Source: Bacteroidota bacterium (GTDB lineage Bacteria; Bacteroidota; Bacteroidia; Chitinophagales; Saprospiraceae). Taken from it: a stretch of DNA of 64,000 nucleotides. The stretch is from NCBI GenBank assembly GCA_003045895.1, contig PZPC01000017.1, positions 1-64,000 on the forward strand. Direction: 5' to 3'. Below, one piece after another: positions 1 through 64,000 of this stretch. The notes below the pieces were generated by a model, which saw only the letters and a list, made by a program, of their open reading frames with translations, was not told the origin of the DNA and did no database searches. The translations under genes were made by a program, and so were the position numbers. The stretch's first letter is position 1, and every line of letters begins with the position of its first letter.

Positions 1-553
1 TGCCGGGTGGTGTGGGGGGGACGGCGGCTTCGGCCGCCTACCCATCCCGATTAGCAATTAGCAGCAGTAGGATTACCCGACCCCAGCGGGGTCGCATTAA
101 ATGACCCCATGACCCATAAGACGATGCCTTTTTCGTCCGTTGGCTGGTCACCTCTTTAGCCAAAGATTCGACAGCCCTGTGGGAGGAGCCCAACCCTTAA
201 GACCTGAGCGCCGGTCCCGCGCCAGGGGTGGCAGCAGGCCGCCAACGGCGGAGACGCCGACGCAGGAGGTGGCCGACCAAAGGGAGCTGCGCACGACCCG
301 GCCCGCTGGTACCGGAGCTGGCGGAGGGGCCAACGGGGGCGCCCAAATAACAACCGGCTGGTGGAAAAACAACCGCAACAAATACGGAAAAACAACCGCT
401 TTCGGGGCTCAGCGAGGAAAAAAGCGCACTAAAGCAGCACTTAACGATAATTTAAAGAAAAGAAAACCACAGAGTTGCCGATAAATCGTTACCTTTGCGC
501 CCTGTTTGGAAATCGTACCCTGAGGGGTCAACCCCAAAGATATTACAACCTTT
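1..553. other. 5' flank of typA: GC-rich structured stretch, no convincing gene
   Basis: No protein here looks real. The only long frame (140-484, plus) starts at TTG, is Arg/Gly/Pro-rich and of low complexity, and resembles no family I know. Positions about 160-350 are strikingly GC-rich by eye and then switch abruptly to A-rich sequence (360-475). Short perfect hairpins are visible. GGCGGC-TTCG-GCCGCC at 23-38 has a UUCG tetraloop. CGACCCC-AGC-GGGGTCG lies at 78-94. CCGCC-AAC-GGCGG at 239-251 overlaps CGGCG-GAGA-CGCCG at 246-259, which has a GNRA-type loop. This could be a structured RNA, the end of an upstream transcription unit, or an old repeat. No RNase P, tmRNA or SRP core motif was recognised. 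Confidence 0.4.
490..497 (+). promoter_or_regulatory. Bacteroidetes-type -7 box for typA
   Basis: TACCTTTG matches the TAnnTTTG -7 consensus used by the primary sigma factor of Bacteroidetes. It lies 57 bases before the typA ATG, which predicts a leader of roughly 50 nt. A clear TTTG -33 element at the expected spacing was not found, so the call rests on the -7 box. Confidence 0.5.
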
Positions 554-2359
554 ATGAAAGACATTCGGAATATTGCCATTATCGCCCACGTAGACCACGG
601 CAAAACGACCTTGGTGGATAAGATGTTAATGGCCGGTCAATTGTTTGCCGACCACGAGACACCTGGTGAGTTGATGATGGACAATAACGACCTGGAACGC
701 GAACGCGGCATCACCATTTTGGCCAAAAACGTATCCATTACCTACAAAGGTACCAAGATCAACATCATTGACACCCCTGGTCACGCCGACTTTGGCGGTG
801 AGGTAGAGCGGGTGCTCAACATGGCCGACGGTGTGTTGCTGCTGGTGGATGCCTTTGAAGGCCCCATGCCACAAACGCGTTTCGTGTTGCAGAAAGCCCT
901 GGAGTTGGGCCTGCGCCCGATCGTAGTGGTCAACAAGGTGGACAAGCCCAATTGTACGCCCGAGGAAACACAGGAAGCCGTATTCGACCTGATGTTCAAC
1001 CTGGGTGGCACAGAAGAGCAGTTGAATTTCCCTACCATCTATGGTTCGGCCAAATTTGGTTGGATGAATACGACCTGGGAAACCCAGACCGACAACATCC
1101 TGCCCCTGCTGGACGCCATTGTAGACTACGTACCTGCCCCCCTGATCAAGGAAGGCAATACGCAGATGCTGGTGACCAGTATCGACTATTCCCGCTACAT
1201 CGGCCGGATTTCCATTGGCCGCCTCCTGCGGGGTAGCCTGAAAGCGGGTCAGCAGGTGAGCCTGGTGAAGCGCGACGGAAAAATTGAAAAACACAAGGTA
1301 AAAAACCTCTACATCTACGAAGGCTTTGGCCGCAAGGAAGTGGAAGAGGTTCAAGCTGGTGATATTTGTGCTGTTTTTGGTATTGAAGGTTTTGACATTG
1401 GCGACACCATTGCCGATGCAGAAGCACCAGAAGCGCTGCCAACGATTGCGATCGACGAGCCTACCCTGAGTATGACCATGAGTATCAACGATTCTCCGTT
1501 TTTTGGTCAGGAAGGTAAGTTTGTGACTTCGCGCCACATCAAGGACCGCCTGGAAGCCGAATTGGAGAAGAACCTGGCCCTGCGGGTAGAACCTACCGAA
1601 ACGCCGGACTCCTACAAAGTATTTGGCCGCGGTGTACTCCACTTGTCGGTACTGATAGAAACGATGCGCCGCGAGGGCTACGAAATGCAAATTGGCCAGC
1701 CCCAGGTTATCATCAAGGAAATTGACGGTAAGCGACACGAGCCTATCGAAGAAATGACGGTGGACTTGCCCGAACACAACAGCGGTACGGCGATCAACAT
1801 GATCACCCAGCGCAAAGGTATGATGCTGAGCATGACGCCCAAGGGTGACCGCGTAGTACTGGAGTTTGAAATCCCCAGCCGTGGTCTGATTGGCCTGCGT
1901 TCTTCGATGCTGACGGCTACGGCCGGAGAAGCCATCATGAACAGCCGTTTCAAGGAATTCCAACCCTTCAAGGGCGAAATTCCTGGCCGCATCAACGGCT
2001 CCCTGATCAGCATGGAAACGGGTAAGGCTATCCCCTACTCGATCAACAACCTCCAAGATCGTGGCCGCTTCTTCGTAGAAGCTGGCGTAGAGATCTACGA
2101 AGGTCAGGTGATCGGCGAAAACAACCGCCCCAGTGACCTGGTCATCAACGTAACGAAGACCAAGAAACTGAGCAACATGCGCTCTTCGGGTGCCGACGAG
2201 AAGTCGCGCATCATTCCACCTAAGCAATTTACGCTGGAGGAAGCCCTCGAATTTATCCAGGGTGACGAGTTTGTGGAAGTGACGCCGCAAAGTATTCGCC
2301 TCCGCAAGATCCTGCTGCGCGAAGCCGAGCGTAAGCGCGGTAAGAAAATTGAAATGTAG
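554..2359 (+). CDS. typA: Translational GTPase TypA/BipA
   Basis: This is a ribosome-associated GTPase of the EF-G/LepA superfamily, involved in 50S assembly and in stress and low-temperature growth. The GTPase motifs are all present: G1 AHVDHGKTT at residues 11-19, G2 RGIT at 51-54, G3 DTPGH at 73-77, then NKVD. The EF-G-like domains II, III and V and the TypA-specific C-terminal region follow. The length of 601 aa is normal for the family. The ATG at 554 gives the canonical MKDIRNIAIIAHVDHGKT start. The gene is monocistronic: it has its own -7 box upstream and a strong intrinsic terminator at 2391-2434. Function is confidently assigned by family, and nothing is anomalous. Confidence 0.98.
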   Translation: MKDIRNIAIIAHVDHGKTTLVDKMLMAGQLFADHETPGELMMDNNDLERERGITILAKNVSITYKGTKINIIDTPGHADFGGEVERVLNMADGVLLLVDAFEGPMPQTRFVLQKALELGLRPIVVVNKVDKPNCTPEETQEAVFDLMFNLGGTEEQLNFPTIYGSAKFGWMNTTWETQTDNILPLLDAIVDYVPAPLIKEGNTQMLVTSIDYSRYIGRISIGRLLRGSLKAGQQVSLVKRDGKIEKHKVKNLYIYEGFGRKEVEEVQAGDICAVFGIEGFDIGDTIADAEAPEALPTIAIDEPTLSMTMSINDSPFFGQEGKFVTSRHIKDRLEAELEKNLALRVEPTETPDSYKVFGRGVLHLSVLIETMRREGYEMQIGQPQVIIKEIDGKRHEPIEEMTVDLPEHNSGTAINMITQRKGMMLSMTPKGDRVVLEFEIPSRGLIGLRSSMLTATAGEAIMNSRFKEFQPFKGEIPGRINGSLISMETGKAIPYSINNLQDRGRFFVEAGVEIYEGQVIGENNRPSDLVINVTKTKKLSNMRSSGADEKSRIIPPKQFTLEEALEFIQGDEFVEVTPQSIRLRKILLREAERKRGKKIEM

Positions 2360-2390
2360 GCTAACCCCTCCTTTTTATAAAACACAAGTC

Positions 2391-2434
2391 ATCCCGAATT
2401 TTGGAACCAACCAAAGTTCGGGATTTCTTTTTTT
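2391..2434 (+). terminator. Rho-independent terminator of typA
   Basis: ATCCCGAATTTTGG (2391-2404) pairs with CCAAAGTTCGGGAT (2411-2424), with one mismatch, across a 6-nt loop. A run of eight T's follows (2427-2434), interrupted from the stem by TTC. It starts 32 bases after the typA stop. Confidence 0.9.
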
Positions 2435-2647
2435 GCCACCCGCGCAAGGTTTTCGAATCAAGAAAAACCCAATGCGTTGTTGCGGATTTTATCCAAAATG
2501 GCGCATTTAAGAAAACCCATCCGTAGCCCACTATTTTGTCTTTTTTTTTGGCAATCCCATAAAAAGCGGTATTTTACCTTCAATAATTCTTTTCACAGCA
2601 ACATTTACACCTTCCAATAGCCGAACTAACCTCTAAAACTGGCAGCT
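2435..2647. other. Intergenic spacer between typA and the type B-sorted surface protein
   Basis: AT-rich spacer with no coding frame. It holds a nine-T tract near 2538-2550 and presumably the promoter of the next gene, but I cannot point to a clean TAnnTTTG box. Confidence 0.5.
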
Positions 2648-5600
2648 ATGCGCCTATTGGTACCGCTATTGTGTATTGTTCTGACGAGCTTTTCGCTCCC
2701 TTCCCTGGCCCAAGATTGCGCCGAACCCTTTGTTTTTTTCTACGGTGAAAACGCCGATTATGGCGCCCGCACCCTGTTGGCGCAGGACAGTTTTCTGTTT
2801 GTGGGAGGGTTCCGCGACGAGGCCGCCCTACTGGCCAAACTGACGCTCACCGGCGAGGTGCTGTGGGTGCAAACGATGCAACCTTACCCCAATTTGCCCC
2901 ATGTCATTGTCGATTTAAAAATCGACAGCGAGGGAGCCTTAATTGGAGTGGGCCAGGCCCGGCAAGATGCCACGATTGAATCGTTCGCCTTCAAGCTAAA
3001 CCCCGCCGACGGCGCCATCAGCTGGACCCAGACCTACGCCGATCCGGCAACGGGCTACTACGTCGCGGCCGATATTTACGAACCCGTAGCGGGTGGCAAT
3101 TACGTGTTGTTGGGTTCGGCCCTCAACACCAACAATCCGGGTCTGGGCTGCGACGCCACCTTCTACTCCCTCAACCGCAATACGGGCAACCTGGCTACGG
3201 AGCGGATTCACTACCACCTGGGTTCCTGCGAAAGCATTGAAGCGGCGGTTGTCAGAAACGGCAATTTCTACGTCACGGGGCGTTATAATTTTGCGGGTGG
3301 TGGCCTGGATAAAATGCGGGCCGCGGTGTCTTCTTTCAACAGCACGGGGACGGCGATGTGGTCGCGGCTGTACCTGGTCAACGTACTGCAGAATGCCCGC
3401 ATGTACAGTTCGGACATCAGCCTGGACGGCGCCAACAACCTGGTCGTCCTGGCCCACGGCGACGACAACGGCACCCTCACCGACAACAACGACATCTGGC
3501 TCTTCCGCACCAACCTGTCGGGTGGCGCGCAGTGGGCCCTCAAATACACCTTCCCCGAGGCGGTGAGCAGCCAGGAAGTGCTGGTGGTGGAAAATGGCTA
3601 CGTGCTCGTAGCGAGCGCCAACGCAGGCGCCCGGACGTACCTGACGCGCGTGAACGGCGCCGGCACCGTTATCTGGGCCAAGCGCCTGGACGGACTACTG
3701 ACCAGGGGCACGGGTGACGAACTGACGGGCTTGGGAGCCTTCATCTACCTGGCTGCCCAGCACGTAGACGCGGTTAACAACCACGCTGCCCTGCTGCGGT
3801 TGGATTTGGCCACGGGCAATCTTCCCAGCGCCTGCATTCCCAATGCAGCGGTACAACTCAGTCAGCAGATCGATTCCGCGCCTTACGACGGATTCAACGC
3901 CCTGTCGCCTTACAACACGCAAGTAGCGGGTGCGGGCAGTTTTGCCGTAGCGGCAGCGGAACTTGCGCCCTTGCCTATTAGCTGCGCCCCGGATTGTGGC
4001 GCGGAAATTTGTGAAAACGGCATCGACGACGACAACGATGGCCTCGTGGATTGCGATGACCCTGACCTGGCCGACGACTGCTGCTGCTACGTACCGCCAG
4101 TGCTGAGCTTGCCCAATGACACCACCATCTGTGCTGGAACAGCCCTGCTGCTCAACGCGGGTGAAGGCTACAGCAGTTACCGGTGGTCGGACCTGAGTAC
4201 TGGTGCAACCCTGACAGTCACCACTACGGGCACTTACGCGGTGAGCGTGACCGACCGCTGTGGCACCATTCAAATGGATAGTTTGCAGGTGACCTTGGCG
4301 GAACCCGTGACGACGACGGTGATGGCCGGTTTCTGCCCCGGCGGCAGCGTCGAAGTAGAAGGCCTCTTGTTTTCAGAAGCGGGCACGTACACCACCATCC
4401 TGGTGGGCGCCAACGGCTGCGATTCGACCCACGTGATTACCGTCATCGAGCTGGCAACGGCCACTACCAGTGCCGAGGCAACGATCTGCGCCGGCGAAAC
4501 CATTACCTTATTTGGCGAGGCGGTTAGCCAGTCAGGGGTATACAGCGGCACCTTGACGGGTAGCAACGGCTGCGACTCGGTACATACCATTGTGCTGAGC
4601 GTTCTGGAAACCATGGACACTGCCGAAAACATTGCGATCTGTAGCACCGGCAGCGCCGAAGTTTTTGGCGCCACCGTAACGGAAGCAGGCGTATACAGCA
4701 GGGTCTTTACCGGCGCCAACGGTTGTGACTCCACCCATACCATCACCGTGACCGTGACGCCCAGCATCCTGACCAGTGAAAACATCGTCCTCTGCCCCGG
4801 AGAAACCGTGGTGGTTTTTGGCGAAAGCGTGGGCGAGGCCGGCATTTACAGCACCTTACTGGCAGCAGCCAACGGCTGCGACTCTACCCATACCATCTTC
4901 GTAGACGTACTGGACCCCGTAATGACCACGGAAACCATCCAGATCTGCCCGGGCGGATCAGCCCTCATTTTTGGCAACAACGAAAACCTGCCCGGAGACT
5001 ACAGCCAGACCGTCACGGGGAGCAACGGCTGTGACTCCACCCATACCATCTTGCTCGAGGTTTTGGACAACAGTACGACCAGTGAAACGATCACGATCTG
5101 CGCCAGCGCGAGTATCCTCCTCTTCGGCACGCCCACCAGTACCGCGGGCGACTACAGCATGACCTTCACAGGTAGCAATGGCTGTGACTCGGTGCATACG
5201 GTCACCCTGGTGGTCAACCCTCCGGTAGCCACCAGCGAAGTGCGAACCCTCTGCGCCGGCACGACCACCGAAGTTTTCGGGCAAACCATCGGTGAGCGTG
5301 GTGACTACAGCATGACTTTCACCACAACGGCCGGTTGCGATTCGATCCATACCATCAGCGTGGTGGTACTGGACCCCATTGCGACCAGCGAAACCATTAG
5401 CGGCCTGTGCTCCGGCACCAGTATCGAGGTATTTGGCCAGGCGGTTACCGAAGCGGGGCAGTACCAGCAAACCTTTACTACGGCCCAGGGCTGCGATTCG
5501 ATCCACACCGTGGTGGTGGGTTTCCTGCCACCCAATGCTACCCGTGATACGCTAACCATTTGTCTGGGTGAAAGCGTGGAGGTGTTTGGCACCACCGTTA

Positions 5601-6673
5601 CCGAACCCGGTATTTACCAAAATACCAGCACGGCCGCCAATGGCTGCGATTCGACGCATACCGTGCTTTTGCAAAATGAGACCTTTGTGGGTAGCGCCAA
5701 TATTTTCCCACCCTGCCCCAGTGATCCCGACCGCTGGATCGTCTACATCCGCACCCGCGGCGACGGCGGCCCGTACGTGGTGACCTGGAACGGGGAGCCG
5801 ATCTTTGGCAACACCATCAACGGCGTTCCGATCGGCGACCACATCGCCCAGGTGACCAGTGCCAATGGTTGCGTGTACGAGGTTCCCTTTACCGTTCGGC
5901 CCTACAACCGCCCGTGGACGGCCCTGGCCATGGCGCCGGGCTGCACCGACCCCCAGTCGGGCGCGATCCGCATTGAACTGGCCCCCACTGACGAGACCCT
6001 CAGCTTCAGCCTGGATGGGGAGCATTTCAGCACCGAGCCCCTCTTCGCTGGTCTGAGCGCGGGCACGTATAAGCTGTACGTCAATTACGGTGCACGCTGC
6101 ACGCTGACCGATACGATCACCGTACCGGGCGCCGCCAGCTTGGTGCTGGAACTACCGGAGGACCAGGTGATTCCGTGGGGCACGTCCCTGCCCATTGAGC
6201 CCCAGACCACGGCCGGCCCCGGCGCTACCTTCCGCTGGACACCCGCAGCAACGCTGGACTGTACCACCTGTGAAAAGGTGGTAGCCAAACCCCTGGAAAC
6301 TACCCGTTACCGACTAAGCGTCACCAATGCAGCGGGTTGCCTTGCCGAGGATGAGATGCTGGTGCGGGTGGCACGCAAGTCCCATTATTTTGTACCCAAC
6401 GCCTTTAGTCCGAACGGCGATGGCCACAACGATTACTTCACGCTCTTTGCGGAAGCTACGGTGGCCGAAATCACCTACCTGGCGGTGTACGACCGCTGGG
6501 GGGAACAGGTGTTTGTGCGCACCAATTTCTTGCCCAACGACGAACAAACGGGCTGGAATGGCCAGGTAAAGGCCCAGCCGGCGGCTCCGGGGACGTACGT
6601 TTACTACGCAGAACTGAAGCTAATAGCGGGTGAATTAATCCAGGTGAAAGGTGATGTAACCTTATTGCGTTAA
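2648..6673 (+). CDS. Large secreted repeat protein with gliding-motility-type C-terminal (type B T9SS) domain
   Basis: Protein of 1341 aa with an N-terminal signal peptide (hydrophobic run, cleavage after SLAQ around residue 22). Residues 23-440 are beta-rich and propeller-like. Near 455-480 there is an Asp-rich metal-binding-like segment (CENGIDDDNDGLVDCDD). A PKD/Ig-like module follows, then nine tandem units of about 57-62 aa, each ending in a near-constant NGCDSTHT or NGCDSVHT box. The C-terminus (about 1250-1341) has the VPNAFSPNGDGHND and YDRWGEQVF signatures of the CHU_C/gliding motility-associated domain. That domain targets proteins to T9SS type B export and, in known cases, to surface display. 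No catalytic motif was found, so an adhesin or matrix role is inference. The next gene starts 11 bp downstream and is probably co-transcribed. Confidence 0.88.
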   Translation: MRLLVPLLCIVLTSFSLPSLAQDCAEPFVFFYGENADYGARTLLAQDSFLFVGGFRDEAALLAKLTLTGEVLWVQTMQPYPNLPHVIVDLKIDSEGALIGVGQARQDATIESFAFKLNPADGAISWTQTYADPATGYYVAADIYEPVAGGNYVLLGSALNTNNPGLGCDATFYSLNRNTGNLATERIHYHLGSCESIEAAVVRNGNFYVTGRYNFAGGGLDKMRAAVSSFNSTGTAMWSRLYLVNVLQNARMYSSDISLDGANNLVVLAHGDDNGTLTDNNDIWLFRTNLSGGAQWALKYTFPEAVSSQEVLVVENGYVLVASANAGARTYLTRVNGAGTVIWAKRLDGLLTRGTGDELTGLGAFIYLAAQHVDAVNNHAALLRLDLATGNLPSACIPNAAVQLSQQIDSAPYDGFNALSPYNTQVAGAGSFAVAAAELAPLPISCAPDCGAEICENGIDDDNDGLVDCDDPDLADDCCCYVPPVLSLPNDTTICAGTALLLNAGEGYSSYRWSDLSTGATLTVTTTGTYAVSVTDRCGTIQMDSLQVTLAEPVTTTVMAGFCPGGSVEVEGLLFSEAGTYTTILVGANGCDSTHVITVIELATATTSAEATICAGETITLFGEAVSQSGVYSGTLTGSNGCDSVHTIVLSVLETMDTAENIAICSTGSAEVFGATVTEAGVYSRVFTGANGCDSTHTITVTVTPSILTSENIVLCPGETVVVFGESVGEAGIYSTLLAAANGCDSTHTIFVDVLDPVMTTETIQICPGGSALIFGNNENLPGDYSQTVTGSNGCDSTHTILLEVLDNSTTSETITICASASILLFGTPTSTAGDYSMTFTGSNGCDSVHTVTLVVNPPVATSEVRTLCAGTTTEVFGQTIGERGDYSMTFTTTAGCDSIHTISVVVLDPIATSETISGLCSGTSIEVFGQAVTEAGQYQQTFTTAQGCDSIHTVVVGFLPPNATRDTLTICLGESVEVFGTTVTEPGIYQNTSTAANGCDSTHTVLLQNETFVGSANIFPPCPSDPDRWIVYIRTRGDGGPYVVTWNGEPIFGNTINGVPIGDHIAQVTSANGCVYEVPFTVRPYNRPWTALAMAPGCTDPQSGAIRIELAPTDETLSFSLDGEHFSTEPLFAGLSAGTYKLYVNYGARCTLTDTITVPGAASLVLELPEDQVIPWGTSLPIEPQTTAGPGATFRWTPAATLDCTTCEKVVAKPLETTRYRLSVTNAAGCLAEDEMLVRVARKSHYFVPNAFSPNGDGHNDYFTLFAEATVAEITYLAVYDRWGEQVFVRTNFLPNDEQTGWNGQVKAQPAAPGTYVYYAELKLIAGELIQVKGDVTLLR
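4306..5672 (+). repeat. Nine tandem NGCDS-T/V-HT protein repeats (about 57-62 codons each)
   Basis: Within the preceding gene the motif GCDSTHT/GCDSVHT/GCDSIHT recurs nine times at roughly 170-185 bp intervals. Between boxes a T-E-x-I-x-C-x-G core and a VFG-x-x-V-x-E-x-G-x-Y strand are repeated. The units diverge at codon level, so this is an old domain amplification rather than a recent DNA duplication. Confidence 0.85.
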
Positions 6674-6683
6674 CCGCCTTTTT

Positions 6684-8144
6684 ATGAGACTGCTATTGGT
6701 AATTATTTTGTTGTGGCCAGCCAGCTGGCTGTGGGGCCAACCGTGGGTAGACACCACCTACGTCATTGCTTCGCAATTGGACATTCCCTACGGGACAGCG
6801 GTAGACTTTGGCGGGCAAGCACGCCTGCTGGATCTCGATCTGTCCTACCCACTGGATGATGTGCCTCCGGCTTGCGGGCGCCCGCTGCTGGTGATGGTTC
6901 ACGGAGGTGCATTTATTGCCGGAGACAAAGCCGACGGGACGCCCCGCAGGATTCGGGAAGATTTCGCCAAAAGGGGCTACGTCACGGCATCCGTCAATTA
7001 CCGCCTGGGGCAGTTCCATACGGCGCAGGACGTACACTGCAATGTCAGCAACCTGGGCGTAGAGTGGGATTGTCTGAATATGACGGATAGCAGCGAATGG
7101 TACCGGGCTTTTTTCAGAGGCGTGCAGGATGTCAACGGCGCCATCCGGTACCTGGTCAATCGGGCGAGCGACTACAACATCAATCCAGACAATGTCTTCC
7201 TGGTGGGCGAAAGTGCGGGTGGGTTCATTGCCCTGGGCGCAGGTTTTCTGGATGCGGAAGCCGAAGTGCTGACGGAGCTGACCGACGAAAAACCCGCCGT
7301 TAATCCGCCTAATGCCCGCTACGAGGTCAATTGTGTGCAACGCTACGGGTTGGGTACGTCCATTGCTGACCTCACCCTGGCGCGACCCGCACTGGGCAGC
7401 TACGCGGGCGAAAACAATTTACCTTTAGCGACTCCTTATCGGATACGGGGCGTGGGTAACTTTTACGGCGCCGTGTTTGACAATATTTTCGCTACGATGG
7501 CCAACGATCCTCCGGCCCTCTATCTGTACCACCAGCCCAGTGACCTCATCGTACCTTATCAGGGCGGAAAGTTGTTTGCGGGCTACGCTTACTGCGCGGC
7601 CCAGCCCCCGTTTAATTGCAGTTACCTGATTAACCGCCCCAGTGTGTTGGGGTCGCGGGGTATTAAAGATACCTTGGACAACATGGCCGCCCGCGGCCTG
7701 GTGGTACCCGATTATTTATTTGACGGAACCACCAACAATGCCAACTGCTTGCAGCAACTATTGGATCCTGCGCTGACGGGGCACGCCATTGACAATTACG
7801 CCTTGCGTACCCATAATCTGGCGACCTTCTTTGCGACTAAAATTGGCGCTTGTGCGGTAGGCATTACCGAGGCTGAAGGGTTGGTTAAAAAGGCGCTTAT
7901 CTACCCCAATCCGGTCACGAAAGGCAGGGACATTTGGCTGCTGACCTCCCTGGAGCGCGGCGATCGGATCAGGCTGGTCGGAAGCGACGGGAGGCTACAG
8001 CTGGACCAGGTGATCAGCACCGCTGGCGCTGGCCCCTACCCGCTCGACCTATCCCATGTAACTTTAACGCCCGGCGTCTATTTCCTACAGCTTATCCGGG
8101 CGAGCGGATCGGAAAGTCCGCAACTGTTGGTAGCCCCCAATTGA
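6684..8144 (+). CDS. Secreted alpha/beta hydrolase (esterase/lipase-like) with T9SS type A sorting domain
   Basis: Protein of 486 aa. A signal peptide ends after WLWGQ (about residue 19). The fold is an alpha/beta hydrolase of the carboxylesterase/HSL type. The oxyanion-hole motif HGGAF lies near residue 72, and the nucleophile elbow GESAGG near 175-180 contains the catalytic Ser. A His in the last third is the likely acid-base partner. Residues about 400-486 (IYPNPV to GVYFLQL) form a T9SS type A sorting domain, so the enzyme should be exported and anchored or released at the cell surface. It lies 11 bp after the large repeat protein, which suggests an operon. The substrate cannot be told from sequence; ester hydrolysis is the family inference. 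Confidence 0.85.
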   Translation: MRLLLVIILLWPASWLWGQPWVDTTYVIASQLDIPYGTAVDFGGQARLLDLDLSYPLDDVPPACGRPLLVMVHGGAFIAGDKADGTPRRIREDFAKRGYVTASVNYRLGQFHTAQDVHCNVSNLGVEWDCLNMTDSSEWYRAFFRGVQDVNGAIRYLVNRASDYNINPDNVFLVGESAGGFIALGAGFLDAEAEVLTELTDEKPAVNPPNARYEVNCVQRYGLGTSIADLTLARPALGSYAGENNLPLATPYRIRGVGNFYGAVFDNIFATMANDPPALYLYHQPSDLIVPYQGGKLFAGYAYCAAQPPFNCSYLINRPSVLGSRGIKDTLDNMAARGLVVPDYLFDGTTNNANCLQQLLDPALTGHAIDNYALRTHNLATFFATKIGACAVGITEAEGLVKKALIYPNPVTKGRDIWLLTSLERGDRIRLVGSDGRLQLDQVISTAGAGPYPLDLSHVTLTPGVYFLQLIRASGSESPQLLVAPN

Positions 8145-8150
8145 GCAAAC

Positions 8151-8192
8151 GGCAATACCCGGCAACTGCGTTAGCAACTGCCGGGCATTGCC
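8151..8192. terminator. Long hairpin between convergent genes (bidirectional terminator candidate)
   Basis: GGCAATACCCGGCA (8151-8164) pairs with TGCCGGGCATTGCC (8179-8192), 13 of 14 positions matching, with a 14-nt loop. It sits 7 bp after the plus-strand hydrolase stop and 48 bp before the minus-strand PLP enzyme stop. A pyrimidine-rich tract with TTTTT follows on the plus side. The position fits shared termination. Confidence 0.65.
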
Positions 8193-8239
8193 GCGGGCTC
8201 CCCATCTTTCCTTCCTTTTTAGGCGAAAACGCTGGCGGC

Positions 8240-9598
8240 CTAAACCGCCTGTAAAATATCGTACTGGGTAACAATGTGCCAGGCACCGGCTTGGGACTTG
8301 GTCAGCACGGCGGGTATTTTTTTGTTTAAATACGTGCGCAACTGGCTTAATGGGGTATCCAGTTGTACCACCGGAAAGGGCTCGCCCATAATGTCCGCAA
8401 CCAGTTTGTCACCATTGTGGAGGGGGTTGTCCAACAAGAAGGAGAGCACGGTATTTTCCGTCAATCCACCCACGATTGCTTCGCCTTGCAGGACGGGTAA
8501 TTGGGAGATGTCCCGCTCCTTCATGAGTTGGAAGGCCTGGCGCACGGTGTGATCGGTATTAACCGACAGGAAGGCGTCTGATTTTTGGCCTTTGATGAGG
8601 TCTTTCACCCGCAATTCGGTATCCAGGAACCCGCGCTCCCGCATCCAGTCGTCGTTGTAAATTTTACCCACGTAGCGGCTGCCGTGATCGTGGATAACGA
8701 CAACTACGACATCTTCGGGCTTCAGTTGGTCTTTGAGCTGCAGGAGTCCGGCCATAGCCGAACCCGCTGAGTAGCCCAGCATAATGCCCTCTTCCCGGGC
8801 GATACGGCGGGCCATCACGGCGCCATCCTTATCAGAAACCTTCTCGAAATGATCGATGATAGCGAAATCGACATTCTTGGGCAGGATGTCCTCGCCGATA
8901 CCTTCCGTGATGTAAGGGTAGATCTCTTTCTCATCGAAAATACCCGTTTCGTGGTATTTTTTGAACACCGACCCGTAGGTGTCGACACCCCAGATTTTGA
9001 TGTTGGGATTTTGTTCCTTCAGGTAGCGGCCAGTGCCGGAGATCGTTCCCCCGGTGCCCACACCCACAATCATGTGGGTGACTTTGCCTTCCGTCTGGGC
9101 CCAGATTTCGGGACCGGTAGACTCGTAGTGGGCCAGGCGGTTAGAGAGGTTGTCGTACTGGTTGAACCAGTAGCTGTTGGGGATCTCCTGGCTCAGTCGT
9201 TCGGCTACGGAATAGTAGGAACGCGGATCGTCCGGCGTCACATTGGTCGGGCACACGATCACCTCAGCGCCCAGGGCCTTGAGGAGGTCGATCTTCTCCT
9301 TCGACTGCTTGTCGCTGGTGGTAAAAATACAGCGGTAGCCCCTGACACAGGCGGCAATGGCCAGGCCCATGCCGGTATTGCCCGAAGTACATTCGATGAT
9401 GGTACCACCCGGCTGAATTTTGCCATTGGCTTCGGCGTCGTCCAGCATCTTGACCGCCATGCGGTCCTTGATGGAGTGGCCAGGGTTGAAGGTCTCGACT
9501 TTCATGAGTACGAGCGCGGGAATTTCGGCGGTTACCTTGTTCATTTTCACCAGGGGCGTATTGCCGATGGTTTCCAGGATATTATTCTTGTATTGCAT
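8240..9598 (-). CDS. Cystathionine beta-synthase-type PLP enzyme with tandem CBS domains
   Basis: Protein of 452 aa. Residues 1-320 are a fold-type II PLP enzyme of the cysteine synthase/CBS family. It has NTPLV, the Schiff-base Lys44 in HSIKDR, the TSGNTG substrate loop, and the GTGGTISGTGR phosphate-binding loop. Residues about 335-452 hold two CBS regulatory domains. The heme-binding N-terminus of animal CBS is absent. It likely condenses Ser (or O-acetyl-Ser) with homocysteine or sulfide in the cytoplasm (transsulfuration or cysteine synthesis). The choice between cystathionine beta-synthase and cysteine synthase cannot be made from sequence alone. Single gene with a -7 box upstream at 9681-9688. 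Confidence 0.9.
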   Translation of the reverse strand: MQYKNNILETIGNTPLVKMNKVTAEIPALVLMKVETFNPGHSIKDRMAVKMLDDAEANGKIQPGGTIIECTSGNTGMGLAIAACVRGYRCIFTTSDKQSKEKIDLLKALGAEVIVCPTNVTPDDPRSYYSVAERLSQEIPNSYWFNQYDNLSNRLAHYESTGPEIWAQTEGKVTHMIVGVGTGGTISGTGRYLKEQNPNIKIWGVDTYGSVFKKYHETGIFDEKEIYPYITEGIGEDILPKNVDFAIIDHFEKVSDKDGAVMARRIAREEGIMLGYSAGSAMAGLLQLKDQLKPEDVVVVVIHDHGSRYVGKIYNDDWMRERGFLDTELRVKDLIKGQKSDAFLSVNTDHTVRQAFQLMKERDISQLPVLQGEAIVGGLTENTVLSFLLDNPLHNGDKLVADIMGEPFPVVQLDTPLSQLRTYLNKKIPAVLTKSQAGAWHIVTQYDILQAV

Positions 9599-9680
9599 TT
9601 GGTCTGTTTTAAGGGGAGTTGTCAGCGACAGGAAGGAAAAAGCGCGTAAAAAACCTTCTTTTTCCTATCGTATCCGAAAG

Positions 9681-9688
9681 CAAAGGTA
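9681..9688 (-). promoter_or_regulatory. -7 box for the CBS-type gene
   Basis: Read on the minus strand the bases are TACCTTTG, the Bacteroidetes TAnnTTTG -7 motif, 83 bp before the ATG at 9598. It is identical to the box in front of typA. Confidence 0.45.
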
Positions 9689-9800
9689 AAATTCCTTTTT
9701 GACTTGTACTAACAGCAGACCGCTTCTCTGGCCCGTCTGGCGGAGGACTACAAGAAAAAGCACACCGTACCCGCCGCAACCGATCCAGTTTAGCGGGCAT

Positions 9801-9841
9801 AAAAAACCCCTTCTCTGACCATTTCAGTAGTCAAAGAAGGG
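9801..9841 (-). terminator. Rho-independent terminator on the minus strand
   Basis: CCCTTCTCTGAC (9808-9819) pairs with GTCAAAGAAGGG (9830-9841), 11 of 12 positions, with a 10-nt loop. Read on the minus strand the stem is followed by T6 (A6 at 9801-9806). It lies 30 bp after the stop of the decayed T9SS gene at 9872. Confidence 0.85.
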
Positions 9842-9871
9842 ATTCGTGACGGTCAAACGCAGGCTGGTTAT

Positions 9872-11100
9872 TTACTGGCGAATAAAAGACCGACTCAGCT
9901 GGTAACCACCGGTGGAAACCTGTAGAAAATAGGCACCCGGTGTAGCAGGCACCCGGAATGACAAGTACTCGGTACCGGCAGCGGCATCCAGGGTTCCTTG
10001 TCCGACCAGCGCGCCGCGCGCGTCAAACAAACGGTAGACGAGGCGCTCGGGCGTTGGGCTGAAAAAAGTAGTTGTTACCTGATCACCCACGACGATCACT
10101 GGCCCCAGGGTTCCTTCGCCAGCAGATGGTTATGGTGGAAGTGGTGCGGGTAGCATCGGCAGGGAGAGGCGTATTCACAATACTTACAATATTGAGGGTA
10201 TTGCCATTGACCATAATGGTGGCTGGCAGCATATCGGCGGCGGTAAAAGCGTTTCCGTCTACGAGCCAGGTATAGGTAGAGGTCATCTCGACATTCCGGG
10301 CCCGCGAAGTAAAGGACACGGTATTGCCGGGGAGCAATTCCTTAGGCATCATGTCCAGGTCATTAAACGTCACATTCTGTTTTACGATTACTTCCACCGG
10401 GTCGGAAACGACTACTGGGCAGCCAGCCGTCGTGAGTTCCAGTTCGTAAAAACCGGCCCGGGCGAGAGTCATATTGCTATTGGTCAGACCCGCCAGGTTG
10501 GCGGTATACCCATCGGTTCCACTCACGATTTCTGTCACATCTTTCACCCAGCGGAAGCTGGTGGAAAGGGCGGTCAGCGAAGTTCGTGATCGGTTGTCGC
10601 ACACAGGTCGTTATCGTGCCCGAAAGGGGGCTATCGACAAAAACTTCGGGGAGTTCGTTCACGGTTAGGGTAGCCACGTTGCTCAGGGTTCCGGAACTAG
10701 TATTTGCCGCAAAGGTATAGTCATTACTTCCAATCAACAAATCCACCCCGGCGGTGACCTCCAACCTGACGGTGTAGTTGTTGTTCGCATGGGTAATGCC
10801 CAAGGAATAGACAGCGCCAGACGAATTGCCATCAAGGTCCGTAAACGTAAAAATATATGGAGCTGATGTAGGATTTGGCGCTATAGTGAATGTACCATCA
10901 AAGCTGGTAACCGAAAACTCAGTCACCGTCACCGGCATCATCGGGTTATTGGTAAACGTGGCCAGGAACACCACCGGATCACCACCCGAGCTACAGGTGA
11001 CTACATTGGCAGGTCCGGAATAAGTTTGGTTGAAGGCCAAGGGCAGGCAAAACAAAAAGGCCAGTGCCCCAATGGATGATTTGTAGAGAAATTAACTCAT
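9872..11100 (-). pseudogene. Decayed secreted T9SS-sorted protein (nonsense codon plus two frameshifts)
   Basis: Three consecutive minus-strand frames read as one protein. 11100-10605 holds a signal-peptide-like start and a beta-rich domain. About 10604-10120 holds a second beta-rich, PKD/Ig-like part. About 10119-9872 holds a T9SS type A sorting domain ending GAYFLQVSTGGY...SFIRQ. The only ATG with a proper leader (11100) is followed by AGT then TAA, where AAA would give MSKFLYKSS and then a hydrophobic signal peptide. Near 10605 a one-base shift joins TITTC to CDNRSRTSL. Near 10118 a second shift joins TITIC to AGEGTLGPVIVV. Three independent lesions suggest a genuine pseudogene, though clustered sequencing errors remain possible. 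No enzymatic domain is visible. A terminator follows at 9801-9841. Confidence 0.75.
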
Positions 11101-11283
11101 AGGATTAAAATAGTTTAAAGGATTAATCAAGGAATAACACACTATAGGCCAGGGCTACAGCATACCATAGCGCCAGGCCACATTTTTTTTCGCGAAATAT
11201 CAGGTTAATAGAGTTAAAAGCAGAAGGGTACGGTTTTAAAAAAAGCAACTTACACGCTGCTAAAAGCCAACAAAGTTATCAAA
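11101..11283. other. AT-rich spacer upstream of the decayed T9SS gene
   Basis: No reading frame or strong hairpin. It should contain the promoter of the pseudogene and the 3' end of the PfkB transcript. No clear TAnnTTTG box was found. Confidence 0.4.
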
Positions 11284-12234
11284 TTATTCTACATCCAAAT
11301 AGAGGTCTGATTTGTTTATTTGTACGGGCAAGGGACCAAAATGTTGCAATTTCATTTCCGCCAATTTTCGTCCTGCCAGCGCACAAGTTTTCAGGTCGTG
11401 GTCATCGAGGAAGGCACAGAGGAAACCCGCCCAGAAGGCATCGCCCGCGCCGGTGGTGTCTTTGACTTCGATAGGTCGGGCGGGGACAACGTGCTGCTCC
11501 GCCCCCCTGCTGACAAAACAGCCCTTTTCGCCGAGCGTAATACAAACGACCTGGGCACCCAGGCCATGGAGAAACACGGCTGCCTGGGCGGGATCCGTGA
11601 GGGGGCTACCGTAGAGTCGTTCCCAATCGACATCGCTAAATTTCACCAGGGCACCGGCGGCGCAATAGCGGGCCACTACTTGTTGGGCTTCGGTTTGGTC
11701 GGGCCAGATTTTAGCCGCGTAGTTGGCGTCCAGGCTGACTACGCCGCCAAAGGTTTTCACCATTTGGGCAGCGGTAAGAATGGCCGACCTTGCGGGCTCC
11801 CGGCTCAGGGCAAAGCAGGTGGTATGAAAAATGCGCACGGCCTGTAAAACTTCAGCAGGCAATTGCTGGGTCGTAATCTGGGCATCGGCCTGGCGGTAGG
11901 GCTCAAAGTTAGACACTCCCTGCGAGCGGGTAATGAGAATGAGCGTCGATGGCAAATCGACCTGGTGAACCCCAGCCGTATTCAAGCCCAGGGACTTGAC
12001 AAATTCCAGCAGATAATCTCCCATGTCGTCCTTGCCGACACTGGCCACCAAACCGGCAGCCCGGCCCAGCCGCGCCAGGTTGCCCGCCATATTAGCCGGG
12101 CTTCCACCCGCCAGGCGCTTGAAATTAGTGGCATCTTCCAGCGAATCGGCATATTCGGTGCTGATAAAATCAATGAGCAATTCACCTACTGCCAACACTT
12201 CTAAAGGGGGAACGATCTGGGGGTCGACCATCAT
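11284..12234 (-). CDS. PfkB-family carbohydrate kinase (fructokinase-like)
   Basis: Cytoplasmic sugar kinase of the ribokinase/PfkB fold, about 316 aa. The N-terminal PfkB signature region (GGSPANMAGNLARLG, near residues 45-59) and the C-terminal signature DTTGAGDAFWAGF (near 250-262) with the catalytic Asp are present. Sequence style is closest to bacterial fructokinases. This would suit fructose released by the GH32 enzymes elsewhere in the window, but specificity is inference. An upstream in-frame TTG (12237) is possible, but ATG 12234 (or 12231) is preferred. It is divergent from the GH31 gene, about 107 bp apart, which suggests a shared regulatory region for sugar use. Confidence 0.88.
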   Translation of the reverse strand: MMVDPQIVPPLEVLAVGELLIDFISTEYADSLEDATNFKRLAGGSPANMAGNLARLGRAAGLVASVGKDDMGDYLLEFVKSLGLNTAGVHQVDLPSTLILITRSQGVSNFEPYRQADAQITTQQLPAEVLQAVRIFHTTCFALSREPARSAILTAAQMVKTFGGVVSLDANYAAKIWPDQTEAQQVVARYCAAGALVKFSDVDWERLYGSPLTDPAQAAVFLHGLGAQVVCITLGEKGCFVSRGAEQHVVPARPIEVKDTTGAGDAFWAGFLCAFLDDHDLKTCALAGRKLAEMKLQHFGPLPVQINKSDLYLDVE

Positions 12235-12237
12235 CAA

Positions 12238-12341
12238 GGATTAAAGATTGAAAAAGCTTTACCCTGCAAATTAACAAGATTTGTTATCATTGCAAGTCTG
12301 AAATTGTAATTCTAAAGCTTTGTTTTTGATATCCTTTGATC
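12238..12341. promoter_or_regulatory. Divergent promoter region between PfkB kinase and GH31 glucosidase
   Basis: AT-rich 104-bp spacer feeding both genes. The palindrome AAAGCTTT occurs twice (12254-12261 and 12314-12321). No perfect TAnnTTTG pair was found. A shared operator is plausible but unproven. Confidence 0.35.
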
Positions 12342-14864
12342 ATGGCCCAAAAAAAACAACTCCCCGCCTATACCCCCAACCCCTCGTGGTTGGCTGATAA
12401 CCTGACGGAAACCAGTGAGCGGTATCCTGATGTGTACCACGAAATTTCTCCGGGGGCAGTCACCTCTTTCCAACGGGTTGATGAACATACTTTCCAAATC
12501 CAGACCGCCACCGCCGTCCGCATTCGCATCCAGGTTTGGACCGCTGACAGCTGGCGGGTTCGCTACGCTACCGGGGAATTTGCGCCGGAAACCACTTACG
12601 CACTGCATCCCGACGCCCGGCCGGCCGTGCAAGTTTTGCAAGTGGAAGAAGATGATAAACTACTGGTTATCAGCAGTCTGACTATCAGTTGCGAAATTAA
12701 CAAGAAAGATGGCAGCATAATGTTTCGGCAAGCTACTACCGGGCAAGTCGTCCTACAGGAAGCAGCCCCTTACGTGAAGCGATCGACTATTTTGGAAGGC
12801 ACCAATCAGGTGCGCGTCAATTTTTTCTCCCCCAAAGGAGAAGCCTACTTCGGACTGGGCGACAAGAGCTGGAACCTCAACCTCCGTGGCCGGCATTTTG
12901 ACAACTGGAATTGCGATGCCTTTGGCTTCGTTAAAGAAAGCGACCCCCTCTACCGGACGGTTCCCTTCTACTACGGGCTGCACCAGGACACCGCCTACGG
13001 CATTTTCCTACACAACACCTGGCGCTCGCATTTCGACTTCGACTCGGGCCACGACCAGGTGGTGCGCATGTGGGCCGAAGGCGGGGAGATGGATTACTTC
13101 TTCTGCTATGGTCCCACCCTGGACCAGGTAGCCATGGCCTATCACCACCTAACGGGAAAACCCGAGCTCCCACCCCTCTGGGTCCTGGGCTTCCACCAGT
13201 GCCGCTGGAGTTACTACCCCGAAGCCCGCGTACGCCAACTGGCCGCTAATTTCCGCGAAATGCGCATTCCTTGCGATGCCATTTACCTGGATATTGATTA
13301 CATGGATGGCTACCGCTGCTTCACCTGGAACGGGGACTATTTTCCCCAACCCGGCAAAATGATCCGCGACCTCGCCGAACTGGGCTTCCAGACGGTGGTC
13401 ATGATCGATCCCGGCATCCGGGTAGACCCGGACTACCCGGTGTACAGCCAGGGTATTGAAAAAAACTACTTCTGCCGGCGGGCCAGCGGAGAGATCATGT
13501 TGGGCCCCGTCTGGCCTTCGGAATGCGTCTGGCCCGACTATACCCGGGCCGAAGTACGCCAATGGTGGGGCGAATTGTACCGGGAACTTTATGAAGACCA
13601 CGCCGTGAGTGGCTTCTGGAACGATATGAATGAACCGGCGGTTTTCAAGGTCAATAGCCTCACCTTCCCGGACCACGTCATGCACGACAACGACGGGCAC
13701 CCCAGCGACCACCGCGCGGCCCACAACATCTATGGCCAGCAGATGTCTCGCGGCACCTACGAAGGGTTAAAATCGATCAAACCCGACAAGCGGCCGTTTG
13801 TCCTCACCCGGGCCACTTTCGCGGGTGGGCAGCGGTACGCCGCCGTCTGGACGGGCGACAACATCGCCAGCTGGGAACACCTCAACCTGGCCAACCGGCA
13901 GTGCCAACGCCTGAGTATTTCCGGGTTCTCCCTGGTGGGAACGGATATTGGTGGTTTTGTGGACCAGCCCACACCCGAGTTGCTGATCCGCTGGTTGCAG
14001 TTGGGCATCTTTCATCCCGTTTTCCGGGTCCACTCCATGGGCAACAATACCGACGGCGCGGCCGAAGCTGATGCCGATTCCGTGAAAGCGGCCGAAGCCA
14101 ACCTGCGCCTCGACCAGGAACCCTGGGTTTTTGGGGAGCCCTATACGAGCCAGGCCCGGGAGGCCATCGAGTTTCGGTACCGCCTCCTCCCCTATTTGTA
14201 CACCGCTGTTTACCAAAATGTAACGTACGGCATACCCGTCATTCGGAGTTTAGCGTTTGAAGACCAGGACGATGCCAAAGCGTGCCGGCGGGAAAACGAG
14301 TTTATGCTGGGCCAGCACCTGCTGGTGAGCCCGGTGACCGAAGCGGGGGTAAAATCGCACGCAACTTACCTGCCCCATGGCGAATGGCTGAATTACTACA
14401 CGGGAACCACCTACGCCGGGCGCAAAATTCAGCGCCAGCGGGTAGCGGCTACCAGTATTCCGCTCTACGTGCGGGCAGGAGCGGTTATCCCGAATTACCC
14501 GGTGCAACAACACGTTCATGAACTAAATATAACAACTGTGGAACTCCGAGCATATTACGGCACACACCGGGTGGAAAGCGACTTCTACCACGACAAAGGC
14601 GAAGGCTATGGCTATCGCGACGGGCAGTTTGGTTTGCACCAATTTACTACCTCTTCAACGGACAACAGCTTCCGGATCGACCAAAAACGTAGTGGCGACT
14701 ACCAGGGCGACCTGGAGACTTTCGAGGTCAAGGTCTACGGGCTGCCCTTCCGGCCAGAGCAATTGTTCATTGACGGGAAGGCCATCCAGATTATCGATGA
14801 AGAGAAAAACGCTTACGTGGTGGTGGTGCCGGCCGACTTCAAGTCGATGGTATTGAAGAAGTAA
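12342..14864 (+). CDS. GH31 alpha-glucosidase-family enzyme
   Basis: Protein of 840 aa from the ATG at 12342; an in-frame TTG at 12336 is less likely. It has a beta-sandwich N-domain (about 1-230), then the (beta/alpha)8 catalytic domain. DIDYMDGYRCFTW marks the barrel, GFWNDMNEP carries the catalytic nucleophile Asp (near residue 430), and WTGDN carries the acid/base Asp (near 510). C-terminal beta domains follow. No signal peptide is visible, so it is probably cytoplasmic and acts on imported maltose- or isomaltose-type oligosaccharides. Substrate range (alpha-1,4, alpha-1,6 or other) is not resolvable. The gene converges on the MNT nucleotidyltransferase with a 3-bp gap. Confidence 0.93.
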   Translation: MAQKKQLPAYTPNPSWLADNLTETSERYPDVYHEISPGAVTSFQRVDEHTFQIQTATAVRIRIQVWTADSWRVRYATGEFAPETTYALHPDARPAVQVLQVEEDDKLLVISSLTISCEINKKDGSIMFRQATTGQVVLQEAAPYVKRSTILEGTNQVRVNFFSPKGEAYFGLGDKSWNLNLRGRHFDNWNCDAFGFVKESDPLYRTVPFYYGLHQDTAYGIFLHNTWRSHFDFDSGHDQVVRMWAEGGEMDYFFCYGPTLDQVAMAYHHLTGKPELPPLWVLGFHQCRWSYYPEARVRQLAANFREMRIPCDAIYLDIDYMDGYRCFTWNGDYFPQPGKMIRDLAELGFQTVVMIDPGIRVDPDYPVYSQGIEKNYFCRRASGEIMLGPVWPSECVWPDYTRAEVRQWWGELYRELYEDHAVSGFWNDMNEPAVFKVNSLTFPDHVMHDNDGHPSDHRAAHNIYGQQMSRGTYEGLKSIKPDKRPFVLTRATFAGGQRYAAVWTGDNIASWEHLNLANRQCQRLSISGFSLVGTDIGGFVDQPTPELLIRWLQLGIFHPVFRVHSMGNNTDGAAEADADSVKAAEANLRLDQEPWVFGEPYTSQAREAIEFRYRLLPYLYTAVYQNVTYGIPVIRSLAFEDQDDAKACRRENEFMLGQHLLVSPVTEAGVKSHATYLPHGEWLNYYTGTTYAGRKIQRQRVAATSIPLYVRAGAVIPNYPVQQHVHELNITTVELRAYYGTHRVESDFYHDKGEGYGYRDGQFGLHQFTTSSTDNSFRIDQKRSGDYQGDLETFEVKVYGLPFRPEQLFIDGKAIQIIDEEKNAYVVVVPADFKSMVLKK

Positions 14865-14867
14865 GGA

Positions 14868-15194
14868 TTAAACTTGTACTACATTTTCGCTGCGGACGAA
14901 GAAAGGCAAGCCAACCCGTTGGATGTGTGCCAACAGGCTTGGATTGTCGATGTGCTGAAAAATGGAAAGGTCTATTTTATAGGGCAACAACAAGTCATCG
15001 AGCTCATTTTCCAGGTCAAACTGCACGGCTAAATCCAAGGATTCGCCCAGCAGCGTAAGGTCAATATCGGAACCATTTCGGTAATCCCCTTTGGCCCGGG
15101 AGCCATACAACAGGACACGCTTTACTTGCGGATATTTTGCAAAAATCGCCTGTATTTTTTCTATTTGGTCCGGTGGTAGCCCGTACTTTAGCAT
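14868..15194 (-). CDS. Minimal nucleotidyltransferase (MNT) domain protein
   Basis: Protein of 108 aa with the DNA polymerase beta-like nucleotidyltransferase core: GSRAKGDYRNGSDIDL, with Gly31-Ser32 and the metal-binding Asp43 and Asp45. MNT proteins usually pair with a HEPN partner. In characterised pairs the MNT enzyme AMPylates or otherwise neutralises the HEPN RNase toxin, while the HI0073/HI0074 type is described as an NTase plus substrate-binding subunit. Here the upstream partner is only a 32-codon remnant ending 3 bp before this ATG, so this MNT seems orphaned. The catalytic motif is intact. Confidence 0.85.
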   Translation of the reverse strand: MLKYGLPPDQIEKIQAIFAKYPQVKRVLLYGSRAKGDYRNGSDIDLTLLGESLDLAVQFDLENELDDLLLPYKIDLSIFQHIDNPSLLAHIQRVGLPFFVRSENVVQV

Positions 15195-15197
15195 AAA

Positions 15198-15296
15198 CTA
15201 TAGCTCTTGTTGTTCTTCTCTGCTTTTTAGTTGGGCCATCGCTTTATTGAAGTTACTGAATCTTTGAATCCAGCGAATATCCTGGTTACGCGCCAT
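15198..15296 (-). pseudogene. Internally deleted or truncated HEPN partner (HI0074-like) of the MNT gene
   Basis: A 32-codon frame begins MARNQDIRWIQRFSNFNKAM and ends in a Glu/Gln-rich tail before TAG. The DIRWxQRFxNFxKA pattern is the hallmark N-terminus of HI0074-family HEPN proteins, which are normally about 130-145 aa. Everything after the first helix is missing. The last residues (KSREEQQEL) could be the original C-terminus joined by an internal deletion. It is preceded by a -7 box at 15320-15327 and followed directly by the MNT ATG. Confidence 0.65.
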
Positions 15297-15319
15297 TGAT
15301 GGTCTTTGTTTTAGCTAAA

Positions 15320-15327
15320 CAAAGATA
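15320..15327 (-). promoter_or_regulatory. -7 box for the HEPN-remnant/MNT unit
   Basis: On the minus strand TATCTTTG fits TAnnTTTG. A TTG about 21 nt upstream could serve as a weak -33 element. The predicted transcript start is about 20 bp before the remnant ATG. Confidence 0.45.
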
Positions 15328-15359
15328 AGCGTTTTGCGGATAAATTGTCAATCACCAAT

Positions 15360-15380
15360 AGGCTGGCTAACCGCCAGCCT
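15360..15380 (-). terminator. Short hairpin at the end of the photolyase gene
   Basis: AGGCTGG (15360-15366) and CCAGCCT (15374-15380) form a perfect 7-bp stem that includes the stop codon region. No strong T-run follows on the minus strand, so efficiency is doubtful. Confidence 0.4.
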
Positions 15381-16740
15381 CGACCTTGCCGCGATCCAAC
15401 CCCCGCTTATACACTTCCAGGCAGCGTTCGCGGGCCATCTTATGGTCTACGATCGGTGCCGGATAGGCGTCGGTGCCGTAGGTAGGTACCCAGTGTTTGA
15501 CGTATTTAAGTTCCTTGTCGAATTTTTCCAGCTGGGTGGTGGGGTTAAAGATGCGGAAGTAGGGCGCGGCATCCGTACCCGAGCCGGCCGCCCACTGCCA
15601 GCCCCCGTTGTTCGAGGCGAGGTCAAAATCCAGCAATTTGGCGGCGAAGTAGGCCTCACCCCAGCGCCAGTCGATGAGCAGGTGCTTGGTTAGGAAACTG
15701 GCGGTGATCATCCGCACCCGGTTGTGCATGAAGCCGGTTGCGTTGAGTTCCCGCATACCCGCATCGACAATGGGGTAACCCGTTCGCCCTTCGCACCAGG
15801 CCTGGAATTCGGCTTCGTTGTTGCGCCACTCAATGAAATCGTATTCGGGTCGGAAGCTGCGTACTGCCACGTGGGGGAAGTTGGCCAGGATCTGGGCGTA
15901 GAAGTCGCGCCAGATGAGCTCGTTGAGAAAGGTTTCGTTGAGTTGCCGGGCATTGCGGGCTTTCTCCCGGATGCTGATGGTGCCGAAACGAAAGTGGACA
16001 CCCAGGCGGCTCGTGCCCGCCACTGCCGGAAAGTTGCGGGTTTCGTCGTAGTTGCGGATCAATCCCCGGCTGACTTCCGTAGGAGGGATAGCGAGTTCGA
16101 CGGGGGTGAAGCCCATGGCCTGGAGCGTGGGTACCGCATACTGCTCCTGGGTTTGCCAAAAATTATCGAAGTAGTCTTCGGTGGGGTAAGATTTTAAATA
16201 AGAAGAAATCGTTACTTTTTTACCATCCGCTTCCACCGTTTCCAGGCGTTCGTTGAGCAAGGCTTTCCAGGTACGGCTGTACGGCGTAAAAACGGTATAC
16301 ACCCCGCCCGCTTTTTTGGTGATCTCCCCTTCTTCGAAAATGACCTGGTCTTTAAACAGGTGAAAGGGAATCCCCTTATCCGCCAGCAGCTGCCCCACCG
16401 CCGTGTCGCGTTCGCGGGCGTAGGGTTCGTAGTCGCGGTTGGTATAGACGGCTTGTACGTCGTAGGTCGACAGCACTTCCTGCCAGGCCGTGAGCGGTTC
16501 GGCGTATTTCACGACCATGCCACTGCCCAAGGCCTGCAGTTGCTGCTGCAGCTCCGCGATAACGCGGTGGATGAACATGACCCGGGCATCGGCCTTGTCT
16601 TCGAGTTGGTCGAGAATTTGGCGGTCGAAGATAAAAAGCGGGAGCACCGGAAAGCCTCCCTTAAGGGCTTGGAACAAGCCTGCATTGTCGGCCAGCCGGA
16701 GGTCGCGGCGAAACCAGAAGATAGCTATTTTTTTACTCAT
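15367..16740 (-). CDS. phrB: Deoxyribodipyrimidine photolyase (class I CPD photolyase/cryptochrome family)
   Basis: Protein of 457 aa. The N-terminal Rossmann antenna-binding domain starts with IAIFWFRRDLRLADN. The C-terminal helical FAD-binding domain contains GYPIVDAGMREL, GFMHNRVRMITASFLTKHL, DWRWGEAYF and NNGGWQWAAGSGTD, which are the most conserved photolyase motifs, including the Trp chain. It repairs UV-induced cyclobutane pyrimidine dimers with blue light. Length and motifs are full. A (6-4) photolyase or cryptochrome role is less likely. It is divergent from the TPR lipoprotein. Confidence 0.94.
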   Translation of the reverse strand: MSKKIAIFWFRRDLRLADNAGLFQALKGGFPVLPLFIFDRQILDQLEDKADARVMFIHRVIAELQQQLQALGSGMVVKYAEPLTAWQEVLSTYDVQAVYTNRDYEPYARERDTAVGQLLADKGIPFHLFKDQVIFEEGEITKKAGGVYTVFTPYSRTWKALLNERLETVEADGKKVTISSYLKSYPTEDYFDNFWQTQEQYAVPTLQAMGFTPVELAIPPTEVSRGLIRNYDETRNFPAVAGTSRLGVHFRFGTISIREKARNARQLNETFLNELIWRDFYAQILANFPHVAVRSFRPEYDFIEWRNNEAEFQAWCEGRTGYPIVDAGMRELNATGFMHNRVRMITASFLTKHLLIDWRWGEAYFAAKLLDFDLASNNGGWQWAAGSGTDAAPYFRIFNPTTQLEKFDKELKYVKHWVPTYGTDAYPAPIVDHKMARERCLEVYKRGLDRGKVEAGG

Positions 16741-16784
16741 GCTAGTCTAACAGCAATTCCTGATCCAGGTTCAGATTAAATCTT

Positions 16785-16792
16785 TACTTTTG
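16785..16792 (+). promoter_or_regulatory. -7 box for the TPR lipoprotein/M16 protease operon
   Basis: TACTTTTG matches TAnnTTTG, 18 bp upstream of the ATG at 16810, implying a very short leader. Confidence 0.4.
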
Positions 16793-16809
16793 GCAAAAAT
16801 AATCCACTT

Positions 16810-17553
16810 ATGAAAACTGGAACTTTTTGCCTTTGGGGACTCCTCCTGTTCGTCTTTGCCTGTCAGCAAACTTCCCCCAGCGAATTTGTCGAATTAGAAG
16901 GCGCTTACCAGACTGATCCCAGCGAAGCTAACGGCCAGGCTTTGATTACGGCCTACGAAGATTATATCAACACCCATACGAAAGATCGGGCTCAGCAAGC
17001 GGTCTACCTGGGCAAAGCAGCCAATATTTACTTTAAGATTGGTGCCCCCGAAGGCCTCCAGGCCAATTTCAAGCAATTATTGAAGGATTATTCCGACCTG
17101 CCCGCGAGCCAGACCATTGCCCAGGGCTTAATGGATACCTTATTGTATAATATTACGGATAGCAAAACCGGTCGTTTGGTGCCCAACGTGGCGAAAGAAT
17201 ACATCGCGCTGACCCAAAACTACGCCCAGGCGCTGCCCGATGATCCTAAAAGTCCGGAGTTGTTGTACAAATCGGCAGAAATTGCGCGTTCTATTGGGGC
17301 CTACGAGCAGGCGCTCAGCATTTACGCTACCATCGAGGGCTACTTCCCCAATTATGAAAAAGCGTCGAAAGCGCTCTTTATGCAGGCTTTCACCTATGCT
17401 GAAGACCTGAATAACCCCGAGCAAGCTCGTAAACTCTACGAAACCTTCATCGCCAAATATCCTAATGATGACTTTGTTGACGATGCGCAAATCTTACTGG
17501 AAACGCTTGGCAAATCAGATGAGGAAGTATTCCAACAACTGCAGCAAAAATAA
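16810..17553 (+). CDS. TPR-repeat lipoprotein
   Basis: Protein of 247 aa. The signal peptide ends in a lipobox-like VFAC with the lipidated Cys at residue 18, so it should be anchored in a membrane facing the periplasm. Residues about 110-245 contain TPR-like helical hairpins (YKSAEIARSIGAYEQALSIY, then FMQAFTYAEDLNNPEQARKLYETFIAKYP), as in BamD- or YbgF-like scaffold proteins. The exact role is unknown. Its last 35 nt overlap the start of the M16 protease in another frame, so translational coupling is likely and the two may work together in the envelope. Confidence 0.82.
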   Translation: MKTGTFCLWGLLLFVFACQQTSPSEFVELEGAYQTDPSEANGQALITAYEDYINTHTKDRAQQAVYLGKAANIYFKIGAPEGLQANFKQLLKDYSDLPASQTIAQGLMDTLLYNITDSKTGRLVPNVAKEYIALTQNYAQALPDDPKSPELLYKSAEIARSIGAYEQALSIYATIEGYFPNYEKASKALFMQAFTYAEDLNNPEQARKLYETFIAKYPNDDFVDDAQILLETLGKSDEEVFQQLQQK

Positions 17554-20380
17554 CCGCGCCTGGTGCTTTGTGTTATTCCTCCTGGGACTAGGACAAGGTA
17601 TTGCGCAAACGCCCACCATCAATTGGACGACCCCGCTACCGGTTGATACAACGATTCAGCGCGGGCAGTTGCCCAATGGGCTGCGCTATTACCTCCTACC
17701 CCATAATGAGCCACAAGACCGGGCAGAATTCCGCCTGGTGGTGGGGGCTGGCTCCCTGCAGGAAGAAGCCGACCAATTGGGCGTGGCTCATTTTGTCGAG
17801 CACATGGCTTTCAATGGCACCCGGCATTTTGCGAAAAACACCCTCATCGATTTTATCGAACGCAGTGGTTCCCGCTTCGGCGCCGATCTAAACGCCTATA
17901 CTTCCTTTGCGGAAACCGTTTATCAACTGCAAGTGCAAACGGACAGTCTCCCTTTATTGGATACGGCCCTGCAGATCTTAGCCGACTGGGCCGCCGGGAT
18001 ATCCTTCGCCGAAAAGGATGTGGAGGAAGAACGGGGCATCATTCGTTCGGAATGGCGCAGCGGCCTCAGTTCCAATCAGCGGCTCCAACTGCAAACTTAC
18101 CAGGCGCTGCTGCCCAATTCGCGTTACGCTGTCCGTTTTCCTATTGGCAGTCCGGAGCTGATCGACACCGTTGCCGCACAGCGGTTGATCGATTTTTACC
18201 AGCGCTGGTACCAGCCCGCCAATATGGCGGTGATCGTGGTGGGCAACTTTGATCCGGCCTGGATGGAAGTACAAATTGGCGCGTATTTTTCAGCCCTGGA
18301 AAATACCGACTTCAACGGCACGCCCACCTATCCGCTGGATACCACTGCCCGGCAGACCTTTCTCCTCGCCACCGACGATGAGGCGGCTTTTACCCGCTGG
18401 GAAATCAACTACCAGTTGGAAAAAATGCCGCCAGAAAATACCCTGGGAAGCTTAAGAACCCAACTCCTCCGCGACCTTTACGGCCGCCTGCTCAACCAGC
18501 GCATGGCCCAGGTAAAAGAAACGGAAGTCCCGCCTTTCACCTTTGCCTACAGTGGTTTTTCGTCCTTACCCGGCGATTACCAGACTTACCGATTAAGCGC
18601 CCTGGCACCAGCGGACCAGTTGGAAGCCACTTTGGAAAAAGTACTTCTGGAAACCCGGCGGGTAGTACAACACGGATTTACGGATACGGAACTCAACCGG
18701 GAGAAAAAAGCCCTCGCGGAAGGGATTCAGCAAATGGTCCGGGAACTGGACAAACGATCCAGCGCCAGCCTGGCAGCCAACCTGCGCAGTAGCCATTTAG
18801 CCGGCAACTACACGATTCCAGATTTGGCCCAGCTGCCCGCCATGGCCAAAATCTGCCTCGACGCGATTAGCCCCGCTGATCTTGCCGCGCTGGCCAGGCA
18901 GTGGCCCGCCGCCCGGGTGCGGACGGCCATCATCACCACCAACGCCAGGCTGATCGGCGAAATGCCCGACAGTACCCGTTTCTTTGCGGTAGTAGACAGT
19001 ATGCTTCGCCTGGAGGTTCCCCCCTATCGGGAAAATGCCGCCAGTGGGCCCCTGCTCCTTCCTCCTGCGGTGCCCGGCCAGGCCACCCTGCTGGCGATGG
19101 ATACCTGTATCAACCTGGCGACCTACCAGCTTTCCAACGGGGCAAAGTTATACTTGAAACCGACGGATTTCAGCAATGATCAGATCCGGATGACCGCTTT
19201 TAGCACGGGTGGGATGGGCCTTTACGGCAACGCCGATTATCCCAGTGCCCGCCACGCGGTAGCCATTGCCGACCAGTCGGGGCTGGATACTTTTAAAGAA
19301 AGTGAACTCCTCCGCCTGCTCAGCGACCGGCAGGTTAGCCTCCGGCCCTACCTGGGCGAGTACGAAGAAGGACTGCAGGGAAGCAGCAACCAGGCTGACC
19401 TAACGACGTTTTTTCAGCTGGCCTACCTTTATTTCACCCGGCCACGCTTCGACAGCCTGGCTTTGGTCGCCTACCAGGATCGCCAAAGGAACATTTACGA
19501 GCGGCTCGATGAAGACCCGCGCACGGCTTTCGGGCGGATGGTTATTGACCTCAAGTACAACCATCACCCCCACCGCTCCAATACCTCGCTGGCCGAATTT
19601 GATCAAATTGACCTGGCGCGGTGCCAAAACATCTACCGGGAACGGTTCGCCAATGCAGCGGATTTTTCGTTTCTCTTCGTGGGTAATTTCAATACCGACA
19701 GCCTGCTGTTACTCGCCGGGCAGTACCTGGCCACCTTACCTGCTAGCGCAGCCCCTGCCGAAACCTGGCAGGACGCCGGTCTGCGCCTGGTAGACCACCC
19801 CCTGGACACCACCCTACGCGCCGGGCAAACGCCCAAGGCCGAAGTCATCCTGGAATGGCACGGCGCTTTCCCCTTCGGAGATACTGCGGAACGTTTTCAC
19901 TTCAGCGCTTTAAGGCAGTTGCTCAATACGCGCCTGCGCGAGCGATTGCGGGAGGAAATGGGCGGGGTGTACGGGGTTCGGATCAACAGCCGGTACCAGG
20001 CTATTCCCGATTCCCTGCACCATACCACCATCCGCTTCAATGCCGAAGAGGAGCAGGTAGACACCCTGATTGCCGCTGTTTACCAGGAAATCAGAGCCCT
20101 CGCAGCCGGGAAGATCGGCACTGCTGATCTCGCAAAAATTAAAGCTGCTCAGTTCAAATCTTACGAAGAAGCACTGCGCAACAATGGCTTTTGGTTGAGT
20201 CAGATCCAGCGTTGTCTGGAGAACGGCTTCCCCCTGGACGCCCTCTACCCCGGTCATTTCGAGGCCAAATTGGAGACGCTTACCGCGGAAGGGTTGGCGC
20301 AGGCGGCGCAAAACTATTTGGTGGATGCGATCCCTTTTCGTTTTGTTTTATTGCCGGGGAATGCGGCGAAACAGGAATAG
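17519..20380 (+). CDS. Periplasmic M16 family zinc protease (PqqL-like, two-domain)
   Basis: Protein of 953 aa from the ATG at 17519, chosen because it gives a proper signal peptide (hydrophobic CFVLFLLGLGQGIAQ). The inverted zinc motif HxxEH is HFVEH at residues 91-95. The third ligand Glu lies in the EERGIIRSEW helix. The second M16 repeat (about 500-930) lacks an HxxEH motif, as is typical for the inactive half of the clamshell. These enzymes degrade small peptides or partly unfolded proteins. The gene overlaps the TPR lipoprotein by 35 nt. Confidence 0.9.
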   Translation: MRKYSNNCSKNNRAWCFVLFLLGLGQGIAQTPTINWTTPLPVDTTIQRGQLPNGLRYYLLPHNEPQDRAEFRLVVGAGSLQEEADQLGVAHFVEHMAFNGTRHFAKNTLIDFIERSGSRFGADLNAYTSFAETVYQLQVQTDSLPLLDTALQILADWAAGISFAEKDVEEERGIIRSEWRSGLSSNQRLQLQTYQALLPNSRYAVRFPIGSPELIDTVAAQRLIDFYQRWYQPANMAVIVVGNFDPAWMEVQIGAYFSALENTDFNGTPTYPLDTTARQTFLLATDDEAAFTRWEINYQLEKMPPENTLGSLRTQLLRDLYGRLLNQRMAQVKETEVPPFTFAYSGFSSLPGDYQTYRLSALAPADQLEATLEKVLLETRRVVQHGFTDTELNREKKALAEGIQQMVRELDKRSSASLAANLRSSHLAGNYTIPDLAQLPAMAKICLDAISPADLAALARQWPAARVRTAIITTNARLIGEMPDSTRFFAVVDSMLRLEVPPYRENAASGPLLLPPAVPGQATLLAMDTCINLATYQLSNGAKLYLKPTDFSNDQIRMTAFSTGGMGLYGNADYPSARHAVAIADQSGLDTFKESELLRLLSDRQVSLRPYLGEYEEGLQGSSNQADLTTFFQLAYLYFTRPRFDSLALVAYQDRQRNIYERLDEDPRTAFGRMVIDLKYNHHPHRSNTSLAEFDQIDLARCQNIYRERFANAADFSFLFVGNFNTDSLLLLAGQYLATLPASAAPAETWQDAGLRLVDHPLDTTLRAGQTPKAEVILEWHGAFPFGDTAERFHFSALRQLLNTRLRERLREEMGGVYGVRINSRYQAIPDSLHHTTIRFNAEEEQVDTLIAAVYQEIRALAAGKIGTADLAKIKAAQFKSYEEALRNNGFWLSQIQRCLENGFPLDALYPGHFEAKLETLTAEGLAQAAQNYLVDAIPFRFVLLPGNAAKQE

Positions 20381-20387
20381 TCTTAGA

Positions 20388-20510
20388 GACGGAAAAAAAA
20401 TAAGTTTAGCAACTTTCGATTTTTTAAAATTTGCTAAACAACTGACTGAAGTAAAGTTGTGTGAAAATTTTCAAAAATCTCCAGAGAAAGTTGCTAGATT
20501 TATTTCCGTC
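20388..20510. repeat. 123-bp imperfect palindrome between convergent genes (MITE-like or terminator)
   Basis: The ends GACGGAAAAAAAATAAG.. (20388-20416) and the reverse complement of 20487-20510 share GACGGAAA, an A/T tract and TAGCAACTTT. A nested repeat, GTTTAGCAA (20404-20412) and TTGCTAAAC (20431-20439), lies inside. No coding frame. It may be a small non-autonomous element or a large fold-back terminator. It separates the M16 protease from the convergent dioxygenase-like gene. Confidence 0.6.
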
Positions 20511-20517
20511 AAAATAC

Positions 20518-21462
20518 TTACTGCCGCAGTACCCGCAAATAATGCACCTGCAAGTCATTGACTTTGAGGGCCACAAAATAATGCCCCGCAGGTAGCGCTG
20601 CTGGTGGCTCCCAGACCGCCGTGTATTTTTCCGGCAGCAATTCCTGCTTTTCCAACACGGCAACCTCGCGCCCCGACATATCGTGTACGGTGAGACTGAT
20701 CAGGGCGCGCTGAAAGACCCCGTAAAAGATAGCAACCCGATCGCGGAAGGGATTGGGCCCAAGGGAATAGATAATCCCTTTATCGAGGTGCAGATCGGGC
20801 ACACTGCTCACGCCGTCGCCCAGGATATAGATATCCCAGGTGCCTTCCAATTTACCATCCGCGCCTTCCGTCAGGGGAATGATGCGAAAGCTGGCATTGT
20901 AGGTGCCACTGGTGACGGAAGCTGCCGCGTCGGCCGGAATATCCGTGTCGCCCTCAAAGTACAACTGCGTGATCAGGGCCGGAAAACCCGGGGGCGTAAC
21001 TTTGAAGTGGATGTGGCTGGGGCGGTAGCGGCTCCCGTTGAGGTATTTCCCCGGCAGGATAGTTTCAAAAACGTAGTAACCCTGGCTATTGGTCAATACT
21101 TTACCCCGCAGGTTGAAGCCGTTGTTGTCATAAGCGCCAGCATCGTTGGCGTGCCAGACGTCCAGTTCGGCATTGGGAATAACCGCCAGGCAATCCGTAA
21201 TGCTCACGATCCGACCGCTCAGGACCAGGCGGGTACCGGGTTCACCAGTAGTTGCCAGTAAACTTTCGGTCAGCAGTGGTGCATTGGGGGTGTAAAAAGG
21301 TCCCTGTCCATATAAATCAAGGGTCGTGGGTGCGCAGTCAACTGCGGCTGGCTGCGCCAGATTGGAACGACCTTGCAGTGGGAGGTTGCCTAAAAAGCTG
21401 GTTGCCAGAGCAGCCAGGCTGGTGTTTTTGAGGAATTGGCGGCGGGGGGTGCGTGAGGACAT
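20518..21462 (-). CDS. Intradiol ring-cleavage dioxygenase-like protein with Tat signal and T9SS sorting domain
   Basis: Protein of 314 aa. The N-terminus SSRTPRRQFLKNTSLAAL is a twin-arginine signal. Residues about 45-215 match the protocatechuate 3,4-dioxygenase beta-like fold. Likely non-heme iron ligands are visible: Tyr in GAYDNNG, Tyr in PGKYLNGSRYRPSHIHF, and the two His of HIHF. The C-terminus (about 230-314, GPNPFRDRVAIFYGV to GHYFVALKVNDLQ) is a T9SS type A sorting domain. The expected route is therefore folded export by Tat, then outer-membrane passage by T9SS. A role in aromatic oxidation outside the cell is inference, since several secreted homologues have no known substrate. Confidence 0.87.
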   Translation of the reverse strand: MSSRTPRRQFLKNTSLAALATSFLGNLPLQGRSNLAQPAAVDCAPTTLDLYGQGPFYTPNAPLLTESLLATTGEPGTRLVLSGRIVSITDCLAVIPNAELDVWHANDAGAYDNNGFNLRGKVLTNSQGYYVFETILPGKYLNGSRYRPSHIHFKVTPPGFPALITQLYFEGDTDIPADAAASVTSGTYNASFRIIPLTEGADGKLEGTWDIYILGDGVSSVPDLHLDKGIIYSLGPNPFRDRVAIFYGVFQRALISLTVHDMSGREVAVLEKQELLPEKYTAVWEPPAALPAGHYFVALKVNDLQVHYLRVLRQ

Positions 21463-21475
21463 AATTGGGAGGTGT

Positions 21476-21539
21476 AAAAGTGTAAGGGTGGAAAAGTGTA
21501 AAGGGGTAAAAGTGTAAAGGGGTAAAAGTGTAAAGGGGA
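21476..21539 (+). repeat. Four tandem copies of a 16-bp unit
   Basis: AAAAGTGTAAAGGGGT is repeated at 21492-21507 and 21508-21523. Flanking variants lie at 21476-21491 (AAAAGTGTAAGGGTGG) and 21524-21539 (last base A). It lies immediately upstream (14 bp) of the dioxygenase-like ATG, so it is either in the leader or the promoter region. Confidence 0.9.
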
Positions 21540-21632
21540 GCCGGAATATGAACGGTCAAAATTTTCCTTTGGCGTTTGCTTATTGATGGGTAAGACGGCT
21601 TAGGAAGCACCAAGGGTTGGGTCAGCAGTCCC

Positions 21633-21797
21633 TTAAGTTTTGCGCAACTCCTCCATGTAGGTGCCAATCATTTTTTCTGGCGAGGAAGAAGTACTGGCAG
21701 CAAGCGCGGTAATGATCCGATCCTGCTCTGCAGGCTTTTTATTCTGGCTTAGTTTAGCCTTGCCTTGGATTTCGGTTATTTTAAATGTTACAACAAT
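21633..21797 (-). pseudogene. C-terminal remnant of a PaiB-like FMN-binding negative regulator
   Basis: A 54-codon minus-strand frame contains the segment ITEIQGKAKLSQNK followed by an acidic/Gln helix and RIITAL. This pattern (I-x-G-K-x-K-LSQN) is the C-terminal signature of PaiB/FMN-binding split-barrel proteins. There is no start codon: a TGA sits directly upstream and the frame runs into the 3' end of the EEP gene at 21788. The N-terminal flavin-binding part is absent, so this is a 5'-truncated relic. Confidence 0.6.
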
Positions 21798-22873
21798 TCA
21801 ATCTCCATGTACACGGGCTGGTGGTCACTAAAGCGGAACTGCTGGTCGATGGTCTTCACTTTCACGGCCTTGATATTGGGTGAAATCAGGAAGAAATCGA
21901 TGACGGTGGTGAACGTTTTCCCTGGCAGGTAGGTACTGCGCAGCTTGCGGTTGGTCGGGATGGTCGGGTCGTAGATCCACTGCCAGCCCTCGGGTAGAAA
22001 ATCGGGTGCAATATTGGTTTGAGTATAACCGTCGGTTTTGCCGGGGGAAAAAGTGTCGAACGGAAAGAAAGGAGGGCATTGGTTCCAGTCGGCGCCGACC
22101 AGCACGTAGTTTCCTTCGTCGTATTCGGCTTGCACGTAGGTTTGGATGAAAGCCATTTGTTGTTTTTTCAGTTCGCCGCCCTTATCGTAAGCTGATAAAT
22201 GCCCGTTAATGACCACGAGGTCACCGCTGCGGTTGGTTTTAAAGCGGCTGACCAGCAAGCAGCGGTCGAGTTGAAAGATGCGATCGGGCCAGGAAAAACT
22301 CCCCGGCAGTTGCAGGCGCTGTTCGGCGTAGGGTTGCCATTTGCTGAGGGTAGCGATGCCAGCCTCTACCTTTCCGTAAGCCCGCCAGGGTTCCAGCACC
22401 GGGATAGGCACCCGCGTAACCCGGTAATTGGCCGCGTAGCTAGCCGCGTAGGTAGGTCGTTGCGCACGCAAGGTATCCAACTGTTGGGTGTAATGTGAGC
22501 GACGCGAACCCAGGTCAATTTCCTGAAACAAGAAAAAATCAGCAGCGGTACTGCGCGTAAACAAAGCCGCACCCGCCAGGAATTCGCCCACCTGCGAACG
22601 TGCCGGGCGGATCATGTGGTTATTGGAAAAAAAGAAACCACCACTATCGAAAAAAAAGTCGGCCGTGCTGCCCAGTCCGGCGTAGCCGATGTTCCAAATG
22701 GACAAAGAAATCACACTATCGGTAATGGTCGCTTCCGGTGAAGTCTGGTAAGTATCAACCGGGAGTTCGGCTGCGGGTTGCCAATCGGTCAGGGTACCGT
22801 GTACCAGTACAATAGCAATGTACAAGAGAAAAAATGCCAGGAGCAAAAGAGCAATCCGCAGGGTTTTGCGCAT
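21788..22873 (-). CDS. Endonuclease/exonuclease/phosphatase (EEP) family protein, membrane-anchored
   Basis: Protein of 361 aa. An N-terminal transmembrane or uncleaved signal segment (residues about 6-24) is followed by an EEP fold. WNIGYAG starts the fold, LFQEIDL carries the metal-binding Glu, GHLSAYD and GADWN carry Asn/His and Asp-Asn, and FSDHQPV carries the catalytic Asp-His pair. These enzymes are Mg-dependent phosphodiesterases or nucleases. The anchored extracytoplasmic form suggests phospholipid, inositol-phosphate or nucleic acid hydrolysis, which cannot be settled here. It lies 63 bp downstream of mutS on the same strand. Confidence 0.85.
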   Translation of the reverse strand: MRKTLRIALLLLAFFLLYIAIVLVHGTLTDWQPAAELPVDTYQTSPEATITDSVISLSIWNIGYAGLGSTADFFFDSGGFFFSNNHMIRPARSQVGEFLAGAALFTRSTAADFFLFQEIDLGSRRSHYTQQLDTLRAQRPTYAASYAANYRVTRVPIPVLEPWRAYGKVEAGIATLSKWQPYAEQRLQLPGSFSWPDRIFQLDRCLLVSRFKTNRSGDLVVINGHLSAYDKGGELKKQQMAFIQTYVQAEYDEGNYVLVGADWNQCPPFFPFDTFSPGKTDGYTQTNIAPDFLPEGWQWIYDPTIPTNRKLRSTYLPGKTFTTVIDFFLISPNIKAVKVKTIDQQFRFSDHQPVYMEIELL

Positions 22874-22936
22874 GAGGTGGTGGTTTGGTTAACGGAAAGT
22901 ATCCCGCAAAAAAAAGCAGGTTAAAGTTAGAGAATT

Positions 22937-25585
22937 TTACGCATCCAGCAGCTGTTTCAGTTCATTCAATTTCATCATGCACTCGATGGGGGTCATGTTG
23001 TTCAATTGTACATCCATCAGGGCGGCTTTTATTTGGCCCGCCACGGGGTCAACCGTTTCGAAAATGCTCAGTTGCAGGGCTTCGGTGCTGATGGCCTGGG
23101 TGGCTGGTTTCGCGACCCGGGGGCTGCCGTTGCTGGCGCCTTCGGTCTCGATGTGTTTTTGTTCCAGTTGGGTCAGGATACTGGCGGCCCGTTCCAGAAT
23201 GGTGCGGGGCATCCCTGCCATCTTCGCGACGTGGATGCCGAAGCTGTGCGCACTGCCACCCGCCGCCAGTTTGCGCAGGAAGATCACCTTGTTACCCACT
23301 TCCTTCACCGACACGTTGAAGTTCTTGATCCGGGGAAATTTCTCCGCCAGCTCATTCAGCTCGTGGTAGTGCGTAGCAAAGAGGGTCTTGGGCCGTGCCT
23401 GGCCATTGTGGTGCAGGAATTCAGCGATTGACCAGGCGATGCTGATGCCGTCGTAGGTACTGGTGCCGCGCCCAATTTCGTCGAGCAAGATCAAGGAACG
23501 GTCCGAGATGTTGTTCATGATGCTGGCCGTTTCGTTCATCTCCACCATGAAGGTCGACTCCCCGCTGGAAATGTTGTCGCTGGCACCTACGCGGGTAAAT
23601 ACTTTGTCCACTACCCCCAGGCGGGCTGCTTTGGCGGGCACGAAGCTCCCCATCTGTGCCATGAGGCAGATCAGGGCGGTTTGCCGCAAGAGCGCCGATT
23701 TACCAGACATGTTCGGCCCCGTGATCATCATGACCTGCTGGGTTTCGTTGTCGAGGTAGACGTCATTGGGTACGTAGGCCTCCCCCAGTGGCAACTGGTG
23801 TTCAATGACGGGGTGGCGCCCCTCGGTGATGTCGATCAGCAAGCTGTCGTCGATCAGGGGGCGGCAGTAGTGGTTTTTTACGGCTATTTTTGCGAAGGAT
23901 AACAGGCAGTCGATGCGGGCAATCAGCGCCGCATTCTGTTGGACTTTGCCGATGTAGTCAGCCAGGCCGAGCACCAACTGCTGGAAAAGCGAAGCTTCCA
24001 GCTCCAGCACCTTCTCCTCGGCACCCAGGATTTTGTCTTCCAGCACTTTCAATTCTTCCGTGATGTAGCGCTCGGCGCCCGTGAGGGTTTGCTTGCGCGT
24101 CCACTCGGGCGGCACGTCGTTTTTGTACTTGTTGGTCACTTCCAGGTAATACCCGAAAATGTTATTGAAGCCGATTTTGAGGCTGGAAATGCCCGTCTTC
24201 TCCACCTCGCGCTCCTTGATGCCCACCAGTCGGTTACGGCCGTTTTTCATGACATCGCGCAGCTCGTCCAGTTCTTCCGACCAACCGTCGGCGATGACGC
24301 CGCCTTTGGCCAGGTTCACTGGCGGATCTTCGATAATTTGACGGCCAATGCTGGTCACCAGGTCCGGACAAGGATTCAGTCCCTTGGCCGTTTTTTGCAA
24401 GAAGGCATTGTCCGACAGTTGCAACGCCGTGATCATCGCGGGCAGGGCCAGCAGGGCGCGCTTGAGTTGTACCACTTCCCGCGGGTTGATCTTGCCCATG
24501 GGTATTTTAGCGACCAGGCGTTCCAGGTCGCCCATGATCCTAATCTGGGTACTGAGGGACGTCACCAGGTCTGGATGTTGGATAAAATAATCCACCACTG
24601 ACAGCCGGGCCTCGATTTCATCCACGTCTTTGAGTGGCAATACCACCCATTTTTTCAGCAGGCGCCCCCCCATGGGCGAGATGGTCTGGTCGAGTACCTG
24701 AATCAGGGGTACGCCATTTTCGTGGGGGCTGTGGATCAGTTCCAGGTTGCGGATGGTGAACCGGTCCAGCCACACGTAGCGGTCGGGCTGGATGCGGCTG
24801 ATGGCCTTGAGGTGCCCGAGTTGTTTGTTCTCGGTAGTTTCCAGGTAGTGCAGGATGGCCCCGCTGGCGATCTGCGCCAACTCCATTTCTTCGATGCCAA
24901 ACCCTTTGAGCGACTGCACCGCAAAGTGCTGGAGCAGTTTTTCGCGGGTGTAGTCGAGGCTGTACACCCATTCATCCAGGACGAAGACGTGGAAGCGTTC
25001 GCCGAAGCGTTCTTCAAAGCCTTTCTTTTTGTCCTTGGCCAGGATAACTTCAGCGGGTCGGAAGCTCTGCAGCAGTTTGTCGATGTACTCGTGGTTGCCT
25101 TCGCAAACCAGGAATTCCCCCGTGGAGATGTCCAGCAAGGCCAACCCGACGAGGTCTTTGCGGCCCAGGTACAGGCTGGCGAGGAAATTGTTGGTTTTGT
25201 GGTCCAGCAGTTTATCGTCCATGGCCAGGCCAGGGGTAACAATCTCGGTGACGCCACGGCGGATGATCTTCTTTTCCTTAGATGGCTTTTCCAGTTGCTC
25301 ACAGATCGCTACCCGGTGGCCGGCCCGGATGAGGCGGGGCAGGTAGGTGTCGAGCGAGTGGTACGGAAAACCGGCCAGTTCTACGTCCGTGCCCCCATTG
25401 TTGCGGGCCGTCAGCACGATACCCAGCACCTGGGCGGCGACCACAGCGTCTTCGCCAAAGGTCTCGTAAAAGTCGCCTACCCGAAACAACAACAGCGCCG
25501 TAGGGTGTTTGGCTTTCACCTGCGCGTACTGGCGCATCAGGGGCGTTACTTTTCCGGACTGGTCTTTGCTTGCTTGCTTGGCCAA
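22937..25585 (-). CDS. mutS: DNA mismatch repair protein MutS
   Basis: About 882 aa. It has the mismatch-binding N-domain with the Phe-x-Glu motif in VGDFYETFG, connector and lever/clamp domains, and the C-terminal ABC ATPase (Walker A GPNMSGKS, Walker B LILLDEIGRGTSTYDG). The C-terminal MutL/tetramer tail ends LNELKQLLDA. There is no ATG near the expected N-terminus. TTG 25585 gives MAKQASKDQSGKVTPLM and is preferred. TTG 25612 would overlap the candidate -7 box TATATTTG (25610-25617, minus strand). The longer form adds nine residues. Confidence 0.95.
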   Translation of the reverse strand: MAKQASKDQSGKVTPLMRQYAQVKAKHPTALLLFRVGDFYETFGEDAVVAAQVLGIVLTARNNGGTDVELAGFPYHSLDTYLPRLIRAGHRVAICEQLEKPSKEKKIIRRGVTEIVTPGLAMDDKLLDHKTNNFLASLYLGRKDLVGLALLDISTGEFLVCEGNHEYIDKLLQSFRPAEVILAKDKKKGFEERFGERFHVFVLDEWVYSLDYTREKLLQHFAVQSLKGFGIEEMELAQIASGAILHYLETTENKQLGHLKAISRIQPDRYVWLDRFTIRNLELIHSPHENGVPLIQVLDQTISPMGGRLLKKWVVLPLKDVDEIEARLSVVDYFIQHPDLVTSLSTQIRIMGDLERLVAKIPMGKINPREVVQLKRALLALPAMITALQLSDNAFLQKTAKGLNPCPDLVTSIGRQIIEDPPVNLAKGGVIADGWSEELDELRDVMKNGRNRLVGIKEREVEKTGISSLKIGFNNIFGYYLEVTNKYKNDVPPEWTRKQTLTGAERYITEELKVLEDKILGAEEKVLELEASLFQQLVLGLADYIGKVQQNAALIARIDCLLSFAKIAVKNHYCRPLIDDSLLIDITEGRHPVIEHQLPLGEAYVPNDVYLDNETQQVMMITGPNMSGKSALLRQTALICLMAQMGSFVPAKAARLGVVDKVFTRVGASDNISSGESTFMVEMNETASIMNNISDRSLILLDEIGRGTSTYDGISIAWSIAEFLHHNGQARPKTLFATHYHELNELAEKFPRIKNFNVSVKEVGNKVIFLRKLAAGGSAHSFGIHVAKMAGMPRTILERAASILTQLEQKHIETEGASNGSPRVAKPATQAISTEALQLSIFETVDPVAGQIKAALMDVQLNNMTPIECMMKLNELKQLLDA

Positions 25586-25609
25586 TGGTTGGATGGATTG
25601 GTGGAAAGG

Positions 25610-25617
25610 CAAATATA
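25610..25617 (-). promoter_or_regulatory. -7 box for mutS
   Basis: On the minus strand TATATTTG fits TAnnTTTG and lies about 24 bp before the TTG at 25585. It argues against translation from the earlier TTG at 25612, which falls inside the box. Confidence 0.45.
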
Positions 25618-25625
25618 GGCAATTG

Positions 25626-25673
25626 TCCAGCCAAATTTATTTGGCTGAAGTTTAAATAAATTTGGAGGGACAA
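25626..25673. repeat. Palindromic interspersed repeat, copy A
   Basis: TCCAGCCAAATTTATTTGG then CTGAAGTTTAAATAAATTTGGAGGGACAA. It is homologous to copy B at 26189-26243 (same TCCAGC.AAATTTATT, CTGAAGTTTA and AATAAATTTGGAGGGACAA blocks) but lacks the TCCTCC insert. It lies between mutS and the DUF2147 gene. Confidence 0.7.
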
Positions 25674-25711
25674 GAGGGACAAAGGATAGCTTTATGTTCA
25701 AATTAAAGATT

Positions 25712-26134
25712 TCAAAAAACTTTTTCCCAAGTTTCCGTCTGGTAAAACCACCCCACGTAGCCCCTCACTTTCAATTCACGGGAGCTCGTCAGCCAATTTT
25801 TGCACTTAAAATATTCGCCTCTCTCCTGACTGTAAGCGGAGCCCCGGACCCATTCATTTTCTTCGAACGTAAGATGGGAAATGACCTCCATGTTTTGAAC
25901 CGGCCGGCCGCGAAGTTTGGGATTCGGATTTTTCAAATCGGTCAGATTTTCAGTTGGGTTTTCCTTCGGGTTGATCCAGATAATTTTTCCGAAAAATTGA
26001 TCGCCGACCTGGTAAAATTCCACCTTCCCGTTGCCGCTCTCGTTGAGCCAAACGCCCAAAAGGTCATTGGAATTTGTTTGGCAAAAAATAGTGGTCGCTA
26101 AAAATAATTGAACTGCAATTAATAAGATCTTCAT
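25712..26134 (-). CDS. DUF2147 family small secreted protein
   Basis: Protein of 140 aa from ATG 26134 (MKILLIAV); an in-frame TTG at 26140 is less likely. The signal peptide ends near TTIFCQ. The mature part matches the DUF2147 lipocalin-like pattern: LLGVWLNESGNGKVEFYQ at the start, GKIIWI in the middle and a closing WEKVF. The function of this family is unknown; it is common and secreted in Bacteroidetes. The gene is flanked on both sides by copies of the same palindromic repeat. Confidence 0.8.
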   Translation of the reverse strand: MKILLIAVQLFLATTIFCQTNSNDLLGVWLNESGNGKVEFYQVGDQFFGKIIWINPKENPTENLTDLKNPNPKLRGRPVQNMEVISHLTFEENEWVRGSAYSQERGEYFKCKNWLTSSRELKVRGYVGWFYQTETWEKVF

Positions 26135-26188
26135 TTGCAAATGGTTTTAAAGGTTGACAACGTTTCCCGCACTGCCATCAATTTTCCG

Positions 26189-26243
26189 TCCAGCAAAATT
26201 TATTGGACTGAAGTTTATCCTCCAAATAAATTTGGAGGGACAA
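26189..26243. repeat. Palindromic interspersed repeat, copy B
   Basis: It contains the perfect palindrome CCTCCAAATAAATTTGGAGG (26219-26238) and otherwise matches copy A over its whole length. On either strand the RNA would form a stable hairpin, so it could act as a terminator for DUF2147-side or giant-gene transcripts. Confidence 0.7.
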
Positions 26244-26296
26244 AAAAGGCCAGTCGCCCCCTTCAGGACGACTGGCTTAAAATAGGTGTTAGGTAT

Positions 26297-26319
26297 TCCT
26301 CCAAATAATTCTGGAGGGA
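26297..26319. repeat. Palindromic interspersed repeat, copy C (core only)
   Basis: TCCTCCAAATAATTCTGGAGGGA is the core hairpin of copy B with two changed bases. It lies 3 bp after the stop of the giant secreted protein gene (minus strand) and may terminate that transcript. Confidence 0.6.
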
Positions 26320-26321
26320 CT

Positions 26322-29300
26322 TTAACGCAGAATCACAATTTCCTCCATGAACGGCGGTTCGCCCGGCGTCTCTACACGCAGCAGGTAGGTGCCGGCCGGA
26401 TAAACGCGGGTATCAATAGCTACCCCTTCTATCGGCCATTGCTCAAAAGTATTTTGGTAAACGACTTGCCCTAAGAGGCTGTACACACGCACCGTTACCT
26501 TCTCTTCTACTAAACTTATGGCTTTTACCCGCACTTGTTCTGTGGCTGGATTCGGGTAAACACTCATTTCATTCCGACCATTTCCACCGCTACTAACCAG
26601 CCCCTCTTCGCCAGAGAAGTCACAGACAATCGTCACCGGAGCTACCAGCTCACAACCATTGGCATCGGTGATCCGAACGGTAAATGTTTGCGTGATGTAG
26701 CCCATGGTGAAGAAGATGCCGCGTTGAGTCGCATCCGAAGTGATGTAGCCGTCTTCCAGTGGGGAAGTCAGTTGCCAGGCGTAGCTGTAGGGAGGCGTGC
26801 CCCCGCTAACCGTCACCCCGAGGCGATTGTTGCGGCTGTTGCATTCGATCACATTGCCAAAGCGGAACGTGGCGGTGAGGTCGTTGTTCGCCACCAGGAT
26901 GTCCTGACTCACCGCGTTGGTGTTGCCGCATTTGTCGGTAGCCGTCCAGGTGCGGGTAATCAGCACGCCCTCGGTGGTGCTGGTCCGCGTTTCGGCGAAG
27001 GTTAGCGCCACTTCTTCGGTGTAATCATCGCTGGCCAGTACCTCCGCTACTGCGGGCACCTCGGCACAGAAGATATTCAGGTTATCCGGCACGTTGAAGA
27101 AGTCGGGGGCATTATTGTCCATGTAGAAGACCGTCAGAACAGCGAAGCTGGTGTTGCCACAAGGATCCGTCGCAAGGAACTTGTAATCGTAGCGTGCCAG
27201 GTAGCCATCTGCGGTACAGTCGTCGGAAGTGGTCGTTTCTACCGCTACTTGGGCCGTGATCGAAGCACAGTTGTCCGTCACCGTCACATCGTCAGCAGTC
27301 AGGAAGAGCGGATTACCAGGATCACCGAAACCATCGCCTACATTGAGGAAGAGCTCGTCGCCGCTTTCCAAGCCGAAGACCAGGTCGCTAGTGAAGGCGA
27401 TTTCTGGAGCAACGTCGTCATTAAAGAAGACTTGCTGCGTCGCCACGGAGGTGTTGCCACAAGCATCAGTCGCTGTCCAGGTGCGGGTCAGTACTTCGCC
27501 GCAACCAGATTCACTGCTCATCACCTCGTCGAAGCTCACCTGGGCTTGGTTGCCAGTACAACCATCAATGGCGGTTACCACCACATCAATACCGGTATCG
27601 TTACACATATCGGCGGGTACACTGCTGAATACGGGTCCTGCGTTGTCGAGTACGATGATGCTCTGGACAAAGGTGGTTGCGTTGCCACAGGCATCGGTCA
27701 CCGTCCAGGTGCGGTCGTAAGCTACCGGGTTGGCCACGCAGCTCACTTCGATGGGCGCACTGTCCACAAAGGTCATGCTGGCAATTTCGCCACAAGCATC
27801 CGTTGCTTCGATCATGGGGATGTCGTCGCCGCAGTTCAGTGTCAGCTCGTTGGCACTGCTCACCACGGGTGGAGTCATGTCCACAAAGTCGATCATGATA
27901 CTCATGCTAGTCGTATTACCACAAGCGTCGGTCGCCGTTACGCTCAGGCGGTAGCGCGCAAAGTAGCCGTTTTCGGTACAGTCACCCTCGTCCATGAGGT
28001 TGAGTTCGATACTGGAGGAGCCACTGCCACAACCTGCACCCACGCTGATAGCGGCTTCCAATTCTTCTATGGAGAAGGCAATGTCCTGATCGCAATCGAT
28101 GGGCAGTTGGATCAAATCACCGTCCATGACATCCCCAATTTCCGGGTAGTCGATGGTGATGGTAGGCCCGCTGGTGCCGTTGAGGCTGATGCGCTGGGTG
28201 TAACTGTTGGTGTTGCCACAGGCATCTTCAGCCGTCCAGGTACGTTCAATGTATTGTCCGCCGTCGCAGTCGATGGGATCCGACTGGTTGAAAGTAAGGA
28301 CTGCCAATTCGCAATCGTCTACCGCTTGTACGTTAGGCACGGGGGGCAGGTTGTCGAGGCTGGCACAGGCATCTTCGGGTAGTCCCTGGAATACCGGCGC
28401 CGTTTCGTCCACGAGAAACCAGTTGAGGGTTGCCACGCTGACGTTGCCACAGTCGTCTTTGCTGGTCCAGGTGCTGACCAGGTGGCCAGCGTAACCGTAC
28501 TCCAGACAATCGAAGTTGCCGAGGTCTTTAAATTGGTACGTCACCTCGACCCTGCCGCTACAATTGTCGAAGGCAGCTGCCGAATTGGCGATCAGTTGCG
28601 AAATGTTGCCGTATTCGGAGCACTCGACAAATACGTCCTGGCCAGATTCGTACTGGTTGATGTAACCGTCGATGAAGTCGATCACCGGTGGCGTGGTGTC
28701 TTCCACCGTTACAACCTGCACTTCGCTGCTGGCGTTGCCACAACCATCGGTAGCCGTCCAGGTGCGCGTCAGGGTATAGTTGTTGGGGCAGTCACCGTCG
28801 GTGCGTACTTCCGTGAATCCGTAAACGACCTCGGAGCAGGAGTCAAAGGCTTCCATTTCTGGTAGCGGAGCCGTCTCATCACACTCGATGGTCACATCGG
28901 CAGGCGAAAAGTCGAATGCAGGCGGCGTAGTGTCGATGATCTCGGTGAATAGGGTGTAGACGGTGGTATTGCCATAAACATCCTGCACGGTGAATACCTG
29001 TTGCCAGCGGGTGAGCAGATTATTTACGCAAGGCCCATCATACAGTTGGGTCAATGCTACCGTGAGGGTAGCAAAGTCGACCGCAGAACAAGCATCAATA
29101 ATCGTTAGGTCCGTCGTTTCAATCAACGGGTCCCAATTCGGATCAGCCACATTACATTCCACTACGTAAGTGCCGCCGTCGGGGATGCCGTTGAAGCTGA
29201 CTTGCGGCCCTTTGGTATCAAATACGGTGTAGGTATAAGTGAACGGTTCGGAGAAGTTCCCACAACCATCATCGGCGATGAAGGTCACACTGATCGTGCG

Positions 29301-32300
29301 GCTACAGCTGCTGTTGTCGGTGATGGTAATGTCATCCACCGTGATGTTGAGCTCAGCGGCGATCTTACAGTTATCGAATACACAGCCCGCGAGGTTGTCT
29401 ACCGCAATGCCGCCCACCGTGAAGATGTCGTTCACCGTGATTTCGTCGCCTTCGTTGAGCGAAATAGTTACCTCTGCCGGGCACAGATCCGTATTCTCCA
29501 AGCTAACGGTCAGGTCAACCATACAATTTTCGTTGAACACCGGCGCGGTATCATCCAGGAAAGTGTAGTTGCGCACAAACGGCGCGGAGTCATTACCACA
29601 GGGATCCGTCGCGATGAAGGTCACAGCGATATTGCGACTACAAGTGCCCTCATCGGTGATGGTAATGTCAGCTACCGTTATCACCTGGTCTTCGACGGCG
29701 CTACAAATGTCGCTGACACAGCCAGACAGGGAGGGAACCAGGTTCCCTCCGACCGTCCAGCTGTCGTTCACGGTAATTTCGTCACCTTCGGTCAGGGATA
29801 TCATGGCTTCGGCAGGGCACAGGTCACCAGCTTCGGTCGTAAAGGTCAGGTCTGCCTGGCAGGCCAGATCGAAGACGGGTGGCGCGGTATCCACGACCGT
29901 GATGAGTTGCGTACAGCTGGATGGGTTGCCACAGGCGTCCGTCGCCGTCCAGGTGCGGGTAATCGTTTCGGTGTTGCCACAGCCGGGCGTAGTGCTGTCG
30001 CTGAAGGTGATGGTTACGCTGCCGCAAACATCGCTGCCCGTGGCCATGCCCGTTGCCAAGGGATCGGTAGCGCCGCCGCATTCTACCGTCGCGTCTGCCG
30101 GACAGCTGATTACCGGGGGCGTGGTGTCCACCACGTTGATGAGCTGCGTGCAGTTGGAGGTGTTGCCGCAAACGTCCGTCGCCGTCCAGGTGCGGATGAT
30201 TGTTTGGGTGTTGCCACAGCCGGGCGTAGTGCTGTCGCTGAAGGTGATGGTTACGCTGCCGCAAACATCGCTGCCCGTGGCCATGCCCGTTGCCAAGGGA
30301 TCGGTAGCGCCGCCGCATTCTACCGTCGCGTCTGCCGGACAGCTGATTACCGGGGGCGTGGTGTCCACCACGTTGACGAGCTGCGTGCAGCTAGATGGAT
30401 TGCCGCAAGCGTCCGTGGCCGTCCACGTGCGGATGATTGTTTCCGTGTTGCCACAACCGGGAACAGTGCTGTCGCTGAAAGTAATCGCCACCGTACCGCA
30501 TAGGTCGGAGCCAATGGCCGTGCCCGTAGCCGTCGGATCGGTTGACTGCCCACATTCTACCGTCGCATCTGCGGGGCAGATAATAAGTGGGGGCGTCATA
30601 TCCACCACGCTGATGATTTGCGGGCAGCTGGAGGTGTTGCCGCAAGCGTCCGTCGCCGTCCACGTGCGGGTGATCGTTTCCGTGTTACCACAACCGGGAA
30701 CAGTGCTGTCGCTGAAAGTAATCGCCACCGTACCGCATAGGTCGGAGCCAATGGCCGTGCCCGTAGCCGTCGGATCGGTTGACTGCCCACATTCTACCGT
30801 CGCATCCGCGGGGCAGCTGACAATTGGGGGCGTGATGTCTACTATCGTGATGATCTGATTACAACTCGATGGGTTGCCCGAAACATCCGTTGCTGTCCAG
30901 GTGCGGGTAATTACGCCGGTATTGCCACAAGCTGCGGCAAAACTGTCATTCCACATAACAATGGGCGTACTACAGTTATCGATGCTCGTGGCAAAGCCAG
31001 TGCTTGCTGGCATGGTATCTTCGTTACATGCTACCGTAACATCAGCAGGGCAGGTGATTGTTGGGGCTGTGGTATCATTTACTGTTACCGTCGTCATACA
31101 CTGACTCGAGACCGTACCGTCGCTGACGGTCAGGGTTACGCTGTTCGTTCCTAGGGCATAAGGCCCTTCCGGGCTAACCGAGAACGTCAGCATATCCATA
31201 TCTTCATCGGTAGAACCGCCGTCGAAGGCTGCAGCGGCAACCATAGCTTCACAGTTGGCATCGGCGTTGACGGTTACGGAGGTGCAGACGGCTACTGGGG
31301 GTTGGTTGCAGAAACTTGTCGGGTCGGTAATGGTGATGGTTGTCGTACAGGTTGCTCGGTTACCGTTAACATCGAAAGCGAAAAGCATTACTTCATTGTC
31401 ACCTAAGTCATCGCAGGTAAAAACATCACGAGTAGTATTAACTACAAAAGTGTTGACAGCACAGTTATCGGTAAATGCTGTAAAGATATCTTGGCTAGCG
31501 ATAGCAAGAGAAAGTGCGAAATTGCCATTATTATCCAGGGCAAAGGTGGCGTTCTGGCAAGCCAGCATGGGACTGATAGTATCTCTTACCGTAACCTGCG
31601 CCACGCAATCGGACAGGTTGCCAGTAGCATCAAAAACGGTCAGCGTCACCGGATTTGGGTTGCTGGCAATATCGTCGCAGGTGAATGCTTCCTGACTGAT
31701 CGTCAAGTTACTTACGCCACAGTTATCGGTAGACCCACCGTCTACGTCGGCAGCAACAATACTGGCATCGCCGTTCGCATCCAGGTACACGTCAATATTT
31801 TGGCAGACGGCCGTAGGCGCTACGGCGTCAACTACTACTATTACCTGAGTGCAGACTTCGTCAACCAAACAACCACCCTCAGCGCGGACAAAATAGGTAG
31901 TAGAAATCGACGGGGTTACCGTGATACTTGCTCCCGTGCCTACGATTGTAGGTGGAGAAGGAGCCCCAAGTGGACATTCCCCTTCGTACCATACCCAAGT
32001 GGTACCATCTCCCAAGTCACCAACGACACTTAACGTTACCTCATCACCGGGGCAAACGCTGGCGGGGCTAAACATGGCACTGGTAATGCTGGATGCCGTA
32101 CAACAAACATTGTTATCATCCGCTACGGTGAAGCTACAAGTGGTAGTCTCCACGTTCATAAACAAATCGGTTACCTGGAGGGTCACCGTTTGAGGACCTA
32201 CGCCATCGCAGTCAAAAGTGAGGCTGTTATCACCATCGATCAGGAAAAACAGTTCGCCACAGCCGTCGCTGGAATCCCCTATTTGTGCTGCCGTGACGGT

Positions 32301-35300
32301 AGCTATGAGGTTAGCGTCGAGCTGTACGGTCAGGTTGCTGGCACAGAATGGTGTAGGGCCAGGCACAGTTCCTTGAAACTCGTAAGCACCCATATCCACT
32401 ATGCTGTTACCGAGGGCCGCATCCACGCGGCCGTTACCTTCAATATCGTTAGCCGGAGCACCGGAAGATGTACCGGCGTCAATGGCGGGAGAGCATTCTT
32501 GCAGGCGGAGGTCTGTGGTGCTGACGAAGAGCGGGTCGATATCGCCATTTCCGTTCGGGCAGTTGGCGCAAGGGGAGTAGCCGCCCTGTACGATGGAGTT
32601 GTTGAAGTTGGTAGTGTTATTGTTATTGGAAATCACTCCACCGGTATTTCCCCAGAGGATGCAGTTGGTCATCGTGAGGTTGGCGTTTATATTGTTTGCT
32701 ACACTTCCGCTGGCTGCCGAGTTACCGGAGAAGGTGCAGTTGATAATAGCCGAAGAACCTATACCACCAGTAAAATCAGGGTTGTACATGGCCCCACCTG
32801 TTTGTGAAGCCCCATTGCTAAGAAATAAGCAGTTGGTATACACTGGGTAGGATCGGTTACCGTTGTACGACCCACCACCATTAGTTGCGTAATTTCCGGA
32901 GAAGGTGCAGTTGGTTATCACCGCTGCGGAGCCGTAGATATTGAATATCCCGCCGCCATCGTTAACTGCGGAATTCCCGGAGAAGGTGCAATCGGTCACC
33001 CTGGGCATAGAGGAGGAGTTGTTGTACATCCCCCCGCCTTGGGAGGCTGAATTTACAGAGAAGGTGCAGTTGCTTACCACAGGAGAGCAGGAAGAGAAAT
33101 TCACCATCCCGCCGCCAGTATTTCCGGAGAAGGTGCAGTCGGTCACTGTGGGCGAGGAGGAGGCGTTGTTGTACATCCCCCCGCCGCTGCTGTTGGCGTA
33201 ATTTCCGGAGAAGGTGCAGTTGCTTACCGTGGGCGAGGAGGAGGAGTTGTACATCCCGCTGCCACTGAAAGCGGCGTAATTTCCGGAGAAGGTGCAGTTG
33301 GTCACCGTGGGCGAGGAGTTGGAGTAGTTGTACATCCCGCCGGCGTCTCTGGCTGAATTTCCGGAGAAGGCGCAGTTGGTCACCGTAGGCGAAGAGTTGG
33401 AGTTGTACATCCCGCCGCCATAGTAGTGCGGGGATGAACTGCCATCCGCATTCCCGCCTGTGACGGTGAAACCATCCAGCACAGCAGTGTTTGTCAGGCC
33501 ATTGCTGTTGTTAAAAATGACGTGGTAGCTATTGTCGGTATTTGCTGCTGCACCGATTTCACCACTGAGAATGGTGTTATTGGTGGAGGGGTCAACGTCT
33601 CGGTCGCCAAAAACTGGATCACCCGTGTTCGGAAAACCACCGTAGATGGCAAGGTTGTTTTTCATGACAAACGCATCGGTGCGGGCGGTGCCGGGGGTAT
33701 AGATACCTTCGGCCACCCAGATTTGGGTAATGCCAGAACAGGTGCTGTTGAGTGCGCTTTGCAGATCGGTAAAGGCATTTGCCCAGGAGGTGCCGTCATT
33801 ATTGCCGGAAGCGTCGTCGTTCACGTAGAGGATATTGGCCGGAGGGCAGCAGATATTATTTTCGTCAATGCCGTCGATACAGTTGTTGTCGATGCCATCG
33901 CAGATTTCCGGGGAACCAGGGTTGACATTGGGGGCATTGTCGTCACAGTCTCCGGCTTGCAGTGCCCAACCGGTGCCTGGGTCTTCGCAGAAGGTTTGAC
34001 CAGCACCAGTGCCGTAGTTATCTCCGTCCGTATCCACGTAGTAGGTAGCTGTGGCGAGCGTCGACTGGTACTCGTAAGCGCCCATATCAATGGTGGGCGC
34101 ACCAGGGATGGCTTCGAAAGTACGGTCGTTGCCGTCGAGGTCGGTGGCTGCCGTATTGGCACCATCTGCCCCCGCGTCAATGGCAGGAGAGCAGGCCTGG
34201 AGGCGGAGGTCTGTGGTGCTGACGAAGAGCGGGTCAATGTCGCCGTTGCTACTCGGACATTCGATACAAGCAGCATAACCGCCTTGTACGATAGATCGGG
34301 TGACTGCTGGGCTCGTACCGCTATTGATAATACTTCCTCCCGTGTTAGACCATACAATACAGTTGGTGAAACCAGGATTGCCGTTTTCATTAAAAACGCC
34401 ACCACCCTGACTAGCAGAATTCTCGGAGAAAGTACAATTGATTACAGCCGTAGTATTGTTGAGAAGGTTCATTCCACCACCGTTACCAGTCGCCGAGTTT
34501 CCGAAAAAGAGACAATTGCTGATCGATAAACTACCATTACTGAACAGCCCGCCAGCTACAATTGCTGTATTCGACATAAATCGACAACGATTTATCGTGG
34601 CAGTGCTGCCAAAGGCATTATAAAGACCACCACCACTGCTAGCCTGATTGCCGGAGAAGGTACAGTCGGTAATTGATGGATTCGCAATGGGGGAGTTATT
34701 CATTCCACCACCAAAGGTCGCCCTATTTCCAACAAAGTAGCAATCGTTCAGTACGGGAGAGGAACCGTTGCCATCGTTAAACATTCCTCCTCCATAGCTC
34801 GCTAAATTATCTTCAAATCTGCAATTCTTAAGGGTCGGAGAAGAAGATTGATTAAGCATTCCACCACCCATCGCATTGATGTTTAAACCAAGTGCACCAG
34901 CGTTTCCTCCCGAGATGGTAAAGCCATCCAAACGGGCCGTAGCGTTTAACCCCGTATTATTTATCACATGGTAACTGTTATCGACATTTGAACTGCCATT
35001 ACCAATATTACCACTAAGTACGGTGCCATTTGTAGTAGGATCAGGGTTGCGGTCACCAAAACCAGGATTCCCGAAATTCGGAAACCCACCATAAATGGTT
35101 ACGCCGTTCTTCATGGCAAAAGAAATGGCGGGGTCAGTTGTGGCAGTAGGCTTATAAGTGCCTTGGGCCACCCAAATTTCGGTGATACCAGGACAGGTGC
35201 TCGCTAAAGCATCTTGCAAATCGGTGAAGGCATTCGCCCAGGAAGAGCCGTCGTTGGCACCCGTGGCGTTGGCCTTTACGTAGAGGGTATTACCCGTGGG

Positions 35301-36212
35301 GCAACTTGAGCCATTGGCCTTGAACACCACCTTTGTCACGGCGTCCTGATCGTTGTTCAAGGTGACAATGGCTATGTGTTCCTTCCACACGTCGTTGTGA
35401 AAATAGAAGGTGACCGTGGTGTCAACGCCCAAGCCGTTGAAGCCAGCCTGCAAGCAATTGTCTGTAATGTCCAGCCAGCCGAGCGGTGGGATTTTGGCAT
35501 CTATGCGGGTTTCTGTGTACTGGGTACGCTTTTCCCGCAGCACATCGTAGGTGCCGCCGGGTATGCTCACCGTGCCATAGGCGTCCACCACATCAGCACT
35601 GCTAATCGCCACCCGATAGCGCATGGAGTCTATTGGGGCATTGTTCATCACGGTGGCCAAGTTGATCATCAATGAAGCAGGAAAGGCCGAGGGTAGAAAT
35701 ACTTCAAGGAAGTTCGAAGAACTTACGCTGATGTCGAAAAAATTCAGCGGAGCACGGCGCTCTGCCAGCGGTGGGAAGTAATCGAATAAGTTATTGGCGA
35801 CGAGGTCGTAAGGCAGAATGCCCCAATAGGCTTGCTGCTCAAAGCTTGTGCTTGTCACGTTGAAGTAAGTCTCTGTACCAGGCGAGCGGACGGCGAACAA
35901 CTCGGCGCCGGGCACATTGGCCGCTTGACTGCCCTCACTGGCCGGGCGATAGGTGATATTTTGGGTTGCATCTGCTTGCAGGCTGCTGAAGTCCCAGACC
36001 TGGTCGACGCCCGGTGGGGTAAACGGCACGATGCCAACTGGCGCGTTGTCAATGGCCAATTCAAGCACATCCCCCGCAATCGGGAAGGTGGCGTTGGTGA
36101 CAGAGATTTGAGCAAAAAGCCCAGCTGTAAAGAACAGCAGCAGGACTGCACACATCAGCGCAGCGCGTACGAAGCGGCTGCCAGCTTTTTTTGTGGTGGA
36201 AATTAGTATCAT
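26322..36212 (-). CDS. Giant secreted protein: two beta-helix modules, MopE-like motif, HYR/Ig-like repeats, T9SS type A sorting domain
   Basis: Protein of 3296 aa. It opens with a signal peptide (hydrophobic run, cleavage after GLFAQ near residue 36) and a beta-rich N-domain (about 37-310). Parallel beta-helix module 1 (about 310-720) has GGGMxN and NCxFSGN coils. An Asp/Asn-rich calcium-binding-like motif of the MopE type follows (YYVDTDGDNYGTG to GIDNNCIDGIDEN, about 724-790). Beta-helix module 2 (about 790-1280) repeats the design. Residues about 1300-3100 hold a long array of HYR/Ig-like domains built on CPADATVECG and RTWTATDACGN motifs. A T9SS type A sorting domain closes the protein (about 3215-3296, VYPNPATEQV to GTYLLRVE). 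It is a candidate surface adhesin or matrix protein. No catalytic residues were recognised. Confidence 0.9.
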   Translation of the reverse strand: MILISTTKKAGSRFVRAALMCAVLLLFFTAGLFAQISVTNATFPIAGDVLELAIDNAPVGIVPFTPPGVDQVWDFSSLQADATQNITYRPASEGSQAANVPGAELFAVRSPGTETYFNVTSTSFEQQAYWGILPYDLVANNLFDYFPPLAERRAPLNFFDISVSSSNFLEVFLPSAFPASLMINLATVMNNAPIDSMRYRVAISSADVVDAYGTVSIPGGTYDVLREKRTQYTETRIDAKIPPLGWLDITDNCLQAGFNGLGVDTTVTFYFHNDVWKEHIAIVTLNNDQDAVTKVVFKANGSSCPTGNTLYVKANATGANDGSSWANAFTDLQDALASTCPGITEIWVAQGTYKPTATTDPAISFAMKNGVTIYGGFPNFGNPGFGDRNPDPTTNGTVLSGNIGNGSSNVDNSYHVINNTGLNATARLDGFTISGGNAGALGLNINAMGGGMLNQSSSPTLKNCRFEDNLASYGGGMFNDGNGSSPVLNDCYFVGNRATFGGGMNNSPIANPSITDCTFSGNQASSGGGLYNAFGSTATINRCRFMSNTAIVAGGLFSNGSLSISNCLFFGNSATGNGGGMNLLNNTTAVINCTFSENSASQGGGVFNENGNPGFTNCIVWSNTGGSIINSGTSPAVTRSIVQGGYAACIECPSSNGDIDPLFVSTTDLRLQACSPAIDAGADGANTAATDLDGNDRTFEAIPGAPTIDMGAYEYQSTLATATYYVDTDGDNYGTGAGQTFCEDPGTGWALQAGDCDDNAPNVNPGSPEICDGIDNNCIDGIDENNICCPPANILYVNDDASGNNDGTSWANAFTDLQSALNSTCSGITQIWVAEGIYTPGTARTDAFVMKNNLAIYGGFPNTGDPVFGDRDVDPSTNNTILSGEIGAAANTDNSYHVIFNNSNGLTNTAVLDGFTVTGGNADGSSSPHYYGGGMYNSNSSPTVTNCAFSGNSARDAGGMYNYSNSSPTVTNCTFSGNYAAFSGSGMYNSSSSPTVSNCTFSGNYANSSGGGMYNNASSSPTVTDCTFSGNTGGGMVNFSSCSPVVSNCTFSVNSASQGGGMYNNSSSMPRVTDCTFSGNSAVNDGGGIFNIYGSAAVITNCTFSGNYATNGGGSYNGNRSYPVYTNCLFLSNGASQTGGAMYNPDFTGGIGSSAIINCTFSGNSAASGSVANNINANLTMTNCILWGNTGGVISNNNNTTNFNNSIVQGGYSPCANCPNGNGDIDPLFVSTTDLRLQECSPAIDAGTSSGAPANDIEGNGRVDAALGNSIVDMGAYEFQGTVPGPTPFCASNLTVQLDANLIATVTAAQIGDSSDGCGELFFLIDGDNSLTFDCDGVGPQTVTLQVTDLFMNVETTTCSFTVADDNNVCCTASSITSAMFSPASVCPGDEVTLSVVGDLGDGTTWVWYEGECPLGAPSPPTIVGTGASITVTPSISTTYFVRAEGGCLVDEVCTQVIVVVDAVAPTAVCQNIDVYLDANGDASIVAADVDGGSTDNCGVSNLTISQEAFTCDDIASNPNPVTLTVFDATGNLSDCVAQVTVRDTISPMLACQNATFALDNNGNFALSLAIASQDIFTAFTDNCAVNTFVVNTTRDVFTCDDLGDNEVMLFAFDVNGNRATCTTTITITDPTSFCNQPPVAVCTSVTVNADANCEAMVAAAAFDGGSTDEDMDMLTFSVSPEGPYALGTNSVTLTVSDGTVSSQCMTTVTVNDTTAPTITCPADVTVACNEDTMPASTGFATSIDNCSTPIVMWNDSFAAACGNTGVITRTWTATDVSGNPSSCNQIITIVDITPPIVSCPADATVECGQSTDPTATGTAIGSDLCGTVAITFSDSTVPGCGNTETITRTWTATDACGNTSSCPQIISVVDMTPPLIICPADATVECGQSTDPTATGTAIGSDLCGTVAITFSDSTVPGCGNTETIIRTWTATDACGNPSSCTQLVNVVDTTPPVISCPADATVECGGATDPLATGMATGSDVCGSVTITFSDSTTPGCGNTQTIIRTWTATDVCGNTSNCTQLINVVDTTPPVISCPADATVECGGATDPLATGMATGSDVCGSVTITFSDSTTPGCGNTETITRTWTATDACGNPSSCTQLITVVDTAPPVFDLACQADLTFTTEAGDLCPAEAMISLTEGDEITVNDSWTVGGNLVPSLSGCVSDICSAVEDQVITVADITITDEGTCSRNIAVTFIATDPCGNDSAPFVRNYTFLDDTAPVFNENCMVDLTVSLENTDLCPAEVTISLNEGDEITVNDIFTVGGIAVDNLAGCVFDNCKIAAELNITVDDITITDNSSCSRTISVTFIADDGCGNFSEPFTYTYTVFDTKGPQVSFNGIPDGGTYVVECNVADPNWDPLIETTDLTIIDACSAVDFATLTVALTQLYDGPCVNNLLTRWQQVFTVQDVYGNTTVYTLFTEIIDTTPPAFDFSPADVTIECDETAPLPEMEAFDSCSEVVYGFTEVRTDGDCPNNYTLTRTWTATDGCGNASSEVQVVTVEDTTPPVIDFIDGYINQYESGQDVFVECSEYGNISQLIANSAAAFDNCSGRVEVTYQFKDLGNFDCLEYGYAGHLVSTWTSKDDCGNVSVATLNWFLVDETAPVFQGLPEDACASLDNLPPVPNVQAVDDCELAVLTFNQSDPIDCDGGQYIERTWTAEDACGNTNSYTQRISLNGTSGPTITIDYPEIGDVMDGDLIQLPIDCDQDIAFSIEELEAAISVGAGCGSGSSSIELNLMDEGDCTENGYFARYRLSVTATDACGNTTSMSIMIDFVDMTPPVVSSANELTLNCGDDIPMIEATDACGEIASMTFVDSAPIEVSCVANPVAYDRTWTVTDACGNATTFVQSIIVLDNAGPVFSSVPADMCNDTGIDVVVTAIDGCTGNQAQVSFDEVMSSESGCGEVLTRTWTATDACGNTSVATQQVFFNDDVAPEIAFTSDLVFGLESGDELFLNVGDGFGDPGNPLFLTADDVTVTDNCASITAQVAVETTTSDDCTADGYLARYDYKFLATDPCGNTSFAVLTVFYMDNNAPDFFNVPDNLNIFCAEVPAVAEVLASDDYTEEVALTFAETRTSTTEGVLITRTWTATDKCGNTNAVSQDILVANNDLTATFRFGNVIECNSRNNRLGVTVSGGTPPYSYAWQLTSPLEDGYITSDATQRGIFFTMGYITQTFTVRITDANGCELVAPVTIVCDFSGEEGLVSSGGNGRNEMSVYPNPATEQVRVKAISLVEEKVTVRVYSLLGQVVYQNTFEQWPIEGVAIDTRVYPAGTYLLRVETPGEPPFMEEIVILR
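29900..30850 (-). repeat. Four tandem 237-bp DNA repeats inside the giant gene
   Basis: Matching landmarks recur at 29967, 30204, 30441 and 30678, exactly 237 bp apart (79 codons, one HYR-type domain each). The pair at 30441/30678 is almost base-identical across the TDPTATGTAIGSDLCGTVAI segment. The pair at 29967/30204 is almost identical across DPLATGMATGSDVCGSVTI. This indicates recent duplication, and such repeats can expand or contract by recombination or collapse in assembly. Confidence 0.9.
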
Positions 36213-36231
36213 TTGGATGAAGCTTTTAAGA

Positions 36232-36465
36232 TTAGTGTTTGTTAGTACCCAGCATCAAGACCGTCGGTTTTCCGGTCACCCCGGCTGCTCGCATGGCTTT
36301 TTCTGTTTCGGGGTCGGTCGCATAAATTTGGAAGGCTTCCAAGGAGGTCCATTGACGGAGGACGTACACGGTTTTAGGATCATCGTGTCGGGTGACGAAT
36401 TCAACGTCAATTGCTCCGGCTGCCGAACGCCTGGACGCTCCGGCGGCAAATTCAGCCTTCCACTG
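36232..36465 (-). pseudogene. 5'-truncated dimeric alpha/beta-barrel (ABM-like) protein remnant
   Basis: A 77-codon minus-strand frame runs from about QWKAEFAAG to MLGTNKH-stop. It includes VEFVTRHDDPKTVYVLRQW, then SLEAFQIYATDPE and AMRAAGV. This is the ferredoxin-like half-barrel pattern of antibiotic-biosynthesis-monooxygenase-like proteins. Upstream in frame is a TGA (36499-36501) with no start codon between, so the first strand and helix are missing. It ends 19 bp before the giant gene's ATG on the same strand. The broad fold call is moderately sure; the exact family is not. Confidence 0.6.
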
Positions 36466-36677
36466 AAAGAGGAAGCACAGTGCAGAAAAAATAATTTCTC
36501 ATTGGTGAATGTTGAGTAATCAAACCTGGAATATTTCCAACAGGACAAAGGTCAACGTAAGCGACTGAAATGCCGCCCACTTATTTTGCAAAAGCATGGA
36601 CTTATCTTACGAGAAGGGAAAAAAGAGATAGACTTATCTTACAAAACGTTGAAAAATAAGTGCTAAAAATCTAACTA
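36466..36677. other. Intergenic region with a spaced direct repeat
   Basis: AT-rich, no gene. GACTTATCTTAC occurs twice (36599-36610 and 36631-36642), 32 bp apart, about three helical turns. A weaker relative (ACTTATTTTGC) lies at 36579-36589. Spaced identical 12-mers suggest a protein-binding site, perhaps for the former ABM-like gene, but this is inference. Confidence 0.4.
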
Positions 36678-39581
36678 TCAGGAATTTAAAAAATCACTGG
36701 GATTTTTCCTGAATTCCTTTTGAAACATCCTCGAAAAATAACTGGGATCGGTAAAGCCGACCTGATAGGCCACTTCAGAAACGGTGAGTTTGCCCTTTTG
36801 CAGCAGCAACAGTCCCTGCTGCAGGCGATAAGCGCTCATAAACTGGGAAGGCGTTTTGCCGGTCAGGGCTTTCAGTTTACGGTACAGTTGCATCTGGCTC
36901 AGGTGAGCGGCAGCAGCGAGTTGGGAAACGCCGAACCCGACATCACTGAAGTGGTTTTGGAGGTGTTCGTGCAGCCTGTGGAAGAAGACCTCTTCAATGG
37001 AAGGGGGCGCCGATGGGGCCGCGGTGGGGTCTGAAGCAGCGGCTGCGTTCGCGTAACGCAGCTGCAATTGTTGGCGGATTTGCACCAGCTTTTCCAACCT
37101 TATCGTCAGCTCTGCTTTGTCAAAAGGTTTGGTGAGATAAGCGTCTGCCCCGTATGTTAGTCCCTGCACTTTGTCTGCCTGGGTAGATTTTGCCGTCAGG
37201 AGCACAATGGGAATATGGCTGGTCCGCTCATCTTGCTTCAAGGTCTCGCATACCTGGTAGCCGTCCATTTCTGGCATCATTACATCGCTGATGATGATGT
37301 CGGGAATAATTTCCAGTGCTTTCTCTATGCCGACCAGGCCGTTTTTGGCCGTGTGAAAAAGGTATTGGCCGCTTAATACGGTCTTGATGTAGGTGATGAT
37401 GTCGGGATTGTCTTCGATGATGAGCAGCTCGGGAAGCCCGGGCACAGCTGCTTTTTCAATGGGATCGTCTTCAATATCCTCGGGGGCTAAAGGCAAGGTT
37501 GCGGGCCGGGCAACGGTAGCCGTGGCCAGCGCCTGGGCAGTAACGGGCAAATAGACCACGAACTCGGTGCCAACGCCCAGTTCGCTTTGTACTTCGATGT
37601 GGCCGTTCATCAGCTCGACCAGCTCTTTGGTCCAGGCCAGGCCGATGCCGGTACCTTCCGTTTGTCGGTTATCGGGGTGCTTGACCTGATAAAATCGATC
37701 AAAGATGTGTTGGATATCCTGCGCGGGAATACCTTGCCCGGTATCCTTGACTTTTAGCTTGAGAACAGGCTGCCCATCCTGTTCGATTTTGCTGGCGTGG
37801 AAAATAATTTTTCCCGCGGCGGGCGTGAACTTCAACGCATTGGAGAGGAGGTTATAAACGATTTGCTGGATTTTTTCCTCATCGTAATCCATCCTCACCA
37901 CATCCGCTTCGGAATGAAAAACGAGGCGGATACTTTTTTGGGCCGCGTTCGAGTAAAAAGATTCGGTCAGGTATTGCAAATAAACGATAATGTCCTGGTG
38001 TACCTTATTCAGGACCAAACTACCCGACTCCAGTTTGGAGAGGTCCAGCAGTTGATTGATGAGCCGCAACAGGTTGGCGCCATTGCGCTGAATCAGTTGC
38101 TGTTCCTGCGGATGGTCTTTGATGTTTTCGCTCATCCCTAAAATCACCGTCAGGGGCGTTCGGAACTCGTGGGTGATATTGGTATAAAAACGCGCTTGAA
38201 ACTCGTTGCGTTCCTGCAGTCGATCTGCTTCCAACTGCTTCTTTTCCTGAATGAGTTGGCTTTCCTTGAGGGCGAAATCGGCTTGTTCGCGGGCTTTTAC
38301 CTGCTGCCGTTGGCGATAAGCCAAACCCAGCGAGAAGATCAACATTTCAATGACGACGCTGGCTTTTAAATAATAAATAGTGAACGTGAGCGGTAGTACC
38401 CTCAAGAGCAACGTCACCAGGCATCCTAAGCTGATGATGGCCACCCCCACCACCACAAAATAGCCTTTGACATCTCTGGTTCGGTAAAGCGGGTAGATCA
38501 ATAGAGAACAAGACAGGACTACCAGTCCGATATAAAACACGATGACCCCATCTTCCAACACATAGCTAAAATTAGAGGTGCAGGCTACAGCCACGTAGAG
38601 CGCCATCAAAGGGTACCCAAGATAAATAATGAGTTTAAAAAAGCGATCCCATTTTGGGAGCAGTTGTTCCAGGTCCAGGAAGCTGCGGATAAAAGCGAGG
38701 TAACCCATTAAGCCCAGGTAAATCGACAGCTTAAAAAAGCTGTAATAAGCCGGATGATGGGGAAACAGGAGCGGGCCGAACCAATCGGCCAGGTCGTCGG
38801 AGGAATAGCAGGCATACACCATCATCATTAAGATGTACCCCGAATAAAAGATAAAGCTGCGGTCACGGCCAAAAAAGTAACCGATCAGGTTATAGAAAAA
38901 CATCATCAACAAGAAGCCAATAAAAATAGCGTTGCCTACCTTGGCGTTCAGCAGTTTATCGTAGAAGACCGTCAGCGGTTGCAGATAGACATGAAAAGAA
39001 GGCACGATCGCCTTGCGCTCGCTGATGCCCCGGAAGTAAACCGTTACCACCTCTCCCGGCGGCAGCAATACTTTGACGAGGTTCCCCCGGGCGGTTGGCC
39101 TGAATTTTTCAAGCTGATCGGGAGTAAAGGTGCCACTGGGGGTCGACTCCCACTGGCCGTCTTTTCCGGTTGTAAAAACAGCCAGACTGGTCCAGGTACT
39201 CGAAAAAGAAAGTACCCACTCCTGGTTTTTTTCGGCCTCGGGCAAGCTGTTTTTTACCTGAATTTTCCCCCAGTAGTACTGGTAATTGTGAATAGCTGAA
39301 GGGTAGTCCGAAAAGCGTTGAAACTTGTTTTGCAACGCGGGTTGCAACACCTCCTCCAAGGTATACCCCGCAGCAGCATCCGCTAAAATCTGGACAAAGG
39401 TCTGCAGGGTATAATTGGTCCGGTCTGCTGCCAGCACACCAACCGGAGGTGTAGCGCCGGGTGGCGAAAGGGGATAGGACGGGCTCTGGCAGCTTGAGAG
39501 CAGCAGCAAAAACAACAAACCCCAATAATAGGAAGTTGTACCCTGGTGACTTTGAGCGTTTCCGTTCTTAAAAATTTTCAT
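36678..39581 (-). CDS. Hybrid histidine kinase/response regulator with 7TMR-DISM sensor and AraC output
   Basis: Protein of 967 aa joining a whole two-component system. The N-terminal signal has a lipobox-like LSSC. A periplasmic 7TMR-DISMED2-type domain (about 55-185) precedes seven membrane segments (about 195-410) and a coiled coil (about 415-460). HisKA follows, with phospho-acceptor His in NITHEFRTPL (about 470), then HATPase_c (about 575-690; NLLSNALKF, GTGIGLAWTKEL). The receiver domain (about 697-810) has phospho-Asp in ISDVMMPEMDG and Lys in YLTKPFD. The AraC HTH (about 860-967) contains VAYQVGFTDPSYFSRMFQKEF. It differs from PUL-type HTCS proteins, which carry periplasmic propellers. 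The ligand and regulon are unknown. Candidate -7 box at 39722-39729. Confidence 0.93.
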   Translation of the reverse strand: MKIFKNGNAQSHQGTTSYYWGLLFLLLLSSCQSPSYPLSPPGATPPVGVLAADRTNYTLQTFVQILADAAAGYTLEEVLQPALQNKFQRFSDYPSAIHNYQYYWGKIQVKNSLPEAEKNQEWVLSFSSTWTSLAVFTTGKDGQWESTPSGTFTPDQLEKFRPTARGNLVKVLLPPGEVVTVYFRGISERKAIVPSFHVYLQPLTVFYDKLLNAKVGNAIFIGFLLMMFFYNLIGYFFGRDRSFIFYSGYILMMMVYACYSSDDLADWFGPLLFPHHPAYYSFFKLSIYLGLMGYLAFIRSFLDLEQLLPKWDRFFKLIIYLGYPLMALYVAVACTSNFSYVLEDGVIVFYIGLVVLSCSLLIYPLYRTRDVKGYFVVVGVAIISLGCLVTLLLRVLPLTFTIYYLKASVVIEMLIFSLGLAYRQRQQVKAREQADFALKESQLIQEKKQLEADRLQERNEFQARFYTNITHEFRTPLTVILGMSENIKDHPQEQQLIQRNGANLLRLINQLLDLSKLESGSLVLNKVHQDIIVYLQYLTESFYSNAAQKSIRLVFHSEADVVRMDYDEEKIQQIVYNLLSNALKFTPAAGKIIFHASKIEQDGQPVLKLKVKDTGQGIPAQDIQHIFDRFYQVKHPDNRQTEGTGIGLAWTKELVELMNGHIEVQSELGVGTEFVVYLPVTAQALATATVARPATLPLAPEDIEDDPIEKAAVPGLPELLIIEDNPDIITYIKTVLSGQYLFHTAKNGLVGIEKALEIIPDIIISDVMMPEMDGYQVCETLKQDERTSHIPIVLLTAKSTQADKVQGLTYGADAYLTKPFDKAELTIRLEKLVQIRQQLQLRYANAAAASDPTAAPSAPPSIEEVFFHRLHEHLQNHFSDVGFGVSQLAAAAHLSQMQLYRKLKALTGKTPSQFMSAYRLQQGLLLLQKGKLTVSEVAYQVGFTDPSYFSRMFQKEFRKNPSDFLNS

Positions 39582-39721
39582 ACGGGTATCCGCTTGAAAG
39601 CCACCACTTCTCTCCTACCCGTTCCCGCCCCGGCGTACGCTTTACCGGCTGGCAAACTAGCTGCCAACTGGCCCTTCATTTCTCTGCACATGCCTATCTA
39701 TTTTCACCTATATCAGATAAG

Positions 39722-39729
39722 CAAAGTTA
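39722..39729 (-). promoter_or_regulatory. -7 box for the hybrid sensor kinase
   Basis: On the minus strand TAACTTTG fits TAnnTTTG, about 140 bp before the ATG at 39581. The 240-bp gap between the kinase and dabA holds nothing else clear except a nine-T tract on the minus strand just after dabA (39793-39801), which may help end the dab transcript. Confidence 0.4.
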
Positions 39730-39820
39730 TTGAAAAAACGCTTCAAGTAACCTATTATCCTATATTTGGAAACGTGTTTTGCTGTTTTTTGACAAAAAAA
39801 AACGTTTTCCTCGTGAAAGA

Positions 39821-42298
39821 TCAAAGCGCTTTCCAGGCGAGGTTCCCCACATACCGGTGCGATACCTGGCCACGTTCATCCATCGCGAGCAGGTGAATCC
39901 AGCCGTTGTCGCATAGGTTTCGGACCGACTGGTGCTTTTCCAGGATGCTATTCATCGCCTCCAGAGGAGCTTCGATGATCACATTTAGCTTGATTGGCTC
40001 GTGCTGGTAGTTTTCGCCGTCGTGTACCGATTGCAGGGGCAACCCTACCCGCAGGTCTCCCGAATAGCCTTCCAATACGCCTACTCCGGCAGTTACGTTG
40101 TGCAAGGTTTTGTTACCCGAACCGAAATTTTTATTGTCTACCGTAGAGGCGTAATACTGCAGGTTGATCCAGCTCGTAACGACCATGGGTGCGGTCATGA
40201 TCAGTTCGAGGATGGAAAAGCCCTGGTCTTTTTTCCACTCGTAGGAATGCAGGAAGGATTGGCCGCCAAAGTCAAGGTTTTTGGTTCTGGCCCGGGGTGC
40301 CACCACAAAGGCCGCACAGCCCGCCAGGCCCCATTCCGGACGCACCTGTGACCAGTCTTTGCTGCGGGCCAATATCGCCGCATCCACGTTCCCCTCGGTC
40401 GACATGCGCAACGCTCTTTCTGTGCGGGTGGCGTGTCCGGCTTTAAGCAAGGCATTTTTGAGGTCAAGAAGCGCTTCTGCGTCACTGGCAGCTACCTCCG
40501 CCTCCTTGTAAATGGTGATTTCGTCCGTGGTGGTATCATGCAGGCAGGCCAGAAAAACGGTGTGATCCGGGATAAAGATGTTTTCGTCCTTTAAGTGCCT
40601 GCGCACGGCCTGGTCGTTGAGTACCGCCGCGGCTACCTTGGCATTGGCTTCTCCGGAGTGTCCGCCGCAAGCGCCACAATCGAGCCCGGTGGCGTGCGGG
40701 TTGTTGACGGTGGTGGAGTCATGCCCTACGATTAAGACGAAACGGGCAAAGTTTTCGGTTAGCGACATGGCATGCAAGGCGTTTTTGGCCATTTGAATCC
40801 GTTGCGCCAGCGGTATCCCTACTGTTTCGTGGTTATGGGTAGCTACCTCCAGGCTGATGCTTTTGTGTTGGGCGCTCCCCCGCTTTAATCCGGCCTGATC
40901 AGGATGCGGAACCGGCCGGGTAAGGCCAAAGGAATCGGTAAACAGTTTGGGCAGGTAGAACAATCCTACGGGGCTGACAAAACTGAAACAGGAGATGGCA
41001 CCTGACTTAAAGGAATCCCACAGTTGCTGCACCTGATGATGAAGCACCCGGCCTTGGTAAGCCAGCCGCTGGGCGTCCGGATCGGGAATTTCTTCCAGGA
41101 TGGTCGGGCCCATTTTTATGAGAACCGGGCACTGGGCCTCTCCCTGAGCATGTGCCAAAGGCACAAAATGGATGGAAAAGGCAAAGAATCCGGCAAAACC
41201 GATGGTCTCTATACCCTGATCCACCAGTTCCAAATTCCTGCGAAACACTTCGGAGCGTACATCTATACAGAAGATCGCCTGAGCCTTGACCTTTGCCGGT
41301 GCTTTGGGGGGATTGGTGGTTGTGCCCTGAAATTTGGCAATAATTTCGCGCTGGGCAGCCAAATCAAATGCTTCCTGTAAGATGAGCTTTTCCGCCAACT
41401 GCTGGCTGATTTCGGTTCGCGTGCTTGCGTCAGCAAGTCCCTGCTTAGCCGCCAACCACTGCGCCCGCAATTCAGGGCCATCCAGACACTGCAGCAGGCA
41501 GGCTTCCCAGCAAATGAGCACCGCCAGAAACGCGATCAATTCTCCGTCTTTTCCACCGTACAGCTCCCTATCCCAGTCCAGACGAGCAGCAAAAGCCGAC
41601 CATCCACCTACTTTCAGCAACAAGCGGTGCAAATATATGGGCAAGACAGCTGCGGGCAGATCCAGGAGGTCGAGGGCCTTTTGTGCGGCTTCCAGCGGAT
41701 CGTTTGGCAAAGCCTTCACTGCTTTTCGAAAGCCTTTCAAACCGGTGATCTCAGCGGTTAAATCCACCTCGGCCTCCGCTTTCCAGGCCTGGAAAAGCCC
41801 CGCTTTTTGGTCGGCCGCTACCCACTTGGCTTGTCCATGGTCAAAATAGGAAGCAGCCCAGACGGAGATTCTGGACGTGACAAAGCGGTTCCAGTCTTTT
41901 TTTGTTTGCTGCGTAGCTACATCAATCAGCGTGGCTATTGCTGCGACATGCTCACCCGCATCATCGGTATTTTCCAATTTGCGGATAAAGGTCGCTACGT
42001 CTATTTCCTGAGCAGAATTTTTAGCCCCGGCAGCCTTCAGGTCCTCGCGGGTAATTTTTCCTTCCCGAATTTTATTGCGGTAGAAGGCTGTCGGCAAAGT
42101 CATCTGAATTCCGCCGACTGTGGCCAGGTTTTGCGCCGCCGTGGCAAATTTTTGGTCGGCGAGCCCCAGGTAGGGGTTCACGGCTACAAAGTTTTCCAGC
42201 GGCCATACTGGTGCAATTTTTTTGGCGGCCTGGCGCAATGTGTCTGCCAGCGCGGTGCCTTTAATGGCCTTATTAAGGGTTGAAAATTGGTCTTCCAT
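39821..42298 (-). CDS. dabA: DabA (DUF2309), putative beta-carbonic-anhydrase-like subunit of inorganic carbon uptake complex
   Basis: Protein of 825 aa, full length for DUF2309/UPF0753. In characterised DAB complexes DabA is a cytoplasmic zinc protein that captures CO2 as bicarbonate, driven by cation flux through DabB. Zinc-site motifs are present: Cys and Asp in FCIDVRSE (near residue 347), then His in VGHDSTTVNNPH and Cys in GLDCGACGGHSG (near 525-545). The N-terminal VNPYLGL segment is also typical. It is 47 bp downstream of dabB, so the pair forms a two-gene operon. Function is inferred from family and pairing. Confidence 0.92.
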   Translation of the reverse strand: MEDQFSTLNKAIKGTALADTLRQAAKKIAPVWPLENFVAVNPYLGLADQKFATAAQNLATVGGIQMTLPTAFYRNKIREGKITREDLKAAGAKNSAQEIDVATFIRKLENTDDAGEHVAAIATLIDVATQQTKKDWNRFVTSRISVWAASYFDHGQAKWVAADQKAGLFQAWKAEAEVDLTAEITGLKGFRKAVKALPNDPLEAAQKALDLLDLPAAVLPIYLHRLLLKVGGWSAFAARLDWDRELYGGKDGELIAFLAVLICWEACLLQCLDGPELRAQWLAAKQGLADASTRTEISQQLAEKLILQEAFDLAAQREIIAKFQGTTTNPPKAPAKVKAQAIFCIDVRSEVFRRNLELVDQGIETIGFAGFFAFSIHFVPLAHAQGEAQCPVLIKMGPTILEEIPDPDAQRLAYQGRVLHHQVQQLWDSFKSGAISCFSFVSPVGLFYLPKLFTDSFGLTRPVPHPDQAGLKRGSAQHKSISLEVATHNHETVGIPLAQRIQMAKNALHAMSLTENFARFVLIVGHDSTTVNNPHATGLDCGACGGHSGEANAKVAAAVLNDQAVRRHLKDENIFIPDHTVFLACLHDTTTDEITIYKEAEVAASDAEALLDLKNALLKAGHATRTERALRMSTEGNVDAAILARSKDWSQVRPEWGLAGCAAFVVAPRARTKNLDFGGQSFLHSYEWKKDQGFSILELIMTAPMVVTSWINLQYYASTVDNKNFGSGNKTLHNVTAGVGVLEGYSGDLRVGLPLQSVHDGENYQHEPIKLNVIIEAPLEAMNSILEKHQSVRNLCDNGWIHLLAMDERGQVSHRYVGNLAWKAL

Positions 42299-42345
42299 TT
42301 TCCTTTAGATCAGTTTTGAATTGATTATACCAAACCTCTTGCTCC

Positions 42346-44013
42346 TCAAGCCAGTTGCTCCTCAAGTTCTTTTACTGGCGTAGTTTCGGGTGGTATATTT
42401 TGCCATACAGCAGGCGGCACGACCTGCCTGCTTTCGGTGGTGGGAATGTATAAAGCATTCACCAGCCGGTCAAAAAGTGCATTTGCGTAGCAACCATTTC
42501 TGACGTGAATCGCCAGGGCCTGGTAGAATGGTTTGCGGGACAATTTCGGGGCAATCAGCTGCAGGAAAACGGCCAGGCCAAAAGCCAGCAAGAGGATACC
42601 CGCTGCAATGATTTTCCCCGCTCCAGGCACAGTTAATTCAGGTACTTGCGAAGACAGCAGGTAGTGGGTAGCGGATTCCAGCGAGAAGAATGCCACGGTT
42701 ACCAGGAGCGCCAGCAGGGTGGCCCGAGCCAGCAATTTCGAGTTCCATTTACTCGCGATGGCCGCAGTGAATATCCGGGACAGCCCCATGACGATTACCG
42801 CGCCAATGACCAGCAACGCAAATTCTTGCTTCGGATCAATTCCCCAGATCAGCGCGAATGCCGTGTAGAGTGCCAGCGCCATGGCCATACCCCCAACAAT
42901 TTTAACCGGGCTGACGGATTGGGGGACCGTTACCACCTTCGCTCCTCTGATCACCTCAATTACACTTCCGGAAGAAAGGAATGCATGTGCTTTGTAAAAG
43001 GAGTGTGCCACGAGGTGCAGCATGGCTGCCGGGTAAACCCCCAGTCCGCAGACCATCAAACTGAAACCCATGTGCCCCACACTTGAGTAGCCCAGGGCGG
43101 TTTTCACGGAGGTTTGCGTCAGGTAGGCTACCGAAGCAAAAAGTGCGGTGAATCCGCCAATGCTCATCAGTACAATTGGCGCTACGGTGCTGGCATCCAG
43201 CACAAAAGCCATGCGGATGATCAGAAAAGGGCCAGCATTTAATAGCCCGGCATGTAACAAGGCTGATACCGGCGTAGGTGTTTCCATGACCTCGATCAGC
43301 CAGCCGTGGGTCGGGAATTGTGCCGATTTCAGGATGGCCGCCAAAGCTAAAAACAGCGCTGAAACTTCCAGCGGCCAGGCTGGAGAACCGGAAAGGGTAC
43401 CACTTTTGATTGCGGTAAAAATGACTTCAAGATCCCCCGAACTGTACTGGTCGTACAATAAACCAATGGCGACCAATAAACAGGCATCGCCTAAGCGGGC
43501 CAACATAAACTTCTTTCTTGCGGCAAGCTGAGCCCCTGGCCGGTGACGATAAAAAAGCAACAACCGGTGCAGGGATATACTCGTTAAAATCCAGGAAACC
43601 AGCAGTAGCCCGAGGTTACCAGAGAGTACCAGCAATTGTACCGAGGCGATGGTTGCCGACAGTCTGCCCATAAATGCGCCTTGGTTGGGGTCGCCATCCA
43701 GGTAATTGATGCTGAATTTGACGACAATAAAACCCAGCAGGGCAATCATTCCCAGCATGAGCAGGCTCAGGGAATCCAGCCGTATGCTGAAGCCGAAATC
43801 CTTTATCCCGATCGTAGCGTCCGCTAAAAGGCCATCCTCAAAGACATAAAAACAACTCCAGGCCACCATTATTATGCTGATGATCGTAGAGGCTTTACTC
43901 ATGGCGATGATTTGCCGCGGCTTAAAGCCCGGCTGAAACCAGGACGCTACGGCCGTGGCCACAAAAACTGCCGGGGCTAGTAAGGTTAAAAGTATCATTA
44001 AATGGTCTGACAT
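42346..44013 (-). CDS. dabB: DabB, NuoL/MrpA-like proton-conducting membrane subunit
   Basis: Protein of 555 aa, about 14-15 transmembrane helices, belonging to the proton-conducting transporter family (NADH dehydrogenase subunit 5-like). The antiporter core is visible as KSAQFPTHGWLIEVMETPTPVSALLHAG, followed by KTALGYSSVGHMGF. It is shorter than NuoL and lacks its long lateral helix, as expected for DabB. It is encoded just before dabA, so it would supply the cation gradient coupling for bicarbonate accumulation. No Na+/H+ antiporter (mrp) genes surround it, which supports the Dab call. Confidence 0.92.
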   Translation of the reverse strand: MSDHLMILLTLLAPAVFVATAVASWFQPGFKPRQIIAMSKASTIISIIMVAWSCFYVFEDGLLADATIGIKDFGFSIRLDSLSLLMLGMIALLGFIVVKFSINYLDGDPNQGAFMGRLSATIASVQLLVLSGNLGLLLVSWILTSISLHRLLLFYRHRPGAQLAARKKFMLARLGDACLLVAIGLLYDQYSSGDLEVIFTAIKSGTLSGSPAWPLEVSALFLALAAILKSAQFPTHGWLIEVMETPTPVSALLHAGLLNAGPFLIIRMAFVLDASTVAPIVLMSIGGFTALFASVAYLTQTSVKTALGYSSVGHMGFSLMVCGLGVYPAAMLHLVAHSFYKAHAFLSSGSVIEVIRGAKVVTVPQSVSPVKIVGGMAMALALYTAFALIWGIDPKQEFALLVIGAVIVMGLSRIFTAAIASKWNSKLLARATLLALLVTVAFFSLESATHYLLSSQVPELTVPGAGKIIAAGILLLAFGLAVFLQLIAPKLSRKPFYQALAIHVRNGCYANALFDRLVNALYIPTTESRQVVPPAVWQNIPPETTPVKELEEQLA

Positions 44014-44495
44014 GAACTGCGGTCTTGTTGAGTAATTTTTTCGCGACGCAAAGCTTGGGAAAACAATTCATAAGTAAATATTTATATTTTATATAAAATA
44101 CATAATCTTTAATTATGTATCATTTTTTTACGGGTTCAAAAAGCCGGTAGGCACAACGCCCAGATGGTGGTTGCCGCTATTGAAATCCATGACGATTCGG
44201 CCAAAGCGGAAGGTGGCCTCCAGGGCCGAATACCTGCTAAAAAGGGGTAAAAACAGCGATCAAAACCGTCCATTAGCGGGAGTACAGGTGCGCATTAAAA
44301 GGCCTTTTATTTTACCAAAAACCGGTAGTTAGTCTTGCATTTACAGCTTTTATGGCAAAAAGAAACACGAATTCAACGCACTGCTTTTCAATACAATGCG
44401 AACATTTTATACTTTTTATAGGTTGACTTCAATAAATGAAACATTTTTTTTACCGCAACTATTTCCCTATATTGTAAAAAACGAAAACCATCCAT
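44014..44495. other. Divergent spacer between dabB and the amine cassette, with hairpin and an unrecognised gene scrap
   Basis: It must hold the promoters of dabBA (minus) and of the cassette (plus). An AT-rich hairpin ATACATAAT (44098-44106) / ATTATGTAT (44112-44120) is followed by T7 on the plus strand. A minus-strand frame (44128-44259, 43 codons, no start, containing EATFRFGRIVMDFNSG) looks like the C-terminal scrap of a lost protein that I cannot identify. The last 100 bp before the gabT-like ATG are very AT-rich. Confidence 0.45.
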
Positions 44496-45815
44496 ATGAT
44501 CAAAGACTTGACCAAGTCACAAGCTCTCCTTGATAGAAGAAAAAGGGTAGTAGCTGATGGCGTAGGTGTATTTAATACCATTACGGTTAAAGCGGCCAAA
44601 GGGGCCATTGTTACCGATGTTGATGGGAATGAGCTCATTGATTTTGCTGGTGGTATAGGCGTGGTAAATGCGGGTCATTGCCCCGAACCGGTGGTAGCGG
44701 CAATCCGGGAGCAAGCGGGTAAATACTTGCACACCAGCTTCAATGTGGTCACTTATGAGCCCTATATCCAATTGTGCGAAGAACTTGCCGAAATTCTCCC
44801 CCACGGGGAGCACACCAAAGTAATGTTGGTCAGCACCGGAGCAGAGGCCATTGAGAATGCTATAAAAATCGCCCGTCAGGCCACTCAAAAATCGGCCGTA
44901 CTTTGTTTCACCGACGCCTATCATGGTCGAACCATGATGGCCATGACGTTGACCAGTAAGGTCAGTTACAAGTACGATTGTGGTCCTTATGCACCAGAAG
45001 TATACCGGCTTCCTTTTCCCAATTTTTATCGGTATCACGGAGAGCGAACCATGGATGAATTTGTAAATGACGAACTGAAAAGACTTCACGAAAGCGCCTT
45101 AAACCTGGTAGATGTTAAAAGTGTGGCCGCCATTATTATTGAACCGATACAGGGTGAAGGCGGATTTAATCCCGTTCCGAAAAGGTATTTGGAAGGATTA
45201 AGGGCATTTTGTGATGAACATGGGATTATGCTGATCATGGATGAAGTGCAAAGCGGATTCTGTCGGACAGGGCATTGGGCCAGTTGGCAGCATTATGGTG
45301 TACAGCCCGATATTAGCACGTATGCAAAATCATTGGGGTCTGGACTTCCGATTGCTGCTGTTGTTGGAAAAGCGGAGATCATGGATGCCGCAGCCCCTGG
45401 CTCTATAGGAGGCACCTATATTGGCAGCCCCATTTGCTGTGTGGCGGCTTTGGCCACCATAAAACACATGAAAGACCTTGACTTAAATGAAAGAGCAGGG
45501 GTAATCGGAAATATTATTTCTACCCGCTTAACTCACCTGATGAGGGCGTGTCCTGAAATAGGAGATGTCCGGGGGATTGGCGCCATGATCGGGATAGAAT
45601 TTGTTAAGAACAACGATCCGAGCCAACCCAACCCGGAAGTTTGTAGTAAAATAATAGCGGGTTGTGCCGAAAACGGCCTGATTGTACTGAGCGCTGGTAC
45701 GTATAAGAATATACTGCGCATTCTTTCCCCACTGGTCATTACAATCGAACAATTGGACCAGGGATTATCCATTTTGGAAAACGAAATTAAAAAGGCTATC
45801 GGCCAAATAATATGA
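44496..45815 (+). CDS. gabT: Class III aminotransferase, 4-aminobutyrate aminotransferase-like
   Basis: PLP enzyme of 439 aa with the class III omega-aminotransferase signature: MDEVQSGFCRTGHWASWQHYGV, then STYAKSLGSGLP with Schiff-base Lys278, and the IIEPIQGEGG core. The closest style is GabT/PuuE, moving the terminal amine of GABA or a related omega-amino compound to 2-oxoglutarate. It is the first of seven co-directional genes, and its TGA overlaps the next ATG (ATGA), so translation is coupled. In this cassette it may act on a diamine derivative or on the GABA released from it. The family is sure; the substrate is inferred. Confidence 0.9.
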   Translation: MIKDLTKSQALLDRRKRVVADGVGVFNTITVKAAKGAIVTDVDGNELIDFAGGIGVVNAGHCPEPVVAAIREQAGKYLHTSFNVVTYEPYIQLCEELAEILPHGEHTKVMLVSTGAEAIENAIKIARQATQKSAVLCFTDAYHGRTMMAMTLTSKVSYKYDCGPYAPEVYRLPFPNFYRYHGERTMDEFVNDELKRLHESALNLVDVKSVAAIIIEPIQGEGGFNPVPKRYLEGLRAFCDEHGIMLIMDEVQSGFCRTGHWASWQHYGVQPDISTYAKSLGSGLPIAAVVGKAEIMDAAAPGSIGGTYIGSPICCVAALATIKHMKDLDLNERAGVIGNIISTRLTHLMRACPEIGDVRGIGAMIGIEFVKNNDPSQPNPEVCSKIIAGCAENGLIVLSAGTYKNILRILSPLVITIEQLDQGLSILENEIKKAIGQII

Positions 45816-46753
45816 GACCATTCGCGATTGCAGGCATACAGATGAAAGTATCAGCCGTTATTTCCAATGTGGAAATGATGAAGCTGAAAATAGATATTAC
45901 CATGAATCTCTATCCCTGGATAGAAATGATTATGTTCAGCGAGTTGTGTGCCTACGGCCCACTCACCCATACGGCGCAACCCATCCCCAATCATTTTGAA
46001 GCAGAAATGCAGGCCATGGCCAAGAAATATGGCATTTGGTTATTACCGGGTTCCATTTTCGAAAAAAGTGAGGGCAAGTTGTACAACACGGCAACGGTGA
46101 TTAACCCCCAGGGAGAGATCGTAACCCGCTACCGCAAAATGTTCCCCTTCTACCCCTACGAAGTGGGCGTAACACCAGGCAGCGATTATTGCACGTTCGA
46201 TGTGCCGGGAGTTGCCAAATTTGGGGTATCCATCTGCTACGATATGTGGTTTCCTGAAACGATCAGAACATTGGTTTCCATGGGCGCTGAAGTGATTATG
46301 CACCCCACCATGTCGGGTACCATTGATCGCGATATTGAACTCTCCATTGTCCGGGCAATGGCATCCGTCAACCAGTGTTACTTCTTTGACGTCAACGGAT
46401 TGGATACGGGCGGTTGTGGCCGTTCGATCGTTTGTGGCCCCGATGGAAGGGTGCTGCACCAATCGGAAGGAACAGAGGAAATTATTCCCCTGGAATTAAA
46501 TATCGAACGGGTTAAGCGAAGCCGTGAATTGGGCATCTTACGCCTGGGTCAGCCTTTAAAAAGCTTTCGTGACCATTTAAAGATCGGCACGTTTGACATC
46601 TATCAACCCAACACAGAAAGTCCGTATCTGGATACGCTGGGCGCATTGATCAAACCTTCGAGACTGGACCAATTAACGGAATTAAAGCTCCGGGAGGATG
46701 CTATTGAAAAAGCATCAACACCTATTCATTTTAAAGGTGATGGCTCCCTGTAA
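45812..46753 (+). CDS. Carbon-nitrogen hydrolase (nitrilase superfamily amidohydrolase)
   Basis: Protein of 313 aa, cytoplasmic, with the complete Glu-Lys-Cys triad: Glu44 in MFSELCAYG, Lys109 in TRYRKMFPF, Cys142 in VSICYDMWFPE. The fold cleaves C-N bonds of amides, carbamoyl-amines or nitriles. Relatives include N-carbamoylputrescine amidase and omega-amidase. Coupled by ATGA to the aminotransferase and followed by an amine-forming decarboxylase, it most likely hydrolyses an amide or ureido derivative of an amine in the same pathway. The C-terminal 50 residues extend past the usual core. Confidence 0.9.
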   Translation: MRPFAIAGIQMKVSAVISNVEMMKLKIDITMNLYPWIEMIMFSELCAYGPLTHTAQPIPNHFEAEMQAMAKKYGIWLLPGSIFEKSEGKLYNTATVINPQGEIVTRYRKMFPFYPYEVGVTPGSDYCTFDVPGVAKFGVSICYDMWFPETIRTLVSMGAEVIMHPTMSGTIDRDIELSIVRAMASVNQCYFFDVNGLDTGGCGRSIVCGPDGRVLHQSEGTEEIIPLELNIERVKRSRELGILRLGQPLKSFRDHLKIGTFDIYQPNTESPYLDTLGALIKPSRLDQLTELKLREDAIEKASTPIHFKGDGSL

Positions 46754-46803
46754 AGGTGATGGATGCAAGTACAAAGTGATGGTTTAATTTAAAACAAAAA
46801 ACA

Positions 46804-47211
46804 ATGGGAGGAATACCTCAAGGAAAAAATAAAAAATCAGCAGCAAGCAAAGACTACGTGAGTTGGTTTGAAATACCCGCAATTGACTTTCACCAGGCGG
46901 TCAATTTTTACAACCACATTTTTGGTATTACGATGGAACAAAACATTACACCGGTCAATGCAATGGCCTTTTTCCCGGCCACCGGAGGCATTGGTGGAAG
47001 TGTAGTAGCAGGCCAGGGATATGTGCCTAGTGATTGTGGCCCATTAATCTACCTCAACGGAGGAAAGGATTTAAACAATGTCTTAAACAAAATAGAGGCC
47101 GCAGGAGGACGGGTCATCATGCCCAAGACCCTCATCAGCAAAGAGATGGGCTACTTTGCTGTTTTTATTGATTCACAAGGAAACAAACTTGCCTTATATT
47201 CCAAAAACTAA
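46804..47211 (+). CDS. VOC-family (glyoxalase/bleomycin-resistance fold) protein
   Basis: Protein of 135 aa with one VOC module pair: VSWFEIPAIDFHQAVNFYNHIFG at the start and GYFAVFIDSQGNKLALYS at the end, the classic beta-alpha-beta-beta-beta signatures. The first 16 residues are Lys/Gly-rich and probably disordered. VOC proteins bind metals or small molecules and may isomerise, cleave or simply bind a product. It sits 3 bp before the GTG of the decarboxylase, so it is surely in the same operon. Its role is not predictable. Confidence 0.85.
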   Translation: MGGIPQGKNKKSAASKDYVSWFEIPAIDFHQAVNFYNHIFGITMEQNITPVNAMAFFPATGGIGGSVVAGQGYVPSDCGPLIYLNGGKDLNNVLNKIEAAGGRVIMPKTLISKEMGYFAVFIDSQGNKLALYSKN

Positions 47212-47214
47212 CCC

Positions 47215-49974
47215 GTGATTAAAACAAATATAAAAACAGCCCCCTATTACAACATTGGTCAATTGCGGGTTGATTACTGGAACAAATTAAAAATTGTAAC
47301 AGCTGAATTAGCCAGATGCCAGATTGGATCGGCAAATGAAAAAACGTACATAAGCGAAACCACCTCCCTTTTGAAAGATTTAAAGGGCGTAGCAGCTTAT
47401 TTTGCCAGTCCGGGCACGGAGCGTATTCAAAAATTGGAACACGCGCTGGCCAGACACGAACATACTGCTTTATCCCATTTGGTAGCTGAAACAACCAAAC
47501 AATTGGTGGGTGATAGCTACCGGAGTAATCCAGACTTTGTGGATTACAATGAGCACAGCATAGAATCCGTTGAGGAGCATGAACACTTCAATGCGATCAA
47601 AAAAAACCATTTTGAAGTCTTGTTTGTCGATGATATATCTATTGAAGCAGAAAGCGAACTAAAAAACAGCTTCAGGAAGCTGCGGACGTCACACGACAAT
47701 TTCACCTTTGGCATCGTCGTGCAACGGTCTTTTCAAGATGCCCTGATCGCTTTGCTTTTCAACCACAATATCCAGGCCGTCGTCGTTCGATATGCGCCAC
47801 CCTATCATTCAAAGCTCATTACGCCGCTCATTAAGCCCTACATCCAGCAGGTCGAAAAACTGGATTATTCCGACAAATCGGAAACCGAACTGGGACCGCT
47901 TATTGGCAGCTTAATCAAGGAATTCAGGCCAGAACTGGATGCCTATTACGTGACCGATACGGCACTGGGCCATTTAATGGATAGTACGATAAAAAGCTTC
48001 CGCCGTATCTTCTACCAAACGGAGGATATCCAGGAATTGCATCTTACGATTATGCGGGGGATTGCCGAACGGTATAACACGCCCTTCTTTTCGGCTTTAG
48101 TAGAATATAGCCAAAAGCCGACCGGCGTTTTTCACGCCATGCCCATTTCACGGGGAAATTCGGTCTTCAAATCTCGCTGGATCAATGATTTCGGGGATTT
48201 CTACGGCCGCAATATGTTCCTGGCCGAAACGTCAGCAACCACCGGTGGTCTCGATTCTTTGTTACAGCCAACGGGACCGCTGAAGAAGGCCCAGGAAATG
48301 GCGCGGGACGCCTATGGTTCCCAACATACGTACTTTGTTACCAACGGAACGTCTACCGCGAATAAGATTGTGATGCAGGCGCTGGTACAACCGGGCGATG
48401 TGGTGCTGATTGACAGGGATTGCCATAAATCGCACCATTACGGTTTGGTTTTGTCGGGTGCCTATCCGGTTTACCTGGACTCCTACCCGATTGAAGAATA
48501 TTCGATGTATGGCGCCGTTCCAATTGAGCAGATCAAAAGCAAATTACTGCGGTTGAAAGCTGCCGGAAGGTTAAATAAGGTAAAGATGCTCTTGCTGACC
48601 AATTGCACCTTTGATGGCATTGTGTACCATGTGGAAAGGGTCATGGAAGAAATCCTGGCCATTAAGCCCGACATGATTTTTTTATGGGACGAAGCCTGGT
48701 TCGCTTTTGCCGGTTTTGCCAGCAATTACAGGCAACGAACCGCTATGTTTACGGCAGACAAGTTGTACCACAAGTACGAAAGCAGTGCCTATAAAAAACA
48801 ATATTCGGCCTATACCCAATCCTTGGGTGCGGAAGAGGTTTCCGTACTGCCCAATCCTGACGAAGTCCGTATTCGGGTGTATGCGACCCAAAGTACCCAT
48901 AAAACCTTGAGCAGTTTCAGGCAAGGTTCCATGATTCATATCTGGGACGAAGATTTTAGGCGGAAAAGCGAAGAAACCTTCCTGGAAGCTTATATGACGC
49001 ATACCTCTACCTCGCCAAATTACCAGATGTTGGCTTCGTTGGATGTCGGTCGTCGGCAAGTGCAGTTGGAAGGTTTTGAATTGGTGGAAAAGAGCATAGA
49101 AATGGCGATGGTTCTCCGCGCCAAAATAAATGACACCCCCCAGTTGAGAAAATATTTTGACATTTTATCCGTGGGTAATTTCATCCCGGATAAGTACCGA
49201 CAATCCGGGTTGAACGAGTTTTATTCCAAAGAAGAAGGTTGGAACCGAATGGAAGAAGCGTGGGAAGATGACGAATTCGTCCTGGATCCCACCAAGATAA
49301 CCTTATACGTCGGTAGAACGGGCGTGGATGGGGATACTTTTAAGAATAAGTACCTGATGGATAAATTTAATATCCAGATCAACAAGACGTCTAGAAACAC
49401 GGTACTGTTCATGACCAACATCGGGACTACCCGAGGAAGTATTACCTACCTGACCAGTGCGCTGCTTAGAATTGCCGACGAATTGGACGAAGAGTTTAAA
49501 TCCTTGAATTCCAAGGAAATAGAGCTGCTGCAAAAGCGAATACACTCCTTAACCAAAGAAGTGCCTCCCCTACCCGATTTCAGCTATTTCCACGAATCAT
49601 TCCAGGCGGTCCCAGGTATCCCGGGAGGCGATATCCGAACCGCTTATTTCCTGGCGTATGATGAAGAAAATTATGAATATGTGCCGCTTGACAATTGTTT
49701 GTCATTGATGAGCAAAGGTAAAACCTTGGTTGCCTCCACCTTTGTCATTCCGTATCCGCCTGGTTTCCCGGTACTTGTTCCCGGGCAGGTCGTCAGCGAA
49801 GAAATCATTAATTTCCTAACCGCAGTGGACGTCAGTGAAATCCATGGGTACCGGGCAGATCTTGGCCTAAGGGTATTCAACGAAAGTGTGTTGAACCGCT
49901 ATCAAACCATAACTTCCATGGGAGCTATGGAAGGTATGGGCATGAACACCTTGAGTAAACATTCAAAAAAATAA
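47215..49974 (+). CDS. Orn/Lys/Arg decarboxylase family PLP enzyme (large, with N-terminal wing domain)
   Basis: Protein of 919 aa with a GTG start 3 bp after the VOC stop. Residues about 130-260 form the flavodoxin/REC-like wing domain (HFEVLFVDDISIE). The fold-type I PLP core follows, with YFVTNGTSTANK, LWDEAWFAF and the Schiff-base Lys563 in ATQSTHKTLSSFRQGS. The C-terminal domain ends with IHGYRADLGLRVF. Family members decarboxylate arginine, lysine or ornithine to agmatine, cadaverine or putrescine. The protein is longer than most (about 710-760 aa), and extra sequence lies in the N-terminal 120 residues. The substrate cannot be told by eye. Confidence 0.9.
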   Translation: MIKTNIKTAPYYNIGQLRVDYWNKLKIVTAELARCQIGSANEKTYISETTSLLKDLKGVAAYFASPGTERIQKLEHALARHEHTALSHLVAETTKQLVGDSYRSNPDFVDYNEHSIESVEEHEHFNAIKKNHFEVLFVDDISIEAESELKNSFRKLRTSHDNFTFGIVVQRSFQDALIALLFNHNIQAVVVRYAPPYHSKLITPLIKPYIQQVEKLDYSDKSETELGPLIGSLIKEFRPELDAYYVTDTALGHLMDSTIKSFRRIFYQTEDIQELHLTIMRGIAERYNTPFFSALVEYSQKPTGVFHAMPISRGNSVFKSRWINDFGDFYGRNMFLAETSATTGGLDSLLQPTGPLKKAQEMARDAYGSQHTYFVTNGTSTANKIVMQALVQPGDVVLIDRDCHKSHHYGLVLSGAYPVYLDSYPIEEYSMYGAVPIEQIKSKLLRLKAAGRLNKVKMLLLTNCTFDGIVYHVERVMEEILAIKPDMIFLWDEAWFAFAGFASNYRQRTAMFTADKLYHKYESSAYKKQYSAYTQSLGAEEVSVLPNPDEVRIRVYATQSTHKTLSSFRQGSMIHIWDEDFRRKSEETFLEAYMTHTSTSPNYQMLASLDVGRRQVQLEGFELVEKSIEMAMVLRAKINDTPQLRKYFDILSVGNFIPDKYRQSGLNEFYSKEEGWNRMEEAWEDDEFVLDPTKITLYVGRTGVDGDTFKNKYLMDKFNIQINKTSRNTVLFMTNIGTTRGSITYLTSALLRIADELDEEFKSLNSKEIELLQKRIHSLTKEVPPLPDFSYFHESFQAVPGIPGGDIRTAYFLAYDEENYEYVPLDNCLSLMSKGKTLVASTFVIPYPPGFPVLVPGQVVSEEIINFLTAVDVSEIHGYRADLGLRVFNESVLNRYQTITSMGAMEGMGMNTLSKHSKK

Positions 49975-49985
49975 AATAACAAAAT

Positions 49986-51524
49986 ATGAGTGATAAAAAA
50001 GTAATTCCAACAAAGAAGAAGCCTGCTGTTGTGCGTAAGAAAGCAGTTGTCGTAAAAAAAACGCAGGAACCAGACATCCTCAACGGCGTATCGGATATAC
50101 GGCGATTTTTTTATAAAAATGAAGTACCGCTGTATTTTATCAGTGCCACCAATTTCAATATGTTAGGTGCCGATGAATGGATTAAGGGCTTTAAATTTAT
50201 CTGTCATATCGAATGTTTTGATGGGCAACATCCCAATGTTTTCTCCCCCAAAGAAGAAATTCCCCACGATGAGTTTACCAGCATTGAAGACATCAACAAC
50301 TATTTACTGCAGCATCCGGAAGTACAGGCCTACCTGAAGCTAAGAAAGACCGGTAGAACAACGGGCAAGGCCATGTTCCTGATGTTTGATGAGCAGACCG
50401 AGAAGCTGGCTAAGAAATTAGGGTTACAGGTCATGTTCCCTACCGCCAAGATGCGTACGTTCATGGACAACAAAGTGAACACCAACCGTATCGCTGAAAA
50501 AGCGGGGGTGCCCTGTGTGCCCTATGTATTGACGCCGGTAACGGATTATGCCCAGTTGAACAAAGTGTCGAAAGCCCTCGGCACTGATTTGGTCATTCAA
50601 ACTCCTTTTGGCGATTCCGGACACACGACTTTCTTCATTACCAACGAAGAAGAGTTTAAAAAATACGAAGAGGAAATCGTCAAAGAGCAGGAAGTTAAAG
50701 TCATGAAACGCATCAATTGCAAAGGTTCTGCCATTGAAGCCTGTGTGACCAGACACGGTACCATTGTGGCGCCATTGATGACCGAACTGGTTGGTTTCAA
50801 GGAAATGACTCCTTATAAAGGTGGATGGTGTGGCAACGAGATCTACCCCAATGCATTTACCCCTGAACTGCGGGAAAAAGCCACGAAATACACCCAGCTT
50901 TTTGGCAACCAATTGCGCAAAGAAGGTTACAAAGGTTACTTCGAGCTGGATTTCCTGATTGATCAAGACAATGGGGAAATCTATCTCGGAGAACTCAACC
51001 CAAGGGTCACCGGCGCAAGTTCGATCACCAACCATGCCGTTTTTGCCCTGGCTGATGCCCCGCTTTTTGTCTTCCACATTTTAGAATGGATGGACGTGGA
51101 TTATGAGTTGGACGTGAATGAACTGAACGAACGTTGGTCTAAGCAGGACAACATTGACGGTTGGAGCCAGTTGATCATCAAGCACACCGAAGATACCATT
51201 GAGTATGTTGCTGAAGCGCCGGCTTCGGGTATTTATAAAATGTTCGATAATGGGCATATTCAATTCGACCGGATGGATACGCACAGAAGAGCCGTAGAGT
51301 CTGAAAGTGAAGCCTTCTTTTTGCATATCTCCAAGCAAGGGGACTACCTCTACGAAGGAGCTGATATGGGAATTTTGGTTTCCAGAGGGCGTGTGATGAC
51401 CGACGATTTCAAACTTAATGCACGAGCTAAAGATTGGATTAAAGCCATCCGTTCAAAGTATGCATCAACAATAGTTGAGGACAGAAGAGAACAAATTGCG
51501 CTAACGGGTACGCTGACCAAATAA
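49986..51524 (+). CDS. ATP-grasp ligase (carbamoyl-phosphate synthase/biotin-carboxylase-like fold), probable amine or amino-acid ligase
   Basis: Protein of 512 aa. Residues 1-30 are a Lys/Val-rich basic tail. The ATP-grasp core spans about 140-350, with nucleotide-binding loop TPFGDSGHTTFF, ATP contact KRINCKGSAIEACV, and metal ligands in FELDFLIDQDNGEIYLGELN-PR. Family homologues are often labelled biotin carboxylase, but no biotin carrier, carboxyltransferase or biotin ligase is nearby. ATP-grasp enzymes activate a carboxylate as acyl-phosphate and join it to an amine or thiol. Next to a decarboxylase and amidohydrolases, ligation of an acyl or aminoacyl group to a diamine is the favoured inference. 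A strong terminator follows at 51531. Confidence 0.82.
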   Translation: MSDKKVIPTKKKPAVVRKKAVVVKKTQEPDILNGVSDIRRFFYKNEVPLYFISATNFNMLGADEWIKGFKFICHIECFDGQHPNVFSPKEEIPHDEFTSIEDINNYLLQHPEVQAYLKLRKTGRTTGKAMFLMFDEQTEKLAKKLGLQVMFPTAKMRTFMDNKVNTNRIAEKAGVPCVPYVLTPVTDYAQLNKVSKALGTDLVIQTPFGDSGHTTFFITNEEEFKKYEEEIVKEQEVKVMKRINCKGSAIEACVTRHGTIVAPLMTELVGFKEMTPYKGGWCGNEIYPNAFTPELREKATKYTQLFGNQLRKEGYKGYFELDFLIDQDNGEIYLGELNPRVTGASSITNHAVFALADAPLFVFHILEWMDVDYELDVNELNERWSKQDNIDGWSQLIIKHTEDTIEYVAEAPASGIYKMFDNGHIQFDRMDTHRRAVESESEAFFLHISKQGDYLYEGADMGILVSRGRVMTDDFKLNARAKDWIKAIRSKYASTIVEDRREQIALTGTLTK

Positions 51525-51530
51525 CACACC

Positions 51531-51578
51531 AGCCCGTATTTTAACCGGCTAGCCAGGTTGAAATGCGGGCTGTTTTTG
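51531..51578 (+). terminator. Rho-independent terminator inside the amine cassette
   Basis: AGCCCGTATTTTAACC (51531-51546) pairs with GGTTGAAATGCGGGCT (51556-51571), 14 of 16 Watson-Crick with two G-T pairs in RNA. The loop GGCTAGCCA is itself palindromic, and GTTTTTG follows. It lies 7 bp after the ATP-grasp stop and 54 bp before the C45 gene, so the last two genes are expressed by read-through or from their own promoter. Confidence 0.88.
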
Positions 51579-51631
51579 TGATGTAAATCGTACATCAACC
51601 CCAAAATGGAGGCTTAACGCTAAACAATACC

Positions 51632-52858
51632 ATGCAATTACATTTCAATGCGATCTCCGAAGCGGGCTTACCGGGCCCGAAGTGGAAAAAAATATTTGAT
51701 CTATACTGGCCGGCCTACCAAGCCTGGTTAACGTCCAAAGGTACGGCCTATGTGCCTGATTTGCAAACCTCGCAGGCTGCACTTAAAAAGTACATGCCTA
51801 AAATGTGGCCCACTTATAAGCGGCTGTGTAAGTTGACGAATGCTGATCCGGTAGCAGCCCGTTTTCTAACCGGTTTTCAACCACCGGCTTATATCAGTGC
51901 TTGTTCTCAGGCCGTAACCGTTGCTAAAACGGTGCAATTGGTTCGCAATTACGATTACCATCCAGATCTGATGGAAGGTACCCTCTTGTTGAGTGCCTGG
52001 AACGGTAAGAAAGTGATTGCCACCAGTGATTGCCTAATCGGTGCCATAGACGGCATGAACGAAGACGGACTTGCGATATCTCTTACCTTTGGCGGACGCA
52101 AGGCTGTTGGCGAGGGTTTCGGTATTCCTTTTATTTTGCGGTACGTACTTGAATTTTGCAGCAATGTGGAGGAAGCAGTAGCGACTTTGTCTGCCATACC
52201 CTCCCACATCTCTTACAACGTTACCGTGGTTGATCCTAGCGGAGCATTCAAGACCGTGCGCTTGTCACCAGACCGAGCTCCGGTCATAACGGATGCCGCC
52301 TTTGCCACCAACCACCAGGGAACCGTAGATTGGCCCGAGAATGCGTTGTTCAACAAAACCGTCGAAAGAGCGGACTTTTTGGAAGATCTATTAATAGCAA
52401 AGCAAGTGGATGCCCAGCAAGTGGCAGCTGCTTTTCTTCGACCTCCCCTTTACAACACCCTTTTCACCCAAGGTTTTGGGACGCTTTACACGGCTGTCTA
52501 TAACCCCTTAGCGCGAACGGTACAGGTGCGCTGGCCGCAGACGGACATTCTGGTTAGCTTTGATCACTTTACCGAAACGTACAAATTGATCACGTACGAT
52601 CAGCCAGCCCTCCTACCACAAACTGACGCCGTAGCACCAGTCTTAACCGAAGCCCAGGCACCAACCAGCTCGCCAGCAGATTGGCAAGAAGTGGTGGCCG
52701 ATGTGCTAGTCGATACCACCGTTGTATCGGTCCCCCCTGAACACAAAACCAAGCTCAAGACCTTGCGTAAAAACATTATCCGACGGGGAGAAATATCCTG
52801 GGAAATTTTGGTGGATTACTGGGCGAAAGCAGGCGAAGCGTATTGGAAGAAATGGTAA
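51632..52858 (+). CDS. C45-family autoproteolytic acyltransferase/amide hydrolase (Ntn fold)
   Basis: Protein of 408 aa, related to acyl-CoA:6-aminopenicillanate acyltransferase and linear-amide C-N hydrolases. The predicted self-cleavage and nucleophile site is Cys91 in AYISACSQAV. The conserved VRNYDYHPDL and ATSDCLIGAIDGMNEDGLAISLTFGGR blocks follow, with an Asn near FATNHQG as oxyanion or substrate contact. No signal peptide is seen. The C-terminal 70 residues (Pro/Thr-rich linker, then a basic helix) are an add-on. In this cassette it may remove, or transfer, an N-acyl group on the amine intermediate. It sits 18 bp before the dehydrogenase gene. Confidence 0.85.
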   Translation: MQLHFNAISEAGLPGPKWKKIFDLYWPAYQAWLTSKGTAYVPDLQTSQAALKKYMPKMWPTYKRLCKLTNADPVAARFLTGFQPPAYISACSQAVTVAKTVQLVRNYDYHPDLMEGTLLLSAWNGKKVIATSDCLIGAIDGMNEDGLAISLTFGGRKAVGEGFGIPFILRYVLEFCSNVEEAVATLSAIPSHISYNVTVVDPSGAFKTVRLSPDRAPVITDAAFATNHQGTVDWPENALFNKTVERADFLEDLLIAKQVDAQQVAAAFLRPPLYNTLFTQGFGTLYTAVYNPLARTVQVRWPQTDILVSFDHFTETYKLITYDQPALLPQTDAVAPVLTEAQAPTSSPADWQEVVADVLVDTTVVSVPPEHKTKLKTLRKNIIRRGEISWEILVDYWAKAGEAYWKKW

Positions 52859-52876
52859 AACTAATTCAAAAAAAAA

Positions 52877-54232
52877 ATGGAATTCAAAAGTATAAATCCC
52901 TACAATAACCAGAAAGTTGGCTCCTATACCGCGCTATCAAAAGCGGAAACCACCGCCAGGCTAGATACTGCCCAAACTGCTTTTCAATCCTGGCGCAAAG
53001 TACCGCTTGCCGATAGAGCCCATTTAATAAAAAAGGCAGGTCAGGTATTGCGGGACCACGTGGAAGAATACGCTAAAATGATTACGCTGGAAATGGGCAA
53101 GCCTATTGCGGAGTCTCGGTCGGAAGTCAATAAATGTGCCTGGGTATGCGACTACTATGCTGAAAATGCGGCCGCCTTCCTGGCCGATGAAGTCATTGCC
53201 ACTGATGCACAGCAGAGTTTTGTCAGACATGACCCTTTAGGCACCGTGTTGGCCATCATGCCTTGGAATTTTCCATTTTGGCAAGTTTTCAGGTATGCTG
53301 CCCCCACTCTGACTGCCGGAAACACCGGCTTATTGAAACATGCTCCCAACGTGTTTGGGTGTGCCCAACTCATCGCAGGGGTTTTTGTGAAAGCGGGATT
53401 TCCACCAGGTGTATTTCAAAACCTGATCGTGCACCACGACCTCACCGAACACATTATCGCACATGATGGGGTCAGGGCGGTTACCCTGACCGGAAGTGAA
53501 AGAGCAGGTGCTGCGGTGGCCGAAATTGCCGGAAGGCACCTCAAAAAATCAGTTTTAGAACTTGGGGGAAACAATGCCTTCATCGTGTTGGAAGATGCCG
53601 CTATTGACCAAGCCGTAAAAACGGCCATTACTGCCAGAATGCTGAATTGTGGACAAAGCTGTATTGCGGCAAAACGCTTCATTTTAGTCGGAGGTATTTA
53701 CGACGAATTTGTCACCAAATTCACCGCAGCCGTGCGCAAGTTGAAAGCTGGCGATCCGCTGGCCGAAACGACGCAGGTTGGGCCCCTGGCGCGGAAAGAT
53801 TTGGCCGACCAACTCAATCGACAGGTTGTGGAATCGGTCAGGCAAGGGGCTGAATTGCTCCTGGGCGGCCATCAACTAGGTTGTTACCATGAGCCTACCG
53901 TTTTGGGGAATGTACAGCCCGGGATGGCGGCCTTTGACGAAGAAACCTTCGGCCCCCTGGCGGCTATGGTTAAAGCCACAGACATCGATCATGCTTTTGA
54001 GCTTTCCGAACTGTCGAAGTACGGACTTGGGGTAACCGTGTGCACAACAAATACCGCCCTGGCCCTACAATATGCGGAGCGGGTTAGCGACGGTGCGTAT
54101 TTTATCAACGAATTGGTGAAGTCGGATCCGAGATTGCCCTTTGGCGGCACGAAGAAGTCGGGGTATGGCCGGGAATTGGCCAAAGATGGCATGATGGAGT
54201 TTGTCAACAGAAAAACTGTTTATTTGAAATAG
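52877..54232 (+). CDS. gabD: NAD(P)-dependent aldehyde dehydrogenase, succinate-semialdehyde dehydrogenase type
   Basis: Protein of 451 aa. Aldehyde dehydrogenase hallmarks are present: MPWNFPFWQVFRYAAPTL, LTGSERAGAAVAEIAG, catalytic Glu in LELGGNNAFIV, catalytic Cys262 in NCGQSCIAAKRF, and EETFGPLAAM. The length and sequence style match short SSADH/Sad-type enzymes, which oxidise succinate semialdehyde or small amino-aldehydes. As the last gene of the cassette it would oxidise the aldehyde made by the aminotransferase. The family is sure; a gamma-aminobutyraldehyde or acylated aldehyde substrate is equally possible. Confidence 0.92.
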   Translation: MEFKSINPYNNQKVGSYTALSKAETTARLDTAQTAFQSWRKVPLADRAHLIKKAGQVLRDHVEEYAKMITLEMGKPIAESRSEVNKCAWVCDYYAENAAAFLADEVIATDAQQSFVRHDPLGTVLAIMPWNFPFWQVFRYAAPTLTAGNTGLLKHAPNVFGCAQLIAGVFVKAGFPPGVFQNLIVHHDLTEHIIAHDGVRAVTLTGSERAGAAVAEIAGRHLKKSVLELGGNNAFIVLEDAAIDQAVKTAITARMLNCGQSCIAAKRFILVGGIYDEFVTKFTAAVRKLKAGDPLAETTQVGPLARKDLADQLNRQVVESVRQGAELLLGGHQLGCYHEPTVLGNVQPGMAAFDEETFGPLAAMVKATDIDHAFELSELSKYGLGVTVCTTNTALALQYAERVSDGAYFINELVKSDPRLPFGGTKKSGYGRELAKDGMMEFVNRKTVYLK

Positions 54233-54289
54233 GAGTGAATAGCAATGAAACCTGGGGTGGTTTTGTAACCCTTATTTCTCATTGTGTAA

Positions 54290-54648
54290 ACGGCTCAAAT
54301 CTCTTTGCAACTAAATAAGGCCAAGAGCCAACTAAAAGGCCTTAAAGGCAACGTGGTTTTTGTGACGGCTTATGACCACTACGCCGTAGAAGCTTTCCGG
54401 TTCAGCGCTATTGATTATTTGCTCAAGCCTATCGACAGCGAAGAGCTCCACAATGCCCTGGAGAAGGTAAAAAACAACTTAGCCAATAATCATTTGCAAT
54501 TAAAATTCAACACCCTGCTGGAAAATATAGGACAAACAGAAAAGAAGAAAATTATTCTCAAAGAAATAGATACCCATCACATTGTGGAAGTAGACCAGGT
54601 TTTGTGGTGCAGCGCCGAAGGGAGTTATACGCGGGTGGTGATTTGCTG
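54290..54648 (+). pseudogene. LytTR-type response regulator fragment, truncated at both ends
   Basis: The plus-strand frame after TAA at 54287 contains the second half of a receiver domain (VVFVTAYDHYAVEAFRFSA, then IDYLLKPIDSEEL with the conserved Lys). A linker and the start of a LytTR DNA-binding domain follow (KIILKEIDTHHIVEVDQVLW, SAEGSYTRVVI). The phospho-acceptor Asp half of the receiver is missing, and the LytTR domain stops after about 35 residues. Beyond about 54648 the frame reads through the antisense of the DUF3841 gene. No start codon fits except TTG 54305. It is a relic without likely function. Confidence 0.8.
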
Positions 54649-55203
54649 CGGTGCTGCTTCGATTTTAGAGCTTGTTTCAGTAATGTTTCGCATTCTTTTC
54701 GAATCCAGAGGTTCCCAGGCTACCAGCCAGTCGGGTTCGAGGTAAGGCAGGCAAGCCTGAATAGCGCGAAAATAAAGCCGCGGCCGGCCTCGGTGCGGGG
54801 TAAGGTGCACGGCAAAACAAGCTGCCACATCCTGGGGTTCCGGTGCTAAACCGCCTATAAAACGGTCTAAAATATTGTTCCAATAGCCATAGCAGGACGC
54901 TAATACCAGGTGCCCCGGCACTTCCAGTTCCAGCACATTGATGCCTCCTGCCAGTTGATAACCAAACAACAAGGCGTCGGCACAATCCTCATCGGGCTTG
55001 CCGCCCAAACGATTCACCGAATGCCAGGCCCATACCGGCGCATTTTCGCCGACAGGTATGTCGCGCAGCGCCATTTGCCCGCCCATCCAGCGAAAGGCAT
55101 TTTGCCAGCGTTCACCGGGCACGTGTGCCCAGGCACACACGTAGCGTTCGCCTTTTTGCAGGGTTTCAAGTACGGAAGGATGTTGGTAAGACCAGAGCCG
55201 CAT
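54625..55203 (-). CDS. DUF3841 family protein
   Basis: Protein of 192 aa starting MRLWSYQHPSVLETLQKGE. It carries the DUF3841 pattern (AFRWMGGQMALR, then PVWAWHSV and a Cys-containing SCYGYWNNILDRF region). The family function is unknown. The last 15-17 residues (about 54625-54675) are encoded by sequence antisense to the LytTR relic and to a 15-mer shared with the MITE edge, so the native C-terminus appears replaced by junk. Activity may still be intact because the conserved core ends before that point. Confidence 0.75.
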   Translation of the reverse strand: MRLWSYQHPSVLETLQKGERYVCAWAHVPGERWQNAFRWMGGQMALRDIPVGENAPVWAWHSVNRLGGKPDEDCADALLFGYQLAGGINVLELEVPGHLVLASCYGYWNNILDRFIGGLAPEPQDVAACFAVHLTPHRGRPRLYFRAIQACLPYLEPDWLVAWEPLDSKRMRNITETSSKIEAAPQQITTRV

Positions 55204-55256
55204 GCTGTTCGTTTTTAGGTTGTTGCTTCATAGTAGGGTAAAAGAAAATGATAACC

Positions 55257-55307
55257 AATGAGTTACAAAAATGGTATTTCAATTCAATTTTTGCAAATTA
55301 ACTCATT
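55257..55307. promoter_or_regulatory. Perfect dyad in the divergent spacer (operator or structured leader)
   Basis: AATGAGTTA (55257-55265) and TAACTCATT (55299-55307) form a perfect 9-bp inverted repeat, with CAAAAAT/ATTTTTG as a second nested pair. It lies between the divergent DUF3841 gene and the secreted alpha/beta hydrolase gene. Confidence 0.45.
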
Positions 55308-55428
55308 AGATTGTTCCAAAACATGTTTCCGCATCCGATAGTTCCTACCTATTATTGCAATGATCAGCGCCAGAGCGCATCCATAGTTCGGGTCCAGTTG
55401 TTATGGATAACGTTGAAATCCATTATCA

Positions 55429-56400
55429 ATGAAAACAAGCTTCTTTTTGATGAGTCTTTTCTTGTTAAATACCGTATCCGCACAAACCCACGTAAACTAT
55501 CCGCATCAGCAAGTAAGGGTATCTGACCACTCGCAAAAACCGACCGGATTTTGGTTATTCGAGCCCACAGCACCCGTACCTGATGCAGCCAAAGTGATCG
55601 TCCTCCTCCATGGATACGGTGGCTACAATCCGATGATCTACGGATCATGGATAAAGCACCTGGTTTTGCAGGGCAACACGGTTATTTTTCCGCGTTACCA
55701 GCGCAACATGGTCTTCCCGAGGCCGTCCCGTTTTGTTAAAAATACGGCAAAAGGGATCCAACAGGCGCTGCAATTATTGGCCACCGAAGGCCATGTGCCT
55801 CCACTGCGCGGCGCTGAACCCATTCATTATATTGGCCACTCTTACGGCGGCGTGATCGCCTCGAATTTGGCCGTCCACAGCGATCAGTGGTCATTGCCCA
55901 AACCAGCGGGTATTTTCTTAATCGCGCCAGGATCGGGGCCATTTAAAGGAGCCGTACTTGAGGATTACGACAGCTTATCGGATAGCCTAAAAATGCTGAT
56001 CGTGACCCACCAAAACGATTGGGTGGTCGGCAGTATGCTGGGCGAAAGAATTTTCAACGAATCCAGCCCTTTAATGGACAAATACCTTTTTGACCACCGG
56101 GCTTTTTCCAGCGGAGGGGATACCATCTGGGCCCACCACAATGAGGCTTACGCCCTAGATCTGGAATTTGATGCGGGCATTAGAAATTATACGGCCAGGC
56201 GGGCATTACAAATTGGTCGGACGGATGCCGTCAACTATAACTTTCTCTGGCCTTTATTTGACCGGCTTATGCGGGCCACCGAGAAAGAAGAAACGGTTTT
56301 CAGTGATTTAAGGCAAAAAAACGGGAAGTTTTATTTCCCGTTCGTGTTAAAAAAGGATAGCCCGGTACAATGGATTGAAGTGAGACGGCCTTTCAATTAA
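55429..56400 (+). CDS. Secreted alpha/beta hydrolase
   Basis: Protein of 323 aa with a signal peptide (cleavage after NTVSAQ near residue 19). The alpha/beta hydrolase core shows VIVLLHGYGGYNP for the oxyanion hole and IGHSYGG for the Ser nucleophile (near residue 137). The catalytic Asp is probably in THQNDWVVG and a His follows in the HHNEAY region. No T9SS sorting domain, so it is probably periplasmic. Likely an esterase or lipase-type hydrolase; the substrate is unknown. It is a single gene, followed by REP-like palindromes. Confidence 0.82.
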   Translation: MKTSFFLMSLFLLNTVSAQTHVNYPHQQVRVSDHSQKPTGFWLFEPTAPVPDAAKVIVLLHGYGGYNPMIYGSWIKHLVLQGNTVIFPRYQRNMVFPRPSRFVKNTAKGIQQALQLLATEGHVPPLRGAEPIHYIGHSYGGVIASNLAVHSDQWSLPKPAGIFLIAPGSGPFKGAVLEDYDSLSDSLKMLIVTHQNDWVVGSMLGERIFNESSPLMDKYLFDHRAFSSGGDTIWAHHNEAYALDLEFDAGIRNYTARRALQIGRTDAVNYNFLWPLFDRLMRATEKEETVFSDLRQKNGKFYFPFVLKKDSPVQWIEVRRPFN

Positions 56401-56410
56401 ATGTGTGCTT

Positions 56411-56531
56411 CCCGTGCCGTAGGTACGGCATCTAAATCAATACCGTACCTACGGCACGGCTAATCTATGGGTGAAACAATTTTCTACCGATAGCGCGTCC
56501 CTAGAGGCACGCTTCCCTTATAATAAGGGCG
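56411..56531. repeat. REP-like palindromic repeat cluster
   Basis: CCGTGCCGTAGGTACGG (56412-56428) is perfectly repeated in inverse at 56443-56459 with a 14-nt loop. Downstream, the palindrome CCCTTATAATAAGGG lies at 56515-56529. The intervening GTGAAACAATTTTCTACCGATAG-like stretch has the look of Bacteroidetes extragenic repeats. The first stem directly follows the hydrolase stop and probably terminates it. Confidence 0.65.
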
Positions 56532-56572
56532 CATTATCGCATATTCATTGTTGTAGTGCGTTTTCAATTGCT

Positions 56573-56695
56573 CTAAATAACTAGCCTCCCAGCGTTTATT
56601 TCCTTGTAGTTCGGATTTACCACTAACCAACTTTTCTCACCATCTGTGAAACCACCCAAATTATCATCAGCCCACTGGTCTATTAACTTAGCTTT
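56573..56695 (-). pseudogene. GH13 alpha-glucosidase/amylase fragment
   Basis: A 40-codon minus-strand frame contains QWADDNLGGFTDGEKSWLVV and then NPNYKEIN. This is the diagnostic MQW-DD-N-GFT-G-W-VNPNYKEIN block of GH13 oligo-1,6-glucosidase/sucrose-isomerase-type enzymes. Both sides end in stops, and no other part of a GH13 gene is present. It overlaps the 3' end of the adjacent GH32 gene by 8 bp. It is a relic of a glucan/sucrose gene once next to the GH32 operon. Confidence 0.6.
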
Positions 56696-58943
56696 TTATA
56701 AATTTCACTACCTGCTGGTTTACACGCAGGAAATAAATGCCCGCCCCCAGTTCCCAGACGGCAATGCTGCCTTGACCTGGCATCAGCACGCCCGATTTCA
56801 ACACCACCCCGGCGGTGTCCATAATGGAAAACATCTGGTTTTCAGGCAAACTTTCTTTGAAATACAAGATCGCGCTTACTGGGTTCGGGTAAATTTCAAG
56901 GCGGGTGCTTCCGACAATTTCTTCCACTGCATTCGGAAAATCCCACACCGTTTTCAATGTCCAAAAATCAAACCCGGCAATCGTTGCATCGTTGCTTCCT
57001 TCCTGAAAAAACGACAGCCCCAGCGCCGTTTCTGTAGGAAAAATGCGGGCGGTAATCACTCGCTCGCCTTCGCCTGCGAACACCTCGACGGACGAGCGGT
57101 CTACGTAAATATGCAGGTGAACCGTATCGGGCGCCATCTCCAGTGGCGCTTTAAAATAAGTGTTAAAATCCCCGTCGAAGTCGCCGTCACTGGCGTTGCT
57201 TCTGTCCAGGTATATCTCGTTTTGCTGGCTATCATAGCCGATTTCAGTGAAATGGCTGCCGCCCGTGCGTACCCTGATTCCTACTTTGTTTGAATTGCCG
57301 GGAACGAGTTGCATTTGTAGCTCATAGGTGTTGCCGGAAATGGAATTATCGCTGATGAATTGGTTGGCTTGCGCCAAATTTTCATCAAAAAATTGGAAAT
57401 GCGCTTCCCGCAACGAATCCAGTTCCACGATGGGTCGCTGTACCAACCGAAGCCCAAAAGGGAACTGCCTCAAACCGATGGATCGGGGAATCGTCATGCT
57501 GCCCCGCCAGGGAGAAGTAGGGAGATTGCCGGCATACGACCAGTTGCTCATCCAGCCGAGCCAGACCCTTTGATAAAGGTCCTGCGGGCTGTTTTCCCAG
57601 GAGCGTCCGGCGTAGTTGTCCGGCCCGTAGTCCGCCCAAAAGCCATTGGGGAGAGGGGAGACAGCCGGTTCGTAAGAAAAAAGAATATGGTCAACGTTGA
57701 TGTGCCCCCAGCCGTCGGAGTGGTTGTCCACAATCTGGATGCGGGCCTCTTGTCCGATTAAATCACTTACGTCCCAATTCTCCCAGGTGAGTAATTCACT
57801 GTCTTTTCCTGTTGCCGTCCGCAGGTTGCTACCGTTGATTTGTAGCCTGATTTCCGTCTCTCCTGGATGGTTGCCGCCGCCAATGAGGAAATTGATGAAG
57901 GGCTTTTCGATGATAAAGTTTGTGGAAGTCAATGTTCCTGTCGGGGTATCGCCGTTGATAAAAGTATTAACAAAACCGTTGTTCAAATAACCTGAAACGG
58001 TCTGTTGCCCATTGAATGTGCCCGTCGCTGGTGCATTGCCAAAGGCCGCTCCAATTTTGAACCAGCCATCATAATTTCCACTCTCAAAATCTTCGAAAAT
58101 ATCGCCTTCCGGAACGGGTGCTTCTTGGTTCAATATATCTTGATATTGAGGTAGTAAGGTAAATTGTGAACCGTCAAAATCTCCCATAAAATACTGTGTG
58201 CCAGATCCGCCAAATGGCCCGCCGGGGTTGACACTGACTAAAAGCACCCATTTTTCCTCCCCCGTGTTTTCAACGATGATGGGAAAAAAGTCAGGGCATT
58301 CCCAGACCCCGCTATGTACGCCGATTTCTTCACCAAAATCACTTTCGAACACCCAGTCTTTCAAATTGGTAGAGGAATAAAATTTGATCCGGTCAAAGGC
58401 CGCAAGGGTCATCACCCATTTTGCTGTTGATTCATGCCAAAAGACCTGAGGATCACGAAAATCAGGGATGCCAGGGTTAGGAAGAACGGGGTTACCGCTG
58501 TACTTCGTCCAGGTCTGTCCCTCATCTGTGCTGTAAGCGATGCTCTGCCGTTGCTGGATACCTGCGTGAGTAAAAATGGAGATGAGTGCCTCATTCTCTG
58601 CGGTGTTAAAACCGGCGGTATTGTCCAAATCCACCACTGCGCCACCGGAAAATATTTGTCCCAAATTATCGGGAGACATTGCCACCGGAAGGTGTTCCCA
58701 ATGTACCATGTCAGTGGAAACAGCGTGGCCCCAAGACATATTCCCCCACTGGATACCGAAAGGATTATACTGGTACATTAGGTGATATTTTCCATTGTGA
58801 TAAACCATTCCGCAGGGATCGTTTATCCAGTTTCCTACAGGTGAGAAATGGAATTGCGGGCGATAGGGTTGGGTGTAGTCTTGAGCTGAAGTTTTGGCAT
58901 AGAAGCAGCAAATGACCAAGAAAAGTGTAAGTAACTTATTCAT
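56688..58943 (-). CDS. Secreted GH32 enzyme (levanase/inulinase/invertase family) with inserted beta-rich module and T9SS sorting domain
   Basis: Protein of 751 aa from ATG 58943 (MNKLLTLFL). An earlier in-frame ATG (59024) would run into a MITE and remove the signal-peptide N-terminus. The signal peptide ends at TSAQ. The five-bladed GH32 propeller shows the nucleophile Asp42 in WINDPCG, with Cys where most members have Asn. It also shows FRDPQVF (about 161) and the acid/base Glu in WECPDFF (about 213). A module of about 145 aa (about 279-421) interrupts the propeller before LGWMSNW. The C-terminal beta-sandwich and a T9SS type A sorting domain (IYPNPVSAI to GIYFLRV) follow. It acts on beta-fructans at the cell surface by family inference. 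Confidence 0.92.
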   Translation of the reverse strand: MNKLLTLFLVICCFYAKTSAQDYTQPYRPQFHFSPVGNWINDPCGMVYHNGKYHLMYQYNPFGIQWGNMSWGHAVSTDMVHWEHLPVAMSPDNLGQIFSGGAVVDLDNTAGFNTAENEALISIFTHAGIQQRQSIAYSTDEGQTWTKYSGNPVLPNPGIPDFRDPQVFWHESTAKWVMTLAAFDRIKFYSSTNLKDWVFESDFGEEIGVHSGVWECPDFFPIIVENTGEEKWVLLVSVNPGGPFGGSGTQYFMGDFDGSQFTLLPQYQDILNQEAPVPEGDIFEDFESGNYDGWFKIGAAFGNAPATGTFNGQQTVSGYLNNGFVNTFINGDTPTGTLTSTNFIIEKPFINFLIGGGNHPGETEIRLQINGSNLRTATGKDSELLTWENWDVSDLIGQEARIQIVDNHSDGWGHINVDHILFSYEPAVSPLPNGFWADYGPDNYAGRSWENSPQDLYQRVWLGWMSNWSYAGNLPTSPWRGSMTIPRSIGLRQFPFGLRLVQRPIVELDSLREAHFQFFDENLAQANQFISDNSISGNTYELQMQLVPGNSNKVGIRVRTGGSHFTEIGYDSQQNEIYLDRSNASDGDFDGDFNTYFKAPLEMAPDTVHLHIYVDRSSVEVFAGEGERVITARIFPTETALGLSFFQEGSNDATIAGFDFWTLKTVWDFPNAVEEIVGSTRLEIYPNPVSAILYFKESLPENQMFSIMDTAGVVLKSGVLMPGQGSIAVWELGAGIYFLRVNQQVVKFIKS

Positions 58944-58989
58944 AATTTCTGTTTTAAATAACGCGGTCCATGTGGATAAGAAAATTTTA

Positions 58990-59192
58990 GAGCTTGTTTG
59001 GGAATTTTGCGAACTGATTTTCAACGATTTATGGTTCTGGCTAAGGGATTAAAATTGAATTTAGCGGGCTAAATGAAATTTTCATGCCGACGCCAGGTTC
59101 ACAAATCCTTGAAAATCAGGAAGCATCAACCCTTTTCTATTCTTTAATTTGGGGTATTTGTATTTCACAAAATAAAATTCCCAAACAAGCTC
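58990..59192. mobile_element. 203-bp MITE with 19-bp terminal inverted repeats and TTA target duplication
   Basis: GAGCTTGTTTGGGAATTTT (58990-59008) and its exact complement at 59174-59192 bound a non-coding element. TTA lies directly outside both ends (58987-58989 and 59193-59195), as in IS5-family IS1031-type insertions, which make 3-bp TNA duplications. No transposase frame. It lies between the two GH32 genes, 47 bp upstream of the second one's ATG, and could alter its expression. Confidence 0.75.
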
Positions 59193-59222
59193 TTAGATAA
59201 AAACAACCCCCATCATTACCAT

Positions 59223-61442
59223 TCAATTTTTTAAAAACCTTCCGGCCCCTGTCTGCTCGCCTTTGGTAACTACTAAAAAATACACCCCGGCCGCCAACCC
59301 AGACACGCTCACCGAATTCGCCTGATTGAATTTAGTTTTTTGCAAAAACTCCCGCCCGTTCGCATCAAAAATTTTCACCTCAATAGGTGATGCAGTATCG
59401 TCGTTTTTCAAACTAAAGTTCAATACATCCCCTACCGGGTTGGGGAAAATCTCTAACTGCGTTTCATTTTTTTTTGAGCCCTCCCCAACAGCTGTCGGGA
59501 TACCCCAGATGGAATTTAGCTTCCATGCTTCCACGTTAAGCACTTCCACGCTGCCGTTTTCTGAAAACAAAGAAATATCATGTGCCGAAGATTGGGTGAA
59601 GGCGAGCGAGGTGATGTTGGTCCTGTAATCTTCCACATGTATTTCAACCGAAGATTGATCTACGAAAATATGCAGGTCAAGAATGCCGTCGGCGGACAGA
59701 TAAACCGGGACTTTGGTGACCCATTTCGAAGCGTAACTGAAAGGGGTAGCCATGCGGTCAATGGAAATGTTGGAAGTTTTGGCGTCGTAGCTGATGACAA
59801 ATTTCTGTCCGTTGCCCTCAGCCAGGTTCAGCCCAAAAACCTGGTTCTCGTTTTCGACGCTAAACGAAATTTTCATCTCATACACATTCCTGCTGGGGTC
59901 AAATTCGAGCTCATGGCCAGTACTGTCTACTGTGAAATTGCTTTCTTCAAAATCGCCGTAGCGAATGCTTTGAAACTCTTCAATCGGTTTTTGCAGCAGT
60001 TCGTAGCCGTTGCCCTGGTCAATGAGTTTCAATTCCTTTGGCAAGGATTCACATCCTTTCCAGGGTGTGGTTGGGACGCTTTGCGCATAGGCCCAGTTGC
60101 CCATCCACGCCAAGCCGATCGTGCGTTCGTCGTCCTCGTCGTAGTTGCGGAAAGTTTTATGGGCATAAAAATCGAAGCCCCAATCCATCCAGTTTGCGTT
60201 TTCTACCCGACTGTCGTACTGTACGTCCGAGAACACGATGTGGTCAACGATGATGTGCCCCCAGCCTGCGGTAGCATTGTCAAAGATTTCTAGGTGGGCT
60301 GTGTTGCCCAAGTATTGGGATACGTCAATGCCCCGCCACTGCATGCGCTCAGCGTTGGAGGTACTTTTGACGGTTTCGACGACTTGGTTATCCACTACGA
60401 TGTTGAATCCCACATTGGCCTGCGAACCGCCGCCGATTTGGAAATTGATGAACCGTTTTTCAATGATGAACTCGGGTGAAGTCATTTTTCCGGTAGTGAC
60501 ATCGCCGCCGTGATAGGAGTTGAGGTAGCCGAAACCCGTGAACCCATCCACTTGCTGCTGGTTGGGGAGTGTGCCGGAGGCAGGTGCATTGCCAAAGGCA
60601 GTTCCCTCTACCGTCCAGCCGACGAAGTCATTTTCAAAACCGGCAAAAAGCTCCCCTCGGACGTGATTGCCAGTTAGTAGATTGTCATTGGTATCAAGCG
60701 TAAAAGTGGAGCCATCGAAATCACCAACCCAGTACTGCATCCGGTTGGGCCCCATACCACAGGTCATTATCCATTTCATGTTGCTGGGGTCGTCGTTCAA
60801 TGGCAATTGGAAAAGGTCGGGCACTTCCCAAACCTCCTGTTTGGCACCCCGGTCGTTGAAAATACTTTCCAGCGTCCAATCCTTTAGGTTGGGGGAGGAA
60901 TAAATCTCAATGGCCCGGTCGATAGGTTTGGTGACAACCATAACCCAACGCCCGGTCTGCTCATGCCAGAAAACCTGCGGGTCACGGAAGTCGGGGCCAT
61001 TGTACGGGATGACTGGATTACCCTGATAGTACTGGAAACCCACATGGGTCAGGCTGAACGAAATTGCCTGCTGCTGGATGCTCGTCGAGTTTTGATTTAG
61101 GGTATAAACGGCAATCATGGCGGTGTCTTCTACCGTGTTAAAACCTGCGGTATTCTGCTCGTCAACCACCACGGAGCCACTCCAGTTTCCGTAGCCGCCG
61201 GGGGTGCCATAGAGAGCATTGGCATTGAGTTGCGTCCAATGCACAAGGTCTTCCGAAGTAAAATGCCCCCAGTAAAACAGGTGGTATTTTCCATTGTATT
61301 TTATCGGCCCATTGGGGTCGCCCATGAAGCCAAATTGGGGTGTAACGTGGAATTGAGGGCGGTAGGGTTCGGTATAGTCCTGCGCAATAGCTTTGGCATA
61401 CAAGCAACAAAGCACTAAGAAAAGTACAAGTAACTTTTTCAT
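59223..61442 (-). CDS. Secreted GH32-family enzyme, divergent paralogue, with inserted beta-rich module and T9SS sorting domain
   Basis: Protein of 739 aa. The signal peptide ends at AIAQ, then the same DYTxPYRPQFH start as its neighbour. The propeller motifs are altered: FMGDPNG (Asp42 kept, Trp-Met/Ile-Asn changed), FRDPQVF intact, and WEVPDLF where the usual Glu-Cys is Glu-Val. The same kind of module (about 261-406) sits before the LAWMGNW blade. A C-terminal beta-sandwich and T9SS type A sorting domain (IFPNPVGDV to GVYFLVV) follow. It is a tandem duplicate with changed pocket residues, so a different fructan linkage or chain preference is plausible. Its ATG overlaps the VCBS gene stop (ATGA). 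Confidence 0.9.
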   Translation of the reverse strand: MKKLLVLFLVLCCLYAKAIAQDYTEPYRPQFHVTPQFGFMGDPNGPIKYNGKYHLFYWGHFTSEDLVHWTQLNANALYGTPGGYGNWSGSVVVDEQNTAGFNTVEDTAMIAVYTLNQNSTSIQQQAISFSLTHVGFQYYQGNPVIPYNGPDFRDPQVFWHEQTGRWVMVVTKPIDRAIEIYSSPNLKDWTLESIFNDRGAKQEVWEVPDLFQLPLNDDPSNMKWIMTCGMGPNRMQYWVGDFDGSTFTLDTNDNLLTGNHVRGELFAGFENDFVGWTVEGTAFGNAPASGTLPNQQQVDGFTGFGYLNSYHGGDVTTGKMTSPEFIIEKRFINFQIGGGSQANVGFNIVVDNQVVETVKSTSNAERMQWRGIDVSQYLGNTAHLEIFDNATAGWGHIIVDHIVFSDVQYDSRVENANWMDWGFDFYAHKTFRNYDEDDERTIGLAWMGNWAYAQSVPTTPWKGCESLPKELKLIDQGNGYELLQKPIEEFQSIRYGDFEESNFTVDSTGHELEFDPSRNVYEMKISFSVENENQVFGLNLAEGNGQKFVISYDAKTSNISIDRMATPFSYASKWVTKVPVYLSADGILDLHIFVDQSSVEIHVEDYRTNITSLAFTQSSAHDISLFSENGSVEVLNVEAWKLNSIWGIPTAVGEGSKKNETQLEIFPNPVGDVLNFSLKNDDTASPIEVKIFDANGREFLQKTKFNQANSVSVSGLAAGVYFLVVTKGEQTGAGRFLKN

Positions 61443-64000
61443 AATTTCTGTTTTGCGAACAAGTTTAGTCTGCTGTCATTATTTGCCACCAAAACGCCAA
61501 GCTTACCGCCGATCAATCCAATTCGGTGTATCCGTACCACATTATCCGGCGCAAAAAAGCCGCTCTGTTGCACGGTCAAAGGCTCGAAATTTCCGGCTTG
61601 GTCCGAAAGGAGCACCAACCCAATGCCCGCATCGGCACGGGTTGTCCCCACCTCCGTTCCGTGGTTGTTGCCACCTAAAATGAGGTCGGCGAGACCGTCG
61701 CCATTGAGGTCTTCCACCACGATTCCCTTCACGGGGAAAGCCTGCGCTTGTACCGGTAAGTGTTTGATGGTAAAATGGTTGCCTTCATTGATAAGCATCA
61801 CGCTTTCGAAAAGGTGGGCTTCGTAAGTCAGCGCATTCTTGATGTTTTCAGCGCCGTAAATTTCGCTCACCGGATCGTCGGCAAATGCTTCGTAGGTTAG
61901 GTACTTCTTTTTCAAGCCTACCGATTGGAGAAAAAGGCAATCCCTACCAGCGATCGGAAAATATTCGCCATCAATGGCCTCCGCCAGTACAATTTCGATG
62001 GAGCCGTTTTGGTCAAAATCGGCAGCGTGTACTTTTAAGGGCCACTCTTCGGCAGCGTGAAATTTATTATTCAAACCTAGATTTCCAATTACGAAATCGA
62101 GGTCGCCATCACCGTCCAGGTCATGGGCAGCGATGCTGTTCCACCAGCCCCCGGTATGATCCAAGCCCCAGTCATGGGTCGCTCTTTCAAGCGAGCCTTT
62201 GTTGTTTTTAAAAACCTCTATCTGCATCCATTCACCTACCACAATTAGGTCGGCGTCTTTGTCCCCGTCTAGGTCCGCCCAGGTAGCATCCGTCACCATG
62301 CCGATGTAGCGGAGACTTTTGGGCGTGGCATCTTCGAATTTTTTTCCGTTATTTTTTAATAAGAAACTCTGTGGTGGGAAGGGATATTGGTCCGCCAAAA
62401 CACGGCCGCCGATGAACAAGTCCAGATCGCCGTCGCCATCGAAGTCATTTGTGGCGACGCTGCCGCCGCTGGCCTGGATCGCCGGAAGTGCGTCACTTGC
62501 AGTAAAGGCTCCTTCACCATTGAGGTACAACCTGTCTTCGTAATTTTTACTTTCCGCTCCATATTCAATACCGCCGCTAACGACGTATAAATCCTGGTCT
62601 CCGTCACCGTCGGCGTCAAAAAATAAGGCAGCGATGTCCTCGTATTGGCTATCATTTTCAAAAATCGCTTGATTGCTTTTTGAAAATGAGCCGTCTGGAT
62701 TTTGCAAATACAAAGCGCCCGCCTGCCCAGTAGCGCCGCCTACAAAATAGTCGTCCGATCCATCTCCATTCGCATCGCCTACCGCCAATGCCGGACCGTT
62801 TGTAGACTCCCGGTGTGGTAGCAAAGCCTGGGTTGTGAAATCGTCGAATTCATTTTCCCGGTGCAGGTAAGCAGGGGAAATAGCATTTGTTTTATTTTGA
62901 AAAAGTGCAGTATATGGCTGTGGAATGGCGGTATTTTCAACTGCCGTAACGGAATCAATCGCCAGCACCTGGTTGGTTTTCACCTTTTCCATGTGGCTGA
63001 CTTTGCCATCTGGCCAAACGACTTCGACGACCGGAATTTCCACCAGACTTCCCGTGCCGAAATGCAAGGTACTTTCCGAGCAGGATAGATACCCCCTTGC
63101 GGTTATGGCTTCTTGAAACTGTAGGGTCTTCCCTTTGTCGTCTTTCAAATAAACTTTGGCATTTGTGGTATTTGAACCTGCAAGATTGATTCTCAGGTAG
63201 TTGTTGTCGGATTTTGTGGCTTTATTTTCGTACAAAAAAGCCGGAGCATCGGAGTTGTTCACCACGATGTCTAGGTCGCCGTCGTTGTCCAGATCTGCTA
63301 TGGCACAGCCGTTGGAAAAGGAATTGATGTCCATTCCCCAGGCTTTTGAAACGTCGGTGAAAGTCAGCGCTGGGCCGCCGTTGTTGCGGTACATGAAATT
63401 GGGCGACTCGCCGGAGGGCAACTCGGCAATGTATTCTTTAATTCTTTCTGGGTAGTAATCGCTGCTGAATTTCGCCTCGATTCTTGTGATAAAGTCGAGG
63501 TCAGTCACGTATTTTTTTAGGCCGTTGGTGATATAAATATCCCGGTAGCCGTCGTTGTCAAAATCCGAAATTTGAGCTGACCAACTCCAGTCTGTTTCCC
63601 AAATGCCCGCCAATTGCCCCACTTCGCTGAAAGGCACCACATCTGCCTGGCGAGCCTGGTTGCCACCATTGTTCAGTTGCAGCACATTATGCATATACTG
63701 GTAATTGTTGCCCACCGCCACCGACTTTTTGAACGCAGGAATACTCATCATTCCCATCGTCGTTTTGTGGCGTTTGTAGTCAGGCGGCATCATATCCATC
63801 ACCAATAGGTCAGTCAGTCCATCGTTGTTAAAGTCAGCCGCATCGGAGCCCATACTATAAAAGGAGGTGTGTTTGAAATATTCCTTGCTTTGCTCCCGGA
63901 ATGTGCCGTCGCCCTGGTTGATGTACAAATAATCGGGTGTGATAAAATCATTGCCAATGAAAATATCTGTCCAGCCGTCGTCATTGAAATCCACGGTCAA
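61439..64000 (-). CDS. VCBS/FG-GAP repeat protein with ASPIC/UnbV domain (5' end outside window)
   Basis: At least 853 aa; the N-terminus lies beyond position 64000. Repeated FG-GAP/VCBS calcium-binding blades are seen (DFNDDGWTDIFIGND, DFNNDGLTDLLVMD, DLDNDGDLDIVVNNS, DFDGDGDLDLFIGGR, DLDGDGDLDFVIGN, DLNGDGLADLILGGN). An ASPIC/UnbV module lies near residues 265-350 (ARGYLSCSESTLHFGTG, then VVWPDGKVSHMEKV). Such CRTAC1-like proteins are surface or periplasmic propellers that commonly accompany SusC/SusD loci in Bacteroidetes. Overlap by ATGA with the GH32 gene shows co-transcription and suggests glycan binding or assembly at the surface. Confidence 0.9.
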   Translation of the reverse strand: MTVDFNDDGWTDIFIGNDFITPDYLYINQGDGTFREQSKEYFKHTSFYSMGSDAADFNNDGLTDLLVMDMMPPDYKRHKTTMGMMSIPAFKKSVAVGNNYQYMHNVLQLNNGGNQARQADVVPFSEVGQLAGIWETDWSWSAQISDFDNDGYRDIYITNGLKKYVTDLDFITRIEAKFSSDYYPERIKEYIAELPSGESPNFMYRNNGGPALTFTDVSKAWGMDINSFSNGCAIADLDNDGDLDIVVNNSDAPAFLYENKATKSDNNYLRINLAGSNTTNAKVYLKDDKGKTLQFQEAITARGYLSCSESTLHFGTGSLVEIPVVEVVWPDGKVSHMEKVKTNQVLAIDSVTAVENTAIPQPYTALFQNKTNAISPAYLHRENEFDDFTTQALLPHRESTNGPALAVGDANGDGSDDYFVGGATGQAGALYLQNPDGSFSKSNQAIFENDSQYEDIAALFFDADGDGDQDLYVVSGGIEYGAESKNYEDRLYLNGEGAFTASDALPAIQASGGSVATNDFDGDGDLDLFIGGRVLADQYPFPPQSFLLKNNGKKFEDATPKSLRYIGMVTDATWADLDGDKDADLIVVGEWMQIEVFKNNKGSLERATHDWGLDHTGGWWNSIAAHDLDGDGDLDFVIGNLGLNNKFHAAEEWPLKVHAADFDQNGSIEIVLAEAIDGEYFPIAGRDCLFLQSVGLKKKYLTYEAFADDPVSEIYGAENIKNALTYEAHLFESVMLINEGNHFTIKHLPVQAQAFPVKGIVVEDLNGDGLADLILGGNNHGTEVGTTRADAGIGLVLLSDQAGNFEPLTVQQSGFFAPDNVVRIHRIGLIGGKLGVLVANNDSRLNLFAKQKL

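Follow-up and report, generated by a model that had tools for sequence, protein, structure and literature searches.

Seven intact genes lie on one strand (+) at positions 44496–54232 of the window, by which we mean the whole 64,000-nucleotide stretch of DNA that was analysed. The first encodes a GABA-transaminase-like class III aminotransferase (AT, 44496–45815; Pfam Aminotran_3, 399 bits) and overlaps by ATGA with the gene for an amidase-type carbon-nitrogen hydrolase (NIT, 45812–46753; Pfam CN_hydrolase, 101 bits). These are followed, after 50 bp, by a small glyoxalase-fold protein (VOC, 46804–47211; Pfam Glyoxalase, 22.7 bits against a cut-off of 20.6), after 3 bp by a PLP decarboxylase of the Rv2531c family in the OKR superfamily (DC, 47215–49974; OKR_DC_1, 268 bits), which has a GTG start codon, and after a further 11 bp by an ATP-grasp enzyme, a probable ligase (GRASP, 49986–51524). 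A gap of 107 bp precedes an Ntn-type acyltransferase/hydrolase (C45, 51632–52858; AAT, 117 bits), and 18 bp separate this gene from that of a succinate-semialdehyde-dehydrogenase-like protein (ALDH, 52877–54232). According to the open reading frames and their Pfam and NCBIfam matches, these are the same-strand genes and families named in an earlier, sequence-only reading of this DNA, which also described the recognisable catalytic residues as intact; K563 of DC, the equivalent of K268 in AT, E44, K109 and C142 of NIT and C91 of C45 are indeed present.

The gap between GRASP and C45 contains a terminator-like hairpin on the + strand (51525–51582; -32.1 kcal/mol, z -7.06), and none of 200 shuffled sequences was equally good. 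The sequence GTTTTTGT follows the stem. The + strand output of a generic terminator scan did not contain this hairpin. Acting as a terminator, it may split C45 and ALDH off from the other five genes. The repeats seen in the operon region were short imperfect pairs only.

To describe the conservation of the gene order, 80 relatives were fetched, the loci being chosen by GRASP, and 62 of them had enough upstream DNA for order counts. DC was located upstream of GRASP in all 62 loci, the order AT–NIT–DC–GRASP was kept in 58, and VOC was found upstream in 51; C45 was found downstream in 48 of 67. AT and NIT occurred together in 58 of the 62 loci and were both missing from the identical four, so the product of NIT and the substrate of AT are probably linked. 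Four loci (L079, L090, L092 and L093) had, of the seven genes, only VOC, DC and GRASP within the DNA examined. ORF-based clusters miss some genes (none were recorded for L078, where tblastn finds them) and were not used for these counts. Co-occurrence at the fetched loci is conditional on GRASP; the unconditional check was a small draw of 296 genomes from the phylum of the window, in which GRASP was present in four and DC in five, four of them shared, the fifth DC being cut by a contig edge. A gene order conserved nowhere else would have refuted the sequence-only reading. The order is in fact shared by dozens of further genomes, and chance clustering of the seven genes is therefore ruled out.

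The seven-gene set is probably horizontally mobile between distant marine bacteria. GRASP was found on 32 plasmid records, 11 of which were examined, and a scan of named genomes gave at least 513 stretches encoding a GRASP relative (E up to 1e-3). In seven Bacteroidota loci, an APC amino-acid permease was encoded inside the operon or directly 3' of it. The GC content of the cassette is 47.0%, compared with 54.1% for bases 1–44000 and 48.4% for bases 54301–64000; since the low GC continues beyond the cassette, it is weak evidence for transfer.

AT is 44% identical to E. coli GabT, 42% to PuuE and 33% to PatA. The GabT residues I50, R141, E211, K268, T297 and R398 were kept in all 61 aligned sequences (AT of the window and 60 others; one cluster member shorter than 400 aa was omitted). 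E211, K268, T297 and R398 are also present in PatA, and only I50 and R141, the latter being the arginine that binds the GABA carboxylate, separate GabT from PatA, where Phe and Lys occupy these positions. On this basis a diamine transaminase is disfavoured. PuuE likewise shares I50 and R141 with AT. Counting against a GABA aminotransferase, GabT Q79, which is also found in PuuE, is replaced by Asn in all 61 sequences, and AT remained below the cut-offs of both GABA-transaminase equivalog models (482 bits, cut-off 506.65; 492 bits, cut-off 676). ALDH is 32% identical to GabD and 30% to PuuC, and its top match among solved structures was the succinate-semialdehyde dehydrogenase Sad (E 1.2e-127), although it also scored below the cut-offs for such dehydrogenases (PRK09406, 513 against 730; PRK13968, 494 against 855). 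Judged by these comparisons, AT and ALDH look like the PuuE/SSADH end of a pathway and not like PuuB/PuuC, as had been proposed, so the cassette would contain no dedicated first amine oxidation.

Residues 13–905 of the 919 in DC match the Rv2531c-family structures 9n0n and 9n0o (E 1.5e-244), i.e. the homology is nearly full-length. DC shares its superfamily and PLP residues with CadA, AdiA and SpeF, but it is longer, only 24–28% identical to them, and changed in its pocket residues. In an alignment of 75 sequences (DC of the window and 74 others; seven fragments were omitted), the lysine of the STHK motif (K563) and the PLP-site residues were kept throughout, and the position of CadA E526, equivalent to SpeF E532, was Asn in all 75. 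This Glu of CadA and SpeF is postulated to bind the side-chain amine (PMC5607190). Because it is replaced, free lysine or ornithine is an unlikely substrate of DC, which speaks against the decarboxylation of these amino acids in place suggested previously; AdiA also lacks the Glu, so arginine may still be accepted. The position of CadA E663 is Gln858 in DC and so differs as well, but the Glu postulated to bind the amine is E526. A review states that the activity of Rv2531c was not clarified, and treats it as a single enzyme (PMC12910592).

In NIT, E44, K109 and C142 were invariant in 23 of 23 sequences. With 76 bits it stayed below the cut-off (410) of TIGR03381, the model for the N-carbamoylputrescine amidase AguB. 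C45 passed NF040521 (157 bits, cut-off 85), with Cys91 at the nucleophile position invariant in 29 of 29; it shares this Cys and the C45/AAT family with Tan, a carcinine/beta-alanyl-amine hydrolase, and isopenicillin N acyltransferase. Among solved structures, the PDB search returned only weak choloylglycine-hydrolase matches for C45. C45 or the nitrilase had been expected to act in place of PuuD; by the locus counts C45 is dispensable and NIT, kept in 58 of 62, is the near-constant hydrolase. A PHROGs search gave nothing for VOC or for a 233-aa protein. The C45 matches in Sulfitobacter and on S. meliloti R11 pSymB had neither GRASP nor telling neighbours among the annotated features, and the S. 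fredii GR64 record carried no annotation.

GRASP matches the curated NCBIfam model PRK06524 (NF005096) with 793.6 bits (cut-off 684), and public annotation labels it 'biotin carboxylase'. No paper on PRK06524 was found in the open-access literature. In biotin carboxylase, the QVE(H) that follows EMNxR binds bicarbonate. The motif EMNTRIQVEH reads ELNPRITGAS in GRASP, in a stretch that scores only 0.3 bits; in the alignment, L090 was omitted on account of a stop inside the tblastn range. A biotin carboxylase is therefore disfavoured, and the name of the model is doubtful. The structure model (pLDDT 67, 148 residues below 50) gives the ATP-grasp fold only, with biotin carboxylases, PurK and carbamoyl-phosphate synthetase as the nearest folds among the matches listed (best Z 21.8); the 'ATP grasp protein' 3wvq/3wvr, a peptide ligase, was nearly as close (Z 20.3–20.5).

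Some proteobacterial relatives of GRASP–C45 are situated in arginine-catabolic clusters (Shinella, Roseateles sp. XES5 and Sinorhizobium sp. RAC02). The Shinella-type locus encodes a 5-guanidino-2-oxopentanoate decarboxylase above its cut-off, together with agmatinase, D-amino acid dehydrogenase, a racemase, RidA and a NIT relative; here GRASP–C45 is placed among genes of arginine breakdown with no free diamine involved, which does not support a pathway starting from one. These clusters are 90–97% identical to one another and form one lineage, and the arginine link rests on that lineage and C. necator. None of the tested Shinella genes was present at the NIT–DC–GRASP–C45 loci of Roseobacter, Pseudorhodobacter and C. 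oxalaticus. DC–GRASP–C45 is preceded by a copied nifH promoter in both S. meliloti SM11 and R. leguminosarum Vaf10, and in Vaf10 it also lies beside nifHDKEN. After the three genes come a dipeptide-type ABC importer, an amidase, a regulator of the RpiR type and a serine hydrolase of the beta-lactamase family. The rhizobial loci have only these three of the seven genes within the DNA examined, and the strict promoter pattern was not found at L099 and L011, two further loci from R. leguminosarum.

Outside the operon, the host has a separate agmatinase that passes its cut-off, an amidase that is closer to AguB than NIT is (295 bits, against the 410 required), and a gene resembling biosynthetic arginine decarboxylase (161 bits, cut-off 369). 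Polyamine synthesis is thus probably independent of the operon, and a biosynthetic role of the operon in it is unlikely, although of the separate genes the agmatinase alone passes an equivalog cut-off.

We favour a mobile catabolic operon with an amide intermediate that ends in a GABA branch; as a whole, this reading is tentative and falls somewhat short of probable. DC would decarboxylate an amino acid that belongs to the arginine family or bears an amide, and GRASP would use ATP to join the amine into an amide, before or after that decarboxylation. NIT, in many genomes also C45, would hydrolyse the amide to a GABA-type omega-amino acid, which AT and ALDH would turn into succinate or glutarate. 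Consistent with this are the placement of DC before GRASP at every one of the 62 loci, the sharing of both genes by four genomes of the unselected draw, the AT/NIT pairing, the GabT residues, the Sad match, the lack of QVEH in GRASP, the APC permease, the Shinella-type arginine clusters and the separate host polyamine genes. On the other hand, a plain diamine released by DC would leave the first amine oxidation without an obvious enzyme, and loci with only VOC–DC–GRASP or, in rhizobia, only DC–GRASP–C45 are not explained by a purely catabolic reading. The Asn at Q79, the sub-cut-off scores of AT and ALDH, the narrow arginine link and the terminator also count against it.

The order originally put forward, in which DC would release a free diamine, GRASP would cap it, AT and ALDH would oxidise the capped amine, NIT or C45 would uncap it to GABA or 5-aminovalerate and AT and ALDH would act again, seems unlikely. 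Every enzyme class that it requires is present and conserved together, and class III aminotransferases acting on acylated ornithine are known (AstC and ArgD; PMC3590144), but AT agrees with GabT where PatA differs, and DC does not have the Glu that is proposed to hold the amine of the side chain in CadA and that SpeF also has; AdiA is without it too, so arginine may still be decarboxylated. We also consider it improbable that the operon is primarily biosynthetic. In that case DC and GRASP would produce an N-acyl amine or small amide that is stored, exchanged or used as a signal, and NIT/C45 and AT/ALDH would recycle it; in rhizobia, the product would resemble a rhizopine, being synthesised in the nodule and re-imported by kin. 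The VOC–DC–GRASP-only loci and the nifH promoter copy before DC–GRASP–C45 in SM11 and Vaf10, with the importer and hydrolases after it, would fit such a product; however, two hydrolases and a GABA drain in the full operon suit breakdown better, and the strict promoter pattern was not found at L099 and L011.

Decarboxylation might instead come after capping, which, including a nodule amide in rhizobia, is a distinctly unlikely reading as a whole. GRASP would then found an amide-ligase family producing an amino acid that carries an amide, as a gamma-glutamyl or an acyl conjugate, and DC, with its Gln721/Asn723 pocket, would decarboxylate the conjugate rather than free Lys, Orn or Arg. From the decarboxylated amide, NIT and C45 would release a GABA-type acid by hydrolysis, and AT and ALDH would complete the route, so that no separate amine oxidase would be needed; in rhizobia, the DC–GRASP–C45 core would have been recruited behind the nifH promoter copy, and its product would be an amide specific to the nodule.

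In the DavBATD lysine route, DavA hydrolyses an omega-amino amide. Oxidative decarboxylation by DC to such an amide, with NIT corresponding to DavA, AT and ALDH to DavT and DavD, and GRASP and C45 as accessories, would account for the tight AT–NIT pairing and for a GABA-transaminase-like AT with no missing oxidation step. It is nevertheless very unlikely: it leaves no role for GRASP, which always accompanies DC at the GRASP-selected loci (62 of 62) and does so in four of five DC genomes in the unselected draw, and no OKR-fold decarboxylase is known to decarboxylate oxidatively to an omega-amino amide. Lastly, a biotin-independent carboxylase such as PurK, acting for example on a guanidino group with NIT/C45 hydrolysing the carboxylated product, is suggested by the nearest folds of GRASP and the arginine context in some Proteobacteria, but the TGAS in place of QVEH in that weakly scoring stretch and the nearly equal score of 3wvq/3wvr make it highly improbable.

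A description of the seven-gene operon was not found in the open-access literature, nor was an assigned reaction for GRASP, DC, NIT or C45 of the operon type in PDB and family searches or in that literature. Working out its reactions would put a name to a widespread family of decarboxylases, the one to which Rv2531c belongs, to a new activity of ATP-grasp enzymes and to a mobile pathway for nitrogen that is found in large part in marine Bacteroidota. The copies behind the nifH promoter would lead to a symbiotic metabolite not yet examined.

The Puu pathway combines ATP-dependent conjugation, hydrolytic release, a GABA transaminase and an aldehyde dehydrogenase, and the logic of the operon is like that of E. 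coli Puu (PuuA-B-C-D-E). Pfam found among the seven proteins neither the glutamine-synthetase ligase family of PuuA nor the FAD amine oxidase family of PuuB, and instead of a PuuD-type gamma-Glu-GABA hydrolase only the CN_hydrolase and AAT/C45 hydrolases. The idea of a Puu-like cassette built from non-Puu families thus holds for the conserved decarboxylase, ATP-grasp enzyme, two amidase-type hydrolases, AT and ALDH, and not for the PuuB/PuuC role or free Orn/Lys. Similarly to the DavBATD lysine route, a CN-hydrolase is combined with a GABA-type transaminase and a semialdehyde dehydrogenase, but the operon has a PLP decarboxylase in place of the flavin monooxygenase, and in addition GRASP and C45. 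AT and ALDH resemble GabT and Sad of the GABA drain, whereas here they are encoded in a single operon together with DC, GRASP and the hydrolases of amidase type.

The seven genes that the sequence-only reading had described as a same-strand amine cassette (44496-54232 of the window) were all recovered as open reading frames on the plus strand at the positions it gave; one pair of genes overlaps by 4 bases (ATGA), and the remaining gaps measure 50, 3, 11, 107 and 18 bases. Its family names were likewise borne out by Pfam and NCBIfam for all seven proteins: a class III aminotransferase (AT), a CN hydrolase (NIT), a VOC family protein, an OKR decarboxylase (DC), an ATP-grasp protein (GRASP; above the cut-off for NCBIfam PRK06524, 'biotin carboxylase'), a C45 Ntn hydrolase (C45, also above its cut-off) and an aldehyde dehydrogenase (ALDH). 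Folding of the gap between GRASP and C45 gave a strong hairpin (-32.1 kcal/mol, z -7.06). Beside the cassette, on the minus strand, lie a DabA gene (868 bits) and a Proton_antipo_M gene, presumably DabB (39821-44013), a probable inorganic-carbon uptake pair. After the operon there is a partial response-regulator-like fragment (54305-54742; 25.5 bits, below the Pfam cut-off), and two GH32 glycoside hydrolases, each with a Por secretion tail, are encoded on the minus strand at 56688-61442.

The operon is real and conserved. GRASP was found in 4 of 296 genomes of the phylum, including that of the window, and the gene order was the same in the three others (40-77% identity), in two of which VOC was not found; DC was found in five, the four with GRASP and one where the contig end cuts off DC. 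A scan of named genomes, using an eight-member GRASP alignment as the query, gave at least 513 relatives (E up to 1e-3), and the loci of the best 80 were fetched. Because these loci were picked by GRASP, all counts from them are conditional on it. Of the 80, 62 loci extend 8.5 kb or more upstream of GRASP, 67 extend 4.5 kb or more downstream, and 54 do both. Among the 62, DC was upstream in all, NIT and AT in 58 each and VOC in 51, and the order AT-NIT-DC-GRASP was kept in 58, so that the synteny which the earlier reading had proposed to look for does recur. Downstream, C45 was present in 48 of the 67 loci, an ALDH with 45% identity or more in 39 and any ALDH in 48; the complete seven-gene order was seen in 23 of the 54. 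The identities of DC and GRASP to the window proteins were correlated (r 0.91, 78 loci). Some fetched loci (L041, L042, L044, L051, L053, L054, L057 and L058) have an Lrp/AsnC regulator upstream, together with a divergent Cys/Met-type PLP enzyme (one copy of each was scanned), and a response-regulator gene cluster stands near the cassette in L041, L044, L079 and L090 (L090 copy scanned).

The operon is probably also mobile. GRASP was not found in the five other genomes of the same family or in the ten listed genomes of the same order within the 296-genome draw. In a quick tree, with many weak branches and several rows from metagenome bins, the window GRASP was placed among mostly Flavobacteriaceae and was 90% identical to an Eudoraea protein. 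The GRASP of another genome of the draw, which has only the class in common with the window, grouped with Psychroflexus, and Ignavibacteriota and Calditrichota rows were interspersed among Bacteroidota. Transfer between orders is the simplest reading of these relationships. The GC content of the cassette (47.0%; upstream 54.1%, downstream 48.4%) is a weak signal of transfer.

In two rhizobia, the DC-GRASP-C45 run was found behind a copied nifH-type promoter. In S. meliloti SM11 (L012:8577-8900) it is preceded by TGGCATGACTTTTGCA, which fits a promoter pattern with three matches within the 25-kb locus, where none is expected; a TGT-N10-ACA site lies 104 bases before it, and the stretch after it, starting ATGGCAGCTCTGCGTCAG, is identical to the start of the annotated nifH of R. 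leguminosarum Vaf10. In Vaf10 itself the run adjoins nifHDKEN, and TGGCACGAATCTTGAG before DC (L104:8208-9260) mirrors the copy before nifH; it has two mismatches to the strict promoter pattern, and the evidence is therefore the copying and not the pattern match. A search for the strict pattern in two other R. leguminosarum loci (L099 and L011) did not find it. The copied promoter suggests that DC-GRASP-C45 may be expressed in nodules. Rhizobial DC is annotated as two overlapping ORFs (L104:9201-11995; L011:9141-11814), and downstream of the operon are a dipeptide-type ABC importer, an amidase, an RpiR-type regulator and a serine hydrolase. In L011 just the first part of C45 remains, followed by transposases.

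A plasmid search found GRASP in 32 records (49-62% identity among the 20 matches listed). An arginine-catabolic cluster (L010:3653-17930, L100 and L097) surrounds GRASP-C45 in the Proteobacteria Shinella, Roseateles sp. XES5 and Sinorhizobium sp. RAC02, where GRASP-C45 has a D-amino acid dehydrogenase on one side and an aldehyde dehydrogenase on the other. The other genes of the cluster, identified by scanning the Shinella proteins, encode a 5-guanidino-2-oxopentanoate decarboxylase (737 bits against a cut-off of 500), an agmatinase (212 bits against a cut-off of 174), RidA, a racemase-arginase fusion and an amino-acid permease; a NIT relative lies on the opposite strand. The three clusters are 90-97% identical to one another and were therefore counted as one case. 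In Cupriavidus necator N-1, NIT-GRASP-C45 shares its stretch with a partial 5-guanidino-2-oxopentanoate decarboxylase match near the locus end. Together, the gene contents of these loci point to substrates derived from arginine. NIT-DC-GRASP-C45 is present in Roseobacter, Pseudorhodobacter and C. oxalaticus, whose loci yielded none of the Shinella cluster genes that were tested.

The name biotin carboxylase is unsupported for GRASP: the bulk of the profile match is the ATP-binding part, and ELNPRITGAS of GRASP stands opposite EMNTRIQVEH (0.3 bits for this stretch alone), in which we take QVE(H) after EMNxR to be the bicarbonate-binding site. The predicted model (29 alignment rows, pLDDT 67) has an ATP-grasp fold; biotin carboxylase, PurK, carbamoyl-phosphate synthetase and the ATP-grasp protein 3wvq/3wvr are its nearest folds, not clearly separated. 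From this fold and its neighbours, the partner hydrolases and the constant pairing with DC, we infer that GRASP would form an amide. In NIT, E44, K109 and C142, presumably the catalytic triad, are invariant (23/23), as is Cys91 of C45 (29/29). AT and NIT are missing together from the same four of the 62 loci, which probably links the product of NIT to AT. C45 is absent downstream of GRASP in 19 of the 67 loci; in L021 (11455-12156), L037 and L063 its place between GRASP and ALDH is taken by a protein of some 233 residues (no Pfam or PHROGs match for that of L021), and two Brumimicrobium loci (L023 and L024) have two tandem C45 genes.

AT shares 44% identity with GabT of E. coli, 42% with PuuE and 33% with PatA. 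GabT residues I50, R141, E211, K268, T297 and R398 are conserved in 61/61 AT sequences, R141 being presumably the residue that binds the GABA carboxylate; PatA shares the last four, but has Phe at 50 and Lys at 141. Counting against a GABA transaminase identity, Asn replaces the Q79 that GabT and PuuE share in 61/61, and Ile replaces V241 in 24 of 61. The best match of ALDH among solved structures is Sad, and both AT and ALDH score under the equivalog cut-offs. By these residues and matches, the two look like the tail of a GABA-type route.

The chemistry of the operon is inferred, and the evidence favours an amide route ending in a GABA-type acid. Its steps may run in three orders: decarboxylation followed by capping, as in the Puu-like diamine pathway of the sequence-only reading; capping before decarboxylation; or the synthesis of an exchange compound that is later recycled. 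The first, as drawn, is opposed by the GABA transaminase-like AT and by the altered pocket of DC, and the evidence favours neither of the other two over the other. Several enzymes of the operon have no assigned reaction, and the operon is directly testable.

PDB entries 9n0n/9n0o match DC across residues 13-905; 9N0O is listed as Rv2531c, the activity of which is called not clarified in the review PMC12910592. The PLP-site residues examined (T220, S221, H245, S247, D330, W333, H366, K367, T399 and S400 in CadA numbering) are conserved in 75/75 DC sequences. V524-x-E526 of CadA (E532 in SpeF) is Q721-x-N723 in all 75, E663 is replaced by Gln and S373 by Arg. Glu526 is given as a postulated lysine-binding residue in PMC5607190, and free lysine or ornithine is disfavoured as the substrate; AdiA has Thr at the position of E526, so arginine may be a substrate.
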